In this document: positions 1 to 50,103 of the stretch, in pieces
Position numbering within the stretch: position 1 is the stretch's first letter
How the letters are laid out: each line of letters begins with the position of its first letter
DNA from: a virus
Length of the DNA: 50,103 nucleotides
Direction: 5' to 3' (one strand)
Virus record (IMG/VR): IMGVR_UViG_3300000956_000071
Coordinates: 1-50,103 of that record
Notes under the pieces: model-generated
Told to the model about the DNA's origin: nothing
Databases searched by the model: none
The model's input: only the letters and a program-made list of their open reading frames with translations
Program-made: the position numbers and the translations under genes

Positions 1-174
1 AGCGTCAACGTGTTCGTTGACTGGTCCAAAGTCTATGTAGTTCAAATTTGTACAACTTCTCCCGAAGGGAGGCACCTCGGTGACCTGGGAGAACGTAGTA
101 ACTCATGTGAGGTGGGTCACACAGACATGGTTGATCGCCGCCTACCATGTCTAGATCAGGTTGAGAGCAGTTAG
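1..174 (+). CDS. Possible 3' end of a gene entering from the left edge (doubtful)
   Basis: The first frame is open from base 1 to a TAG at 172-174 (57 codons), while the other two forward frames close within about 40 bases. No domain is recognised. An alternative is a 24-codon reading frame from a GTG near base 89 preceded by a GGGAGG. Composition is not clearly coding, so this may be chance. Confidence 0.2.
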   Translation, partial: SVNVFVDWSKVYVVQICTTSPEGRHLGDLGERSNSCEVGHTDMVDRRLPCLDQVESS

Positions 175-235
175 AACCTAGGAAACCATTAAAGGAAGGT
201 GAGGAGTCTATGCTTCTACCTTCTGTTAGTGGATA

Positions 236-257
236 GAGAGGCCCATAAAGGCCTCTC
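236..257. terminator. Stem-loop, possible terminator
   Basis: GAGAGGCC at 236-243 pairs perfectly with GGCCTCTC at 250-257 around a six-base loop. There is no long T tract, so its use as a terminator is an inference. Confidence 0.45.
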
Positions 258-290
258 AATGAAAATTTGATAGATACATGTAAGTATTAC

Positions 291-340
291 TACATACAGT
301 TACTGATAACTACTGTATGTAAGGGCCAGTAAGGCCCTTA
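291..340. repeat. Two adjoining inverted repeats
   Basis: TACATACAGT (291-300) pairs with ACTGTATGTA (312-321). Directly adjoining it, TAAGGGCC (320-327) pairs with GGCCCTTA (333-340). The second resembles the terminator-like stems on both sides; the first looks more like an operator or processing hairpin. Confidence 0.5.
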
Positions 341-359
341 TGAATAAATACATGTATCA

Positions 360-378
360 GAGGCCCCTTAAGGGCCTC
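360..378. terminator. Stem-loop, possible terminator
   Basis: GAGGCCC (360-366) pairs with GGGCCTC (372-378) around a five-base loop. It is followed by CAATGAAGG, the same trailer type that follows the hairpin at 236-257. Confidence 0.4.
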
Positions 379-427
379 AATGAAGGTAATACTGGTATTA
401 ATCGCTACTAACGTAGCTCTTAATACT

Positions 428-449
428 GCAACTGCCTAACGGCAGTTGC
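428..449. other. Hairpin upstream of the HNH gene
   Basis: GCAACTGCC (428-436) pairs perfectly with GGCAGTTGC (441-449), a nine base-pair stem with a four-base loop. It ends just before the AGGGG ribosome site of the HNH gene, so it could affect that gene's mRNA. Confidence 0.45.
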
Positions 450-456
450 TATAGGG

Positions 457-777
457 GTGAAAGTTTTGAGAACTTCAGGTCACTGGAAGAAGTCTGACCG
501 CAAGGGAAGACTGCCAAAGAATTGGTTTAGTCTCCGCAAGAGAGTTCTCGTCAGAGACTCTCATCAGTGTCAGTCATCGAACTGTGGCCGAAGGGCCACA
601 GAAGTAGATCACATCGTCCGAGGGGACGATCATAGTCTCAGCAATCTTCAAAGTTTGTGCAGGGACTGTCACAGGGCTAAAAGCTCCCAAGAGGGAGTCA
701 TGGAACGTCAACGCAAGAGGGCGCTTGGAAAGCGAACTCCAGAGAAGCATCCTGGTCTCAGGAAGACCAGAAACTAA
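457..777 (+). CDS. HNH endonuclease
   Basis: HNH nuclease of 106 residues. The beta-beta-alpha metal motif is visible: Cys38 and Cys43 form one zinc pair, VDHI at 50-53 supplies the catalytic Asp-His, Asn63 is the middle residue, and CRDCH at 68-72 gives the second Cys pair and final His. HNH proteins next to terminase genes are known to assist cos cleavage and packaging in many phages, and this one lies directly before the small terminase. The start is uncertain: GTG at 457 gives the longest frame, but the AGGGG at 453-457 is better spaced for a TTG at 466. The Lys/Arg-rich tail may contact DNA. Confidence 0.85.
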   Translation: MKVLRTSGHWKKSDRKGRLPKNWFSLRKRVLVRDSHQCQSSNCGRRATEVDHIVRGDDHSLSNLQSLCRDCHRAKSSQEGVMERQRKRALGKRTPEKHPGLRKTRN

Positions 778-794
778 ACCACCCAGGAGGTGAC

Positions 795-1256
795 ATGGCA
801 GCATCAGTTAACAAGGCAAACGGACCTGTACCCAAGCGTTCGTCTGAGCGTGTTCGTACTCATGATGATGCTAGTATCGAGAAGGTCCAAGCTTTTGGTG
901 TTGTCAAGAAGCCTGACTTGGGTCTAGGGGATAATCCACACCCCATTATCACAGACTTCTGGAACTCTATCGGAGAATCAGCCCAGTCACGGTATTACGA
1001 ACCTTCCGACTGGCAATACCTTCGTGTGAGTCTCCACTTTTTGAACAAGCTTCTGAGTGTGGGTAACCCTTCTGCTCAGATGCTGACTGTTGTGAATCAG
1101 ATGCTGACTGATCTTCTGGTGTCAGAGGGATCAAGGCGCAGGGTTCGCATGGAGATTGAACGTGAACAGACCAAGGACAACGTTGTGAACATCTCAGATT
1201 ACTTCCGGGATCTCGCGTCCAAGAACGACCTTGGTGATATGTTCAACTATAGCTAA
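795..1256 (+). CDS. terS: Terminase small subunit
   Basis: A 153-residue protein of the actinophage small-terminase type: a basic, disordered N terminus (about 1-40), then a helical region with PHPIITDFWNSIGESAQ near 50, a central helical segment likely to oligomerise, and a basic VSEGSRRRVRMEIER segment near 115. It would recognise viral DNA and hand it to the large subunit (5561-7240), from which it is separated by lysin, tRNAs and a fibre gene. ATG follows a strong AGGAGGTGAC site. Assignment rests on family resemblance and on the neighbouring HNH gene. Confidence 0.75.
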   Translation: MAASVNKANGPVPKRSSERVRTHDDASIEKVQAFGVVKKPDLGLGDNPHPIITDFWNSIGESAQSRYYEPSDWQYLRVSLHFLNKLLSVGNPSAQMLTVVNQMLTDLLVSEGSRRRVRMEIEREQTKDNVVNISDYFRDLASKNDLGDMFNYS

Positions 1257-1267
1257 CAACAAAGTTT

Positions 1268-1311
1268 CCTGGGTTGAGTCGGTGTTACTCTCCTTCCGCT
1301 GACTCCCCAGG
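1268..1311. other. Long interrupted hairpin upstream of the endolysin
   Basis: CCTGGG (1268-1273) and GAGTC (1276-1280) pair with GACTC (1301-1305) and CCCAGG (1306-1311), giving eleven base pairs with a two-base bulge and a 20-base loop. There is no T tract. It sits between the small terminase and lysin genes and may reduce or regulate read-through. Confidence 0.5.
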
Positions 1312-1338
1312 ATTTAATCCAAGTGAGGAAACAGCCCC

Positions 1339-2082
1339 ATGGCACTCTGCCCATTCGCAGTACATGAGCTGTTGCCTGAAAACAACAGCCAGAACAGAAT
1401 CACCCCAACCACGGTTATTTGTCATCGTGCGGTTTCAAGCGCCAAGGACCTGTACGGTTACTGGAATTCTCCAGGAATTGTTCTAGAGTCCCACTTCTAC
1501 ATCAGCGAAGATGGAACCATCTATCAGTACATGGACACCAATGTTCGCGCTGATGCGAATGTGGATGCCAACGCGTTTGCAGTGTCTATTGAGACTTGGG
1601 ATGGCGGCAACACTCCCGACTCATGGGGGTGGAACCCAGCTCAGCTCAAGTCACTCAAGAGGCTGATCCTATGGGTCTGCAATGTCCACGGTATCAAGAA
1701 GGCTCCGGCCCAGACTTGGAACGGTGGAGGTATCGGCGGACACAACTGGTTCCCGGAACCTTGGGCAGACGGCCCTAGGGGATGTCCAGGCACCGCACGA
1801 AACGCACAACTACGCAATGAAATTATTCCTGCCGTCGCGGCGGGTGTTACGGAGGATGACGTGACTTGGGACGATGAGGCTCTAACGCTCAAGAACGGGG
1901 TGGTGATCACCTTCCGAGAGCTGTTTAAGTCCATGGACAACAACGGCAGTGAGGTACGGGATCGTCTACGCATCGTTGAGCAGAAGATTGACAACATCGT
2001 GGTAGGTGGAATCGACATTGACCTACTCGTAGCCAAGATTCTGGAAAAGCTTGATGTAGACCTAGTATCTCGTGGGTCCTAA
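1339..2082 (+). CDS. Endolysin, N-acetylmuramoyl-L-alanine amidase
   Basis: A 247-residue lysin that would cleave the amide bond between muramic acid and the stem peptide. Residues about 20-165 form an amidase_2/PGRP-like domain with probable zinc ligands His29 (VICHRAV), His135 (GGHNWFP) and Cys149 (GCPG), and the DGTIYQYMDT strand typical of actinophage amidases. The last ~75 residues are not a recognised cell-wall-binding domain; they contain a helical segment (SEVRDRLRIVEQKIDNI) that could oligomerise. No signal peptide is seen, so release depends on the holin, which lies 20 kb away. ATG follows GAGGAA. Confidence 0.88.
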   Translation: MALCPFAVHELLPENNSQNRITPTTVICHRAVSSAKDLYGYWNSPGIVLESHFYISEDGTIYQYMDTNVRADANVDANAFAVSIETWDGGNTPDSWGWNPAQLKSLKRLILWVCNVHGIKKAPAQTWNGGGIGGHNWFPEPWADGPRGCPGTARNAQLRNEIIPAVAAGVTEDDVTWDDEALTLKNGVVITFRELFKSMDNNGSEVRDRLRIVEQKIDNIVVGGIDIDLLVAKILEKLDVDLVSRGS

Positions 2083-2144
2083 TGGACAAGTGCTTTTGCA
2101 ATATCTGCGAAAGGTACCACTCTCCTAAGTGTCCAGGAGGCTAA
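2082..2144 (+). CDS. Cys-rich micropeptide, 20 residues
   Basis: The ATG overlaps the lysin TAA (TAATG), indicating translational coupling. The peptide MDKCFCNICERYHSPKCPGG has four Cys and one His (CxC-x2-C-x3-x-H-x4-C spacing), compatible with one zinc site. Function unknown. It is one of many Cys-rich micro-ORFs in this window. Confidence 0.5.
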   Translation: MDKCFCNICERYHSPKCPGG

Positions 2145-2154
2145 TTAAATACTT

Positions 2155-2215
2155 GTGCAGTAAAAAGATGTCTGCACGGGCCCTTGGAGTAGAGGGCTTC
2201 ATAATATTCTACTCC
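2155..2215. other. Two hairpins ahead of the tRNA array
   Basis: GTGCAG (2155-2160) pairs with CTGCAC (2172-2177), and GGAGTAGA (2186-2193) pairs with TCTACTCC (2208-2215). The second ends five bases before the first tRNA, so it may be a processing signal or a 5' border of the tRNA transcript. Confidence 0.5.
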
Positions 2216-2219
2216 TCCG

Positions 2220-2294
2220 GTGGACAACGCCAGTAGGTAATAGGCACGGGGCTCATAACCCTGTATATGGCAGGTTCGAATCCTGCTGTCCGCA
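2220..2294 (+). tRNA. tRNA with CAT anticodon (Met-type)
   Basis: Acceptor GTGGACA pairs with TGTCCGC (one G-T pair), the anticodon loop CTCATAA gives CAT at 2254-2256, and the T-arm GCAGG/CCTGC encloses TTCGAAT. Whether it is elongator, initiator or lysidine-type Ile cannot be decided from sequence. CCA is not encoded. Confidence 0.85.
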
Positions 2295-2296
2295 CT

Positions 2297-2368
2297 CTGT
2301 AGTTAGTTTAACGGCAAAACCCTAGGTTGTGACCCTAGAGTTACTCGGTTCAACTCCGGTACTACAGT
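2297..2368 (+). tRNA. tRNA-His (GTG)
   Basis: CTGTAGT pairs perfectly with ACTACAG; anticodon stem CTAGG/CCTAG with loop TTGTGAC gives GTG. CCA follows directly (2369-2371) and abuts the next tRNA. Oddity: the position before base 1 is T and the discriminator is T, whereas bacterial His tRNAs normally carry an extra G opposite C73. Confidence 0.85.
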
Positions 2369-2371
2369 CCA

Positions 2372-2443
2372 CGGAACTTAGCTCAGTGGGAAGAGCAACC
2401 GGTTGAAGCCCGGTGCGCGGCGGTTCGAATCCGTCAGTTTCGG
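2372..2443 (+). tRNA. tRNA-Phe (GAA)
   Basis: CGGAACT pairs with AGTTTCG; anticodon stem ACCGG/CCGGT with loop TTGAAGC gives GAA; T-arm GGCGG/CCGTC. It starts on the base following the His tRNA CCA. The discriminator is G rather than the usual A. Confidence 0.85.
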
Positions 2444-2447
2444 CAAT

Positions 2448-2518
2448 GTGGCATTAGTGTATAGACTGCACGGCTGGCTTCCACCCAGCAAGAGGGAGTT
2501 TGATTCTCCCATGCTGCT
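2448..2518 (+). tRNA. tRNA-Gly (TCC)
   Basis: GTGGCAT pairs with ATGCTGC (two G-T pairs); anticodon stem GCTGG/CCAGC with loop CTTCCAC gives TCC; T-arm GGGAG/CTCCC. The T discriminator is normal for Gly. Confidence 0.85.
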
Positions 2519-2520
2519 CC

Positions 2521-2591
2521 GCCATATTAGCTCAACGGTAGAGCTCCTGTTTAGTAATCAGGTGATGAGGGTTCAATTCCTTCATGTGGCT
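2521..2591 (+). tRNA. tRNA-Thr (AGT)
   Basis: GCCATAT pairs with ATGTGGC; D-stem GCTC/GAGC; the loop TTAGTAA gives AGT at 2553-2555. The last pair of the anticodon stem is a T-T mismatch, which widens the loop, and an A34 anticodon is uncommon in bacteria outside Arg. Isotype therefore less certain than tRNA identity. Confidence 0.75.
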
Positions 2592-2595
2592 CTTT

Positions 2596-2667
2596 TGCTT
2601 GTTCGTCCAACTGGCAGGACATCTGGCTCTGAACCAGAAGACTGAGGTTCGAATCCTTGACAGGCAG
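2596..2667 (+). tRNA. tRNA-Gln (CTG)
   Basis: TGCTTGT pairs with ACAGGCA; D-stem GTCC/GGAC; anticodon stem TCTGG/CCAGA with loop CTCTGAA gives CTG; G discriminator as expected for Gln. Confidence 0.85.
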
Positions 2668-2750
2668 CAGGTAGGATTGTGGGTACGCTTCGAATAGTAA
2701 GAAACCCTCTGGCGGTTGGCTGGGTCCGGCATTAATCAAAAGCCAGCTTT

Positions 2751-2822
2751 GTTTACGTATCTCAATGGTAGAGGACCAGGTTGTCAACTTGGGAGATGTG
2801 GGTTCAAGTCCCATCGTAAGCG
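2751..2822 (+). tRNA. tRNA-Asp (GTC)
   Basis: GTTTACG pairs with CGTAAGC; anticodon stem CCAGG/CTTGG with loop TTGTCAA gives GTC; G discriminator fits Asp. An 83-base spacer precedes it. Confidence 0.85.
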
Positions 2823-2823
2823 C

Positions 2824-2896
2824 GCTTGTGTAGGCCATCTGGAGAGCCGCTAGATTTAGGTTCTAGTGCATGCAGGTTCGACTCCTGTCACAAGTA
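2824..2896 (+). tRNA. tRNA with TAG anticodon (Leu-type), short variable arm
   Basis: GCTTGTG pairs with CACAAGT; anticodon stem CTAGA/TCTAG with loop TTTAGGT gives TAG, reading CTA Leu codons; T-arm GCAGG/CCTGT. The variable region is only five bases, although bacterial Leu tRNAs are class II with a long arm. The A discriminator fits Leu. Confidence 0.75.
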
Positions 2897-2991
2897 CTTA
2901 GTTGGCAGCTTAACTGCCTCAGTCCAGCGATGGCTACATACTCCTGCCCTTCAGTGTGGCTGGTGGTGATGCTGTATCGAGTGGCTGATAA

Positions 2992-3063
2992 GGGTCTTTG
3001 ATCCAAAGGAAACGATTCTTCCCTACGAAGGAAGCCATGGGGGTTCGAGTCCCTCAAGACCCA
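2992..3063 (+). tRNA. tRNA-Arg (ACG)
   Basis: GGGTCTT pairs perfectly with AAGACCC; anticodon stem CTTCC/GGAAG with loop CTACGAA gives ACG, which is normally deaminated to ICG; A discriminator. Confidence 0.88.
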
Positions 3064-3162
3064 CGAGTTGGTAGTGCATACGTTAAACTACCCGTAGGTG
3101 GCTCGACGCGTCAGGTTGGCGGTTCATGTGCGCAGTGATCCGGATAACCAGAGGGCTAACAA

Positions 3163-3233
3163 TCCTGTATAGCATAAGGGCAATGCGGCGGACTGTTAAT
3201 CCGCTAATCTAGGTTCGAGTCCTGGTATGGGAG
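3163..3233 (+). tRNA. tRNA-Asn (GTT)
   Basis: TCCTGTA pairs with TATGGGA (two G-T pairs); anticodon stem GCGGA/TCCGC with loop CTGTTAA gives GTT; G discriminator as usual for Asn. Confidence 0.86.
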
Positions 3234-3307
3234 CTGGCAGGCGTGCGCACAGCATCCGTTCGAATCGGACGTTTCTTTGTACCGTAAACGATATCCACGG
3301 AACACAG

Positions 3308-3381
3308 GCCTATCTAGCTCAATTGGTCAGAGCGTCTCCCTGATGAGGAGAAGGTACTAGGTTCAAAACCTAGGGTAGGTA
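3308..3381 (+). tRNA. tRNA-Ile (GAT)
   Basis: GCCTATC pairs with GGTAGGT (first pair G-T); D-arm TAGCTCAATTGGTCAGAGC; anticodon stem TCTCC/GGAGA with loop CTGATGA gives GAT; T-arm CTAGG/CCTAG; A discriminator. Confidence 0.87.
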
Positions 3382-3460
3382 CAAGCTGCGTACTTCCCAG
3401 AACGTACGTAGAGACGGGTGGTACTGGACTATGGTGAGGCCAGTTTCGCGACCCTAACAA

Positions 3461-3531
3461 GCTTCCGTAGCTGAGGGGATTAGCTCGGGACTCTTAATCC
3501 TGAGACGTTGGTTCGATTCCAACCGGGAGTA
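3461..3531 (+). tRNA. tRNA-Lys (CTT)
   Basis: GCTTCCG pairs with CGGGAGT; anticodon stem CGGGA/TCCTG with loop CTCTTAA gives CTT; T-arm GTTGG/CCAAC; A discriminator. Only three bases separate it from the following Ser tRNA. Confidence 0.87.
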
Positions 3532-3534
3532 CTT

Positions 3535-3617
3535 GGAAGCTAGCACGCGATGGTGCGTAAGCGGTCTTGAAAACCGTGCCGGGTGCAAGCCTGAGGGTTC
3601 GACTCCTTTAGTTTCCG
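3535..3617 (+). tRNA. tRNA-Ser (TGA)
   Basis: GGAAGCT pairs with AGTTTCC; anticodon stem GCGGT/ACCGT with loop CTTGAAA gives TGA. A long variable arm marks it as class II; G discriminator is typical of Ser. Confidence 0.88.
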
Positions 3618-3620
3618 CTT

Positions 3621-3704
3621 GGAAGATGGATCAGCCGGTGCTGAAGTCGGATTGCTAATCCGATCCGGCGTTTCTCGCCGTGGGTTCAACTCCTACTTCT
3701 TCCG
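3621..3704 (+). tRNA. tRNA-Ser (GCT)
   Basis: GGAAGAT pairs with TTCTTCC (the seventh pair is T-T); anticodon stem TCGGA/TCCGA with loop TTGCTAA gives GCT; long variable arm with CGGCG/CGCCG; G discriminator. The acceptor resembles that of the preceding Ser tRNA. Confidence 0.87.
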
Positions 3705-3750
3705 CAGGTGGCCTTAAACGCGGCCTGTCTTAGGGCAGGTGGTCACACAT

Positions 3751-3819
3751 ATCAGTTGGGCTATGGTAGCCAAGCGGTCTCCAAAACCGTAGGACAGGGT
3801 TCAATTCCTTGAGCTGGTG
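3751..3819 (+). tRNA. tRNA-Trp (CCA)
   Basis: ATCAGTT pairs with AGCTGGT; anticodon stem GCGGT/ACCGT with loop CTCCAAA gives CCA; G discriminator as usual for Trp. At 69 bases it is short, with a reduced D region. Confidence 0.82.
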
Positions 3820-3820
3820 T

Positions 3821-3907
3821 ATGTCTAATTATGAAGGCACTGTCATCTGTCCGCGATGTGGTCGGGTAATCCCCACTGAATGTGATGGGAGTTGCTACAA
3901 GAAGTGA
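3821..3907 (+). CDS. CxxC micropeptide, 28 residues
   Basis: ATG two bases after the Trp tRNA opens a 28-codon frame ending TGA. It has CPRCG at 10-14 and a second Cys pair (ECDGSC), a small zinc-ribbon pattern. No clear ribosome site, since upstream sequence is the tRNA 3' end. Function unknown; support comes mainly from the pattern shared with the next two frames. Confidence 0.45.
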   Translation: MSNYEGTVICPRCGRVIPTECDGSCYKK

Positions 3908-3930
3908 CTAGGGAAGTATGCGACCACAGT

Positions 3931-4020
3931 ATGGGAAGCAGATTAGTCCTCGAAGATAAATGGTTGGTAGAACGCTGTAAGGGTTGCGGTGCAGAGATGG
4001 GGAGAGAATGGCAGGGGTAA
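3931..4020 (+). CDS. CxxC micropeptide, 29 residues
   Basis: A 29-codon frame from ATG 3931 to TAA 4018-4020 carrying RCKGCGAEM. GGGAAG lies about 14 bases upstream. It overlaps the next micro-ORF by 13 bases. Only one Cys pair, so zinc binding would need a dimer or partner. Confidence 0.4.
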   Translation: MGSRLVLEDKWLVERCKGCGAEMGREWQG

Positions 4021-4079
4021 GTTACGTTGTGTATTGTGGTAAGTGTGGCAAGGTGCATGCTTACGATGTAGAGTGTTAG
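4008..4079 (+). CDS. CxxC micropeptide, 23 residues
   Basis: ATG at 4008 is preceded by GGGGAGAGA, a good ribosome site. The peptide has CGKCGKVHAYDVEC: one CxxC, a His and a final Cys, enough for a C3H zinc site. It ends just before the Pro tRNA. Confidence 0.5.
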   Translation: MAGVSYVVYCGKCGKVHAYDVEC

Positions 4080-4086
4080 AAATGAT

Positions 4087-4160
4087 CTGGCTGTAGCTCA
4101 GCTTGGTAGAGCCGCGCGTTTGGGGCGCGATGGTCGGGGGTTCAAATCCTCCCAGTCAGA
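4087..4160 (+). tRNA. tRNA-Pro (TGG)
   Basis: CTGGCTG pairs with CAGTCAG; D-arm GCTC/GAGC; with the normal base 26 the loop is TTTGGGG and the anticodon TGG. A one-base register shift (CGCGC/GCGCG) would read TTG but removes base 26. T-arm GGGGG/CCTCC; A discriminator fits Pro. Confidence 0.83.
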
Positions 4161-4163
4161 CGA

Positions 4164-4188
4164 GAGGGCCACTGCAACACTAGCCCTC
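4164..4188. other. Hairpin between Pro and Val tRNAs
   Basis: GAGGGC (4164-4169) pairs with GCCCTC (4183-4188) in the 30-base spacer. It may aid processing of the tRNA transcript. Confidence 0.35.
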
Positions 4189-4190
4189 AA

Positions 4191-4261
4191 GCCCTGTTAG
4201 TTCAATGGGAGAACGGCTGTCTTACACACAGCTCATGGCAGTTCGATTCTGTCACGGGGTA
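4191..4261 (+). tRNA. tRNA-Val (TAC)
   Basis: GCCCTGT pairs with ACGGGGT (two G-T pairs); anticodon stem GCTGT/ACAGC with loop CTTACAC gives TAC; T-arm GGCAG/CTGTC; A discriminator. Last tRNA of the array, 26 bases before the fibre gene. Confidence 0.87.
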
Positions 4262-4287
4262 CTTTATTGGTTTGAAAGGATGTATCA

Positions 4288-5541
4288 ATGCCACTACCAG
4301 CATCGGTACCAACCGGAACGGTATCCGGCACTTGGTACACGCCATCTGGCACTCTAGCCGTTGGTAAGATCGTCTTCCTTCTCAAGAACGAGATCGAAAT
4401 TCCTGATGATCCAGACGGGGTTGTAATCCCTGTCAGGCATGAAGTCACTGTCTCAGCCGGACAGCTCAATGCCACCCTTCCAGCCGGTTTTTATAACACA
4501 CTTGTGCGACTGTCTGAGCTCTACTACAAGCCCAAGGTGGTTGAGATCGTTGCTGGACAGAACCTTAACCTCCCGGACGCCATCGGAGTGGTTCCACCCG
4601 AAGAACTACTGACTCCGGTTCGTACGGTGAATGGCATCGGCCCTGATTCTTCGGGAAACATCGAGGTATCAGGCGGTGGCGGAGGATCTGTATCTTCTGT
4701 GTTCGGACGTACTGGTGCGGTAACGGCCCAGTCTGGTGACTACACCAAGGCGCAGGTAGGTCTATCCAACGTAGACAACACGTCCGATGCGGCCAAGCCG
4801 ATCTCTACTGCCACTCAGAATGCCCTAGACGACCTCCAGGACGATGTAGACGGCAAGGAGGCACTAGGTACCGCAGCGGCGGCTGTAGCGGCTCACGTAG
4901 CCCTCTCAGACCCCCATACGCAGTACGCTCTGGACTCCTCCTTAGCTCCAGTGGCTACCTCAGGTGCCTATAACGACCTTACCGGCAAGCCAACTATTAC
5001 ACCCTGGTTTGACAGCCTGGCTCGAAGGTTCGGGTGTAAGGCACTGACCATGAATCCACTGCTTCTCAGCCCGTCAGACCCCAAGTATATTGCTATGGCC
5101 AACCAGAGGCTGTACCAGTATTTCGTTGGAGTCCCGGCCGGAGAGACCATCACGGGTATCAAGATTCCTATTCAGGATCTCGGTGCTGGTGCTGGATCAC
5201 TGTGGTTTGGTGTGTACAACGCAGATCTGACCAAGCTGGGCGAAACCGCCAACGTGGCATCCTCGTTTACCGCAGGAGCTACGCAGGATTGGCGCACGGT
5301 ACCGCTTATCACTCCAGGTGTATCAACCGGAAACGGCGTGTGGGTTACCGCGCTGTCGACTCTGGACACCGGGCCACAGGTTGCGTTCTGTAATACCGCA
5401 CTTGCTTCCGATCTTCCATGGATTCTCAATGGCACCGGAAATCTGACTGCGGTTCGAACCGAAAGCGTTACTACTCTTCCATCTACTCTTAACCCATCTG
5501 GCGGACTCGAATACATCGATTTCGTCATCGGGATTTACTAA
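4288..5541 (+). CDS. Tail fibre / receptor-binding-like protein
   Basis: A 417-residue protein of mosaic fibre type. Residues 1-110 resemble an attachment domain (GTWYTPSGTLAVGKIVF). A Gly-rich linker then leads to VFGRTGAVTAQSGDYTKAQV and GLSNVDNTSDAAKPIS, repeats common in trimeric phage fibres, followed by an Ala-rich helix and AYNDLTGKPTI. The last ~180 residues look like a beta-rich head domain that could bind the host surface. It sits between the tRNAs and the large terminase, far from the other tail genes. Start chosen at ATG after GAAAGGATG. Naming is by motif, host receptor unknown. Confidence 0.72.
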   Translation: MPLPASVPTGTVSGTWYTPSGTLAVGKIVFLLKNEIEIPDDPDGVVIPVRHEVTVSAGQLNATLPAGFYNTLVRLSELYYKPKVVEIVAGQNLNLPDAIGVVPPEELLTPVRTVNGIGPDSSGNIEVSGGGGGSVSSVFGRTGAVTAQSGDYTKAQVGLSNVDNTSDAAKPISTATQNALDDLQDDVDGKEALGTAAAAVAAHVALSDPHTQYALDSSLAPVATSGAYNDLTGKPTITPWFDSLARRFGCKALTMNPLLLSPSDPKYIAMANQRLYQYFVGVPAGETITGIKIPIQDLGAGAGSLWFGVYNADLTKLGETANVASSFTAGATQDWRTVPLITPGVSTGNGVWVTALSTLDTGPQVAFCNTALASDLPWILNGTGNLTAVRTESVTTLPSTLNPSGGLEYIDFVIGIY

Positions 5542-5560
5542 ACTATAAAGGGAGCACCTT

Positions 5561-7240
5561 ATGGGTTCGCCAGACCTGCTCCCTGCACCAAGTTTCATTG
5601 TCGGCCCAACCTGGCAGAGACTTGCGTCAGGGGGCTTTTACCTCCCAGAAAAGACTTTGGGGGACGGCATTGTCAACTGGATGTACGAATATCTGATTCA
5701 GCCTACTGGGCCTCGTGCAGGAGAGCCCTTCCTTGTCACACCTGAGCAGTACAGGTTCCTGTTGTGGTGGTATGCGGTTGACCCACATTCTGGAAGGTTC
5801 CGATACCGAAATGGTCTTCTGCGCAGGCTTAAGGGATGGGGTAAAGACCCCTTGGCAGCTGCAATGTCCCTGGCTGAGCTATGTGGGCCTGTCGCTTTCT
5901 CTCATTGGGATAGGGATGGAAATCCAGTAGGAAAGCCTAAGCCTGCCGCATGGGTACAGGTTGCCGCTGTGTCGCAGGATCAGACCCGAAACACTTTCAC
6001 TCTGTTTCCTGCCATGGCATCCAAGAAGATGCGTGAGGAATTCAAGCTAGAGCTGCACAAGACTCGTGTAGACGCTTTCGAGGGTTCCTGCTTTATCGAA
6101 GCTGTAACATCCTCTCCACTGTCTCTTGAAGGTAAGCGCCCGACATTTGTTATCAAGAACGAGACTCAGTGGTGGGTTGAAGCCAACTCAGGCCATGAAA
6201 TGGCCAATGTCATTGCAGGTAACGTCACCAAGGGTGCATATGGTGTATGTAGGTCATTGTCCATCTGTAACGCCCATCGTCCTGGCGAAGAGTCAGACGC
6301 TGAACGAGATTGGGACGCCTTTCAGGCTGTACAAGCGGGAGAGGCCCCGGACAACGGATTTCTTTACGATGCCCTAGAGGCTCCTCCTGACACGCCTGTA
6401 GGCGAGATTGCCGACCTGATCGAGGATGAAGAGGCTTACCAGGAGGCACTGAGCCGACTTCGTCGGGGTCTGATCATTGCACGTGGCGACGCCGAATGGC
6501 TGGATGTAGATATCATCCTGGAATCCATTCTCGATATCCGTAATGATGTGACCGAGTCTCGCCGCAAGTTTCTCAACCAGATCAACGCCGCTGAAGATGC
6601 GTGGATTTCGCCAAGGGAATGGGATCGTGCCTATGTGGCAGGTCTTCGTCCTCTTCAGGCCGGAGATCGAGTCACGCTCGGGTTCGATGGGTCTAAGTCT
6701 CAGGACTGGACTGCACTGGTTGCCTGCCGTGTGGATGACGCGGCCATTTTCCCGGTCAAGGTATGGGATCCTGAGAAGTACGGCGGCGAGGTGCCGCGCG
6801 AAGACGTGAACAACACTGTCGACTGGGCTTTCAGTAACTACGACGTGGTTGCCTTCCGGTCAGACGTTCGAGAATTTGAAGCATATGTGGACCAGTGGGG
6901 CGCTAAGTATGGCAAAAAGCTAAAGATTAAGGCCACTCATAAGCACCCTGTTGCGTTTGACATGCGATCCAATATCAAGAACTTCACACTGGATTGTGAG
7001 AGGTTCCAGGACGCTGTTCTTGAACAGGAAATCTGCCATGCAGGCTCTCCGGTTCTCAAGCGTCATATCAACAACGCAGTAATGCGTCCAAACAACTTTG
7101 GCATCTCAATTAGCAAGGCCACCAAGGACTCTGGTCGGAAGATCGACGCGGCTGTCTGTGCTGTGCTGGCTTTCGGTGCCCGACAGGAGTTCCTGATGAG
7201 CAAGAACAATAAGGGTAGGGGGGTGACGATTCTAAGGTAA
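5561..7240 (+). CDS. terL: Terminase large subunit
   Basis: A 559-residue packaging ATPase-nuclease. The N-terminal half carries the ATPase, with an LKGWGKD segment near residue 92 acting as the modified Walker A found in this family and a coupling region around VIKNETQWW. The C-terminal nuclease has TLGFDGSKSQDWTALV (first metal Asp near 378), VAFRSDVREFE, and SGRKIDAAVCAVLA near the end. It cuts and drives DNA into the prohead through the portal. ATG follows AAGGGAGC; its TAA overlaps the portal ATG. Confidence 0.92.
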   Translation: MGSPDLLPAPSFIVGPTWQRLASGGFYLPEKTLGDGIVNWMYEYLIQPTGPRAGEPFLVTPEQYRFLLWWYAVDPHSGRFRYRNGLLRRLKGWGKDPLAAAMSLAELCGPVAFSHWDRDGNPVGKPKPAAWVQVAAVSQDQTRNTFTLFPAMASKKMREEFKLELHKTRVDAFEGSCFIEAVTSSPLSLEGKRPTFVIKNETQWWVEANSGHEMANVIAGNVTKGAYGVCRSLSICNAHRPGEESDAERDWDAFQAVQAGEAPDNGFLYDALEAPPDTPVGEIADLIEDEEAYQEALSRLRRGLIIARGDAEWLDVDIILESILDIRNDVTESRRKFLNQINAAEDAWISPREWDRAYVAGLRPLQAGDRVTLGFDGSKSQDWTALVACRVDDAAIFPVKVWDPEKYGGEVPREDVNNTVDWAFSNYDVVAFRSDVREFEAYVDQWGAKYGKKLKIKATHKHPVAFDMRSNIKNFTLDCERFQDAVLEQEICHAGSPVLKRHINNAVMRPNNFGISISKATKDSGRKIDAAVCAVLAFGARQEFLMSKNNKGRGVTILR

Positions 7241-8652
7241 TGGCTACTCAATATGACTCACTAGTAGATGATCTACTGACCGAGCTGAATGGTAAGCAGG
7301 GTGAACTAGAAGAGAACCAGGCTTATTTTGACGCTACATGGCGTCTGAGGGCCCTTGGGTTGTCAACCCCGCCTGAAATGCGCTTCCTGACGGCCGCCGT
7401 AGGCTGGCCTGCCATGTACATTCAGTCGCTTGAAGAGCGGTTGGACGTGGAAGATTTCCGGATGGGTGACGAATCCCAGGGTGACGACCGACTACGTGAC
7501 TGGTGGCAGGCAAATCTGCTGGATGTGGAATCAGGCCCAGGACATACAGAGGCCCTGGTCCATGGTATCGCGTACGTTACCGTGTCAGCACCCAACGAGG
7601 ACATCGGCGAAGACCCATCTATCCCGATCATAAGGCTGGAAAGCCCGTTCAATTTCATTGCCAAGCAGAACTACCGAACTCGTAAGGTCAAGAATGCTCT
7701 GAGGGTATACGAAGACCCAGAGATCCCCAACGAGAAGTATGTAGCGCTGTATCTCCCCAATGAGACCGTGTACCTAGGACAGTCCAAGAACCAGTCTTCA
7801 CAGTGGTTCATTGACTACCGGGTGCAGCATGATCTAGACCGAGTTCTTGTGTCACCTTTGGCTAACAGGGCTCGGATTCACGAGTGGTGTGGTAGGTCTG
7901 AGATTTCCAGGGAACTCAGGTCCGCAACCGATGCCGCTTCGCGAATCATGATGAATTTGCAGTCTGCTGCTGAGCTTATGGCCATCCCACAGCGAATTCT
8001 ATTCGGTGTATCCGAGGAAGATTTCCCGGTGGATGTCTCTCAGCCAGGTGCCGCAATGGAAGCCTATATGGCTCGAATCATGGCCTTCGGAAATGAGGGC
8101 GGCAAGGCAACTCAGTTCCAGTCAGCCGATCTGCGAAACTATGTAGAGGCTCTTCAGGAGCTGGCCAAGCAAGTAGCTTCTTACACTGGTCTTCCTCCGC
8201 AGTATCTGTCTTTCTCTTCTGAAAACCCGGCGTCTGCTGAGGCCATCAAGTCCTCTGAGTCCAGGCTGGTCAAGAAGGTAGAACGAAAGGCACGGCTGTT
8301 TGGGCAGGCATGGGAAGAGGCTATGCGTCTAGGCATGCTGGTAATCGATGGATCTATTCCACAGGATGCCTTCAAGCTAGAAACCGTATGGCGTGATCCA
8401 TCTACTCCTACTTTTGCTGCTAAGTCTGACGGAATCACCAAGCTACACCAGCAGGGAATCATCCCGACCGAACAGGCCCGGATTGATCTCGGTTACTCCG
8501 ACATTCAGCGTAAGGAAATGGACAAGATGGATAAGTCCGATCCTGTGTCTCAGTTGAACCAGCTCCTGTTCACCCAGGAAGCCACTCAGCAGGGACTAGA
8601 TAACCAGAAGAACAGCAATGCAGCTAAGTCAGTACAGCCGCGCTCAGCGTAG
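7240..8652 (+). CDS. Portal protein
   Basis: A 470-residue portal of the SPP1 gp6-like type common in actinophages; a ring of these forms the DNA entry channel and tail attachment vertex. Indicators: length, the N-terminal RLRALGLSTPPEMRFL and VGWPAMYIQSLEERLDV segments, ALVHGIAYVTVSAP, the helical SASEAIK-type stretch near PASAEAIKSSESRLVKKV, and position between TerL and the MuF-like gene. Start overlaps the TerL stop (TAATG). Its 3' end overlaps the next gene by 35 bases. Confidence 0.88.
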   Translation: MATQYDSLVDDLLTELNGKQGELEENQAYFDATWRLRALGLSTPPEMRFLTAAVGWPAMYIQSLEERLDVEDFRMGDESQGDDRLRDWWQANLLDVESGPGHTEALVHGIAYVTVSAPNEDIGEDPSIPIIRLESPFNFIAKQNYRTRKVKNALRVYEDPEIPNEKYVALYLPNETVYLGQSKNQSSQWFIDYRVQHDLDRVLVSPLANRARIHEWCGRSEISRELRSATDAASRIMMNLQSAAELMAIPQRILFGVSEEDFPVDVSQPGAAMEAYMARIMAFGNEGGKATQFQSADLRNYVEALQELAKQVASYTGLPPQYLSFSSENPASAEAIKSSESRLVKKVERKARLFGQAWEEAMRLGMLVIDGSIPQDAFKLETVWRDPSTPTFAAKSDGITKLHQQGIIPTEQARIDLGYSDIQRKEMDKMDKSDPVSQLNQLLFTQEATQQGLDNQKNSNAAKSVQPRSA

Positions 8653-9427
8653 CATTACGTCTAGGGCTGTTCAGCTAATTCTGCAACTTCTGTTTCCGTA
8701 CCGAGGCGTCCCCCTTACATCAACATCCTGGCGATTCATTGTGAGGGGGATGTTCCCAATCGTAGATACCGCCCGGCGCGAGTCTGCGATGTTGATGCGC
8801 GAGTATTACGACTCTCAGCGTAGGGAACACTTCGGAAACGATGATTACGACCTTGACCTGCCATCCTATGACATCGCGTGGCTAGAAGAATCCTTGCGCC
8901 CTGTGTTCAAGGAAGCCCGTGTGATTGACCTGGACGATGGGAAGGTTGTTGAGACTGCTCTTCGAGTGGCCAAGGAAGTTGAGAATGGTGGCCGTCGTAT
9001 GGCGCTCAATGCGGTGCGTGGAGAAACCCGCCGTGTTGGGTTTGCAAGGGTGGCTACGGGTCGTGAGACCTGCGCGTTCTGCCTGATGCTGGTGTCCCGT
9101 GGGCCTGTCTATAAGACGGAGCTCAAGGCAGGGGCCAAGCATGAAGGCGCTGCTGAGATTCTAGAGACTCGGAATGATTTTTCCGACGAAGAACTTGATG
9201 ACTTGATGACCAGGTGGCACCCGGGGTGTGACTGCAAGGTGGTTCCTGTCTTTGACCAGAACAACTGGCAGGGATACGACGACTGGAAGCGCATGGAAAA
9301 GATTTGGGCTGACTACACCAAGGGCTTTTCGGGTGCCAGGTTTACCAAGAACGACAAACTAAATGCTTTCCGGCGTGCGATCGAGCGTGGAGAAGTAAAC
9401 CCCGCTGAGTTTGCAGCCGCTGCTTAA
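8618..9427 (+). CDS. MuF-like minor capsid / head morphogenesis protein
   Basis: A 269-residue protein packed inside the head or involved in its assembly. The MuF signature GFARVATGRETCAFCLMLVS lies near residues 146-165, and RWHPGCDCKVVPVF near 206-219 completes the Cys/His-rich core. It starts at ATG 8618 inside the portal 3' end, the usual arrangement for portal-MuF pairs. There is no C-terminal toxin or protease domain. Confidence 0.85.
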   Translation: MQLSQYSRAQRSITSRAVQLILQLLFPYRGVPLTSTSWRFIVRGMFPIVDTARRESAMLMREYYDSQRREHFGNDDYDLDLPSYDIAWLEESLRPVFKEARVIDLDDGKVVETALRVAKEVENGGRRMALNAVRGETRRVGFARVATGRETCAFCLMLVSRGPVYKTELKAGAKHEGAAEILETRNDFSDEELDDLMTRWHPGCDCKVVPVFDQNNWQGYDDWKRMEKIWADYTKGFSGARFTKNDKLNAFRRAIERGEVNPAEFAAAA

Positions 9428-9472
9428 CGCTCCCTGGCGGAACGTTACTACTAACATATCCCAGGAGGATAA

Positions 9473-9961
9473 ATGTCCGACGACAACAAGACTGACGACG
9501 TTACTAAGCCAGACCAGAACACCGACGCCATCCCGGATTGGGTTCGTAAGTCCCTTTCCGAGGCGAACAGTGAGGCTGCTAAGTACCGCGTCAAGGCCCA
9601 GACCGCTGCTGAAGAGGCAAAGGCCGAAGTCACTGCGTCATTTACCGACCAGATCAAGAGTCTGTCGGATGAAAAGTCTGCCGTTCTGGCAGAACGTGAT
9701 ACCGCAGCCAGCAACTACACCAAGCTGATTGCGGCTCTCGAAGCCGGTGTTCCAGGTGATACGGCTGTCGAGTTTGCTGCACTTCTCCAGGGAAGCAACG
9801 CCGATGAATACAAGGCGCATGCGGAGAAGCTGAAGGGCATGTTTGGCACCCCTGCCAAGCAGAAGGCTGTAGACCACACTGCCGGATTCAACGGCAAGTC
9901 AGACGTGGCTCCAGAAGACGCCTTTGCAGCACTTTTCCAGTCTAGGCTCACCAACAAGTAA
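9473..9961 (+). CDS. Capsid scaffolding protein
   Basis: A 162-residue acidic, Ala/Lys/Glu-rich helical protein with a coiled-coil middle (residues about 30-90) directly before the capsid gene. Scaffold proteins guide capsid assembly and leave before packaging. ATG follows CAGGAGGATAA. Assignment is by composition, size and position, as such proteins have little sequence conservation. Confidence 0.8.
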   Translation: MSDDNKTDDVTKPDQNTDAIPDWVRKSLSEANSEAAKYRVKAQTAAEEAKAEVTASFTDQIKSLSDEKSAVLAERDTAASNYTKLIAALEAGVPGDTAVEFAALLQGSNADEYKAHAEKLKGMFGTPAKQKAVDHTAGFNGKSDVAPEDAFAALFQSRLTNK

Positions 9962-9970
9962 GGAACACTA

Positions 9971-10969
9971 ATGGCAATGCTAAACGAACTCGCTCCGAAT
10001 ACGAGCGAGAACCACCAGGGACGTCTTGCGTACGTTCCTGATGACCTCCTACCCAAGACCATTACCAATGAGATGTTTGCCAAGGCCCAGGAGAACTCAC
10101 TTGTTCTTCGTCTGGGTCGCCGCATTCCGGTCTCATTCGGTGAGACTGTTATCCCGGTAAACATCAAGCGTCCTGAGGTTGGCCAGGTTGGTACTGGTAC
10201 GACCAACGCACAGCGTGAAGGTGGCACTAAGCCGCTGACTGGTGTGGCGTGGGACAGCAAGGTAATGCAGCCGATCAAGCTTGCGACTATCGTTACTGTT
10301 TCTGAGGAATTTGCCCGCACTAACCCGCAGGGCTTCTACTCTCAGCTTCAGTCTGACCTGGCGTTTGCGATTGGTCGCGGTATTGACCTGGCGGTATTCC
10401 ACGGAAAGCAGCCTCTGACCGGTGCTGCGCTTCAGGGCATTGACTCGTCTAACGTCCTGAACAACACCACGAAGATTGTCAACACCGACACTTCGACCAC
10501 CAACAACCTGTATGACGAACTGATCGCGGCTTACTCACTGGTAACTGCTGATGACTTCGACTTCGACGGTTGGGCCGTGGACACTCGGTTCCGTCCTCGT
10601 CTGATCCAGGAAGGTGCGGAGCGTGACGTTAACGGTAACCTGGTTAACCCGCTTGGCCTTTCCCTGAACGGCACCGTGGGTAACATCCTCGGCTTCCAGG
10701 CTCAGTACGGCAAGGCTGTACGTGGTGACCTTGGTGCGGCTACTGCGACTACCACTCAGATGATTGGTGGAGAATTCCAGCAGCTTGCGTGGGGCTTTGC
10801 GGATAACATCCGATACAAGATCTCTGACCAGGCTACGCTGACTGATGGTACCAACACCATCTCGATGTGGCAGACCAACCAGGTCGCGCTGCTTGTTGAG
10901 TGCACCTTCGGTTGGGTTGTAAATGACCTGGACGCCTTCGTGAAGGTGATCAACCCATCGGGTAGCTAA
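9971..10969 (+). CDS. Major capsid protein, HK97 fold
   Basis: A 332-residue shell protein. The N-terminal arm leads to LPKTITNEMFAKAQENS, then the E-loop region rich in Gly (VGQVGTGTTNAQREGG), SEEFARTNPQGFYSQLQSDL spine helix, and a C-terminal A-domain ending in DLDAFVKVINPS. No N-terminal delta domain, consistent with a separate scaffold gene. It uses frequent GTN/ACC codons typical of highly expressed genes. A small hairpin lies downstream. Confidence 0.93.
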   Translation: MAMLNELAPNTSENHQGRLAYVPDDLLPKTITNEMFAKAQENSLVLRLGRRIPVSFGETVIPVNIKRPEVGQVGTGTTNAQREGGTKPLTGVAWDSKVMQPIKLATIVTVSEEFARTNPQGFYSQLQSDLAFAIGRGIDLAVFHGKQPLTGAALQGIDSSNVLNNTTKIVNTDTSTTNNLYDELIAAYSLVTADDFDFDGWAVDTRFRPRLIQEGAERDVNGNLVNPLGLSLNGTVGNILGFQAQYGKAVRGDLGAATATTTQMIGGEFQQLAWGFADNIRYKISDQATLTDGTNTISMWQTNQVALLVECTFGWVVNDLDAFVKVINPSGS

Positions 10970-10984
10970 TTTGTAGGGGGAGGT

Positions 10985-11030
10985 TCCAACACGGGGCGTT
11001 GGATTAAAGGCACAGCCACAGTCGCCTTCC
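10985..11030. other. Small hairpins after the capsid gene
   Basis: TCCAAC (10985-10990) pairs with GTTGGA (10998-11003), and AAGGC with GCCTT (11007-11029). A pyrimidine-rich stretch follows. Together they may weaken read-through from the capsid gene into the glycosyltransferase. Confidence 0.35.
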
Positions 11031-11054
11031 TCTCTTCATCTTTTAGGGACCGCC

Positions 11055-12023
11055 ATGAAGATTGCAGTATTTCCACACTTCTATATTCCGTATCGTAATG
11101 CGGGCTCTGAAACCATGCTGCACGCCATGTGCAAGCGACTTATCGAGGCAGGACATGAGGTTGTTGTGTGGGCAACCGTCCTCCCCGAGGCTCCTCCTTA
11201 CTATGAGTACGAGGGAGTTCCGGTCTATGTGACCAACGTGGTGTATGGGCGTCAGCAGATCAAGGCATGGAAGCCTGATGTGATTGTGTCCCACCACGAC
11301 AACACTCAGAGGGCAGCCAGGATCTCTGCGGATCTGGGTATCCCGTTTGTGTTCATCATGCACAACGACTTTCTGGCCAACCAAGAGCTACTCACCCTGA
11401 AGCCGGACTTGACTGTCTTCAATACCGAGTGGATCCGAGCCAAGTTTGACCATGTGGTGAATCGGTCCATGGTTCTGCACCCTCCTGTGTGGGCACATGA
11501 ACACGCCACTACTCCGGGTGACATGATCACCTTGGTTAACCTGAATGAGCATAAGGGCGCTCGTATTTTCTACGAGATGGCCAAGCGCTTTCCTGACGAG
11601 AAGTTCCTTGGGGTAGTGGGAGGACATGGAGATCAGATCATTGATGACTCCTTGCCCAACGTTACTATTCAACCTCAGACGGCCAACATGAAGGATGATG
11701 TGTGGGCTCGGACGAGGGTTCTTCTCATGCCCAGCATCTATGAGTCTTATGGCATGGCCGGGGTTGAGGCATTGGCTTCTGGTATCCCTGTCGTGGCACA
11801 CCCCACATCGGGGCTGAAAGAGTCACAGGGACCTTTTGGGCTGTTCCTGGATAGAGGAGACCTGAACGCATGGGAAAACACGCTCCTGAGGCTGTCAGAC
11901 CCCAAAGAGTGGCATACAGCATCTGTGCTGGCAAAGAAACGTTCACAAGAGCTTGATCCAGCCCCTGAACTCGATCGCTGGGTCGAGGAAGTAGAGAGGC
12001 TATCAAGTGGCAAGGCTAACTAA
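11055..12023 (+). CDS. Glycosyltransferase, GT4 type
   Basis: A 322-residue retaining, NDP-sugar-dependent transferase with two Rossmann-like halves. N-terminal half: PHFYIPYRNAGSETMLHAM, typical of sugar acceptors' Gly-rich loop. C-terminal half: VNLNEHKGARIF, then the donor-binding E-x7-E motif in SIYESYGMAGVEALASG near residue 230. Placed directly after the capsid gene. In mycobacteriophages, glycosyltransferases within structural modules are known to glycosylate virion proteins; a similar role is inferred here, with host surface sugar modification as the alternative. ATG after TAGGGACC. Confidence 0.85.
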   Translation: MKIAVFPHFYIPYRNAGSETMLHAMCKRLIEAGHEVVVWATVLPEAPPYYEYEGVPVYVTNVVYGRQQIKAWKPDVIVSHHDNTQRAARISADLGIPFVFIMHNDFLANQELLTLKPDLTVFNTEWIRAKFDHVVNRSMVLHPPVWAHEHATTPGDMITLVNLNEHKGARIFYEMAKRFPDEKFLGVVGGHGDQIIDDSLPNVTIQPQTANMKDDVWARTRVLLMPSIYESYGMAGVEALASGIPVVAHPTSGLKESQGPFGLFLDRGDLNAWENTLLRLSDPKEWHTASVLAKKRSQELDPAPELDRWVEEVERLSSGKAN

Positions 12024-12036
12024 TGGCCGTGTGATC

Positions 12037-12174
12037 ATGGAAGTACGTGATGACAAGGCTGAGCACTACGCCCTAATGACGGGCTACAAGATTATCCACG
12101 ATGAACCCCAGGAGCCAGAGCCGGTTATTCCCGAGCCTCGCAAGCCTAGGGGACGACCAAAGAAGGCGAGTTAA
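12037..12174 (+). CDS. Small AT-hook protein, 45 residues
   Basis: ATG at 12037 (a GTG at 12031 is in frame) opens 45 codons ending TAA, whose last A begins the next ATG. The tail KPRGRPKKAS is an AT-hook-like minor-groove motif after a Pro/Glu linker. Small proteins ending this way are common between capsid and connector genes of actinophages; their role is unknown. Confidence 0.7.
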   Translation: MEVRDDKAEHYALMTGYKIIHDEPQEPEPVIPEPRKPRGRPKKAS

Positions 12175-12392
12175 TGAAGTCTGCTCCGATCAAGGGTTAC
12201 CGTGATCTTTCAGAGGCTGAGGTAAATCTCATCAATGAGCTGAAGGAACTAGCGGTAGTTGTAGGCAACACGGTTGAAGAGGTTTTCGCACGAGACGAGT
12301 CAGATAAGCGCTGGGCGGCTATCGCGCGCACCGACCTTCAGACTGGATTCATGGCGCTGATTCGGGCGATTGCCAAGCCAGAAACGTTCTAA
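12174..12392 (+). CDS. Acb2/Tad1-like anti-defence protein
   Basis: A 72-residue helical protein. The C-terminal half, KRWAAIARTDLQTGFMALIR followed by AIAKP, matches the Acb2/Tad1 hairpin family pattern (RW-x-x-I-x-x-T-x-x-Q-x-GFMAL-x-RA). Members form hexamers that sequester cyclic di- and trinucleotides or gcADPR, blocking CBASS and Thoeris immunity. The N-terminal helix GYRDLSEAEVNLINELKEL also fits. It sits between the AT-hook gene and the first connector, coupled to the former by TTAATG. Assignment is from motif memory; ligand is not predictable. Confidence 0.75.
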   Translation: MKSAPIKGYRDLSEAEVNLINELKELAVVVGNTVEEVFARDESDKRWAAIARTDLQTGFMALIRAIAKPETF

Positions 12393-12401
12393 GGAGGCCT
12401 A

Positions 12402-12893
12402 ATGGCGTACGCAACTGTAGCAGACGTTGAGGCGCGTCTAGGTCGTACGCTAGATGCCTCAGAGTCTCAGATCGTTAGCACTCGTCTGAACGACATCGAA
12501 CTGATGATCAGGTATCGCATTCCAGACCTGGATACTAAGGTGTCCACCGGTGATATTGATCCGCAGATTGTGGTCATGGTGGAATGTGATGCCATCCTCA
12601 GGTTGATTAGAAACCCAGACGGTTTCACCGCAGAGACTGATGGTAACTACTCGTACCAGATCTCTTCTGAAGTAGCATCAGGCAAGCTGGACATCCTCCC
12701 CAATGAATGGGCAATGCTGGGTATCAAGTCGGGGGCTTTCACTATTAGGCCTTCACTTGAGCCCTACTACAACAACTGCCCCTACCCTTGGGAGAATGTA
12801 CACCGCCCTTTTGCTGATTTCCCGGCGTGGGATAGGACCGCTCACCCTGAATGGTGTGAGTTCGTGACGGGAGATATCAAGTGTCCTTGCTAG
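12402..12893 (+). CDS. Head-tail connector (gp15/gp19-like adaptor)
   Basis: A 163-residue protein beginning AYATVADVEARLGRTLDASE, the helical opening typical of the adaptor that docks under the portal. The last ~45 residues are aromatic- and Pro-rich and end in Cys-Pro-Cys. ATG follows TAAGGAGG. Order (adaptor, stopper, completion protein, terminator, tail tube) supports the assignment. Confidence 0.78.
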   Translation: MAYATVADVEARLGRTLDASESQIVSTRLNDIELMIRYRIPDLDTKVSTGDIDPQIVVMVECDAILRLIRNPDGFTAETDGNYSYQISSEVASGKLDILPNEWAMLGIKSGAFTIRPSLEPYYNNCPYPWENVHRPFADFPAWDRTAHPEWCEFVTGDIKCPC

Positions 12894-13237
12894 ATAAGGG
12901 TCGAGAAAGCATCGTCCTCTACAACGAGGAAGCGTATACCGATCCAGACGGCAACCCATCCAGGCGTGCCAGTGCAACCGGCGTGACCGTTAACAACTGT
13001 GTGGTACAGCTAGCCGCCCAGTCAGGCACTTCACAGCGTCGTGAAGAACAGGACAACGAAGGGTTCGAGTCGGAACAGACTTACCGCTTGAGGCCTCCTA
13101 GGTCATTCACCACGGTTATCGGAATGATGGCCAAGGTGCAGTGGCGTGGGGAAATGTGGTCTGTAGTCGGCAAGGTGAAGAGGTATAACGGCTCTAACCG
13201 AACCGCACATATGGATTACATGATCAGGCGTAACTGA
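12881..13237 (+). CDS. Head-tail stopper
   Basis: A 118-residue protein with a small beta-barrel pattern (TYRLRPPRSFTTVIG ... VQWRGEMWSVVGKVKRYN) as in stopper proteins that close the portal after packaging. GTG start lies 13 bases inside the previous gene after GGGAG. It shares TGATG with the next gene. Named by position and fold pattern. Confidence 0.68.
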   Translation: MSLLDKGRESIVLYNEEAYTDPDGNPSRRASATGVTVNNCVVQLAAQSGTSQRREEQDNEGFESEQTYRLRPPRSFTTVIGMMAKVQWRGEMWSVVGKVKRYNGSNRTAHMDYMIRRN

Positions 13238-13557
13238 TGGCCAATAAGATTACGCTTATTCCACAGCGTGATATGTCTAAGCATCTTGCTTTGGATGACA
13301 AGGTTCAGGCACACCTGAGGTCTCACGCCCAGAAGATTGCAGCCCGTGCACGTGGACTGCTTGCTATTCACCGAAAGACCGGCGAGCACACTGTCCAGTA
13401 CGAAGGGCACGTCTCCCAGAAGTATGGCCACATTGACCACTTTGTAGTGATGGAAGGCCGCGCGGCTGCAAGTGTTGAGTTCGGGCACTTCACCGAAAAC
13501 GGAAGATGGGTAATGGGCTTGTATATCCTGACCATCGCCTCTGGAATGTTCGAGTAA
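13237..13557 (+). CDS. Tail completion / neck protein (DUF5403-like)
   Basis: A 106-residue protein resembling the small actinophage neck proteins between stopper and terminator: basic helix KIAARARGLLAIHRKTGEHT, then VSQKYGHIDHFVVMEG and ASVEFGHFTENGRW. The VEFGHF segment is typical of HK97 gp10-like completion proteins. ATG overlaps the upstream stop. Confidence 0.65.
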   Translation: MANKITLIPQRDMSKHLALDDKVQAHLRSHAQKIAARARGLLAIHRKTGEHTVQYEGHVSQKYGHIDHFVVMEGRAAASVEFGHFTENGRWVMGLYILTIASGMFE

Positions 13558-13566
13558 AGGATTCGT

Positions 13567-13977
13567 ATGGTAGTTCGTAATATGCCTCGAATCCAGGAAG
13601 TGCTTCTACCTATCCTAAAGGCCGGGCTGCCTGGAGTTCAGGTAGTTTCCTGGGTTCCAGACATCGAGGATCGACAGTTCCCCATCGTCGGAGTACGGCG
13701 TTTGGGAGGCCTTCCAGAAGACGTGAACCTACTGGACAAGCCGGTAGTAGAGCTCACCGTGTACTCGGCGGATGGCCTGGTTGCGTGTGAAAACCTCATG
13801 CTGGACGTTCGGCAGGTTGTTTACAACGCGTGGAAGAATCAGACAGTTGTCCCTGATAAGGGGCATATCAGTTCATATTTTGAAACCCTAGGTCCTACCC
13901 AGTTTGACTCCCCCTTTGACGACACCTGGCGAGTTCAGATGCTGGTGCAACTAGGGCTACGACCACCAAGGAATTAA
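13567..13977 (+). CDS. Tail terminator
   Basis: A 136-residue alpha-beta protein (PRIQEVLLPILKAGLPGVQV, then FPIVGVRRLGG and a C-terminal WRVQMLVQLGLRPPRN strand) in the position where lambda gpU-type proteins cap the tail tube. ATG follows AAAGGATT. Assigned by size, order and pattern. Confidence 0.7.
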   Translation: MVVRNMPRIQEVLLPILKAGLPGVQVVSWVPDIEDRQFPIVGVRRLGGLPEDVNLLDKPVVELTVYSADGLVACENLMLDVRQVVYNAWKNQTVVPDKGHISSYFETLGPTQFDSPFDDTWRVQMLVQLGLRPPRN

Positions 13978-13991
13978 GGAGTTAGCCCTAA

Positions 13992-14570
13992 ATGGCACTC
14001 AATGACAATGCGGTTTTGACTCCGGCGGTAGGGTACATCTACGTAGCCGCAGTTGACACTGCTTCACCTACCCCGGCGGCTATCGAGGCCTTTGACCCGG
14101 ATGTCGGCATCGTCGGCTGGACTCAGCTTGGACACACCTCGCGTGATGACCTACCCGTGTTCGGCTTTGATGGCGGAGACCAGGAAACTCGTGGGTCTTG
14201 GCAGAACGCATCGCTTAAGCGTGTCGTAACTGAGGTAGCACAGGACTTCGTTACGTTCAACGCCCTACAGCTCGACGAAACTATTCTTTCGTACTACTAC
14301 GGCGTTACTAATCCAGGTTCTACTGTTGGAAAGTTCGACGTAGCAGACGCTTCAACGGCGGGTATTGACACCGCACTTCTGATTGTGATCGTTGATGGAG
14401 ATGCCACTATCGGTTTCCATGCATCCAAGGTGACTATCAGCCGTGAGGATTCAATTGAACTGGCCATTGACGAGTTCGTGTCGGTTCCACTTCGTGCTTC
14501 GATTCTGAAGTCTGGCTCCAACCCACTGTTCTCGTGGCTGTCTTACGACACCGGCGTCAACCTGACGTAA
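13992..14570 (+). CDS. Major tail (tube) protein
   Basis: A 192-residue beta-rich protein with LTPAVGYIYVAAVDTASP at the N terminus, TRGSWQNASLKRVV and a long loop, the usual actinophage tube-protein pattern. It is followed by the strongest rho-independent terminator of the rightward arm and by the chaperone pair, consistent with very high expression. ATG follows AAGGAGTTAG. Confidence 0.85.
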   Translation: MALNDNAVLTPAVGYIYVAAVDTASPTPAAIEAFDPDVGIVGWTQLGHTSRDDLPVFGFDGGDQETRGSWQNASLKRVVTEVAQDFVTFNALQLDETILSYYYGVTNPGSTVGKFDVADASTAGIDTALLIVIVDGDATIGFHASKVTISREDSIELAIDEFVSVPLRASILKSGSNPLFSWLSYDTGVNLT

Positions 14571-14576
14571 TTGCTT

Positions 14577-14622
14577 GAGGGGGTGTAATTCCTGGCGGAC
14601 CCTGTTACACCCCCTCTTTTTC
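14577..14622 (+). terminator. Rho-independent terminator after the tail tube gene
   Basis: GAGGGGGTGTAA (14577-14588) pairs perfectly with TTACACCCCCTC (14605-14616), a twelve base-pair stem with a 16-base loop, followed by TTTTTCTTG. It likely lowers transcription of the tail assembly genes relative to the tube gene. Confidence 0.88.
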
Positions 14623-14662
14623 TTGTTTAAGGGTCCACATAAACTTATTGAAAGGGTTCGCC

Positions 14663-15001
14663 ATGACCAACGAATTTACTCTAGACGACCTGAACACCGC
14701 ACTTGAGAAGAAGTACGGTCCCTTCGTGTTTTCTGTAGGCAAGGAGAAGTTTGTACTTCAGCAGATCCTTCGCCTGCCCAAGGAGACTCGTCAGATTGTC
14801 AAGGCTCAGCTAGAGCTTCTGGACAACAAGAAGAATGAACTCGACGAAGACGAGATGCTTGCCATTCTCAAGGCCGTTGTAGAGAACGTCATTGAGGGCG
14901 ACAAGGCAGAGCGTCTGTTTGAGCTGCTGGACAATGACCTTGTTAAGGTCACCATTCTGTTCGAGAAGTGGGCGGAGCGCACTCAGGCGGGGGAAGCCTA
15001 A
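14663..15001 (+). CDS. Tail assembly chaperone (gpG-like)
   Basis: A 112-residue acidic helical protein (FTLDDLNTALEKKYG; KLE-rich middle; ending ERTQAGEA). Like lambda gpG it should hold the tape measure before tube polymerisation. ATG at 14663 after AAAGGG is preferred over an upstream TTG. Near its end a G-run allows a -1 shift into the following frame, giving the longer gpGT-type product. Confidence 0.82.
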   Translation: MTNEFTLDDLNTALEKKYGPFVFSVGKEKFVLQQILRLPKETRQIVKAQLELLDNKKNELDEDEMLAILKAVVENVIEGDKAERLFELLDNDLVKVTILFEKWAERTQAGEA

Positions 15002-15390
15002 TCCTCGCTGGCCTTATCGACAAGGCTGGTGAGGCAATCTATCAGGATTTTCGGGAGGTGTACAACGTCAACCTAATCGACGAGATCAGGGACGATACAC
15101 CTCCTCTGGAACTGCTCATGCTTATTCGAGGACTCAAGCTGGGTTCTCGCTTCGTTTCTACCCTTCAGGGAAGTGCGGAGTTTGTTGGGTGGGATGCTCC
15201 CGCATACCAGATGGCCACGTTGATTGACGCGGTGAATTACACCACCTTCGCGGTTATCGCTGCGAACTCAAAGCGTAAGCCCAAGGAACCAAAGCCATCA
15301 TACCGTCCTAAGAAGGACGGCCGTAAGGCCAACAACGCATTTGCAACTCAACTCAAGCTCGCAAAAGAACGAAAGGCTAGGGGAGGTTAA
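14968..15390 (+). CDS. Tail assembly chaperone extension (gpT-like, by -1 frameshift)
   Basis: This frame has no convincing start of its own; it is entered by a -1 shift at the G-run 14989-14993, so the true product is a fusion of about 240 residues with the upstream chaperone. The extension runs through AGLIDKAGEAIYQDFREVYN and ends in a very basic tail (KPKEPKPSYRPKKDGRKA), typical of actinophage gpT parts that contact the tape measure. The tape measure gene starts four bases after its stop. Confidence 0.82.
   Translation: MGGAHSGGGSLILAGLIDKAGEAIYQDFREVYNVNLIDEIRDDTPPLELLMLIRGLKLGSRFVSTLQGSAEFVGWDAPAYQMATLIDAVNYTTFAVIAANSKRKPKEPKPSYRPKKDGRKANNAFATQLKLAKERKARGG
14989..14995 (+). other. Predicted -1 frameshift site
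   Basis: GGGGGAA with zero-frame codons G|GGG|GAA, 6 bases before the zero-frame stop. The P-site GGG re-pairs perfectly after slipping by one; the A-site GAA to GGA re-pairing has one mismatch. Position at the end of gpG fits conserved tail-chaperone frameshifting. Confidence 0.7.
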
Positions 15391-15393
15391 CCC

Positions 15394-17703
15394 ATGGCAA
15401 AGGGGCCGGGCGGCTTCTCTGTAGGCCGCGTATCAATCCAGGTAGTTCCGGACACCTCCAAGTTCCGAGAGAAGCTACTTGCTGAACTTAAGAAGGAGGT
15501 CCGGGGACTCAAGGTTGAGATTCCCGTTGACCTAGACGCAGCAAAGGCTGTCTCTCAGCTCAAGGCACTTGACACCATCCTCAAGAGGATTGATGGTAGG
15601 AACATCAATATCGGGGCCAATGTCAATGCAAATGGAGACTTGAATAGGCTTTCCAGGGATCTATCCAGGGTTGGTGACGCAGCCAACGACGCGTCTTCCG
15701 GTTTCTCTTCCATCGGTAGGACAGGGGCTATTGTCCTTGCAGTCATCGTACTGCTTGCACCCGCACTAGCACTTGTAGCAACGCTGATTGCAGGGCTACC
15801 ATCTCTGTTGTTTGCATTTGGGGCTGCGGCTGCGGCTGTCGCCCTAGGGTTTGACGGCATCAAGAAGGCGGCTAAGGGGTTTGCTCCGACAGTCGATCGT
15901 CTCAAGGCCAGTCTGTCAAAGACGTTCGAGCAGCAGCTGACTAAGCCGTTCATCGAGCTTAACAAGATCGCTCCAGTTCTCGATAGGGGACTGAATTCTA
16001 TTGCTGTATCCATCAGTGGGATCATTTCAGACCTGATCAGGTTTGTTACCACTGGGCAGGGTATGGCTCAGCTCAATGATATCCTTCAGAACACTGCGAA
16101 GTTCTTCAATCTTCTACGTCCTGCCATCGAAGATGGATTCAGGGCACTGGTGTTCCTGGCTTCTGAGGCTTCTCAGGAATTTGATGGTCTTGCGGCAACT
16201 TTGCGCAGGTTCTCAGCCGGATTCCTGGACGTTGTCAAGAGGGTCAGCGAGGACGGCACTCTAGGGTCAGCCCTGCGGAACCTGAATGTGGTCCTGGACT
16301 CGCTTCTAGATGCATTCAACCAGTTCTTTGAGGCTGGTCTTCGTGCTATGACGGTGCTGGGCGGTCCTATTGCCAACCTGTTTGGTGGGTTTACTCAGGC
16401 CATTGTAGCGTTGATGCCAATCTTGACCGAAGTAAGCAAGCTGGTATTTGACGTGCTGGGAGAGGCGTTTAGGCAGCTAGCCCCGGTATTGGATGAGGTT
16501 AGGCCAGCTATCTCGGCCCTGGGCGATGTCCTAGGCAGGCTTCTAGTAGGAGCCCTTCAGGCCGTTGGTCCATTGCTGAAGGTGGTAGCAGGCATCCTGA
16601 ACGATGTTCTTCTCAGGGCCCTCACTGCGATTGACCCATTCATTCAGCCTTTTATCGATTTTGTCACTCAGCTAGCCACTATCATCGGTGACTTTCTGGT
16701 GTCGGCATTCGAGTCGCTGAGTCCGTTCCTGGACGTGTTCTTCAAGTTCATTCAGGACTTGCTGATTGCAATCACCCCTCTTCTTCCATTGCTGATTCAG
16801 TTCGCCACCGAAGTGTTGAAGGCGATTGCTGATATTCTCAAGGACCTTGGTCCAGATCTAGCCACGCTAGGCGAGTCTCTATTCCCGCAGTTGCTCAGGG
16901 TCATCAACGACATTGTTCCTATTGCAGGTGACTTCCTGAAGGTGTTGGTAGAGATTCTGCCCGCCTTGGTCCTGCTGGCTGATATCATCCTTCAGGTAGC
17001 CATTCCTGTGATGACGGCGTTCTTCGAGACGATTAACTCGGTATGGCCAGCAATTCGTGAGATCATCGAGGCTGCGCTACTTTACATCCAGGGCATTATC
17101 AATGTCATCATGGGCGTGATCTCTGGTGACTTGGATAGGGCTTGGACTGGCATCAAGCAGATCTTCAAGGGCAGTCTTGATCTGATTCTGGCGGCTGTAA
17201 AGCTTGGGCTAAACCTGGTCGTAGATGCGGTTATCGGCCTGCCAGAACGAATCCTGGGTGCACTGTTCGGTCTTCCTGAGTCTATGGCTAAGGCAGGTAG
17301 GGCAGCAATCCAGGGGTTTGTTGATGGTGTAAAGGCGATGGCGCAGCAGGCATACAATGCTGTAGCCGGAGTCGTTGAACGTGTTCGTGGACTGTTCCCC
17401 TTCTCACCTGCCAAGACTGGTCCTTTCTCGGGTACCGGATACACCACGTACTCAGGTAAGGCCTTGATGGAGGACTGGGCAAAGGGAATTGAACAGGGCA
17501 CACCAACCGCATTGAACGCGATTGACGAAGCAATGGCACAGACTCAGAATGGTATGGACATCTCTGCCGCAGTCACCTCGGAAGGCTTTGGTGACCTCCA
17601 CGGTCAGATTATGTCGGCTATGTCAGGCTGGGAAGTGGTTATTGATGCAAACGGCATCACCAAGTTGGTAAATAAGACTAATCAGAGGAATGCGCGGAGG
17701 TAA
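15394..17703 (+). CDS. Tape measure protein
   Basis: A 769-residue protein, the longest in the rightward arm except for the tail-tip protein, that sets tail length; at about 0.15 nm per residue this predicts a short tail near 115 nm. N terminus VSIQVVPDTSKFREKLLAEL is typical. Hydrophobic stretches lie near 110-150 (AIVLAVIVLLAPALALVATL) and a long run of amphipathic helices follows. Near the C terminus VRGLFPFSPAKTGPFSGTG is the conserved PFSPAK-type motif. No lytic domain is seen. ATG follows GGGAGG. Confidence 0.92.
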   Translation: MAKGPGGFSVGRVSIQVVPDTSKFREKLLAELKKEVRGLKVEIPVDLDAAKAVSQLKALDTILKRIDGRNINIGANVNANGDLNRLSRDLSRVGDAANDASSGFSSIGRTGAIVLAVIVLLAPALALVATLIAGLPSLLFAFGAAAAAVALGFDGIKKAAKGFAPTVDRLKASLSKTFEQQLTKPFIELNKIAPVLDRGLNSIAVSISGIISDLIRFVTTGQGMAQLNDILQNTAKFFNLLRPAIEDGFRALVFLASEASQEFDGLAATLRRFSAGFLDVVKRVSEDGTLGSALRNLNVVLDSLLDAFNQFFEAGLRAMTVLGGPIANLFGGFTQAIVALMPILTEVSKLVFDVLGEAFRQLAPVLDEVRPAISALGDVLGRLLVGALQAVGPLLKVVAGILNDVLLRALTAIDPFIQPFIDFVTQLATIIGDFLVSAFESLSPFLDVFFKFIQDLLIAITPLLPLLIQFATEVLKAIADILKDLGPDLATLGESLFPQLLRVINDIVPIAGDFLKVLVEILPALVLLADIILQVAIPVMTAFFETINSVWPAIREIIEAALLYIQGIINVIMGVISGDLDRAWTGIKQIFKGSLDLILAAVKLGLNLVVDAVIGLPERILGALFGLPESMAKAGRAAIQGFVDGVKAMAQQAYNAVAGVVERVRGLFPFSPAKTGPFSGTGYTTYSGKALMEDWAKGIEQGTPTALNAIDEAMAQTQNGMDISAAVTSEGFGDLHGQIMSAMSGWEVVIDANGITKLVNKTNQRNARR

Positions 17704-17707
17704 CTAA

Positions 17708-18538
17708 ATGGCTACGACCTGGTATCTAGGCGTACCTGGGGACCTCCGTGCCCTTTTCTGCCCTGAACGAGATATTGAGGTGACTGAGCTACGGTTTGGT
17801 GGCCTTCACCAGTCTCTGGGCGGGGCAAGGACCATGGATGTCACCGGCATCAAGCAGCAGTACTCATTCAGCTGGAAGTACCTGGACCAGAGTGACTATT
17901 CCTGGCTCCGTGCGCTTCATACACGGCTGATCCCAGGGCCCCATAGGCTCCTGGACCCTATGCGCACCAACAGGCTGTCTATGGGCGCGTCAAAGGGCGA
18001 CCTGATGGCAGTCAAGTACCCCTTCTACACCCAGTCGGCGGGAATGTTGACCAACTACCCCGATTATCCAAGCGGTGTGCTGGGAACCAGGTGCGTGAGG
18101 TGGAATGACAGGACAGCATCAAGCATTCTGTCTCTGGACCTGGCCAAGAAGACGGATGTATTCCCTCTTGAGGAGGTGACTGTTAGTGCGTACCTTAAGG
18201 GCGAATCTGCTGTCACTGTGGCGATGTATATCGGGTGGTACGACAAGGACGGAGTGTTCATCAGCAGCTCCACGTCTACTAGTCATTCAGTCACCACTTC
18301 ATGGGCTAGGTATTCGGCAACCAAGACGGCACCGGCCAACGCGGTTCTAGGGGCAATGTCCATCACTGCCACTGCCACCACGGCTATTCGAATGGCTGCT
18401 CCTCAGTTTGAGACGGGGGCTTCAGCCACTACCTGGCAGGAGGGCGGAGCCAATCCAATCGTACTTCTCGACCAGCTATCTACCACTACCCCGAGGTCAC
18501 CAGTATTGGACTGCAATTTGGTACTACTAGAATCATAG
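17708..18538 (+). CDS. Distal tail / minor tail protein with a beta-sandwich insert
   Basis: A 276-residue protein directly after the tape measure. Residues 1-95 (SFSWKYLDQSDYSWLRALH) and the last ~25 (SPVLDCNLVLLES) resemble distal tail proteins joining tube to tip. Between them about 150 residues resemble a carbohydrate-binding-like jelly roll (VSAYLKGESAVTVAMYIGWY; PQFETGASATTWQEG, a pattern seen in phage sugar-binding modules). It may give contact to cell-surface glycans. Confidence 0.75.
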   Translation: MATTWYLGVPGDLRALFCPERDIEVTELRFGGLHQSLGGARTMDVTGIKQQYSFSWKYLDQSDYSWLRALHTRLIPGPHRLLDPMRTNRLSMGASKGDLMAVKYPFYTQSAGMLTNYPDYPSGVLGTRCVRWNDRTASSILSLDLAKKTDVFPLEEVTVSAYLKGESAVTVAMYIGWYDKDGVFISSSTSTSHSVTTSWARYSATKTAPANAVLGAMSITATATTAIRMAAPQFETGASATTWQEGGANPIVLLDQLSTTTPRSPVLDCNLVLLES

Positions 18539-18548
18539 GAGACACAGC

Positions 18549-20975
18549 ATGCAGGATCATGGCGAACCAATCGCCGAAGTAGCAGTAAGCAGCGGTGAGC
18601 GTTCGTTTCATGTCAGGCTGCGTGTTGACTGGAACCGCAATGGTCTTTACACCCATGCACTTTCCGATATGTCGAGGTTTGTCCACACTGCGGTGACCGA
18701 CAGGGCGTTGCAGGGTTCTGCTCCTTCAGAGCTTGGCTTTGTCTCAGGCTCAGCAGCCGCAGAGCTACGAGTTACGTTGGCGGGAGAAGACAGTGATGGT
18801 CGTAGTTTGGCCTCCATCTTCTCCCCCTACCAGATCAATTCACCTTTCTGGGTTCTTGAGCCTGTTGGCTGTGAAGTAACCTACGAGATTGGTATCGATT
18901 GTGGGGGTTTGTTCGGAGTCCTCTGGTATCCGCAGTTTGTTGGGCAGATCCGTACGCTGTCACCTAACCGTGGACTGAACAACGTAGAGATGACTGCGCT
19001 GGATCGGGTTGAGGTGCTCAGGCGTCCTGTCATCTTCCCACCATGGGCAGTGTCAGAACAGCAGGCTTCACAGGGCTTCCTTCTGGCTCAGCTCATGGAG
19101 TCGCATTACATCATTGACCATGCGCTACGTCAGTGTGACTGCTCTACCTCCCCTTACCGTCCTATCACACCTGAAGAGGTAGGCGGAAATCTACAGTACG
19201 CCGGTACTCAGGTATTCATTACTGGTAATGGTGGCAAGCTTCCTGTCGTAGGATGGGAAGACAACCCCACTCGTCAGGAATACCCGGACCAGGAACATGG
19301 CGTGGTGATGTATGACGCTATCGGTGAAACACATCCCCTTGCACCGTTTCCGGCTGTTAAGCCTAAGGTCCTTGCGGCCGTAGGCAATCGTCCAGATCAG
19401 TCTATGCTGATTTACTGGATGAGGGACCAGGACAGGATGAATGGCATTGCCTCTAGTGCCTGTGGATTCACGTTGATCCAGGGTGTGGGGCAGGAACCCT
19501 CGTACTGGTCGACTATGAGCGACACCAAGATTGCTGCATTCCGTACACGTGATGAGCAGGAAATCCAGATCTATATTGATGGCGGAGATATCCGTACTGA
19601 ATGGGATCGTGGAGGCTCTAGCCCCGACCATGTTATCGGACCGGATATCACGCTGCCCAATGATGGTATTGTCCATGTTCATGTGGCGTGGGATGTGTTT
19701 AACGCAGCCGGACCTATTGCGTACATTGAAGCTAACGCAGTCAATTCTGGTGTTGTTGACCTGGGCTCTCCTATCTCCTTTGTCACCAACAATGATGAGC
19801 TTGCAGGGCTCGTTGAGATCCAGCGTGTGGTAGCCATGCAGGACATCTACTTCACGTCCAGCAACTTCGGTGGTATTGGCGCAGGCCTAGGACTAAAGCC
19901 TAAGGCGGCTAAGTACAGCGCATCTGTTGATCCAGGATTGAACCGGCTATCCGACGTTCCTATTCGTAACAAGCCCGAAGCATGGGATGTCATCAAGTCG
20001 GTTGCCGACGCTGAAATGGGATCCGCGTTCTGGGACGAGGAAGGCAGGTTTGTCTTCTGGAACTTCGACACCATTGCTACAAAGCGTAATAGCATTGTAC
20101 GAGAGATCACCCTTGATGACTTGACTTCCCTGGACATCACTCGAAGCTTGGACTCGGTTCGTAACGTATATGCCATGGACAAGAGTAAGGCCAGGAACGT
20201 TATTGCGGTTATCTATGAGTCACAGGACGTAAACGAGTTCTACGTACCGGCTGGCACCCGGAAGAAGTTCAGGCTCTACCTGGACGACGTTGTATCTGCG
20301 GAACCTCGATTCATGGATAGGTACAAGACCACCGGAGTAGACCCTGTGCCTACATGGACTGGAGAACAGTTCCACGGGTATGTATTCCAGTTCTACCTCG
20401 GCGGAGCATGGGTTGAGGCAGACAGTGCTGGTACCAACGGCATTGAGATCAACAGTTATTACGATGAGGATGGCTACATTGTAGTCAATATCTGGAATGG
20501 GTTTTCTGTTCCTGTCAGGTGTGCATCAGGAAGCGGATCAAGTTCGCAGCCCGCATTCCGCCTGGGTGGTTCTCATATCGTGAGGTACGACGATAAGACT
20601 GACGTTACTGAAAACAGTGGAAGCGTTACTAAGTACGGCCACAAGATTTTGTCATTGAGTGGTGACTGGTATCAGGATGAGTCGGATGCCAACGGCCTTA
20701 TTTCCAAGTTCCTGAACCACACTTCTGCCCCCAAGCCTAGCTCTGACACCATTATGATTGCGGGAGATCCCCGTCTTCAGCTGGGTGACACTGTCAGGTT
20801 GAAGGATAAGACAGGATTTGGTGAGTACTTCGATGTTCAGATTTATGGCATCAACCGCACCTTCAGCGTGGACTCAGGACTGACTGACAATCTGTCGGTT
20901 CAGATGGTTCCAGCTGGTGGTAAGTGGGATGACCCAGTGTATGGAATCTGGGAATCAACATTCGTATGGACATAA
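18549..20975 (+). CDS. Tail tip / minor tail protein with lectin-like insert
   Basis: An 808-residue tail-tip protein. The first ~190 and last ~330 residues look like a tail hub (LRVDWNRNGLYTHALSDMSR; AEMGSAFWDEEGRFVFWN; LQLGDTVRLKDKTGFGEYF). Residues about 250-430, with MLIYWMRDQDRMNGIASSAC, a QIYIDGG strand and VHVHVAWDVF, resemble a concanavalin/LamG-type lectin domain, so it may bind host glycans. ATG follows TAGGAGAC. Confidence 0.75.
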   Translation: MQDHGEPIAEVAVSSGERSFHVRLRVDWNRNGLYTHALSDMSRFVHTAVTDRALQGSAPSELGFVSGSAAAELRVTLAGEDSDGRSLASIFSPYQINSPFWVLEPVGCEVTYEIGIDCGGLFGVLWYPQFVGQIRTLSPNRGLNNVEMTALDRVEVLRRPVIFPPWAVSEQQASQGFLLAQLMESHYIIDHALRQCDCSTSPYRPITPEEVGGNLQYAGTQVFITGNGGKLPVVGWEDNPTRQEYPDQEHGVVMYDAIGETHPLAPFPAVKPKVLAAVGNRPDQSMLIYWMRDQDRMNGIASSACGFTLIQGVGQEPSYWSTMSDTKIAAFRTRDEQEIQIYIDGGDIRTEWDRGGSSPDHVIGPDITLPNDGIVHVHVAWDVFNAAGPIAYIEANAVNSGVVDLGSPISFVTNNDELAGLVEIQRVVAMQDIYFTSSNFGGIGAGLGLKPKAAKYSASVDPGLNRLSDVPIRNKPEAWDVIKSVADAEMGSAFWDEEGRFVFWNFDTIATKRNSIVREITLDDLTSLDITRSLDSVRNVYAMDKSKARNVIAVIYESQDVNEFYVPAGTRKKFRLYLDDVVSAEPRFMDRYKTTGVDPVPTWTGEQFHGYVFQFYLGGAWVEADSAGTNGIEINSYYDEDGYIVVNIWNGFSVPVRCASGSGSSSQPAFRLGGSHIVRYDDKTDVTENSGSVTKYGHKILSLSGDWYQDESDANGLISKFLNHTSAPKPSSDTIMIAGDPRLQLGDTVRLKDKTGFGEYFDVQIYGINRTFSVDSGLTDNLSVQMVPAGGKWDDPVYGIWESTFVWT

Positions 20976-20989
20976 GCTAAGGAGTTTTT

Positions 20990-21487
20990 ATGCCGTTTGT
21001 TGCCATGGCGGATGCGGTACCAGGTGCTATCGCTTCGTCATCGGAATACAACAAGGTTGTTGACAACGTCGAGTATTTGAACAGCACCCTGCCTCGTGGC
21101 AGGATTGGTTCTGTATCCTCGGCTACCAGCAACCTCACAACCACCGACTCTGTGGTCGACTCTCAGACTGTTACGTTGGTCTCTGGTCGCAGGTATAGGG
21201 TCACTGCATCATATGTGTACGGTACAACTGCCACGAACTACTTCTTTAACCTGAGGTACAAGGCAGGCACGACTGTAGACACATCAGGCACAAGCTTTTT
21301 CAGGATTGCGCCTAATGGCACGGCAAGTCAGAACACCCCTGTGACGCTAGTCGGCGAGTTTGTAGCCCCTAGTTCAGGATCGTTCGTTATTGCTTGTACC
21401 TGCCGCACTGGAACCAGTACAGGGACTATCCCTAACGATGGTACCAATCATCAGAAGTTCTTTGCTGTAGATGATGTTGGACTCTAA
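20990..21487 (+). CDS. Minor tail protein, small fibre-like
   Basis: A 165-residue beta-rich protein. The N terminus (AVPGAIASSSEYNKVVDNVEYLN) is like short tail-tip proteins that start with a trimerising helix; the rest (VTLVSGRRYRVTASYVYGTT ...) fits a beta-sandwich tip domain. ATG follows CTAAGGAG. Probably attached to the preceding hub; direct function unknown. Confidence 0.65.
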   Translation: MPFVAMADAVPGAIASSSEYNKVVDNVEYLNSTLPRGRIGSVSSATSNLTTTDSVVDSQTVTLVSGRRYRVTASYVYGTTATNYFFNLRYKAGTTVDTSGTSFFRIAPNGTASQNTPVTLVGEFVAPSSGSFVIACTCRTGTSTGTIPNDGTNHQKFFAVDDVGL

Positions 21488-21496
21488 GGGGAAAAG

Positions 21497-21787
21497 GTGA
21501 CTGAACCTGTGCACCAGATTGGCATGACTGAACTGTACAACGAGATTAGACAGTTGAGTGAGAGATTCACCGAATACGCTAGTAGACATGGTGTTGAATC
21601 CACCTCAATGAATCACAAGATCAGTGAGCTTGAGAAGGACCTTGCAGAAGTGCGGGCCGACCTGAAGGCCGAGGGTGTTCGTAGGAGCAACACTGCATGG
21701 CAGATGAAGCTAGCCGTGGCATCCTCTTTGATCTTTCCAATCATCGTTGCCATTGTAACCGCATTGCTTATTTCGAAGGGATCGTAA
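21497..21787 (+). CDS. Membrane protein with coiled coil, possible second holin
   Basis: A 96-residue protein: soluble N-terminal ~65 residues with heptads (MNHKISELEKDLAEVRADLK), then one transmembrane helix AVASSLIFPIIVAIVTALLI and a short KGS tail. GTG start follows AAGGGGAAAAG. Its TAA overlaps the holin ATG, suggesting a lysis pair (holin plus regulator), as in many actinophages. Confidence 0.6.
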   Translation: MTEPVHQIGMTELYNEIRQLSERFTEYASRHGVESTSMNHKISELEKDLAEVRADLKAEGVRRSNTAWQMKLAVASSLIFPIIVAIVTALLISKGS

Positions 21788-22002
21788 TGCTGAGTAAGGC
21801 ATATTGGGCAAGACTGGCTGAGGACCTCTGGACGGGCCTGATCACTGGCGTGGGTACAATCGTACTCATGGCTGGTTTCGACGTCTTCACGGCCGATTGG
21901 AAGGCTGTTCTGGGGGCCGGACTGACTGGTGCCATTGTGGCGGCCGTGAAGGCTGCTCTGGCTACGCCAGTCGGCGCTGACGACTCACCTCGTGTTAAGT
22001 GA
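21787..22002 (+). CDS. Holin
   Basis: A 71-residue protein with two hydrophobic segments (LWTGLITGVGTIVLMAGF and AVLGAGLTGAIVAAVKAAL) flanking a short loop and a charged C-terminal tail, the layout of r1t/phiLC3-like holins. It would open the membrane for the amidase encoded at 1339-2082. The ATG is embedded in the previous stop (TAATG). Confidence 0.8.
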   Translation: MLSKAYWARLAEDLWTGLITGVGTIVLMAGFDVFTADWKAVLGAGLTGAIVAAVKAALATPVGADDSPRVK

Positions 22003-22004
22003 CC

Positions 22005-22043
22005 ATGTACAAGCGGCGCAAGAAGCGGCCAAAGAAGAGATAG
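22005..22043 (+). CDS. Putative 12-residue basic peptide
   Basis: Three bases after the holin stop, ATG opens MYKRRKKRPKKR then TAG. Nine of 12 residues are Arg or Lys. No ribosome site apart from coupling to the holin. It could be translated by termination-reinitiation; whether it exists as a peptide is unproven. Confidence 0.35.
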   Translation: MYKRRKKRPKKR

Positions 22044-22076
22044 TGCAAGTGTGCTAAATAAAGACAAAAGAAAAAG

Positions 22077-22102
22077 GCCCCACCCCCGGAAGGGGGTGGG
22101 GC
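22077..22102. terminator. Bidirectional terminator between convergent arms
   Basis: GCCCCACCCCC (22077-22087) pairs perfectly with GGGGGTGGGGC (22092-22102) around GGAA. Forward transcripts meet TATTTG; reverse transcripts meet a T-rich run (complement of AAAGACAAAAGAAAAA). It separates rightward virion genes from the leftward arm. Confidence 0.92.
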
Positions 22103-22114
22103 TATTTGTCGTTC

Positions 22115-22309
22115 CTAGCGCTTTCCGGTGGCAATCAGGTACAACCACACGAGTCCCCACATACCACCAGTTACGATGGTGAGGACCGCATGCCACGTCC
22201 AGTGGATCCTTGGCTTTCGATGTGCGTTCATGATGTAGACATTCTGTTGCTGAGGGTTGTACTGCTGGTGGGGATGGTACTGGCTCGGTCCATTTTGGTG
22301 GTAATGCAT
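22115..22309 (-). CDS. Small membrane protein, 64 residues
   Basis: N-terminal 30 residues rich in His, Gln, Asn and Tyr, then RKPRIHWTWHAVLTIVTGGM and a hydrophobic helix ending WLYLIATGKR: one or two short membrane segments. Small proteins of this type with a Gln/Pro head and IHxxLTLxTxGxW segment are common in actinophages, function unknown; superinfection exclusion is one possibility. Last gene of the leftward arm, with GGGAGG ahead of the ATG. Confidence 0.65.
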   Translation of the reverse strand: MHYHQNGPSQYHPHQQYNPQQQNVYIMNAHRKPRIHWTWHAVLTIVTGGMWGLVWLYLIATGKR

Positions 22310-22327
22310 GGGGCTCCCTCCCGAGGC

Positions 22328-22762
22328 TTATGTCTCCGTGATTGTACCATCCATTGTCAAGTCCCGCGTGTTTACGATGTTCAAGATCCGCCCTTCGGGG
22401 TAACCCACCCACTCAACACCGCTGGCTTTAATAGCCTTCATACACCCGTAGCAAGGACGGCGAGTGATGTAGAGGGTGGAACCAGGCAGGTCGTTTCTGT
22501 CACAGTACAAAAGGGCATTCAGCTCGGCGTGGATGGCGACGCAATTGGAGTAGCAGGAGCCAGGAGGAACCTCAGAAGTTCGCCTTGGGCATGAGCTACA
22601 TCCCACCATACCTGCCGGGCTTCCATTGTATCCCGTGGATCTGATTCTACGGTCAGAACCCACGACAACCGCACCGACTTTGTCACGTTCGCAGTCACTT
22701 CGCAACGAAACTGCTTCTGCGATTCCGAGGAAGTACTCGTCCCAGTCTGGGCGTTCACTCAA
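22328..22762 (-). CDS. Deoxycytidylate deaminase
   Basis: A 144-residue zinc enzyme converting dCMP to dUMP, feeding dTTP synthesis. Zinc and catalytic residues are visible: HAE at 78-80 and PCYGC at 103-107 (Cys104, Cys107). GYNGSPAG near 45 binds the nucleotide; an extra Cys-rich segment (CSSCPRRT; Cys55, Cys58) is usual in phage enzymes. A TTG start at 22762, after GGAGG, overlaps the upstream stop. Works with the RNR at 30721-32751. No thymidylate synthase is present in the window. Confidence 0.9.
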   Translation of the reverse strand: MSERPDWDEYFLGIAEAVSLRSDCERDKVGAVVVGSDRRIRSTGYNGSPAGMVGCSSCPRRTSEVPPGSCYSNCVAIHAELNALLYCDRNDLPGSTLYITRRPCYGCMKAIKASGVEWVGYPEGRILNIVNTRDLTMDGTITET

Positions 22763-22913
22763 CCCCCTCCTCCTGCACGATATCGGCTAGGTCACGAGCC
22801 TCTCGCCACTCATGTGGAGTCGGGTTGTGAGAGCCATCCATGTACACCGACAGCCCGCACCTAGCCTCGGCCTGAAGGAGTGCGATAGCATATGCAAGGT
22901 CTTCCTTCCTCAC
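22755..22913 (-). CDS. Hypothetical protein, 52 residues
   Basis: GTG start after GGGGGA, ending inside the deaminase start. It contains DLAYAIALLQAEARCGL and an acidic end (DLADIVQEEGVE), all probably helical. No domain recognised; position suggests co-translation with its neighbours. Confidence 0.65.
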   Translation of the reverse strand: MRKEDLAYAIALLQAEARCGLSVYMDGSHNPTPHEWREARDLADIVQEEGVE

Positions 22914-23140
22914 GGTTCCCCCAAATCAATCTTCATGAATTCGTATGGGTCAACATGTACCGCGCTGCCTGGGTAGCCGTCCTTGGACCTGATAATGGTC
23001 AAACTGGCAATCGACAGCCCCTTGTCGAGGTAGGACCGATTAACGTAGTCGGTGATGACATACTTCCGAGTCGACGCGTTAAGCTGCTGAACCTTTCCAG
23101 ACGCCACGGTCTCCACCAGGGTGTAGATGTATGCGCTCAT
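22910..23140 (-). CDS. Hypothetical protein, 76 residues
   Basis: Begins SAYIYTLVETVASGKV and ends EFMKIDLGEP; alternating hydrophobic residues suggest a small beta-rich fold. ATG follows GAGGGG; both ends overlap neighbouring genes by four bases. Function unknown. Confidence 0.65.
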   Translation of the reverse strand: MSAYIYTLVETVASGKVQQLNASTRKYVITDYVNRSYLDKGLSIASLTIIRSKDGYPGSAVHVDPYEFMKIDLGEP

Positions 23141-23250
23141 TCAACCATCCCCTCAGCGTCACCAATCCATTCGTTGCTGCGACGTTCAACCTCTGCCTTG
23201 ATGTTGTCGGTGATCTTGTCGATAGATTCCTGGTCTTTCGGATCACTCAT
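23137..23250 (-). CDS. Hypothetical protein, 37 residues
   Basis: A short acidic, probably helical protein (SDPKDQESIDKITDNIKAEV) whose ATG overlaps the exonuclease stop and whose TGA overlaps the next ATG. Support comes from the tight coupling on both sides. Confidence 0.6.
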   Translation of the reverse strand: MSDPKDQESIDKITDNIKAEVERRSNEWIGDAEGMVE

Positions 23251-23762
23251 CAGTACACTCCCACTCGTCGTTCCAAAATCTTTTCGTACAGCTTCCGGTT
23301 CCACTTGGCGTCAACCAATGCGTTGTGCTGATCACCATCGTACTGAACACTATCAGCAACGTTGACCAGTCGGTGAGGATCAGACTCGATCATCTGTTTC
23401 AGGTCGAAGGAGAACCAGGGCATACCCGTAGGCATGTCCACCATCCTACCAAACAACTGAGCCAGAACTACATGATCATACGCTACATAGTAGCCATACA
23501 GAGAATTCTTGGTGAAGTCGTTCTTGTTTCCACAAATGAAGTTCTTTACTTCATGGGCAATCACCTTAGGGTGAGCCTGCTGCCCGATGAGGTGAGGCTT
23601 TACGTTCTCCCAGAGCCAGTGACCTTCAGGTACGAAGTTATCCCACACGAACGTGCTGCTTTCAAGATACAGCTCTCGCCCGTCCTCAGCCTCAATGCCG
23701 ATAGAAATTAGGTGGATCCGTTCCCCATCTTCGTAAAACTCAGTATCATAGAAGAACTTCAT
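23250..23762 (-). CDS. 3'-5' exoribonuclease, Rv2179c/RNase T-like
   Basis: About 170 residues of the DEDDh superfamily, closest in pattern to Mycobacterium Rv2179c: FFYDTEFYEDGERIHLISIG at the N terminus supplies the Asp-x-Glu, YVAYDHVVLAQLFG supplies the second Asp, and the C terminus has HNALVDAKWN with the last His and Asp. The family trims RNA 3' ends. ATG at 23762 after GGAGG is preferred over a TTG one codon earlier. Likely partner of the tRNA genes and RNA-repair enzymes. Confidence 0.85.
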   Translation of the reverse strand: MKFFYDTEFYEDGERIHLISIGIEAEDGRELYLESSTFVWDNFVPEGHWLWENVKPHLIGQQAHPKVIAHEVKNFICGNKNDFTKNSLYGYYVAYDHVVLAQLFGRMVDMPTGMPWFSFDLKQMIESDPHRLVNVADSVQYDGDQHNALVDAKWNRKLYEKILERRVGVY

Positions 23763-23872
23763 CAATCCTCCTTATTGGCCGGGTTACTGGCACAGTTGGC
23801 TTCGTGAGAAGCGATGTTCTTCCTGTGAAAGGGGTTACCGCAGTACCGGCATTCCTCCGTGTCCCAGCTCAC
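23762..23872 (-). CDS. Zinc-finger micropeptide, 36 residues
   Basis: GTG start overlapping the upstream stop (GTGA). It has CRYCGNPFHRKNIASHEANC: Cys-x2-Cys, then His-x4-Cys, a C2HC zinc finger, and the tail NPANKED. The same design occurs at 24199 and 24742, making a paralogous set. Role unknown; nucleic-acid or protein binding is possible. Confidence 0.65.
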   Translation of the reverse strand: MSWDTEECRYCGNPFHRKNIASHEANCASNPANKED

Positions 23873-24198
23873 CAGACGTTCTCCTCTGCGTAGTCTGCCC
23901 AGTTTTCTGGGGCCTTCTTCTGAAGCTGTTTGTAGATGGCGTGAGCCTGGTGGAGATCTCCGGTGGCAACTACAAGCTTCTTGAATTCCTCAGGGTAGTC
24001 CATGTGCACGTTATACATGGTGTTAGCCCCTAGCTTGATAGCCCTATCGTGGCTGATCTTGATCCGGCTATCTGTGAAGCTAACATCTTCCCACTCGATA
24101 TCGTCCTTGAACTCAACCCACATCGGATTCTTGGGGTCTTCAGGTTTAATAACAATCTCTCGGATGAACTGTAGATCCTTCCACGGCTTGTATGCCAC
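23869..24198 (-). CDS. Hypothetical protein, 109 residues
   Basis: Begins AYKPWKDLQFIREIVIKPED and ends WADYAEENVW; the second half (DLHQAHAIYKQLQKK) is helical. No domain recognised. GTG start directly after the zinc-finger gene stop (TAAGTG). Confidence 0.7.
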   Translation of the reverse strand: MAYKPWKDLQFIREIVIKPEDPKNPMWVEFKDDIEWEDVSFTDSRIKISHDRAIKLGANTMYNVHMDYPEEFKKLVVATGDLHQAHAIYKQLQKKAPENWADYAEENVW

Positions 24199-24339
24199 TT
24201 AATCATCCTCTTCCTTCGGAGCGTTAGGGCAGGCCGAACCGTGAGAACCCCATCCTGAGGGGTAGTAGTCGCCACAGTCAATGCACTTGGTCATGCCCTG
24301 TGTATTGAAATCCCCCACTGGGTTGCGTGACCATCCCAT
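24199..24339 (-). CDS. Zinc-finger micropeptide, 46 residues
   Basis: ATG shares TAATG with the upstream stop. Contains CIDCGDYYPSGWGSHGSAC followed by PNAPKEEDD: the C-x2-C, His-x3-Cys and acidic tail match the peptides at 23762 and 24742. Function unknown. Confidence 0.65.
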   Translation of the reverse strand: MGWSRNPVGDFNTQGMTKCIDCGDYYPSGWGSHGSACPNAPKEEDD

Positions 24340-24524
24340 TAATCAATCTCCTCCGTAATGTCTTCGATGGCCACCATCAACTCCTCATCACATTCGAGAG
24401 GGTGAATGAAGGCTGTTGGGTCGTTAGTAAAATTTTCAACCAAGATGTCTGCCTGCTCCGAGCCCATCTTGTTCACCAGGTAGTCAAACTCGAATACCAA
24501 AGTCATCCTGACCCTACGACTCAT
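24339..24524 (-). CDS. Hypothetical protein, 61 residues
   Basis: Opens with SRRVRMTLVFEFDYLVNKMG and ends VAIEDITEEID; likely alpha-beta with an acidic C terminus. Overlaps both neighbours by four or fewer bases. No family recognised. Confidence 0.65.
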   Translation of the reverse strand: MSRRVRMTLVFEFDYLVNKMGSEQADILVENFTNDPTAFIHPLECDEELMVAIEDITEEID

Positions 24525-24739
24525 TCTACAACCTCCGTTGCGCCATGGGGACGCTTCACTAAGCGGAACTGATAATCGCTACGCCTTCCGTACCTGGTCG
24601 CCTTCAACTGAGCCAGGGCGTTCCTGGCGCTGCCCCTGCTGGGATACCACCCATGGAAGTGATTGGTGTGGCACATCTTCCACATGTCATCAAACTTGCA
24701 GAAGTATTGCACTCCGTACTCGTAGCCCTCAATTTCCAT
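24521..24739 (-). CDS. Hypothetical protein, 72 residues
   Basis: Start chosen at ATG 24739 because GGAG lies 6-9 bases upstream and the longer frame overlaps a better gene. Rich in aromatic residues and His (HTNHFHGWYPSRGSARNAL). No domain recognised; sequence pattern W..CH.NHFHGW could bind metal. Confidence 0.6.
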   Translation of the reverse strand: MEIEGYEYGVQYFCKFDDMWKMCHTNHFHGWYPSRGSARNALAQLKATRYGRRSDYQFRLVKRPHGATEVVE

Positions 24740-24741
24740 TT

Positions 24742-24888
24742 CTACTCCTTGTTTGCCGGATTGTTTGCGCAGCCCATTGCGTGGTACGCAGCCTGTGAGT
24801 TTGCATCCTGCTGAGCAGCAGATCCGTTGTCTCCATACCCTGTGAAGGGAGCACCACACCACGGGCATTGGGCTGTTCTACTCGCCAT
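24742..24888 (-). CDS. Zinc-finger micropeptide, 48 residues
   Basis: ATG overlaps the methyltransferase stop (TAATG). Has CPWCGAPFTGYG at 8-19 and YHAMGCANNPANKE at the end: Cys-x2-Cys and His-x3-Cys, with the same NPANKE tail as the peptide at 23762. Clear member of the paralogous set. Confidence 0.68.
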   Translation of the reverse strand: MASRTAQCPWCGAPFTGYGDNGSAAQQDANSQAAYHAMGCANNPANKE

Positions 24889-25421
24889 TAGATATCCTCC
24901 TCTGAATCCCACCAGAACACTCCAAGGGTGGACCCCTTGAAGGCCATAGACTTGCCCATCACCTCATGCATCTCATCAAACGTCCAGTGCTTCAGGTGAG
25001 CCTCGTAAGGGTTACCGTTGACTTCGCCCTGAGGTGCATGGACTATAGGCAGTGATACCAGGATCCACCTGAAGTGGTTCTTGGCTCGAAGAATCAACTG
25101 CCGGGCATCGTCCTCGGGCAGGTGCTCCAGAACGTCACCGAAGATAATCAGCTTGTCGAAGGATCGGTCACGAGGCTGAAACTGAACGTCCCTGATGTCG
25201 GCGTTGATCACGAGGTCATACTTGGAGTTCAGATCGTACTCTTCAATGTATGGCTCCCAGACCTCCACAGCCGTCCAGGTGGTGTAGTCCTGAACGTTGG
25301 TGTATCGCATGAGGTCTCGGTACGTTCCTTGGCCTGCCCCCACATCAACAATACCATCGGGGCAGTAGTGCTCCATCAGGAGTTGTGAGATCAGCTTCCC
25401 CTGCTTATCGCTTGTTGGCAC
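24888..25421 (-). CDS. Class I SAM-dependent methyltransferase
   Basis: A 177-residue Rossmann-type methyltransferase: motif I GIVDVGAGQGTYRDLM near residue 24 binds SAM, acidic residue in TAVEVWEP, INADIRDVQF, and FDKLIIFGDVLEHLP as motif IV-like. No DNA-recognition domain is seen, so the substrate (small molecule, RNA, protein or sugar) is unknown. GTG start follows AAGGAGG and overlaps the preceding micro-ORF by 17 bases. Confidence 0.82.
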   Translation of the reverse strand: MPTSDKQGKLISQLLMEHYCPDGIVDVGAGQGTYRDLMRYTNVQDYTTWTAVEVWEPYIEEYDLNSKYDLVINADIRDVQFQPRDRSFDKLIIFGDVLEHLPEDDARQLILRAKNHFRWILVSLPIVHAPQGEVNGNPYEAHLKHWTFDEMHEVMGKSMAFKGSTLGVFWWDSEEDI

Positions 25422-25494
25422 GGTCTACCTCCTTCACCTTCCAGCAAGGCCATCCTGTCATGCATGCTTCATGGTCTGGGCAGTCATCACACAC
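25405..25494 (-). CDS. Cys-rich micropeptide, 29 residues
   Basis: GTG start shares its G with the upstream TAG (TAGTG), with GGGGG upstream. Four Cys in CDDCPDHEACMTGWPC at residues 2-17, then a basic tail. Compatible with a single zinc site. Overlaps the methyltransferase start. Confidence 0.5.
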   Translation of the reverse strand: MCDDCPDHEACMTGWPCWKVKEVDRANKR

Positions 25495-25547
25495 TAGTGA
25501 CCCCCACACTGATTAATGGGCTTCTGACATAACGGACAGATTGGCAT
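25494..25547 (-). CDS. Cys-rich micropeptide, 17 residues
   Basis: ATG overlaps the RNA ligase stop (TGATG). The peptide MPICPLCQKPINQCGGH has three Cys and a His with C-x2-C spacing. It is followed by another overlapping micro-ORF. Existence inferred from coupling and pattern. Confidence 0.45.
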   Translation of the reverse strand: MPICPLCQKPINQCGGH

Positions 25548-26293
25548 CACTTCTGCTCCCACTTGTGAAAGGCATCGTCCTTGAGCAGCATCTTGGTACG
25601 AGTCCTGGTCTCATTGTTCCAGATAATGATTCCCTCAGCGTCTGCTGCCTTCTGGTAGACGTATTCCATGCCTTCCAACCCCGGAATCCCGGTGTGAACA
25701 TCCTCGCGCTTAGCACCAACAACCTTGGTTCCGTAAGTCTCCAGGTCGTGCATGATATTGGGGATGGTAAAGACATCACACTGACCATGGTGCAGCAGAG
25801 GAACAGTCTCCAGGCCATCCACGTTTTCCAGCTCATAGCCGTTAGACTCGTTGTACTTGGTGGGGTGGAACAAAGCGAATCGCTTGCCCTCGATGCCCAG
25901 GGGGTTCTTCTGGATACCCTCGCCGTACCATTCACCATAGTGGTAGCCGTAGCCAAGCGTGTCCATCAGTGCGCCTGCATTCTCGTACACCCACTTGGCA
26001 AAGCCGTAGTTGTCGTCATCAGGGGTGATGAGCCGCTTACGAGACTGGGCGGAGACCACACCGTTGTAGATGACAACACATGCGTTAGTGCCGTCGATCT
26101 TCTCCGTGATGGTCTTGTTCTTGTTCTCCCGAGGAGTAGATCCCCACCCCTTGAACTCGCCCATGGTGCTTTCCTTCTTATCCTTTTCCAGCGCAGCACC
26201 AATGCTGGAAATGAACTCCACAAGCTCCTCATCGGTTGGGCCTTCGAACAGTTCGAGCTGAGCAGCCTCAATCATTTCTGCGGTAGCATTCAT
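25547..26293 (-). CDS. RNA ligase, Rnl2-like
   Basis: A 248-residue ATP-dependent nucleotidyltransferase. Motif I is EKIDGTN with the adenylated Lys65; GEWYGEGIQ near 120 matches motif III; AEGIIIWN near 218 matches motif IV; and RTKMLLKDD near 232 matches motif V. It lacks the T4 Rnl2 C-terminal domain. Such enzymes seal nicked or broken RNA. A second, unrelated ligase is encoded at 42387-43439. ATG follows AAGGAG with GTTACT spacer. Confidence 0.85.
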   Translation of the reverse strand: MNATAEMIEAAQLELFEGPTDEELVEFISSIGAALEKDKKESTMGEFKGWGSTPRENKNKTITEKIDGTNACVVIYNGVVSAQSRKRLITPDDDNYGFAKWVYENAGALMDTLGYGYHYGEWYGEGIQKNPLGIEGKRFALFHPTKYNESNGYELENVDGLETVPLLHHGQCDVFTIPNIMHDLETYGTKVVGAKREDVHTGIPGLEGMEYVYQKAADAEGIIIWNNETRTRTKMLLKDDAFHKWEQK

Positions 26294-26304
26294 AGTAACT
26301 CTCC

Positions 26305-26670
26305 TTAAAGTGCATAGTCATCGTGGTAGAAGATACGGAACTTGATGCGAGCCTTAACCACCTTTTCCAGAGTAGTCATGGTTCCGCTGGACATGTCCCT
26401 GACAAAAAACAAGGCCATGTCAGGCTCTGCTTGGACCATTTGCAGGTTACGTATATGGGTAGCAACCTTGCCGTATTCTGTATACTCAGGCCTGTAGTCG
26501 ATAATGTCCCAGTTGTTGTTCAAAGCGAAGGCCCTAGCCATTGTGTCAGCGCCTTTAGCACAGCCCTGAATCAACCTCATGCGACCTGGCACCCACTCAT
26601 CCTGAAGCGCTTTTCTGATGACAGAGTCCCACACCCAGTTACGGGACCCTGATACCATTACTGTCTTCAC
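26305..26670 (-). CDS. SLOG-family protein (YspA/DUF2493-like)
   Basis: A 121-residue Rossmann-like protein: VMVSGSRNW at the N terminus, LIQGCAKGADTMARAFALN in the middle, typical of DUF2493/SLOG proteins related to DprA and LOG, which bind nucleotides or nucleotide-derived molecules. The specific ligand is unknown. Related SLOG domains occur in bacterial conflict systems that use nucleotide signals. GTG start after GAGGTATT, overlapping the upstream stop. Confidence 0.8.
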   Translation of the reverse strand: MKTVMVSGSRNWVWDSVIRKALQDEWVPGRMRLIQGCAKGADTMARAFALNNNWDIIDYRPEYTEYGKVATHIRNLQMVQAEPDMALFFVRDMSSGTMTTLEKVVKARIKFRIFYHDDYAL

Positions 26671-26858
26671 TCAATACCTCTGTTCCAGTTAGCAATGTGG
26701 GTTACTTCTGATGTGTCGTAGAAAAGAGAGATGGTGTGGTATAGAAACTGCCTTACCACACCACCCACCACGACAGTAGAAACAGAGAACTGGTCTTCCA
26801 TACCCCATTGGTTACAATAGTGGCAGAAGACGTATTCTCTGAATGGTTCACTGTCCAT
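26667..26858 (-). CDS. Hypothetical protein with CxxC, 63 residues
   Basis: Contains VFCHYCNQWG (Cys-x2-Cys) near residue 11 but no second Cys pair; the rest is beta-like (VSTVVVGGVVRQFLYHTISL). ATG follows GGCAGGAG. Function unknown. Confidence 0.6.
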   Translation of the reverse strand: MDSEPFREYVFCHYCNQWGMEDQFSVSTVVVGGVVRQFLYHTISLFYDTSEVTHIANWNRGIE

Positions 26859-26860
26859 GA

Positions 26861-27184
26861 CTACTCCTGCCAGATGTCCTTGAACATGAACTCGATTCCA
26901 CCCTTGTACAAGGCCCTGTCCAGATCATCTGAGAGAAGGTCAGGCATCACGAACTTGCCAGTCACCACGATGTCGGAAGACATGTAACCCTGCTTCGCGT
27001 GCCGTTCTAGGTGATCCACTGTGTCCTCATTCTCAATCACATTGAGATTCAGGCTGTAGCTCTCAAGATCGTGGGTGGCCTCGTGGAGACGGACAAGCTC
27101 CTCCTCGTTGCCGTCAAGCTGAAGCCAGAAGGTCCACGTCTCACCTTCCCAGTCGTTGTCCTCGGTGAAAGGAACAAACCGCAT
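26861..27184 (-). CDS. Hypothetical protein, 107 residues
   Basis: Acidic alpha-beta protein (RFVPFTEDNDWEGETWTFWL; ending GIEFMFKDIWQE). ATG overlaps the upstream micro-ORF stop (TAATG). No family recognised. Confidence 0.68.
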   Translation of the reverse strand: MRFVPFTEDNDWEGETWTFWLQLDGNEEELVRLHEATHDLESYSLNLNVIENEDTVDHLERHAKQGYMSSDIVVTGKFVMPDLLSDDLDRALYKGGIEFMFKDIWQE

Positions 27185-27276
27185 TACTTACCCCTTCCGG
27201 CCTTGTCGATCTCTCGAAGACAATTGCACGTCTCGGCGTTGCCGCCACAACCTGCACAGTATGTGTAATTAATCAT
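27184..27276 (-). CDS. Cys-rich micropeptide, 30 residues
   Basis: Begins MINYTYCAGCGGNAETCNC and ends in a basic KAGRGK. Four Cys fit one zinc site. The MINYT opening followed by CxxC-like pairs recurs at 36669. It overlaps the previous micro-ORF by eight bases and the next gene by one. Confidence 0.6.
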   Translation of the reverse strand: MINYTYCAGCGGNAETCNCLREIDKAGRGK

Positions 27277-27364
27277 CGTCTCCTACTTCGCATTTGCCAC
27301 AGACGACACCACTGCCGCTGGGCTTTCCACAGACAAAGCACTTGCCGTCGTCGGGATCACACAT
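27269..27364 (-). CDS. Zinc-ribbon micropeptide, 31 residues
   Basis: Two knuckles, CFVCGKP at 9-15 and VCGKCEV at 21-27, preceded by an acidic CDPDDGK. A minimal zinc ribbon. ATG lies inside the stop region of the preceding frame. Confidence 0.6.
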   Translation of the reverse strand: MCDPDDGKCFVCGKPSGSGVVCGKCEVGDDD

Positions 27365-27509
27365 GGCATTCACACTCACAGAACCCATCAAAGGTGCAAA
27401 TCCCGCCGCACTCTTCAAACTCACAAGGTCCATATACTTTCCCTTCTATGCACATCCACAAACCAGTCCAACATTCGTGCTCACTTGTCCCGACAGTCGT
27501 AACAGACAT
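27357..27509 (-). CDS. Cys-rich micropeptide, 50 residues, eight Cys
   Basis: Cys at 13, 20, 29, 34, 38, 44, 46 and 48, with FCECECHV at the end. This number suggests two zinc sites or disulphides. ATG 27509 has AAGGA very close upstream; a shorter form from Met19 is possible. Overlaps the preceding frame by 29 bases. Confidence 0.5.
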   Translation of the reverse strand: MSVTTVGTSEHECWTGLWMCIEGKVYGPCEFEECGGICTFDGFCECECHV

Positions 27510-27618
27510 CTTCCTTCCGCCCGTCCACAGGATCTACATTCAGATTGTCGATATGAGTCCACTCAAAACAGATGCAACATAGTGCACCATCCTCAGTTGG
27601 CTGAGGCCACGGGCTCAT
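27481..27618 (-). CDS. Zinc-ribbon-like small protein, 45 residues
   Basis: ATG at 27618 follows a strong GGAGGTGAT. Cys pairs CCIC at 14-17 and CYDC at 39-42 enclose a short beta region, a zinc-ribbon layout. First of four overlapping Cys-rich genes downstream of the polymerase. Confidence 0.65.
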   Translation of the reverse strand: MSPWPQPTEDGALCCICFEWTHIDNLNVDPVDGRKEDVCYDCRDK

Positions 27619-27640
27619 TATCACCTCCAGGTGGTAGCCA

Positions 27641-27668
27641 GCACCCACAACTGGGAAGTTGTGGGTGC
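27641..27668. other. Twelve base-pair hairpin after the DNA polymerase gene
   Basis: GCACCCACAACT (27641-27652) and AGTTGTGGGTGC (27657-27668) pair perfectly around GGGA. No T tract follows in either direction, so it is more likely an mRNA processing or stability element than an intrinsic terminator. It isolates the polymerase gene from the Cys-rich cluster. Confidence 0.65.
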
Positions 27669-27677
27669 CATTCACAC

Positions 27678-29498
27678 TTAGGCTGCTGCTCCGTATCCAT
27701 GCCCCCAACTCATTCCGTACACATCCGCATCGGTATCAATGAAGACATCACCCATTTGTTCCGACATCAACTTAGCCATCCTCTTAGCCCCGAGATCGGC
27801 CACTCCTTCCGGAAGTGAACCAACAATCTCATCGTGAATAGGCAGCCTCATGTACGGAGTAAACCCAGCGTCATGAAGCCTGAGCAAGCCACGACAGGTC
27901 ACGTCCCGAGAAGAAGACTGGATCATGTAGTTCAGCGCCGAGTAACCTCGGCCCTCATCAACCGGGAGAACCCTTCCGGTAGGCGTCACTACATAGCCCT
28001 GAGTGTCTGCCAGACGGGCCAGAATGTCAGAGTAGGTACGAACACCTGGGTACCGCTTGTCGAACGCCTCTACGACCCTCTTAGCCTGCATGAAGGACAG
28101 CCCAGTCTGCTCTGACACAGTCTTAGCGCCACCGCCATACACACGACCGAAGTTCACAGTCTTGGCGTACTTCCGCTCAACCGAATCCTTGGTGATGTGG
28201 GTGCCCCATGCTGCCTGCGCGGTGAGGAGGTGCAGATCCAAGCCCTGATTGAAAGCGTTGATCATAGTAACGTCACCAGACAACGCAGCCAGCACCCTGA
28301 GTTCCTGTGCCTGGTAGTCAACCGACACAATAGTCTCACCAGGATCGGCGATGAAGCACCTTCTGATCGTCCAGTCACCAGATGGAAGAGTCTGAGCAGG
28401 GATACCTGTGATTGACATGCGTCCTGTACGAGCCTGGAGGGTGTTGATAGATGCGTGACACCTACCGTTCTCGTCCATGTTGTTCAGGAAGCCCTCAACC
28501 CAGGTGGTTCGCCACTTACGGGCCTTCTTGGCATCTGATACCGCAGTAATGAATGCGATCTGCTTGTTGGTACCAGACCCTTGAATCTTCTCGATGACCT
28601 TCTTATCTACCTTCAGTTTGCCTGTCGGTGTCCGGTCTTTGAGTTTGACCCCCATAGATAGAAGAACATCGGCGACTTGGTCAGTACTTCCAACGTTCTC
28701 GCATCCAAATCCTGCGGCCAGTTCTCGGTTGTATTCCTCTGTCTGAAGGAGTCTGGCAGCCAATTCGAGAGAGTAGTCTTCATCCAAGAGGAATCCAGTT
28801 CGCTCGTAGTACGAGCAGACTTCTGCGACTTTGTGCTCAAAAGACACAAGGGGGGCTGCGCTGGTCGGTACCAGCTTCGGAAGCTTTGAAGCCAATCGAG
28901 CTGCGAGGATGCCGTCCATTCCGGCGTACAGATTGTACCACGGATCATTGATATCCACCTTCTCCCAGATCTTGGTCTTGGTTGTCTTATACTTCTTTGC
29001 CAGCACAGACATAGAACCCTTGACCGTGTCCGCAACCTCAGCATCAATATAAAACCTGGTGAGGTCTTCGAGTGAGGTGCCAACACCGCCCTTCTCAGGT
29101 GCCCGAGGGTCAATCAGCATGGCATACAGCTTGGTGTCCAGGACCTTAGGCCACAACTCTTCGAGGGCCACTCCAAGACACTTGTTGAACACCTGTAGGT
29201 CATACATACCATTCTGAAAAATGAGCTTGTCTACAGCTCTCAGAGTTTGGATGACCACCTGGACGAACATCCCGCCATATTCAACCGGGATAACCCAGGC
29301 CTCGTATGGTGTGCCGAACTGTACTAGTCGAAGCCTGAAGTTCTGTGCGTAAATATTCAGACCTGTTGCTTCTGAGTCGCAAGCAAGAACCTTGAGGTTT
29401 CTCCGAACGAATTCACGGAACGATTCTAGGTCTTCTTCCGTTTCGACTCGGTGAATCTTGACGTTCTCCCCGCTAACTCGATAGTTAGCGGTTCTCAT
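27678..29498 (-). CDS. DNA polymerase I (family A)
   Basis: A 606-residue replicative polymerase. Residues 35-215 form a DnaQ-like 3'-5' exonuclease with Asp41-x-Glu43. The palm carries motif A VSVDYQAQELR (Asp394; the usual DYSQIE is changed to DYQAQE), motif B RKYAKTVNFGRVYGG (Lys446, Phe450), and motif C IHDE (Asp556). Phe450 at the sugar-selecting position suggests dNTP preference of E. coli Pol I type. No 5'-3' exonuclease domain, as in T7-type enzymes. Confidence 0.94.
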   Translation of the reverse strand: MRTANYRVSGENVKIHRVETEEDLESFREFVRRNLKVLACDSEATGLNIYAQNFRLRLVQFGTPYEAWVIPVEYGGMFVQVVIQTLRAVDKLIFQNGMYDLQVFNKCLGVALEELWPKVLDTKLYAMLIDPRAPEKGGVGTSLEDLTRFYIDAEVADTVKGSMSVLAKKYKTTKTKIWEKVDINDPWYNLYAGMDGILAARLASKLPKLVPTSAAPLVSFEHKVAEVCSYYERTGFLLDEDYSLELAARLLQTEEYNRELAAGFGCENVGSTDQVADVLLSMGVKLKDRTPTGKLKVDKKVIEKIQGSGTNKQIAFITAVSDAKKARKWRTTWVEGFLNNMDENGRCHASINTLQARTGRMSITGIPAQTLPSGDWTIRRCFIADPGETIVSVDYQAQELRVLAALSGDVTMINAFNQGLDLHLLTAQAAWGTHITKDSVERKYAKTVNFGRVYGGGAKTVSEQTGLSFMQAKRVVEAFDKRYPGVRTYSDILARLADTQGYVVTPTGRVLPVDEGRGYSALNYMIQSSSRDVTCRGLLRLHDAGFTPYMRLPIHDEIVGSLPEGVADLGAKRMAKLMSEQMGDVFIDTDADVYGMSWGHGYGAAA

Positions 29499-29723
29499 CT
29501 ACCTACCCCACATGTCCTTGCGTACTCGCTCTACAGACCATCCGTGCTTGGTGATCATGTAGACTGCCTGGAGGAGCCGATCCATTTCAGGTTTGATTTC
29601 CCCAAGACGAATCCCCACCATGGTTGACAACGTGTTGCGGGCCTTCTCAAACTCTTGGTAGTAGTGATCGTCAACGTACGTCTCTGCGATCAGCTTTTTG
29701 TCAAGAAGAATTTCTACCTTCAT
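29499..29723 (-). CDS. Hypothetical protein, 74 residues
   Basis: Start set at ATG 29723 because GGAG is seven bases upstream; a GTG one codon earlier is possible. Helical (YQEFEKARNTLSTMVGIRLG), ending in a basic VRKDMWGR. No family recognised. Confidence 0.65.
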   Translation of the reverse strand: MKVEILLDKKLIAETYVDDHYYQEFEKARNTLSTMVGIRLGEIKPEMDRLLQAVYMITKHGWSVERVRKDMWGR

Positions 29724-29929
29724 CACTTGTCTCCGCTCTCCCCTCCTGAAACAATCTCCATCTCATCCTCTGCCAGAATGAAGGGCTCAGGGTACCCAGG
29801 CAGAAGAACATCGTAAGGGTGGTACAAGGTGGCGTCTGCCCCTACAACTTTTCCGACAAAGCCGACCTTACCGGCGAACCCGCCAATGATCTTCACGTAG
29901 TCACCAACGTTGAACTTCAGTTCCTTCAT
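29723..29929 (-). CDS. KOW/SH3-like small protein, 68 residues
   Basis: The segment FNVGDYVKIIGGFAGKVGFV, with VVGADATL after it, resembles a KOW/SH3-like barrel as in NusG-type or ribosomal proteins. Start at 29929 follows GGGAGAGG. It may bind nucleic acid or protein. A similar motif opens the protein at 34400-34933. Confidence 0.65.
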   Translation of the reverse strand: MKELKFNVGDYVKIIGGFAGKVGFVGKVVGADATLYHPYDVLLPGYPEPFILAEDEMEIVSGGESGDK

Positions 29930-30029
29930 TGCCTCTCCCATTCAGACTTGTATGTGTGGGGTTTTGGGCTGGACTTAGATCTACTATCCCCACTTCAACG
30001 CAGCTAAGCCATGCGTCACTTGTGTTTAG

Positions 30030-30608
30030 TTACCGAACGTACTTGTTCTTGCACTTGTCGGTAGAGTTACGAGGTGCCGGGCAGAAATACCCCTGCCAGA
30101 CGGAGCCGTCGTCGCTCGTACCAGACTTGAATGACATCACGCCGTGCTTGCAGGTCTGCTGACCCCAAGGTCCATCGGTAGCAGCAGCAGGCTTGCCCTG
30201 TGTACGGGCCTGAGAGCCATTCTGAGCGGAGTTCTGCCCATTCTGGAGTGAGGATGCCGGGGCCTGTCCCACAAAGTACTGAGAGGCAGCCTGGACCCTC
30301 GTAAGAAGCTCGGCGAACTCCTTGTCATTGATGATCGCAAGAGACTCAGCCACGTTGTCAGCGTGCACCACAACCCACGGAGCATCGTAGTCACGACCTC
30401 CCTTGAACGTGGAAACAACCTTGCCCTCAGAGCCCACAGTCACTACCTTCACCTTCTCAGTATCAGTATTCTTCACGTCGGTTTCGTTGTCTTGCACTTC
30501 CCATGGTGGAGTCTCGGTCTGTGCCTCATCCCCAACAGGCACGTTATCCTGTTCAGGCGCAAACGGGTCAATCTCTACCGGGGTTTCCTTCTTAGCCCTA
30601 GGGGGCAT
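30030..30608 (-). CDS. Hypothetical replication-associated protein with C-terminal zinc motif
   Basis: About 192 residues from ATG 30608 (TTGGAGGAACAA upstream); the longer frame would overlap the RNR gene. An acidic disordered region (15-75) precedes VVVHADNVAESLAIINDKEF, a Gln/Asn/Ser linker, and CKHGVMSFKSGTSDDGSVW followed by FCPAPRN and DKCKNK, a four-Cys/His zinc element. The zinc tail resembles those of actinophage single-strand-binding-like proteins, but the family is not certain. About 110 bases upstream and 100 downstream are non-coding. Confidence 0.6.
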   Translation of the reverse strand: MPPRAKKETPVEIDPFAPEQDNVPVGDEAQTETPPWEVQDNETDVKNTDTEKVKVVTVGSEGKVVSTFKGGRDYDAPWVVVHADNVAESLAIINDKEFAELLTRVQAASQYFVGQAPASSLQNGQNSAQNGSQARTQGKPAAATDGPWGQQTCKHGVMSFKSGTSDDGSVWQGYFCPAPRNSTDKCKNKYVR

Positions 30609-30720
30609 TTGTTCCTCCAATTGTTTCTTACTAAATCTGCCTAGTGGTTCCGCGTGTAGTAACGCTGTAAGGTCTTCCGACTTGGTTACATCGAACCACC
30701 GGTTGTATTTGAATAGGTAC

Positions 30721-32751
30721 CTATCGAACTGGACATGCGCCGGTAGCGCATTCATCATCAACCGATGCATCTACACTCTTGGCTACAGACATTTCGTATG
30801 CCTCCTTGGTGATTCGGGTATACGGTGCCTGTTCGAACGACTGCTCAGGGAACACAGTCATTCCCTTCAGCATCGGACCAAAGAAGTTGATATACTTCAT
30901 CAGCTCCTCCACCGTGTAGTCCTTCGGGTCAACATTTGCAGTGAAGCTCACCGAGTTGTCGGCCCAGCACCTCTGGTACATCTCCTGGAACATCAGCATT
31001 TGTTGCAAGGTCAAGTCAGCCGCAGATTCAATCACCTTCTCAGGATCGTATCCCTTGTCGAGGACTTGATCCATAAGAATGTCCTTGGTGGGGATGGTGA
31101 CAATCATTGTGTTCTCTTCCACCAGAGAGGGTTCAACATGGAAGCCACGGTTCACGTAGTCCATGCAGGTTTCCCACTGATCAGGGTCAAGAGTGCTGAA
31201 CCTGATCCGCCTGTCAAAATACTTGGCAAAGATGGGATGGATTCCCTCACTTACACCAGGCATCTTCGCAATGGTTCCGGTAGGAGCCACTGTACGAGTC
31301 TTGACAGGAACAGGAATTCGTAGCTGGTGGCAATATTCCGAAGCAGCTCGGTCTACTTCTTCCGCCCAATCGTATAGCCACGATTCGAGCACCTGCGGGG
31401 CACTGTACTTGATCCCTCGCATAGCCAGAGCAGACGCAACCCCAAGGTGACCCACACCAATACGACGATTCCTAAGCAGAACCTCACGCTGTTTGGCATC
31501 GGTCACATCTCCATAGGTTGCCCTGATGAGGAATCGAGTCATCAGCTTATGGGCTTCAAAGATCTCACTGGACCAGAAGGTATCGAATGCTGCCAGGTTT
31601 ACATGCCCAAGGTTGCAGTTCTCCCACTGTTCAAGTGTGATCTCGCCACATGGGTTGGTGGTGATTACCTCGTTGGGCTCGCCTTCCTGCGACAAGGAGT
31701 AGTTCCAAATCCCAGGCTCACCATTGTGCAACATTCCCTCAGCAATGGCGCGAAGAACGTCGTAACGCTTACAGGACATGCCATCTGAGTCGTGATCCAA
31801 GCACTTCCAGAACTCATCATCCACTACTACTGAGATATTCGTAGTCCAGTGGTCACCGTTAGCCTTGCACTTGATGAACTCCATGATCTGAGGGTCATTC
31901 CAATGCATCATGGCCATTCGTGCAGACCTGCGAACACCACCTGAAACCACACAGTTGGCAATGGCATGATCGATCTTCATTGCGTCCATGCCGGTTACCT
32001 GGCCATGTGGGACTCCGTCACGCCATTCAGTTCGGCTGTATGTACGGTTGAGAATCTCTGCAACCTCAATCAACATCTTGGCTAGTGGGAGAGGGCCTGA
32101 AGCCCTGCCGCCGAAGGTCTTTAGCCTCGCACCTTCTTCACGAACCCTCGATACATCATAGACACGGTTCGTATTCGCTGCTTTACGCCCGTAAGTATCC
32201 ACCAGGTCCACCAGAGCAGAAGACCAGCCCTCACGAGAATCTTCGACGTCAAAGGCTCCTTCCCATTCCGACGTGTAATCAGACGAGAGAACACCAGCCG
32301 CCTCCATCTTCAGATAGTCAGGATGACCAGGATCACAAACGATATGAACCACGTAAGGTCCTCCCGCCAGTGGATCATATCGTTCCAAATACGAATTAGA
32401 GTAGTTAGCACCAACGCCACCTCCCTCCATCAATCGTAGGAACGTAAACTCGAAGTGATCCGACAGCTTCTCTCCCCAACCACTCACGTGGCAGTTGAAA
32501 AGGAACTGCCTACCCTTCACGCCAGAAGCCCAAAGGTGACGGCCGCCAGGGATAAGCTTGAACTCGGTAATAAGATCAATCAAAGCCTGACGTTCACCCT
32601 TGAGGTGGTATTTCTCAGGGACCAACGCCAGGTTTCCATCCACCACCCGTTCTACCGTCTCTGGCCACGTCTCTTTGGTGCCGTCTGGCTTGGGCCTTGA
32701 GTAGGTCCTCTCGTAGACAACCTTACCGGTTTCTGTGAGCTGCAACTTCAC
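30721..32751 (-). CDS. nrdJ: Ribonucleotide reductase, class II (adenosylcobalamin-dependent), monomeric type
   Basis: A 676-residue enzyme reducing ribonucleotides to deoxyribonucleotides. Cys87 in FNCHVSGWG is the N-terminal redox Cys; [14 protein letters not shown] holds the thiyl-radical Cys and catalytic Glu; [14 protein letters not shown] binds substrate phosphate; the C-terminal pair is [10 protein letters not shown]. Length and motifs match the Lactobacillus leichmannii-type triphosphate reductase. It needs host cobalamin, common in Actinobacteria. The stop of the upstream sigma-like gene overlaps its ATG. Confidence 0.93.
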
Positions 32752-33305
32752 TCCGTCCTTGCTTGCGCCTGGGTGCTGGTCAGTGCCTTACGAGACCCAG
32801 GACCCTCGTAGGAGTATCGTGCTGCCCTGTTCACGTGGTTCATCAACTTGGCCAACTTGTCCACCGCCTGGGTAGTCATGTTCGTATGCCCTTCACGACC
32901 ATGAACCCACTTGTCGATAACAGTCTTGAAATACCTTGGTGCATCAGACCTCAACATGAGAAGTCCCTCAATCAGATCAACGTGTTCTGCTACAGACTCC
33001 AGAGTCACATCAATCAAGTACTCAGTAAGCAGGCCCCGCACTTCCTTCGGGGTGTAGGTGTAGTCGCCAGAGTAGTACTCGTAGGCACTGTTCTGCTTGT
33101 ACATCTCCTGCTTGGCAATCTTAGTCAGGTTCTTGTGCGGGTCTTCCATCTCACAATACTGGGCGTACTGGGTAGGGTTCTCCAACATCCAAACCCACAT
33201 GTCCTGTGAAAGGTCTTCCCATTCAATCAGGTTGCTTCTACCAGCAACAGACCTGGCAGCCTTATTCACCTTCTCCCGGAAATCATCCGTGATGGTAATA
33301 GTCAT
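32748..33305 (-). CDS. Sigma-factor-like protein
   Basis: A 185-residue protein. N-terminal ~80 residues ([20 protein letters not shown]) resemble sigma-70 region 2 as found in small actinophage sigma-like proteins; the C-terminal part ([20 protein letters not shown]) could be a degenerate region 4 helix-turn-helix. It may redirect host RNA polymerase to phage promoters. Family remote; a structural non-sigma role is possible. ATG follows TAGGAGTG. Confidence 0.6.
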
Positions 33306-34045
33306 TACACACTCCTAAATTCAGTAAGCTTCTCAGACAGCTTGTACTTGAACCACCCACCGCAGGCATTGCAACTGAATCGCTGATACCTGGCGAATGT
33401 ATTTTCGTACGTTCCACGCTGCTGGAAGTCCATAGATCCACACCTTGTGCATCCTTCCACGCTGTCATCGTCGAACACATTCACGTTGGGATGCGTCCTG
33501 ATCCATGGAAGGATGGTGGTGTATAGTTCTTCGGTGAGCACGACATCCTGTTTGTTGTACTCTCGCATCTTCGACCAGGCCTCGATGTCACCGTTCATGC
33601 AGTCAATCCAGAGCTGGAATCCGGAGTGACTCACCTTCTGCCCGATGTTCAGCGACGTTGACACATCGTTCAGCTTGTTGGAAGCGAACTTGAACCGCCG
33701 CTTCACCACCTGGTACAGATCGGTGTGCTGGTAGGGTGACGGAACCATCTTGGTGTCGAGCATAATCATCTCGGTCTCAAGATGTGGCACGTCGAAAGTC
33801 TTACCATTGTAGGTGACAAGCATATCCGCCTCATTGAACAGCCGGTATGCCTGCCTCACCATCTCGTCATGCCCGTCATGGAAGTCTGAGTAATACATAA
33901 CCTCAGGCTTTCCGAGCCACTTCGCAGCAAAACAACAGACCCTCTTCAACTCCTTGATCTGGATCATGTTGATGTCTTGCTTCCACCTATCCCAGAAGTA
34001 ACCTAGGTGGGGGAGGGTTTCAATGTCGATCGTAAGTACATTCAT
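33305..34045 (-). CDS. RNase H-like / DnaQ-like exonuclease with C-terminal zinc ribbon
   Basis: A 246-residue nuclease: LTIDIETLPH at 4-13 (Asp-x-Glu), VTYNGKTFDVPHLETE with the second Asp, and YNKQDVVLTEELY with the last Tyr/Asp of a DEDDy-type site. The C terminus holds two Cys pairs, GCTRCGS and CNACGGW, a zinc ribbon for nucleic-acid binding. Substrate (DNA or RNA) unknown. ATG at 34045 overlaps the upstream TGA. Confidence 0.8.
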   Translation of the reverse strand: MNVLTIDIETLPHLGYFWDRWKQDINMIQIKELKRVCCFAAKWLGKPEVMYYSDFHDGHDEMVRQAYRLFNEADMLVTYNGKTFDVPHLETEMIMLDTKMVPSPYQHTDLYQVVKRRFKFASNKLNDVSTSLNIGQKVSHSGFQLWIDCMNGDIEAWSKMREYNKQDVVLTEELYTTILPWIRTHPNVNVFDDDSVEGCTRCGSMDFQQRGTYENTFARYQRFSCNACGGWFKYKLSEKLTEFRSV

Positions 34046-34407
34046 GCAACCACCTGAAACCACTGGTGCATCTGCTCGTTGGTCAGATACTCCCATGAGT
34101 ACGTGGAGGGGTAGTCAACCTGCCTCCCTCCAATGCGAATCCACTTCCAACCACCTTCCACCTTCATCACAAGATCACCCTCGTTGTCGATAACAACAGT
34201 GCCCAGAGGAAGATTGGGCTCATCGCTACCGCAACCCAGTACGGCCCGAACGGATGGTTCCTCCTTGTCGGCACCAAGGAACTCATTCAGGTCATCCCGC
34301 AAGCCTCGGGCGTTTTCCTGGTCCAGCAAGGCCAGCGTAGAGTCGAGTGACAAGAGAAAGAAAACACCCGACTCCACCTTGTCTACCACAAGAACTTCTT
34401 CACTCAT
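34042..34407 (-). CDS. Hypothetical protein, 121 residues
   Basis: Start at ATG 34407 after GAGGAGG; the longer frame runs over the upstream gene. N-terminal half resembles a regulator-like alpha-beta unit (VESGVFFLLSLDSTLALLDQ), C-terminal half DLVMKVEGGWKWIRIGGRQV. No family recognised. Confidence 0.65.
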   Translation of the reverse strand: MSEEVLVVDKVESGVFFLLSLDSTLALLDQENARGLRDDLNEFLGADKEEPSVRAVLGCGSDEPNLPLGTVVIDNEGDLVMKVEGGWKWIRIGGRQVDYPSTYSWEYLTNEQMHQWFQVVA

Positions 34408-34933
34408 TGGGAAACTCCTCCTCTTCCTCTGGGATGATGTCGACAACCTTCAGTGCTTCCCGAAGACGCCGGATCCGGATAAACAACATGGCGCAGTAGT
34501 TTGGGATGTCCCTGATCTCTTCTTCGATGTACTCGAACAAGCCATCTAGGTCCATTGCCTCAAACTTCTGGTAACCCTCTTCGGAATACTGCTTGTCACC
34601 CACACCCTTGATTCGATTTACACAGTCTGTCATGAACACGTTGACATAGTCTGCGAGGTCATCGGATGACATTCCGAACTGCTTCACCTTGTCGGACAGA
34701 TCAGAACCTGGCTCTTGTTCAGCCACCTTGACATTGACCACCTGGCCCAGCGTGAACAATGGTTCCAGTTCAAACCACTCATGGCCGCTGAGCCAGTTGC
34801 CGTTGCTGACCATATACAGATCGAATGCTGCATCGTATTCCTGAATGAATCCGACACGACCGTTGAACTCTCCGGACTTGACCACTACAGTCCTACCCTG
34901 AACCAGGAGATCCCTGGCCACTTCTTCATTCAC
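34400..34933 (-). CDS. Hypothetical protein with KOW-like N terminus, 177 residues
   Basis: VKSGEFNGRVGFIQEYDAAF near 18-37 is KOW/SH3-like, followed by GHEWFELEPLFTLGQVVNVK. The C-terminal half is helical and strongly acidic, ending EEEEEFPNE. Overlaps both neighbours by eight bases. Function unknown; may bind RNA polymerase or RNA by analogy only. Confidence 0.65.
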   Translation of the reverse strand: MNEEVARDLLVQGRTVVVKSGEFNGRVGFIQEYDAAFDLYMVSNGNWLSGHEWFELEPLFTLGQVVNVKVAEQEPGSDLSDKVKQFGMSSDDLADYVNVFMTDCVNRIKGVGDKQYSEEGYQKFEAMDLDGLFEYIEEEIRDIPNYCAMLFIRIRRLREALKVVDIIPEEEEEFPNE

Positions 34934-35630
34934 GTCCGATTCCCTTCAGTAGAGCCTGCTTGCCATGTTTCAAGACGACAGAGTTCACGTCTTCCTTGTC
35001 CGGCATCTTGATCACAGTCAGCTTGTCGCCCATCTTGCTGGACAATTCCTTTGCCAATCCCTCACCATACGAGTCCCCATCAGCAAAGACCCATACGGTT
35101 TTGTAGCCACGGAACAGGCGGTAGTACTTACTCTTCCAATTCTTGACTCCGGCCACTGCTACGGCTGGAATTCCGCACAAGTGCGCGGTAATGGCATCAA
35201 TCTCGCCTTCACAGATGGCAATAGCATCGTCAGAAGACTGTAGATCCACCGTGTTGAACAGCTTAGTGTCGCCCGGATGAGCCATGTACTTACCCAGCTT
35301 GGGGTGAGCCTCCTCGCAGGTCCCAGGGTGAAGCTCCAGACACCTGAACTTCATCGTGGCTACCGACCACCCCTTGAATGCGCCGTCCTCACTGGGCCCC
35401 TTGCGAAGGTACGGAATGCTGAGCCACCCCCTGTACCACTCATGGCCAGGAAGAGGGTCCTCAACGTATCCAATCTGGAAACGAGAGAGTGCCACCCGGT
35501 TTTCTGGGGTTAGAAGGCCGCGCCTCTCCAAATACGATTCGCCTGGGCTTCCGCTTAGGCTTTTCTTGTACCTTGTCGTAGCTTCTGCCAAGAATTGTTT
35601 CTGCTCTTCGCTTTGAATCGTGAAATCCAC
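34926..35630 (-). CDS. DNA primase, catalytic TOPRIM subunit
   Basis: A 234-residue protein corresponding to the RNA-polymerase domain of DnaG-type primases: ESYLERRGLLTPENRVALSR opens the domain, IAICEGEIDAITAHLCG is TOPRIM motif with the catalytic Glu, and VWVFADGDSYGE the Asp-x-Asp motif. It lacks a zinc domain, which is encoded in the overlapping gene 35461-35853. GTG start with a strong GGAGG shows it is translated separately. No helicase domain. Confidence 0.88.
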   Translation of the reverse strand: MDFTIQSEEQKQFLAEATTRYKKSLSGSPGESYLERRGLLTPENRVALSRFQIGYVEDPLPGHEWYRGWLSIPYLRKGPSEDGAFKGWSVATMKFRCLELHPGTCEEAHPKLGKYMAHPGDTKLFNTVDLQSSDDAIAICEGEIDAITAHLCGIPAVAVAGVKNWKSKYYRLFRGYKTVWVFADGDSYGEGLAKELSSKMGDKLTVIKMPDKEDVNSVVLKHGKQALLKGIGRE

Positions 35631-35853
35631 AGTCCTCCTTTCGCTGGATCAGGGTGAGTGCATCTCCCGACCAGTCACACGCAAAGCAAGTGAAAGCATC
35701 GTTGTCGTATGAGATGGTGGCCGATGGCCTGGACTCGTTGTGGAACGGACAGATCAGCTTGTTCCACTCGTTCTTGTTGTCTACCGCGTCCCAGTCTTCG
35801 AACCACTCACAGAACAACTTGTAAATCAGAGAGTCTTCAGGTGCAACTCCCAT
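35461..35853 (-). CDS. DNA primase, zinc-binding subunit
   Basis: A 130-residue protein equal to the CHC2 zinc domain of DnaG: Cys35, His38, Cys56 and Cys59 in ICPFHNESRPSATISYD and CFACDWSG. It selects the priming trinucleotide in trans or in complex with the TOPRIM subunit. Its last ~55 residues are encoded in a 170-base overlap with that gene in another frame and are basic (KPKRKPRR). Confidence 0.87.
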   Translation of the reverse strand: MGVAPEDSLIYKLFCEWFEDWDAVDNKNEWNKLICPFHNESRPSATISYDNDAFTCFACDWSGDALTLIQRKEDCGFHDSKRRAETILGRSYDKVQEKPKRKPRRIVFGEARPSNPRKPGGTLSFPDWIR

Positions 35854-36053
35854 TCAAAATCCTCCTCATTACCGTATACATCACGGAGACTGCACTTGAG
35901 AATTCCGATGCCCTTGTAGACATAGAAGCCCCAATGGGCGTCGTAGTCGGTGCCTTCGGGTCCGTAAGCGGTTCCGTCGAATGGAAACTCATTCTCGATC
36001 TGCTCTTCGAAAAGTCGAATGAGTTCCTCAGGAAGAACTTCACGCTGCTGCAT
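35826..36053 (-). CDS. Hypothetical protein, 75 residues
   Basis: Start at ATG 36053, since the longer frame lies within the endonuclease gene. Sequence LPEELIRLFEEQIENEFPFD, then ending EDFEWELHLKTL; acidic alpha-beta protein. No family recognised. Overlaps both neighbours. Confidence 0.62.
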   Translation of the reverse strand: MQQREVLPEELIRLFEEQIENEFPFDGTAYGPEGTDYDAHWGFYVYKGIGILKCSLRDVYGNEEDFEWELHLKTL

Positions 36054-36537
36054 TGCGTCTCTCCTTGTACTCGTTGAGGTAATCAATTCCGAACTGGAGA
36101 ATAGTAACGTTGTCCCTGATGAAGCCAAGGAACTTGTTACATGGACCGCAGAGCAGACCACGAACACATTTGCCACAGGACGTCTTGCCTGCACAGCACT
36201 TGTGATCATGGTCTACCTGCCTACCCTTGCGATACCTACAGATCCAGCACAAGCCCTCAAATCGATTCTGAAGGCCTAAGTACTGGTCCCCGGTCAGGTT
36301 GTACTGCTTGGCTACGTACGCCAGTCTACGGGCCAATGAGGCCCTGTTACGTTCAATCCTGTGACAGGTCGCACAGCGTGGCCCTGGACTACTCAGCTTT
36401 CTGGTACCACTCCCACAGTCCTTGCAACACTTCGTCGGGGACGTAGTCGCCTTCCGGCCCTGCGAGCCAGGAGTTTTGGGACTGGATGATGTAGTTCGTT
36501 GCCTTGAGGTACTCCTTGGCGTGCTCCTTGAGACCAT
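36040..36537 (-). CDS. Endonuclease VII-like HNH/recombination endonuclease
   Basis: The last ~125 residues carry an N-terminal zinc ribbon (CCKDCGSG ... CATCHRIE) and the endonuclease VII core: QYLGLQNRFEGLCWICRYRK, GRQVDHDHKC with the catalytic Asp-His, VRGLLCGPCNKFLGFIRDN. T4 endonuclease VII resolves branched DNA before packaging. The first ~35 residues are Ser/Thr/Arg-rich low complexity encoded inside another gene (36389-36586), so the true start may be further in, but no good ATG/GTG is seen. Confidence 0.83.
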   Translation of the reverse strand: MVSRSTPRSTSRQRTTSSSPKTPGSQGRKATTSPTKCCKDCGSGTRKLSSPGPRCATCHRIERNRASLARRLAYVAKQYNLTGDQYLGLQNRFEGLCWICRYRKGRQVDHDHKCCAGKTSCGKCVRGLLCGPCNKFLGFIRDNVTILQFGIDYLNEYKERRNAAA

Positions 36538-36586
36538 GGCTGCACTCAGTCACAGTCGAAGGAGTGCTGATCTCCTGGATAGTCAT
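36389..36586 (-). CDS. Hypothetical protein, ~65 residues
   Basis: Contains GLKEHAKEYLKATNYIIQSQ and YVPDEVLQGLWEWYQKAE, a natural-looking helical protein. ATG 36586 has GAGG seven bases upstream; ATG 36598 and GTG 36553 are alternatives. Its 3' 149 bases overlap the endonuclease frame. Function unknown. Confidence 0.55.
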   Translation of the reverse strand: MTIQEISTPSTVTECSHGLKEHAKEYLKATNYIIQSQNSWLAGPEGDYVPDEVLQGLWEWYQKAE

Positions 36587-36632
36587 CGTAGTCCTCATAT
36601 TCAGGGTACCAGTCGTCGTACTCTTCGATCAC
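36546..36632 (-). CDS. Acidic Tyr-rich micropeptide, 28 residues
   Basis: GTG overlapping the preceding TGA opens a peptide containing EEYDDWYPEYEDYDDYPGD: most residues are Asp, Glu, Tyr or Trp. Such a composition resembles DNA-mimic segments, but function is unknown. Overlaps the following gene start. Confidence 0.4.
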   Translation of the reverse strand: MIEEYDDWYPEYEDYDDYPGDQHSFDCD

Positions 36633-36676
36633 TTCGCACCATCCCAATCGGGAATTTCATGCTTGCAGCTAGACAT
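36629..36676 (-). CDS. Micropeptide, 15 residues (doubtful)
   Basis: ATG overlaps the TAG of the Cys-rich frame (ATGTCTAG) and encodes MSSCKHEIPDWDGAK. Its TGA overlaps the next GTG. Only the coupling chain supports it. Confidence 0.3.
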   Translation of the reverse strand: MSSCKHEIPDWDGAK

Positions 36677-36776
36677 CGGTCCTACAGCCCCCATTCCTGC
36701 ATACGTAGCAAATCTCGTACTTTTCCCGAACTGTGGTCCCACACCCACAGGCGCAGTCGCACGTATAGTTAATCAA
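36669..36776 (-). CDS. Cys-rich micropeptide, 35 residues, seven Cys
   Basis: TTG start after GGAGGAGC, overlapping the upstream TAA. It begins MINYTCDCACGCGTT and has ICYVCRNGGC near the end, giving seven Cys. The MINYT opening is shared with the peptide at 27184. Probably binds zinc. Confidence 0.55.
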   Translation of the reverse strand: MINYTCDCACGCGTTVREKYEICYVCRNGGCRTDV

Positions 36777-37278
36777 GAAGCTCCTCCGCCACAGTCAAAC
36801 GCCACACACGTGCGTACTTCCCAGCAAACACCTTCAACCCCTCCCAGGAATATGCTTTGCTGGACTCGGTACCAGTCCCCGTCAAGTACCACATCCCCCC
36901 TGCCTTCAGGGCAATGAACACGTACTTATTGCCGCCTGCCGTATAGCTCTTTTCAATCTTGAACGCAGAACCGTTGGAGGGCTCTCGCCCCCACCTACCA
37001 TACTCCAGTCGGTCCAACTTCTTCTCAATGGCTGCCTTCTGCTCCCTGAGAAGCTTAACTTCCTCTTCCTTGGTCATTTCCCACTCCTTCTCGAATATGC
37101 CCAACCTGTATGATTTACACAAGGCCTTCAGTTCGTCGTTTGTCCAGCACCTATCCACCATGGCCTGCATCATAGCCTTGGACAGCTGATCTAGATTAGA
37201 ATCCCTGACATTCTGCCTGACTAACTCCCGATTAGCTTCGAGAGTAGCCCTCCGGCGCTGAGCCTCAACCCAACTCAC
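36769..37278 (-). CDS. Hypothetical protein with coiled coil, 169 residues
   Basis: Residues 1-95 are helical with heptads (EEEVKLLREQKAAIEKKLDR); residues 100-169 are beta-rich (KYVFIALKAGGMWYLTGTGT). GTG start overlaps the stop of the helicase gene (ACGTGAGT). Position suggests a replication accessory; no family recognised. Confidence 0.66.
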   Translation of the reverse strand: MSWVEAQRRRATLEANRELVRQNVRDSNLDQLSKAMMQAMVDRCWTNDELKALCKSYRLGIFEKEWEMTKEEEVKLLREQKAAIEKKLDRLEYGRWGREPSNGSAFKIEKSYTAGGNKYVFIALKAGGMWYLTGTGTESSKAYSWEGLKVFAGKYARVWRLTVAEELLD

Positions 37279-38147
37279 GTAAACACCTCCTCTTGATATC
37301 GCCGTCCGTCCTCGTCATCAGGCTCCCAGGCTATGTTCACATGAGTAGGCTCGTTATAAGTAACGTCGGTAACCTTCATGGTCTCGCCGGTGAACTCCAA
37401 CTCTGCGAACAATTCACCTGATGGATCCGCTTTACCTCCTCGATTCTTGACCACCGACACACCCATGCGACCAGGGCCAGGACGCCACAGTGTCAGTACC
37501 AGTTGAGGTACACGAGTGATCTGCCCCTTCACACCATTCAGTGGGATGGCCTTCTGTCCGTTGTTGTAGTCGCCGGTGACGTGGTGCAGGCCGATGACAC
37601 AAGCACCAGTAACCCTGGCCATGGAGTGAAGGTAGTCCATCAGAGCCTCAAGGCCAGAGAAGGGATCTCCTGACTCCTGAGCCTCGGTCACCACATTGGT
37701 GATGTTGTCCACCACGATCAACGCAGGGAATTCATTGGTCAGCTCGTAGTAGGCCGCAATGTTCTCTTCGATATCGTGTGGAGTTGGTGCGGAGTTGTAG
37801 TCAATGCGCAGAGGGATTTCCCTCAACACATCCTGAACCTCGGCGGGAAGTTCTCCTTCAAGGACCATCTGTGATGCACGTTCAACCGTGATGTCACACA
37901 GAATGGCAATGCTTCTAGTCAACTGAGTAAAGGCATCAGAGTCTGCACTGAAAATGAATCCTGGAAGCATGGCTTGCAGCGCTAGGTTGAGTACCTTGGC
38001 TGATTTGCCGATACCAGGAGGGGCCACTACCAGAACAAGCTGACCCCTCCGCAGCACAATCCCTAGGTCGTCAAACGCTTTCCACGGCGTAGGAATAGGG
38101 CTGCCCGCATGACCTCTGATACCTGAACTCTGGTTAAGAGTCCACAA
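37275..38147 (-). CDS. DnaB-like replicative helicase ATPase
   Basis: A 290-residue RecA-fold protein: Walker A APPGIGKS at 42-49, Walker B LIVVDNIT near 145, and a GLHHVTGDYNNGQKAIPLNG loop with the arginine/glutamine features of DnaB. It lacks the DnaB N-terminal primase-binding domain, so it resembles the short DnaB/RadA-like ATPases of actinophages. Likely works with the two primase subunits and polymerase. TTG start after GGGAG. Confidence 0.82.
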   Translation of the reverse strand: MWTLNQSSGIRGHAGSPIPTPWKAFDDLGIVLRRGQLVLVVAPPGIGKSAKVLNLALQAMLPGFIFSADSDAFTQLTRSIAILCDITVERASQMVLEGELPAEVQDVLREIPLRIDYNSAPTPHDIEENIAAYYELTNEFPALIVVDNITNVVTEAQESGDPFSGLEALMDYLHSMARVTGACVIGLHHVTGDYNNGQKAIPLNGVKGQITRVPQLVLTLWRPGPGRMGVSVVKNRGGKADPSGELFAELEFTGETMKVTDVTYNEPTHVNIAWEPDDEDGRRYQEEVFT

Positions 38148-38294
38148 TCAGTTCAACTCCCTTAGTTGTAGGTCAATCATATCGATGATGGTTTCCACTG
38201 TGTAATCGCAGTCCGTCTGTACGGCACTTACCCCGTTGCGGATATCCAACAGAATATTCACAACATCTTCCTTGAGCAGTGCTCCTGTAATCAC
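38148..38294 (-). CDS. Hypothetical protein, 48 residues
   Basis: GTG 38294 overlaps the TGA of the membrane peptide. Short acidic alpha protein (LLKEDVVNILLDIRNGVSAV, ending in MIDLQLRELN). A longer His-rich frame from 38402 is possible but reads through the membrane-peptide gene. Confidence 0.6.
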   Translation of the reverse strand: MITGALLKEDVVNILLDIRNGVSAVQTDCDYTVETIIDMIDLQLRELN

Positions 38295-38422
38295 TGTGCT
38301 GCCCCCTGAATGGTGGTGAGAATGAAGGTGGCAAGTTCGATCGTCTGCTGGCCAACAGTAACCACAGTGACCATGATGCCGATGCCTGCCATGACGTTCC
38401 ACAACAGCTTCGCAATCTTCAT
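38291..38422 (-). CDS. Small membrane peptide, 43 residues
   Basis: One transmembrane helix (NVMAGIGIMVTVVTVGQQ) and a hydrophobic C-terminal part (TFILTTIQGAAQ). ATG follows AAAAGGAGTGTAG, an excellent ribosome site. Function unknown. Confidence 0.65.
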   Translation of the reverse strand: MKIAKLLWNVMAGIGIMVTVVTVGQQTIELATFILTTIQGAAQ

Positions 38423-38455
38423 CTACACTCCTTTTAATAGTAACGGCGATGTGGC

Positions 38456-38581
38456 TTACAGGTCAGGGACCACAATGGGCGGGACGTCCGGAAGAGGGAA
38501 GTGGCTGTCGGTCTTCTCGTCCTCATCCGGATCCTGCGTAGGCCACATGATTCGGTCTGGTCTCAGTTCGTGCTTGCCCAT
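38456..38581 (-). CDS. Hypothetical protein, 41 residues
   Basis: Start at ATG 38581 after GGAGAGAAG. Sequence GKHELRPDRIMWPTQDPDED leads to a Pro/hydrophobic tail PPIVVPDL. Probably disordered; unknown function. Confidence 0.58.
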   Translation of the reverse strand: MGKHELRPDRIMWPTQDPDEDEKTDSHFPLPDVPPIVVPDL

Positions 38582-38582
38582 T

Positions 38583-38738
38583 TTACTTCTCTCCTTCACG
38601 TATGTGTTTGCATGTACGGATCTCGGTACGAACTGCCCTACATCTTCCACAACTCCAGCAAATGAAGTCTGTGGTATGGCATGTAGGGCAGTTGTACTTG
38701 CTTGCTACCATTGAGCTGGCGCAGTTAGGACAGTTCAT
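38583..38738 (-). CDS. Zinc-ribbon small protein, 51 residues
   Basis: Contains NCPNCASS, NCPTCHTTDFICWSCGRC and a late Cys: eight Cys, enough for two treble-clef or ribbon sites. AGGATGG precedes the ATG. The double zinc-ribbon layout resembles that of RNA-polymerase or ribosome-associated mini-proteins, but function is unknown. Confidence 0.68.
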   Translation of the reverse strand: MNCPNCASSMVASKYNCPTCHTTDFICWSCGRCRAVRTEIRTCKHIREGEK

Positions 38739-38788
38739 TCTACCATCCTAGCACACCTATTGGAGTAAACAACTACTCCGATCGGGTG

Positions 38789-39673
38789 TTACTTCGTACC
38801 AACAATGACAGGTGACCCCTGCGGGATGGGAATGACCTGGACCTTTCCATCCTTGATGGCCTGGTTGATGGCCTGCTGCTGAAGGTAGGCCTGGTAGGCA
38901 GGGAGACCGCCGGGGAAGTTCCGACCGGCTGCCTCGTCGATCTGAGCCGCCTCGTTCCGAAGGACGGCAGCCTGCTTCTCGGCCAAGCCCTTCTTAAGCT
39001 GATCACCAATCTCCGGCTTCTGGAGAACAACTGCCTTCACCGAGAAGATAGGCACATCCTGAGTCAGCGTCTTGACGATGGCCTCCGCATCCGCCTTGAC
39101 GGTTGACTCCCACTTCGCCTTGACGTCCTGATTCTGGTAGATCTCCTGCCAGTTGAAGTTGAGTGAGGAATTGTCAATAGCACGGTCGACAGCCGCGCCG
39201 AGGTAGGCCGTCAGGAACTTGGACCAGCCTGCGTTCATGGAGCCACCCTCAGAGCCGTAAGCCTGTCGCTGATTGGTGAAGTTCTCGTGCATGTACTGAA
39301 GAACACCACCCCGCCACTTCTTGCCCTTGGGGTCGACATATTCCTTGCACTCGGTGTTCAGCTCGAACTTGACCACACCCTGAATCTTCAGCTCCTGGCC
39401 ATCCTTGGTGGTTGACGTGAATGATGCGGAATCCTTGTCGTCACCATCACCAAAGTCAAAGTCACGCTGGCCAGCGGGGTAGTAGAAGTAGTCATCGGCC
39501 GGGTCGTTGGCGAGATCCTTTTGGTTCTCCGACCAGCAGGTCTTGAACTGCCGGGTATCGAATGGACCTGCCGAATACTGAAGGGCCACATCAGAACCAG
39601 TGGTGGACACAGACGAACAGGCGGTGACTGCAAAGATGCTGGCACCAAGGATGAAAGCAATGCTCTTCTTCAC
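38789..39673 (-). CDS. SPFH/prohibitin-like lipoprotein
   Basis: A 294-residue exported lipoprotein: signal peptide 1-18 with lipobox VTAC, acidic region, then an SPFH/band 7-like domain (QELKIQGVVKFELNTECK; VPIFSVKAVVLQKPEIGDQL) and a helical, Ala/Gln-rich C-terminal segment KKGLAEKQAAVLRNEAAQ. SPFH proteins form membrane rings. Similar proteins occur in several actinophages, possibly acting on the host envelope or excluding other phages; function unproven. Confidence 0.78.
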   Translation of the reverse strand: MKKSIAFILGASIFAVTACSSVSTTGSDVALQYSAGPFDTRQFKTCWSENQKDLANDPADDYFYYPAGQRDFDFGDGDDKDSASFTSTTKDGQELKIQGVVKFELNTECKEYVDPKGKKWRGGVLQYMHENFTNQRQAYGSEGGSMNAGWSKFLTAYLGAAVDRAIDNSSLNFNWQEIYQNQDVKAKWESTVKADAEAIVKTLTQDVPIFSVKAVVLQKPEIGDQLKKGLAEKQAAVLRNEAAQIDEAAGRNFPGGLPAYQAYLQQQAINQAIKDGKVQVIPIPQGSPVIVGTK

Positions 39674-39903
39674 TTGTTGTTCTCCTTCTTACGAGTTTCA
39701 CGGATCTTACTGACGATGTTGTACGCAAGGGGATCAGTGGGATAGCCGTAGTTGAGGGCTTCCTCTTCGATCTCCAGGATGAGGCTACGCTGAGACTTGA
39801 CCATCTCAACCCAGGCCTTTCCCATAATCAACTTGACGTAAGTAAACCAGCCCAGAAGGGCCACCAGAATGATGACCCCCAGGATGCAAGCGAATACGAT
39901 CAC
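39670..39903 (-). CDS. Membrane protein, 77 residues
   Basis: N-terminal transmembrane helix VFACILGVIILVALLGWFTY, then a cytoplasmic helical part ending RETRKKENNK. GTG start overlaps the upstream stop; its TGA overlaps the SPFH gene start, so the two may act together in the membrane. Confidence 0.7.
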   Translation of the reverse strand: MIVFACILGVIILVALLGWFTYVKLIMGKAWVEMVKSQRSLILEIEEEALNYGYPTDPLAYNIVSKIRETRKKENNK

Positions 39904-40070
39904 TGATCCAGCTCCCCTACCCTGCGTTCCAGCTCTTCGACAATGCCATCAGCCCTGTCCTCATCGTTCAGCCTGAGGGCACGACCATTTCCATCACGTA
40001 CCCACATCTCGTCATCCTTGCGGATCTTGAAGGTGTTAGGCTTGACTTCCTTCTTCTCAAACCTGGGCAC
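39900..40070 (-). CDS. Hypothetical protein, 56 residues
   Basis: Start set at GTG 40070, which shares TAGTG with the kinase stop and has GAGGGGAG upstream. Charged sequence (KIRKDDEMWVRDGNGRALRL; EELERRVGELDQ). No family recognised. Confidence 0.6.
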   Translation of the reverse strand: MPRFEKKEVKPNTFKIRKDDEMWVRDGNGRALRLNDEDRADGIVEELERRVGELDQ

Positions 40071-41017
40071 TAAAAATCTCCCCTCTCGACCTGGAAGCAC
40101 AGAAGGCCAAGCGACCTCCACATGTCCACCACGCGGTCTCGATCATCATACACACCGACGATGTTGTACTTGTCTCGGATGTATTGGTTGAACAGCTCAG
40201 CCTTGATGACAGAGTCCTCAGTGCCATGCTCGTAACGCATGTGAAGCCCCTCAATCGGGACCTTGACGTGCTGATACAGCCATTCCTCTGTGACATCCTT
40301 GAAATCCTCGTGCCGACCCGACACGAACAAGATCTTACGACCCACTACGTAGTGCTGAGTCTGAACCTCTCGGATGACATCGTATTTGGGCTTGTCCAGT
40401 GCATATTTGGATGGGTCGTAAGGGCTACGCACACCCCTACAGTCAGCCACAGTCCCATCAATGTCCACGATGATGGCTTCCGGCAGACCAGGAATCCATT
40501 CTACCTTCTCGTAGCTCACAGGAGGCACGAACGCCAGGTGAGGGTAGAGCTTGTAGGGCTTCCACGTGTCAGCCTTCAACGTGCTGCTGAACTTGCGTTC
40601 CAGGCTATAGATCACATCACTGCCCACCCAACGTTGCCCACGCTCCCGCCGGAGGCGGTCCCATAGGATACACTGAGCGGTACTGACCTGAGTGCAGTCA
40701 ATAATCTCGAATTCAGCACCGTAGTTGTTGGCAATCTCAGCCCACTGCTTGCGGTACTTCTCCCGCAAATGGCAGTCGTGGATGACCACGTGCTTGCCTG
40801 CTTTGATACCACCCTTCACCAGATCCTTCTGAACCCTGGTGATGTACTGCTCAAGGTCGTTGTCCAAGATACCTTCACCATTGAACAAAGACTTACGCAG
40901 ATCATCCCTGGAAACCAGAAGAGTGTTAAGAGGATCTGCCGCCTGAATCTCAAGCGCTTTGGTGGTCTTTCCAGATCCAGGCAGCCCCACCGTAATACTG
41001 ACCTTAGGCAGGCTCAT
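40070..41017 (-). CDS. Polynucleotide kinase-phosphatase
   Basis: A 315-residue T4 Pnkp-type enzyme that phosphorylates RNA/DNA 5'-OH ends and removes 3' phosphates. P-loop TVGLPGSGKTT at 9-19, kinase catalytic VSRDDLRK at 35-42, and a C-terminal HAD phosphatase with IIVDIDGTV (Asp185, Asp187) and VSGRHEDFKD. Heals RNA ends for an RNA ligase; both ligases in this window are candidates. ATG 41017 after GAGGAG is preferred to an upstream TTG. Confidence 0.92.
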   Translation of the reverse strand: MSLPKVSITVGLPGSGKTTKALEIQAADPLNTLLVSRDDLRKSLFNGEGILDNDLEQYITRVQKDLVKGGIKAGKHVVIHDCHLREKYRKQWAEIANNYGAEFEIIDCTQVSTAQCILWDRLRRERGQRWVGSDVIYSLERKFSSTLKADTWKPYKLYPHLAFVPPVSYEKVEWIPGLPEAIIVDIDGTVADCRGVRSPYDPSKYALDKPKYDVIREVQTQHYVVGRKILFVSGRHEDFKDVTEEWLYQHVKVPIEGLHMRYEHGTEDSVIKAELFNQYIRDKYNIVGVYDDRDRVVDMWRSLGLLCFQVERGDF

Positions 41018-41210
41018 TGATCTCCTCAAACCGGCCGTTAGGCCCAGCAAGAGCCCCCATCAGATCCTCAATCGTCTCTCCTGGTGCAGGGATGTCGAAG
41101 TGGTCGCTGTATTCTCCCGAGGGAAGCTGCATACGAACCACACCATCCTCCCACTTGTAGAGGTCCCCGCCTTCTGAGGAAAGCTCATCGAAAAGTCGAA
41201 AAAACCTCAT
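41004..41210 (-). CDS. Hypothetical protein, 68 residues
   Basis: RFFRLFDELSSEGGDLYKWE, then PAPGETIEDLMGALAGPNGR; acidic with a helical end. ATG after GGAGAGGG; overlaps the kinase start by 14 bases. Function unknown. Confidence 0.66.
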   Translation of the reverse strand: MRFFRLFDELSSEGGDLYKWEDGVVRMQLPSGEYSDHFDIPAPGETIEDLMGALAGPNGRFEEINEPA

Positions 41211-41263
41211 TGCCTAACCCTCTCCTTCCAAAAGTTTCAACCTATTGTTTGTCCACTTTGGAC

Positions 41264-41737
41264 TTAACCGCAGCATTCGCAGTCGTGGCGGTCTTCATCG
41301 TAAATCGGGTCACTCCAGTCATAGGAGAACTCCTCGCCGTTCTTCCACAGTTCGATGACCTGTTCGATGCGCTTAATAACCATCTCGTCATCATCGCAGT
41401 AGAAGATGTAATCGGCCTCCTCCGGATTCACCCCAAGGGCATCAGCAGCCCACACAGCCACGCCCTGCCCCCCAGAACCCTTCAGTGCCAACTTGCCGTC
41501 CGGATGAAGCCTCCACCCATTGTAGTAGTAATGCTTCAGAGTGGGGACCTCAGCCCCTGCAATCGCAGCTGCATGGCCAGCAGTACACATGGTGGTGTGG
41601 CACATATTGGGCGTCGACTCCACTGCTTCGGCGGTATCAAAGAAACCCCTGAAGCCGATCCACTCACTTTGGTCGTGCATCTCCGGCTGCGACTTCAGCA
41701 AGTCCAGAGTCGCCTGCAACAATTGGATATTGCCCAT
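41264..41737 (-). CDS. Hypothetical protein with MCTAGHA motif, 157 residues
   Basis: Start at ATG 41737 after AAGGAG. N-terminal half has SEWIGFRGFFDT and CHTTMCTAGHAAAIAGAEV; C-terminal half GVNPEEADYIFY and a tail with CECC. The CxTTMCxAGHAAxIxGA block is repeated in the next gene upstream, and both are relatives of a widespread phage family of unknown function. They are probably tandem duplicates. Confidence 0.7.
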   Translation of the reverse strand: MGNIQLLQATLDLLKSQPEMHDQSEWIGFRGFFDTAEAVESTPNMCHTTMCTAGHAAAIAGAEVPTLKHYYYNGWRLHPDGKLALKGSGGQGVAVWAADALGVNPEEADYIFYCDDDEMVIKRIEQVIELWKNGEEFSYDWSDPIYDEDRHDCECCG

Positions 41738-41738
41738 G

Positions 41739-42167
41739 TCAGTTCTCCTTAGTCTTGGTGAACTCACCGTAGTAGTTGACCGTGTAGCCATCCGCGAACT
41801 TGTACACCGCGTCTTCGAGCTGCTCACGAGTACGGCCATGGTGGAAGAGGTAATCCGCCTCGTGCTGAGTCAAACCAAGCTTGTCCTTGGCAAACTCACT
41901 GACGAACTTGTACCCTTCCTTCCTCTCCCAATCGTCGGTATGCGCTTCTCGCTCAGAAACATGGTTCCCCTGATCATTCAGGATCCACTCTTCCTCAAGT
42001 CGGAAGACCACCGGGTCGAAACTGGCACCCGAGATCGATGCTGCATGACCAGCAAAGCACATCGTCGTGGCGCATGGATTAACCCAAGTACCCTGGTCAT
42101 GCTTCTCTGGAAACATCTTGATCAGTGCCATTGTCGCCAGCAGAAGCGGGACATTCTTCTCAGTCAT
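41739..42167 (-). CDS. Hypothetical protein with MCFAGHA motif, 142 residues
   Basis: Paralogue of the next gene: KHDQGTWVNPCATTMCFAGH, then ISGA, and later LGLTQHEADYLFHHGR, matching the neighbour in order. ATG follows GGGAGAACA. Function unknown. Confidence 0.7.
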   Translation of the reverse strand: MTEKNVPLLLATMALIKMFPEKHDQGTWVNPCATTMCFAGHAASISGASFDPVVFRLEEEWILNDQGNHVSEREAHTDDWERKEGYKFVSEFAKDKLGLTQHEADYLFHHGRTREQLEDAVYKFADGYTVNYYGEFTKTKEN

Positions 42168-42387
42168 TGTTCTCCCTCTCGATTTGTTTTATTTCTTGGA
42201 TAATGTCTTCCAACCACTGATCGCATTCCGCTTGGGTCTTCCCTGCAAACCTCATTGCGATCATGTGCCTTGCTACACGCTTGGAAAGATCCGCAGGAAT
42301 GGCACGGACGTTAGGTCCAGACTTACCTTTGTTGGAAAAGACCTTCCCCGTGCCACCCTTAGATGGGTTTCCCCGACTAACAAACAC
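42160..42387 (-). CDS. Hypothetical protein, 75 residues
   Basis: A basic, Gly/Lys-rich start (GNPSKGGTGKVFSNKGKSGP) precedes a helical region (ARHMIAMRFAGKTQAECDQW). GTG start shares TAGTG with the RNA ligase stop. Possible nucleic-acid binder; unrecognised. Confidence 0.65.
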   Translation of the reverse strand: MFVSRGNPSKGGTGKVFSNKGKSGPNVRAIPADLSKRVARHMIAMRFAGKTQAECDQWLEDIIQEIKQIERENND

Positions 42388-43439
42388 TAAGGCTTTACCT
42401 GCTTCCAGATCAGCTCCGCCACCCGTGACTCTTGCCCATCAAGCATCATGAACAAACAAGAGCGGTAAACCGCAGTCCACTTCTCAGACCATTTTGCGAA
42501 GGCCTTTCGATCCTTCTTCAGCTCTGGGCTCACGTTGTACCAGAGTGCCTCCAGAGCGTCCCAGTAGTCCTGCACTCGATTGAACAAATCCCGTAGGATT
42601 GGCTCCGCCCAGGAATGCAACTCCTCTGGAATGGATGCCATAATCTCATCGTAGGTCTTACCGTCAGACGCCCATTGCCATAGTTGCTTTTCGTTCAGTC
42701 CAGTCATCACCTTGTGCAGTTCGATGTAGTCTTCCTGCTTCAGCTTCAGGCGGTCGCCTGTTTCCTCGTTGAGGACCACCACACCCTCAGCATTGGGCCT
42801 TTTCAGATCGATCATCTCTCGCACGTGCCCCCAACTACCTGCCATCATGAAGTGGTTCAGCTTGACTCCATAATACATCATGTACTTGTAGTCGAAGAAG
42901 TCTTTTCCCGACCTTATGTCCACAGAGCCCAGGTACCTCAGTGACTCTTCGTCTCCGTAGTCCAGGACGATACGGTTTTCGGGATAGATGATCTCGAACA
43001 GATCTGTGTGGATACCGTCTGTCTCGTATGCCCGGTATTTGGTCCTGAGAAGCTCTGTAGCCTTCAAAGCCTGGTCTGAGGCAAAGGACCCCTTGGTGGC
43101 GATCGCAGGGCCCACAGGAGTGTTGTAAGCGATGCCTAAAGACCCATCCACCTTGTCGTACACAGTAACCCAGTCGTCTTCCTTGAACTCAGGTGCGTTG
43201 GGCTCCCCCAGGTTGAAGAACTTCTTGAACGGACGGGCCAGGATCTCTCCAGTCTCCTGATGGTAGATCAAACCCCGACAGTTCTTAGTAACGTCATTCC
43301 AAGCCCGTTCGAACATGGCCTGTTTGGTGTAACACGCAATGTTGTAAGGGAAAAAGGGGTGACGCTGGACGCGGACGTAACCCCCCTTTGTCATCTCGAC
43401 TAAGTCTTTCGCGTCCATCAGGTCGTAGATGGTGATCAT
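42387..43439 (-). CDS. RNA ligase, T4 Rnl1-like
   Basis: A 350-residue ligase: NCRGLIYHQETGEILARPFK and KFFNLGEPN (53-81) are the Rnl1 entry pattern, YDKVDGSLG has the adenylated Lys96, followed by DLFEIIYPENRIVLDYG (motif III region) and RPNAEGVVVLNEETG (motif IV). T4 Rnl1 reseals tRNA cut in the anticodon loop together with Pnkp. The kinase-phosphatase gene lies 1.4 kb downstream in the same operon. ATG shares TAATG with the preceding micro-ORF. Confidence 0.9.
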   Translation of the reverse strand: MITIYDLMDAKDLVEMTKGGYVRVQRHPFFPYNIACYTKQAMFERAWNDVTKNCRGLIYHQETGEILARPFKKFFNLGEPNAPEFKEDDWVTVYDKVDGSLGIAYNTPVGPAIATKGSFASDQALKATELLRTKYRAYETDGIHTDLFEIIYPENRIVLDYGDEESLRYLGSVDIRSGKDFFDYKYMMYYGVKLNHFMMAGSWGHVREMIDLKRPNAEGVVVLNEETGDRLKLKQEDYIELHKVMTGLNEKQLWQWASDGKTYDEIMASIPEELHSWAEPILRDLFNRVQDYWDALEALWYNVSPELKKDRKAFAKWSEKWTAVYRSCLFMMLDGQESRVAELIWKQVKP

Positions 43440-43516
43440 TACTCTCCTCTAGATTTGCACTGACAATAAATTAGTATTCGTTTGCAGTCTGGGCAGTAGA
43501 AGATCTCTACAGGCAC
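43439..43516 (-). CDS. Zinc-binding micropeptide, 25 residues
   Basis: GTG after GAGG with seven-base spacing encodes MPVEIFYCPDCKRILIYCQC plus KSRGE: CPDC and CQC knuckles form a minimal zinc ribbon. Its TAA overlaps the RNA ligase ATG, so it is coupled to that gene. Confidence 0.6.
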   Translation of the reverse strand: MPVEIFYCPDCKRILIYCQCKSRGE

Positions 43517-43525
43517 GTTTCTTCC

Positions 43526-43642
43526 TCACGTGTAGATAAGGTCAATCGCAATCACCAAGGCCAGAACCACCAGGATGATGGGATCGACGAACAGCGCGGC
43601 CACGAGCACTACAATGGCCAACAGGACACCTACAGGGCTCAT
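43526..43642 (-). CDS. Small membrane protein, 38 residues
   Basis: Almost entirely hydrophobic: GVLLAIVVLVAALFV and IILVVLALVIAIDLIY, two short membrane helices with Asp-Pro between. ATG overlaps the lipoprotein stop (ATGA). Function unknown; too small for a typical holin but similar in layout. Confidence 0.62.
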   Translation of the reverse strand: MSPVGVLLAIVVLVAALFVDPIILVVLALVIAIDLIYT

Positions 43643-44040
43643 GATCCTGAACTCCCCTTCCCTGCTGATCCAGAGCCAAATCCTCCTCGGGAGATGGCCG
43701 ACTTACTGATGGTGGACCCTGAGGTAGGAACACCACCACGTGAATAGTAACTGGATTTTGGGGCTCCACTGTACCCATGAGACCTAGTGACCTTCTGGCC
43801 TACTGGGGGCGCACTGTGACCAGAATTGGTGCTGTACCAAAACCACACAGAACCATTGTCACTTTCCCATCCCTCAGAGCCATCAGAGCAGTTGTCGTCA
43901 TCAATCCTCTGCTCTGTCTTTGGGTCAATGCAAACCCCGATTTCGTCCGCCTCAGATGGAGCCACAGAGCAGCCAGCCAGCACGATAGCCAGCGCCGACA
44001 CAAGGCCAACTGTGTTCACCATAGTGCCCTGTTTACTCAT
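43639..44040 (-). CDS. Lipoprotein, 133 residues
   Basis: Start at ATG 44040 after GGAGCTG. Signal peptide with lipobox VLAGC near residue 23, an acidic Cys-containing part (CIDPKTEQRIDDDNC), and a C-terminal Gly/Ser-rich region (SAISRGGFGSGSAGKG). Predicted outer-face membrane anchored. A similar small lipoprotein is at 45344. Possible superinfection exclusion; unproven. Confidence 0.72.
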   Translation of the reverse strand: MSKQGTMVNTVGLVSALAIVLAGCSVAPSEADEIGVCIDPKTEQRIDDDNCSDGSEGWESDNGSVWFWYSTNSGHSAPPVGQKVTRSHGYSGAPKSSYYSRGGVPTSGSTISKSAISRGGFGSGSAGKGSSGS

Positions 44041-44041
44041 G

Positions 44042-44161
44042 TCAGCTCCGTGCAATCAAGTGGATAAGTTCCCACAATGCCCAGACGGACAATGACGCGA
44101 AAACCACAGCGAACGTGACAATAAAGCAACCAATGCACCCAGTAAGGTTATCGTCGTCCAT
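44042..44161 (-). CDS. Small membrane protein, 39 residues
   Basis: Acidic N terminus MDDDN, then one transmembrane helix (CIGCFIVTFAVVFASLSVWA). ATG overlaps the preceding stop (TGATG) after GGAGG. Next to two other membrane genes. Confidence 0.62.
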   Translation of the reverse strand: MDDDNLTGCIGCFIVTFAVVFASLSVWALWELIHLIARS

Positions 44162-44451
44162 CACACCTCCTCGTATGTCTTTGCCATGATGTCCGGCTTG
44201 ATAGCCCAGAATTCGTCATTGATTCCCTTGGCGATGTAGTCGCCGATCGAGGCGTACATTGGTCCCTCAAGAGTCGGGATCAGAAGTTTGTGTTCATTCT
44301 GCTTTGTCTCCGGGTTCCACCGCACAACTACATCCAGATCAACGCCATACCTCAATGCCCAATCTTGAATGCTGTCGGTGCTCGCAAAAGTCTCCTCCCA
44401 CTGAACAGCGTCGATCGTAGCCATTTTCTTGTACGTTTTGATTACCGCCAT
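44161..44451 (-). CDS. Conserved phage protein, 96 residues
   Basis: Matches a widespread phage family whose C terminus reads like GDYIAKGINDEFWAIKPDIM followed by TYE. N-terminal TIDAVQWEE is also typical. Function unknown in all members I know. ATG overlaps the upstream gene end. Confidence 0.72.
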   Translation of the reverse strand: MAVIKTYKKMATIDAVQWEETFASTDSIQDWALRYGVDLDVVVRWNPETKQNEHKLLIPTLEGPMYASIGDYIAKGINDEFWAIKPDIMAKTYEEV

Positions 44452-44789
44452 ACCGTGATCACCTTTTCCTCGGGAACCACTTCCCGAAGGTTCCCGTCAA
44501 ACTCGGCTCCACTATAGGACGAGTAACCCCCATCCATTCGGAAATGCCGGATGCCGTCTGAGTTCATCACAGAGAACACAACCCAGTATTCGTCACCCTT
44601 GCCTTCACCGCCATAGTCCTGAACGTGGTTTAGAGTTCCAAGTCCAGGCACCTCACATGGCAGGTTATCGCCGTACTTGATGCTCTGCCAGGATTCGGGG
44701 CCCTCAGCGTCACCATTCTCTACCAGCTCGAAGAAGTTCTCAATCAGATGCTGAACAGTCGACCCTGAGTACTTAGTAACGCTCCCCAT
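44442..44789 (-). CDS. Hypothetical protein, 115 residues (paralogue of 45024-45344)
   Basis: The C-terminal half (GLGTLNHVQDYGGEGKGDEY; MDGGYSSYSGAEFD; PEEKVITVW) aligns with the protein two genes upstream. Beta-rich single domain, reading like a small phage protein of the same fold duplicated. ATG 44789 overlaps the upstream TGA. Confidence 0.68.
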   Translation of the reverse strand: MGSVTKYSGSTVQHLIENFFELVENGDAEGPESWQSIKYGDNLPCEVPGLGTLNHVQDYGGEGKGDEYWVVFSVMNSDGIRHFRMDGGYSSYSGAEFDGNLREVVPEEKVITVWR

Positions 44790-44992
44790 CACTCGCCACT
44801 CCCCGAAGATCCACTGTCGTACGACGAACCGCCGGAATCGTATGAGCTACTCGACGTGTCGGGCTCCCAGGTCTCAACGTACTCCGTGTAGATCTCCGGC
44901 TCCCAGTAAGTCTCCACAGACCTGGTGCCCGGAATAGGCCTGGTCTTCTGAACGTTCCTGGTCTTGCTAACAGGCTTACGCTTGTATGGCAT
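44789..44992 (-). CDS. Low-complexity protein, 67 residues
   Basis: Basic, Thr/Pro-rich first half (KRKPVSKTRNVQKTRPIPGT), then aromatic and acidic (EPEIYTEYVETWEPD), and a Ser/Gly/Tyr-rich tail. Likely disordered. ATG follows GGAGATG. Sits between the two paralogous genes. Confidence 0.6.
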   Translation of the reverse strand: MPYKRKPVSKTRNVQKTRPIPGTRSVETYWEPEIYTEYVETWEPDTSSSSYDSGGSSYDSGSSGSGE

Positions 44993-45023
44993 TTACATCT
45001 CCTTCTATTGGTTATTAGTAACG

Positions 45024-45344
45024 TCAGACGTACACGGTTACTTGCTTGGTTTCCGGAGTCACGAACTTGTAATCGTTGTTCCACTCCAGGTCAGAGTAAG
45101 AATCGTAGGTGCCGGTAACCTTGACATGTCCCACACGAGTCTTCCAGACGAACTCCATGAGACCTTCACCGCCCAGGTCGTAGGCGTTGTACACAACCTC
45201 TACCTCACCCAAACCTGAGAGGGTCTCCTTGTAGCCCGCGTTCTTGTAAGACCACTTCCACATACCTCCCAACATCTTACCGACCTCGTCAGCAGTCAGT
45301 TCGTTGAGAGGGGTACCGCAGGCAGTGCACACATCGTGATCCAT
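45024..45344 (-). CDS. Hypothetical protein, 106 residues (paralogue of 44442-44789)
   Basis: An N-terminal CTACGTPLNELTADEVG element precedes the domain shared with its paralogue: GLGEVEVVYNAYDLGGEGLM, GTYDSYSDLEWNND and PETKQVTVYV. ATG shares TTTAATG with the lipoprotein stop. Function unknown. Confidence 0.68.
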   Translation of the reverse strand: MDHDVCTACGTPLNELTADEVGKMLGGMWKWSYKNAGYKETLSGLGEVEVVYNAYDLGGEGLMEFVWKTRVGHVKVTGTYDSYSDLEWNNDYKFVTPETKQVTVYV

Positions 45345-45577
45345 TAAAGCCCCTTTTTCGGAGTTGTCTTCTTCCTGGACTTGTCTTTCGCATCCTGCTC
45401 AAGGTGCTTGTACTCGTCCTCCTTGATTAGATGCGTGCTCTTGTCCTGCCACCCATTAGGGCAGGGCCTGAGCGTCTCCACATCGCCGTCAGGCTCGATG
45501 CCGTAGCACGTGGTCCTCTTGTCGGCACAGCCGCTCAGAAGGGCACACAGAGCCAGCACGGCCATCATGTACTTCAT
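45344..45577 (-). CDS. Small lipoprotein, 77 residues
   Basis: Start at ATG 45577. Signal peptide YMMAVLALCALLSGC ends in a lipobox; the mature part has two Cys (TTCYGIEPDG, RPCPNGW) and a Lys-rich end (KSRKKTTPKK). The Cys pair and acidic turn echo the lipoprotein at 43639. Confidence 0.7.
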   Translation of the reverse strand: MKYMMAVLALCALLSGCADKRTTCYGIEPDGDVETLRPCPNGWQDKSTHLIKEDEYKHLEQDAKDKSRKKTTPKKGL

Positions 45578-45663
45578 CAGTACCCCCTCGCCCCACATCG
45601 ATCGTATTCACGGTGCTTCCAGCACCACCATGTCTCGTGCCAAGTTCTCAGTAGAGCTCTCAC
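45577..45663 (-). CDS. Trp-rich micropeptide, 28 residues
   Basis: GTG overlaps the upstream TGA and its TGA overlaps the next ATG. Contains WHETWWCWKHREYDRC: four Trp, two His and two Cys in 16 residues. Unknown function; supported by coupling on both sides. Confidence 0.45.
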   Translation of the reverse strand: MRALLRTWHETWWCWKHREYDRCGARGY

Positions 45664-46436
45664 AGTTTGATCAACCTATCTTTCTTGTCCAGGTGCCTTT
45701 TCACGTACCCAGGATCTCCCTGTAGGAATTCCTGAATGTTTTGCAGGATGAACCTTGACGACTTACCCTTGGTCAGTGAAGTGATTGTTCGTCTCAGAGC
45801 CCATAGGTAAGCTGCTTTTGGAGAACACGTGTAGTTGCTGGGAATGACTTTTCGCTCAAGCGCCGTAACGCAAATTTCCTCGATGAAAAGTTGTACCAAA
45901 CGCTGATGCGGCAAGGACCACAGTTTCCTCGGATCAACGTCAACACTCGCTCCATCTCTGAGGATCTCTTCATAGATCGGCGAATCTCCGAAAGCAACAC
46001 TGGCGTGGAGGGAATCGTGATCGTATGTACGCCTAACGGCATCATCGAAGAACTCAGATTTGTCTTGATCAAGGTTCATCACCTTTTTCCCGTACATCTC
46101 TTCCCACACCTTATACAGAATGTGGTACATCTCCAGATCAAGGTGCGCACCCGCATTCTGAAGCTGGATCAGGTCGTAGATGTGCTTGTTCCACGACCCA
46201 TTCGGCAACTCCCAATGCGAGTGCGACAACTTGATGGTGTACATCTGGTGCAAGCTTGCGTACCTGGACTGATTTGTCTCAGGAATGAACTCGGCGAAAC
46301 TAGGATGCCACAGGTGATCAGTCTTACCCACGATCGGTGGGACATCCACATCAGACCACCAATCGATGTCCTTGGGTTCCCGATTGCAGACCCCCAAGGC
46401 TTTTAGGGCATGAGAGCCCACAATCAGGCTACGCAT
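45660..46436 (-). CDS. Nucleotidyltransferase-like protein
   Basis: A 258-residue protein starting SLIVGSHALKALG and KDIDWWSD: the Gly-Ser followed by Asp23-x-Asp25 is the metal-binding signature of the polymerase-beta nucleotidyltransferase superfamily. The rest is helical, with many aromatic residues. Related phage proteins are of unknown function. tRNA 3'-end repair, nucleotide signalling or protein nucleotidylation are all possible. Adjoins no known RNA gene but lies in the same operon as the RNA-repair enzymes. Confidence 0.75.
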   Translation of the reverse strand: MRSLIVGSHALKALGVCNREPKDIDWWSDVDVPPIVGKTDHLWHPSFAEFIPETNQSRYASLHQMYTIKLSHSHWELPNGSWNKHIYDLIQLQNAGAHLDLEMYHILYKVWEEMYGKKVMNLDQDKSEFFDDAVRRTYDHDSLHASVAFGDSPIYEEILRDGASVDVDPRKLWSLPHQRLVQLFIEEICVTALERKVIPSNYTCSPKAAYLWALRRTITSLTKGKSSRFILQNIQEFLQGDPGYVKRHLDKKDRLIKL

Positions 46437-47341
46437 CAGACCTCCTTAACGGTCAACGTCTCTCGAATTCGCTTGGCGATGGTGGCGAACGGAACACCCT
46501 TGTCGTTCAGCTGCACCACCGAAATCAACTCTCGTCCATCCCGGAGGTAGGGGTCATACTCTTCCTCGTCCCCTTCCCAGGTGTCCGTGTCCATCTTGTC
46601 AACAAGAATGGTGTCACCAGCAGCGTTTCCGTTGACAAACGTCCGGGGGATACCCAGGAACTCCGTCACGGAAGGCGGCATCAACAGGGTGAACCTGGTC
46701 CCACACGCATCGATGTACGTACGTGAGGAGCGATTCTCCTCCCTATCAACCAGCCTGACACCACACTCAGGACCAAGCACAGCCGTAGCCACCCCAAGGC
46801 AGCACATAGCGTTGGTAGACCTCTCGTGGAGCCGGTGAGTACCCTGCTTGTACTGCCCCGACTCAAGGGCGCTAAGGAACTTGTCCAGGGCTTCCGTGTT
46901 CACACCCTCAACATAAGGCAACCGGAACTCCGCCTCGAATGCATCTGCGATTTCCGCGAAGCTCTTGCCCAGGCTGTCGTTCCACCCAATTGCAGTGTGG
47001 ACACGCTTGTCATCGTCATTGTTGTCGAAACCCTGCTTGAAGAACGGAACATCACACGAAGTCTCACCATGAACCCTGTGAGACTTCGGAAGGCCAATCC
47101 AGTCAGCCACCCTCAGGGACAGGGCACCCGAACTGGTGTCGTAGAAGATGCCACCGTAATCCAGCTCCTTCCTCTCCACCGCGCCCGCCTCACTGGCCAG
47201 GTTGGACACCACGCCGAGACAGCAGAAAGAGCCGTCACGCGATTCCAGCTTGTGATGACCCTGCTTGTAATCCCCACTCCGCAGTGCGGTCAGGAAAGCA
47301 TCGAAGTTCTCTTCGTTGATACCAGCAATGTACTTGGACAT
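46436..47341 (-). CDS. Conserved phage protein with internal duplication, 301 residues
   Basis: Two copies of one domain: residues about 8-150 (FDAFLTALRSGDYKQGHHKL; FCCLGVVSNL; NDSLGKSFAEIADAFE) and 160-300 (LDKFLSALESGQYKQGTHRL; MCCLGVATAVLG; LNDKGVPFATIAKRI). The single-domain family is very common in phages and of unknown function. ATG after AGGAGAACTG. Duplication fused in tandem is visible by eye. Confidence 0.8.
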   Translation of the reverse strand: MSKYIAGINEENFDAFLTALRSGDYKQGHHKLESRDGSFCCLGVVSNLASEAGAVERKELDYGGIFYDTSSGALSLRVADWIGLPKSHRVHGETSCDVPFFKQGFDNNDDDKRVHTAIGWNDSLGKSFAEIADAFEAEFRLPYVEGVNTEALDKFLSALESGQYKQGTHRLHERSTNAMCCLGVATAVLGPECGVRLVDREENRSSRTYIDACGTRFTLLMPPSVTEFLGIPRTFVNGNAAGDTILVDKMDTDTWEGDEEEYDPYLRDGRELISVVQLNDKGVPFATIAKRIRETLTVKEV

Positions 47342-47345
47342 GAAA

Positions 47346-47579
47346 TCAGTTCTCCTTCTGATTTTTGATAGCCGTTTGTAGTTGAATTCTGCGGTTGATC
47401 AGTGCGGTGAACCCGCGATGAAAGTAACGCTCATTCCTCCAATAAGAGGAACGCAGGAACCACGAGAAGGGATGATCCCTCTTGATCTGCGCCATGTTCT
47501 CCTTGTAGCACTGGTTGGCAGCGTCCCAGATTAGGATCGCCTTCTGAAGCCTTTCCACATTGATCTGAGCAGCTGTCAA
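47346..47579 (-). CDS. Hypothetical protein, 77 residues
   Basis: Helical and basic (RLQKAILIWDAANQCYKENM; YFHRGFTALINRRIQLQTAI). TTG start overlaps the upstream TGA, with GAGGTG ahead. No family recognised. Confidence 0.62.
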   Translation of the reverse strand: MTAAQINVERLQKAILIWDAANQCYKENMAQIKRDHPFSWFLRSSYWRNERYFHRGFTALINRRIQLQTAIKNQKEN

Positions 47580-47761
47580 GACACCTCACCCATCAATTCT
47601 TTCAGGTTGTTGATTGTGGTGGAGAGGTCGATCCCACGCTGCATGCCCAGAGTAGTGAGTATGTTGATCACATCCTCCCCATAAACGTAAGGGCCCCCCG
47701 GAAAATTGTCGAACTCCTCAACATTTACCACCCGTACACGCACGTTAATCGTGTTTCCCAC
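47576..47761 (-). CDS. Hypothetical protein, 61 residues
   Basis: N-terminal beta strand NTINVRVRVVNVEEF, then helical (VINILTTLGMQRGIDLSTTI). GTG start after AAGGAGG, overlapping the nuclease TAG. Function unknown. Confidence 0.64.
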   Translation of the reverse strand: MGNTINVRVRVVNVEEFDNFPGGPYVYGEDVINILTTLGMQRGIDLSTTINNLKELMGEVS

Positions 47762-48531
47762 TATGCCTCCTTAAAGACACATGAATCCCTGACAGGACAC
47801 CTAGGGCACACATCAGGGTCAGGAGCGGGATCGAACCTTTCAGCCTTGACGTTCTCGTCAAGCTCACCATATACGTCAGCAAGCCTTTGAACAGACCAGT
47901 CGGAAAGATCGTACGGCCTTGTGGGCTTCCCCAGTTTGGCCATCCAATACCGTCCTGTGGTGAAAGGAATGTCCCACTCTAGGTTGAGGACTCCAGCGTA
48001 CGTGGCGAGCTGTTCTGGGCCGCCAGGCGTAGCGCCAGTCTTGTAGTCATCGGGTTTTCCCTCGATAACAACGTCGATATAGCCAACCACCTCAACCGAT
48101 CCAAACTTAACCCGGAACTCTTTCTCGATCCATTGGTTACCAGAAGGATCTGTCCACGGAATGTGATCAGGGTGCTCCCTGATGTATTTGAAGAATCCGT
48201 CAAGCTGGTCTTGCCCAACCTGCATTCTCCTTGGGATGTCTCGCAGAGCATTGTATGGACCTGATCGTTCCCACACTGCCGGGTTGGGTGACTCCTTCAA
48301 CTCTTCGTTGATCTGGGCCCTATATGCCTCTCTGAAGTGCTCTTTGACTTCCTCAGGTGTCATCACCCTGCCAGACTTCTCGAAGACCTCTACAGCGCTG
48401 TGAAAGGCCGTTCCGTGGGCAAGCCAGGGTGCCGGACGCTTCCACACTCGTTCCCGCCGAGACAGGAAGTAGGCATGCGGACACCTCGTGTATTCGTTGA
48501 GCTGGGATGGGCTTCTGTACTCGTCAGTCAC
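47761..48531 (-). CDS. Cas4/RecB-family exonuclease
   Basis: A 256-residue PD-(D/E)xK nuclease. SPSQLNEYTRCPHAYFL at 7-23 holds the first Fe-S Cys17; VVGYIDVVIEGKPDDYKTG carries the catalytic Asp, Asp and Lys; CPRCPVRDSC at the end holds the remaining three Cys for an iron-sulphur cluster. Free-standing Cas4-like nucleases in actinophages take part in recombination or end processing. No CRISPR array is near. GTG start. Confidence 0.88.
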   Translation of the reverse strand: MTDEYRSPSQLNEYTRCPHAYFLSRRERVWKRPAPWLAHGTAFHSAVEVFEKSGRVMTPEEVKEHFREAYRAQINEELKESPNPAVWERSGPYNALRDIPRRMQVGQDQLDGFFKYIREHPDHIPWTDPSGNQWIEKEFRVKFGSVEVVGYIDVVIEGKPDDYKTGATPGGPEQLATYAGVLNLEWDIPFTTGRYWMAKLGKPTRPYDLSDWSVQRLADVYGELDENVKAERFDPAPDPDVCPRCPVRDSCVFKEA

Positions 48532-48667
48532 CGTCCCACCACCTAGTTTTCTTCACCCGGAGCCGTTGACACTTCTCACATCGCCTGTATTGCTCTTTGG
48601 GTGGGTAAGTATCCCATCTCTGAGGGATATCAACCCAGTCTTCCCACTTGTGCCAGCACCACATCAT
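48524..48667 (-). CDS. Trp-rich zinc-knuckle protein, 47 residues
   Basis: ATGATG overlaps the upstream TGA. Contains WCWHKWEDWVDIPQRWDTYP and then YRRCEKCQRLRVKK: one CxxC with basic tail, and eight Trp. Its TGA lies inside the nuclease start. Function unknown. Confidence 0.62.
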   Translation of the reverse strand: MMWCWHKWEDWVDIPQRWDTYPPKEQYRRCEKCQRLRVKKTRWWDGD

Positions 48668-48846
48668 CCGTCGTACATCCCCTCTCGTTCGAGTTCTCGG
48701 AAGAGCGCACGAAAGGTTTCACAGTCCCACTCCAGGAAGCCATCGTTGTGGATGACAATGCTACCAGTGCTTGTATTGTACTCGATGTGGCAATCCCCAA
48801 AGTGTGTCTTTGCTACCTTCCACCCTTCGGACTCCTTTCCGTACAC
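48664..48846 (-). CDS. Hypothetical protein, 60 residues
   Basis: GTG after GGAGG. THFGDCHIEYNTSTGSIVIH forms a beta hairpin pattern, followed by a helix FRALFRELEREGMYDG. Overlaps neighbours at both ends. Unrecognised. Confidence 0.62.
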   Translation of the reverse strand: MYGKESEGWKVAKTHFGDCHIEYNTSTGSIVIHNDGFLEWDCETFRALFRELEREGMYDG

Positions 48847-49130
48847 TAAAGCCTCCTCGATACTGCTACAGCGCAGTTGTGTTGGTAGGAAGGACAGTGC
48901 ACGTGAAGTTCGAAAGTCCGGACGATCGCACGACCATACATCATGCTGTCGTCAAGCATCTCGAACCTTTCCACCGAATAACACTTGCCCTTCAATTCAT
49001 TCCACACACCCTCCAATTGGGGATGATGGTCTTTGACGATAGGAGAGTTACGGACCCCGATCTCCGTAGCAGTCCTGTACGCATACACAAGACATTCCTC
49101 ATGTGCAATTACTCTTGCGCTATCGTCCAC
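48846..49130 (-). CDS. Hypothetical protein, up to 94 residues
   Basis: GTG 49130 gives the longest frame, but no clear ribosome site lies upstream, so the start is uncertain. Includes PQLEGVWNELKGKCYSVERF and a Cys/His-containing end (HVHCPSYQHNC). TAG overlaps the next GTG. Confidence 0.5.
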   Translation of the reverse strand: MDDSARVIAHEECLVYAYRTATEIGVRNSPIVKDHHPQLEGVWNELKGKCYSVERFEMLDDSMMYGRAIVRTFELHVHCPSYQHNCAVAVSRRL

Positions 49131-49154
49131 GCGGCGGTCCCCTCAGATAAGAGA

Positions 49155-49178
49155 GAACCCCGGATTTCTCCGGGGTTC
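49155..49178 (-). terminator. Terminator downstream of the HTH gene
   Basis: GAACCCCGGA (49155-49164) pairs perfectly with TCCGGGGTTC (49169-49178) around TTTC. On the leftward transcript it is followed by TCTCTTATC, a weak T-rich tail. It separates the HTH/Lsr2 genes from the rest of the leftward arm. Confidence 0.8.
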
Positions 49179-49194
49179 CCGTCGAGATTGTGTA

Positions 49195-49701
49195 TCAGGG
49201 AATGTCTGGGGGCATGGCAAACATAACCCAGGACAGATCGGTCATGGACACGTGCCGGTTCACACGAATCACCAGGTCTCCATCCGAGTCACTACGTTCA
49301 ACAAACTTCCATCCTCCCGTGTTGCTGTCAGAGTTCGGCGGGATGGTCGGGTCGTACTCAACAACCACCCCATCCCTTTCCAGTCGGTTGTAGAACCACC
49401 TTAGACGCTGAAGCTTGTACTCAGCCATCCCCTTCCCACCAGTAGCCATGTACTCCAGGTGGTCTCTTAATCGCTTGTACGGGCTGCACTGCACGAACCT
49501 GTAGGGCACTACCATTGGCCATGCATCCTTAGCGACTTCCCGTGGGGTGCGCAAGTGGGTGGCGTGCTTGTTCTTGAATCGTGACACCGTCTGAGGCGTC
49601 AACCTCACCACACCTGCGATCTGGGAGTCGTTCAGGCCCCGTGACCTCAGGCTTTGGTACAGATCGAGCGTCAACGGCGTTTGACCCCTAACCTTTCCCA
49701 T
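49195..49701 (-). CDS. Helix-turn-helix DNA-binding protein
   Basis: A 168-residue protein. Residues 10-48 (LTLDLYQSLRSRGLNDSQIA, GVVRLTPQTVSRFKNKH) form an HTH of the Cro/MerR-like scanning type, with TPQTVSRF the recognition helix. The remainder is a mixed domain with SPYKRLRDHLEYM. A transcription regulator is likely. It lies between its own terminator and the Lsr2-like gene. ATG follows AAGGAG. Confidence 0.75.
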   Translation of the reverse strand: MGKVRGQTPLTLDLYQSLRSRGLNDSQIAGVVRLTPQTVSRFKNKHATHLRTPREVAKDAWPMVVPYRFVQCSPYKRLRDHLEYMATGGKGMAEYKLQRLRWFYNRLERDGVVVEYDPTIPPNSDSNTGGWKFVERSDSDGDLVIRVNRHVSMTDLSWVMFAMPPDIP

Positions 49702-49743
49702 TGTCTTTGGTCTCCTTACTTATCGGATGGAAGGGCGTGGGTG

Positions 49744-50103
49744 TTACACCTTGGGAGCGGCAGGCTTCCGCGTACGAGTCGTCTTGACGACCTTGGCCGG
49801 GTCCTCCGGTTCCTTGAACGCCAGAATGGTTGCCATTTCCTGCGTCGCAGGGGTCTTGACCTTCGTGGTGGTCTTGCGTGCCGCAGCCGTCTTCCTGGGG
49901 GCCTTTGCGGGCACCTCCTGAACGGGCTCGGGCTTCTCCTCCTTGACCTCCTCGACCACCTTCACGGACTCCTGTGAACGCTGCTCCCAGATCTTCACCA
50001 GGTTGGCTGGAACACGTCCACGATCCTTGACGTCGTGGCCAGCCGCACGCAACCACTCACGCATTTCCTGCGTCTTGCCGACCACCGGAGTGGAGGACTT
50101 CTT
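49744..50103 (-). CDS. Lsr2-like DNA-bridging protein, truncated at the window edge
   Basis: The frame is open to the right edge, so the N terminus (probably with the Lsr2 dimerisation domain) lies outside. MREWLRAAGHDVKDRGRVPA closely follows the Lsr2 C-terminal DNA-binding motif (REWARxNGxxVxxRGRIPA), where the RGR binds the AT-rich minor groove. After it a Glu/Val/Lys-rich linker and a basic AAARKTTTKV tail extend about 75 residues beyond normal Lsr2. Phage Lsr2 may silence phage genes or compete with host Lsr2. A GTG at 50085 is an internal alternative. Confidence 0.85.
   Translation of the reverse strand, partial: KKSSTPVVGKTQEMREWLRAAGHDVKDRGRVPANLVKIWEQRSQESVKVVEEVKEEKPEPVQEVPAKAPRKTAAARKTTTKVKTPATQEMATILAFKEPEDPAKVVKTTRTRKPAAPKV

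Follow-up and report, generated by a model that had tools for sequence, protein, structure and literature searches.

The locus described here raises the question of why a very small gene, expected to counteract host immunity, stands among the genes that build a phage head. The window, which is the whole stretch of DNA that was analysed, spans one complete IMG/VR virus record (50,103 bases), and the gene in question occupies positions 12174–12392 on its plus strand. With high probability, this gene encodes an Acb2-type sponge directed against CBASS, was acquired by one L5/cluster-A-like phage clade in the gap between capsid and connector genes, and would be expressed late, together with the capsid genes.

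The virion genes of the window lie on the plus strand, between about 5.5 and 22 kb; the minus strand carries the replication genes, DNA polymerase among them. As the capsid protein and the DNA polymerase have most of their relatives in mycobacteriophages of the L5/cluster A type, with identity reaching about 62%, the host is probably an actinobacterium. The gene for the major capsid protein (9971–10969, plus strand; PF05065, E 1.9e-18; phrog_10) is followed by one for a family-4 (GT4) glycosyltransferase (11055–12023, plus strand; PF13692/PF13439; phrog_26352, E 6.4e-90), a 45-residue ORF (12037–12174, plus strand), the acb2-type gene, and the genes for head–tail adaptor Ad1 (12402–12893, plus strand; phrog_137, E 7.2e-39; PF09355) and head closure protein Hc1 (12881–13237, plus strand; phrog_320, E 3.8e-40). 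These PHROGs and Pfam assignments agree with an earlier note on this DNA, which had placed the gene between capsid and connector genes; it was silent on the glycosyltransferase beside the capsid gene and on the small ORF that overlaps the acb2 start codon. Located directly 3' of the capsid gene and fixed in the clade, the glycosyltransferase is a candidate virion enzyme, possibly glycosylating the capsid. In the phage collection its relatives were confined to two records of Streptomyces phage TurkishDelight, where they also lie between capsid and tail genes.

The acb2-type ORF begins with ATG at position 12174 and its stop codon ends at 12392, with KRWAAIARTDLQTGFMAL forming residues 45–62. 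A probable Shine–Dalgarno sequence, GAAGG, can be read directly at 12162–12166 (plus strand), 7 nt 5' of the start, and the start itself overlaps the stop of the upstream ORF in the sequence TAATG. A second Shine–Dalgarno sequence, AAGGAGG, overlaps the stop codon of acb2 and serves the next gene. The upstream ORF ends in a basic, AT-hook-like tail (RKPRGRPKK); a homologue could be detected in only some of the sister phages, and neither Pfam nor PADLOC assigns it to a family. Between sister copies of acb2, dN/dS values range from 0.02 to 0.23, and these are rough since dS is often near or above 1. The ORF is genuine, and strong purifying selection acts on it.

The 72-residue product is a bona fide Acb2 relative, and thus a new member of a known family of sponges. 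It matches the Pfam model PF24729 (Acb2_Tad1_hairpin) across profile positions 1–58 of 58, with an E-value of 2.9e-16 and 59.9 bits against a curated cut-off of 27; this is no chance match, and the ORF and hairpin motif described in the earlier note are confirmed at 12174–12392. By sequence, its PDB relatives are Acb2 (p26) and T4 Vs.4 only. Acb2 was matched at 8e-14 with the single sequence and at 5.6e-27 with a profile, and Vs.4 was matched at 0.32 and 6e-7, respectively. An AlphaFold2 model built from 38 relatives (mean pLDDT 88.3) consists of two helices, residues 14–39 and 45–67, with no strand. In a Foldseek search with this model, the top eight rows were all Acb2 or Vs.4 (8h2x at E 5.5e-5, probability 1.00) and the next row had an E-value above 1. 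VIA-align gave Z-scores of 8.7 for Vs.4 and of 8.4 and 8.0 for Acb2, the alignment to 8h2j (Z 8.4) having an rmsd of 2.4 over 71 residues; the best unrelated chain reached 6.8, and rows below 7, which are ordinary helical hairpins, were disregarded. Since such hairpins readily give middling Z-scores, the sequence evidence outweighs VIA-align in identifying the protein as Acb2. The comparison of a predicted structure with Acb2 that had been recommended as a check therefore came out in favour of the proposed identity, in line with family profile, matches to solved structures and pocket conservation.

Relatives of the protein are encoded in 237 phage records and at 41 IMG/VR loci. Others occur in plasmid records (H143–H152), on mostly non-mobilizable Klebsiella plasmids of about 108 kb that are possibly phage-plasmids. 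Among PHROGs, only phrog_717 and phrog_29522 were matched, both of unknown function, and no connector family was. The expectation that annotators would label the gene a connector-type hypothetical protein is thus not borne out, the entry of phrog_717 reading "unknown function". The NCBIfam matches were all weak and stayed far under the cut-offs, and PADLOC returned nothing for this ORF.

Comparison with characterised Acb2 proteins indicates which features of the sponge are retained. The Acb2 proteins of Pseudomonas phages (p26, PDB 8H2J, 8H2X and 8IXZ; PaMx33 gp24) have the same fold and pocket tyrosine, and share with the window protein an N-terminal IKGYRDLS and a C-terminal RW-x-AI-x-x-TD-x-QTG-x-MA-x-IRAIA-x-P. 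However, they are 92–94 residues long, with a longer turn between the helices, and the PaMx33 gene ends a run of replication genes facing the virion genes, whereas acb2 of the window is inside the head operon. In p26, Tyr11 and Lys26 were the cGAMP contacts that were mutated; their counterparts here would be Tyr9 and Lys24, both of which are kept. T4 Acb2/Vs.4 (PDB 7UQ2) shares the fold at 25% identity, and the positions of its Tyr8 and of the following Asn and Lys are kept in the window protein. Tyr8 aligns with Tyr9, which is at least 90% conserved among 38 relatives, and the Y8A substitution in T4 Acb2 disrupts cyclic-dinucleotide binding (PMC12657218). Loss of the nucleotide-pocket residues, which would have spoken against a sponge, was thus not seen at the experimentally tested tyrosine. 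In T4 Acb2, Phe82 stacks on the ligand (PMC12657218). The aligned residue here is Ala67, and p26, solved with 3'3'-cGAMP, has alanine there too. Residues G8, N21, R46, T53, L55, Q56, G58, M60, R64 and P69 are invariant in the 38 relatives. Relative to crystallised p26, the turn that joins the two helices is shortened by about 20 residues, so the packing of the hexamer and the range of ligands may not be the same as in p26.

Acb2 genes are also annotated in phages of actinobacterial hosts, namely Xandras and BigBubba of cluster E (PMC11953737) and Statler of cluster EG (PMC13348362). These are likened to the window gene by annotation alone, as cyclic oligonucleotide sequestering proteins, and by gene number (101/102 of 144–147 in Xandras and BigBubba, 57 of 108 in Statler) they lie outside the head module.

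The history of the locus was followed in sister contigs, which were found in IMG/VR by a capsid-protein search that does not select for acb2. In all 15 sister contigs spanning the site (capsid identity at least 75%), the capsid-to-Ad1 gap holds both the glycosyltransferase and acb2, the latter always placed between the glycosyltransferase and Ad1 genes, and in all 13 outgroup loci spanning the gap (capsid identity 47–63%) it holds neither a glycosyltransferase nor acb2. Among GTDB contigs, a capsid search with the single window protein found nothing, and an alignment-based search found nine distant relatives, none of which carries Acb2. In one of the nine, L146, the capsid gene is followed by a 44%-identical glycosyltransferase and then directly by Ad1, the small ORF and acb2 being absent. 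Since capsid, GT4 and Ad1 occur there without acb2, the latter was gained or lost separately from the glycosyltransferase gene. The L146 sequence (positions 1–3714) is an actinophage-like structural contig within an Algoriphagus aestuarii assembly, where it is probably a contaminant. The simplest reading is that acb2 was a later addition that then became fixed in the window clade; it would have joined the capsid-to-connector gap of one L5/cluster-A-like actinophage clade, beside the glycosyltransferase gene.

A location between capsid and adaptor that is fixed across the whole clade would also suit a protein that now serves virion structure or assembly (as head decoration, connector or chaperone) and has ceased to act as a sponge, and the same gap is occupied by a head fibre gene in the cluster A phage Hermia. 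Nevertheless, scaffold, protease, capsid, Ad1, Hc1, Ne1, tail terminator and tail tube are all assigned to other ORFs, and the outgroup phages assemble without acb2. Moreover, the pocket positions are kept in common with relatives from unrelated contexts, and a 69%-identical copy stands in an unrelated gene set (L019). A purely structural role is accordingly very unlikely.

A further question is whether the position of acb2 in a head operon is odd, as the earlier note had held. Six hand-picked phages illustrate the range: in PaMx33 and Klebsiella phage IME279 the acb2 relatives close runs of replication genes, while in Leptolyngbya phage Lsp-JY19 the relative is one gene after the capsid gene, in Acinetobacter phage Ab9 before protease and capsid, in a Thiohalocapsa phage between portal and scaffold, and in Vibrio phage 1.246.O before the tail sheath. 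For a broader count, the other IMG/VR loci with enough flanking sequence were clustered by shared neighbours into 43 independent contexts, drawn from the best-scoring 80 matches, with genes called by a simple ORF picker and neighbours scanned with PHROGs. The count uses the per-gene scans; neighbour profiling by alignment yielded mainly family tallies. A head, packaging, connector or tail gene was found within three genes of acb2 in 13 contexts (L019, L023, L024, L025, L027, L035, L042, L088, L093, L097, L103, L127 and L128), and a replication or nucleotide-metabolism gene within the same distance, or at four genes in the case of L033, in 10 (L022, L028, L030, L033, L089, L091, L092, L095, L098 and L131). 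The remaining contexts comprise three near integrase, endolysin or PhoH genes, one that is ambiguous (L130) and 16 without assignment. Virion-module locations are therefore common in the sampled phages, about as frequent as replication-module ones (13 versus 10, n = 43); the count bears on how common the location is, not on enrichment over random small phage genes. The head-operon position of a sponge is not odd, and the earlier idea is corrected in this respect.

A phylogeny of 59 Acb2 proteins unites the window clade in a single group (94/84; recovered in 92% of bootstrap trees), and the virion-located label requires about seven changes. The AU test rejects one common clade of virion-located copies (p 0.0027, on a tree built from only 68 columns with many forks open), and for this reason acb2, as far as the sequences tell, moves between virion and replication gene neighbourhoods.

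The proposal of an Acb2/Tad1 sponge acting against both CBASS and Thoeris stands in its Acb2 part and fails in its Tad1/Thoeris part. Tad1 consists of an N-terminal beta-sheet domain followed by two helices, and gcADPR is a ligand of Tad1 and Tad2 (PMC12043709). Like the window protein, Tad1 contains a helical hairpin of the same Pfam family, and the PF24729 model takes in Acb2 and Tad1 alike; an action like that of Tad1, in which gcADPR is sequestered and Thoeris blocked, could for this reason be envisaged. Yet the beta domain is absent from the window protein, whose 72 residues form two helices and no strand in the AlphaFold2 model, and no Tad1 structure was matched by sequence or by fold. 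Without this domain the Thoeris claim is unsupported, and such a role is very improbable.

The Acb2 reading implies a specific mode of action. As in solved Acb2, the predicted helical-hairpin protein would assemble into a hexamer, which would sequester cyclic dinucleotides and possibly trinucleotides from CBASS enzymes, so that CBASS effectors would stay off and the cell would survive until lysis. Such phages plausibly meet CBASS, because, among 301 genomes from the family to which Mycolicibacterium houstonense belongs, 39 hold a CD-NTase (SMODS, PF18144); the SMODS domain was found in none of the five genomes carrying distant prophage relatives. With regard to timing, transcription of the left-arm virion genes in the cluster A4 phage Kampy is late, starting at about 30 min and following that of the replication arm (PMC4626039), and the overlap of the upstream stop with the acb2 start suggests co-translation within the late operon. 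The sponge would accordingly be expressed in the late phase with the capsid genes, as capsid-linked triggers of nucleotide-signalling immunity appear. That a virion-carried sponge, or one made from its own early promoter, acts at the start of infection is very unlikely, as its position among virion genes is the one point in favour, no packaging signals are known, the overlapping stop and start fit late-operon translation, and no sigma-70-like site was found in 8500–14700, a weak negative that also tells against the constitutive expression considered earlier.

Links between capsid proteins and immunity are known from other systems. When acb2 is deleted from a phage, escape mutations arise in the major capsid gene, although the wild-type capsid gene did not by itself provoke CBASS toxicity (PMC10419184). 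In staphylococci, the major head (capsid) protein is the direct trigger of Thoeris (PMC12578639). If the sponge is produced along with the capsid, it would be on hand when the alarm signal arises. Rather improbable is the wider idea that Acb2 genes recur in virion operons because the product matches in its timing, or even accompanies, the capsid proteins that trigger nucleotide-signalling immunity. In its strongest form, if true, some Acb2 would be packaged and delivered to the next cell.

The window further encodes 17 tRNAs, a polynucleotide kinase/phosphatase (PF13671 and PF25109), an RNA ligase of the T4 Rnl1 type (PF09511) and another RNA ligase (PF09414), and this set, located at 2220–4262 (plus strand) and at 40070–41050, 42387–43439 and 25547–26293 (minus strand), resembles a kit for supplying and mending tRNAs under attack by anticodon nucleases. 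The replication arm also carries a gene (26305–26670, minus strand) for a 121-residue YspA/cpYpsA-related SLOG protein (PF10686), a nucleotide-sensing domain type.

In biological terms, an uncultured clade of L5-like soil actinophages would possess a CBASS sponge as a fixed gene, one that was not found in its cultured cluster A relatives. That Acb2 recurs in unrelated phages next to capsid, protease, portal and sheath genes leads to the hypothesis that the timing of sponge production may follow the capsid-linked triggers of CBASS and Thoeris. For annotation, it suggests a simple rule, namely that small IKGYRDLS...DLQTGFMALIRA proteins within head modules should be read as sponges and not as connectors.
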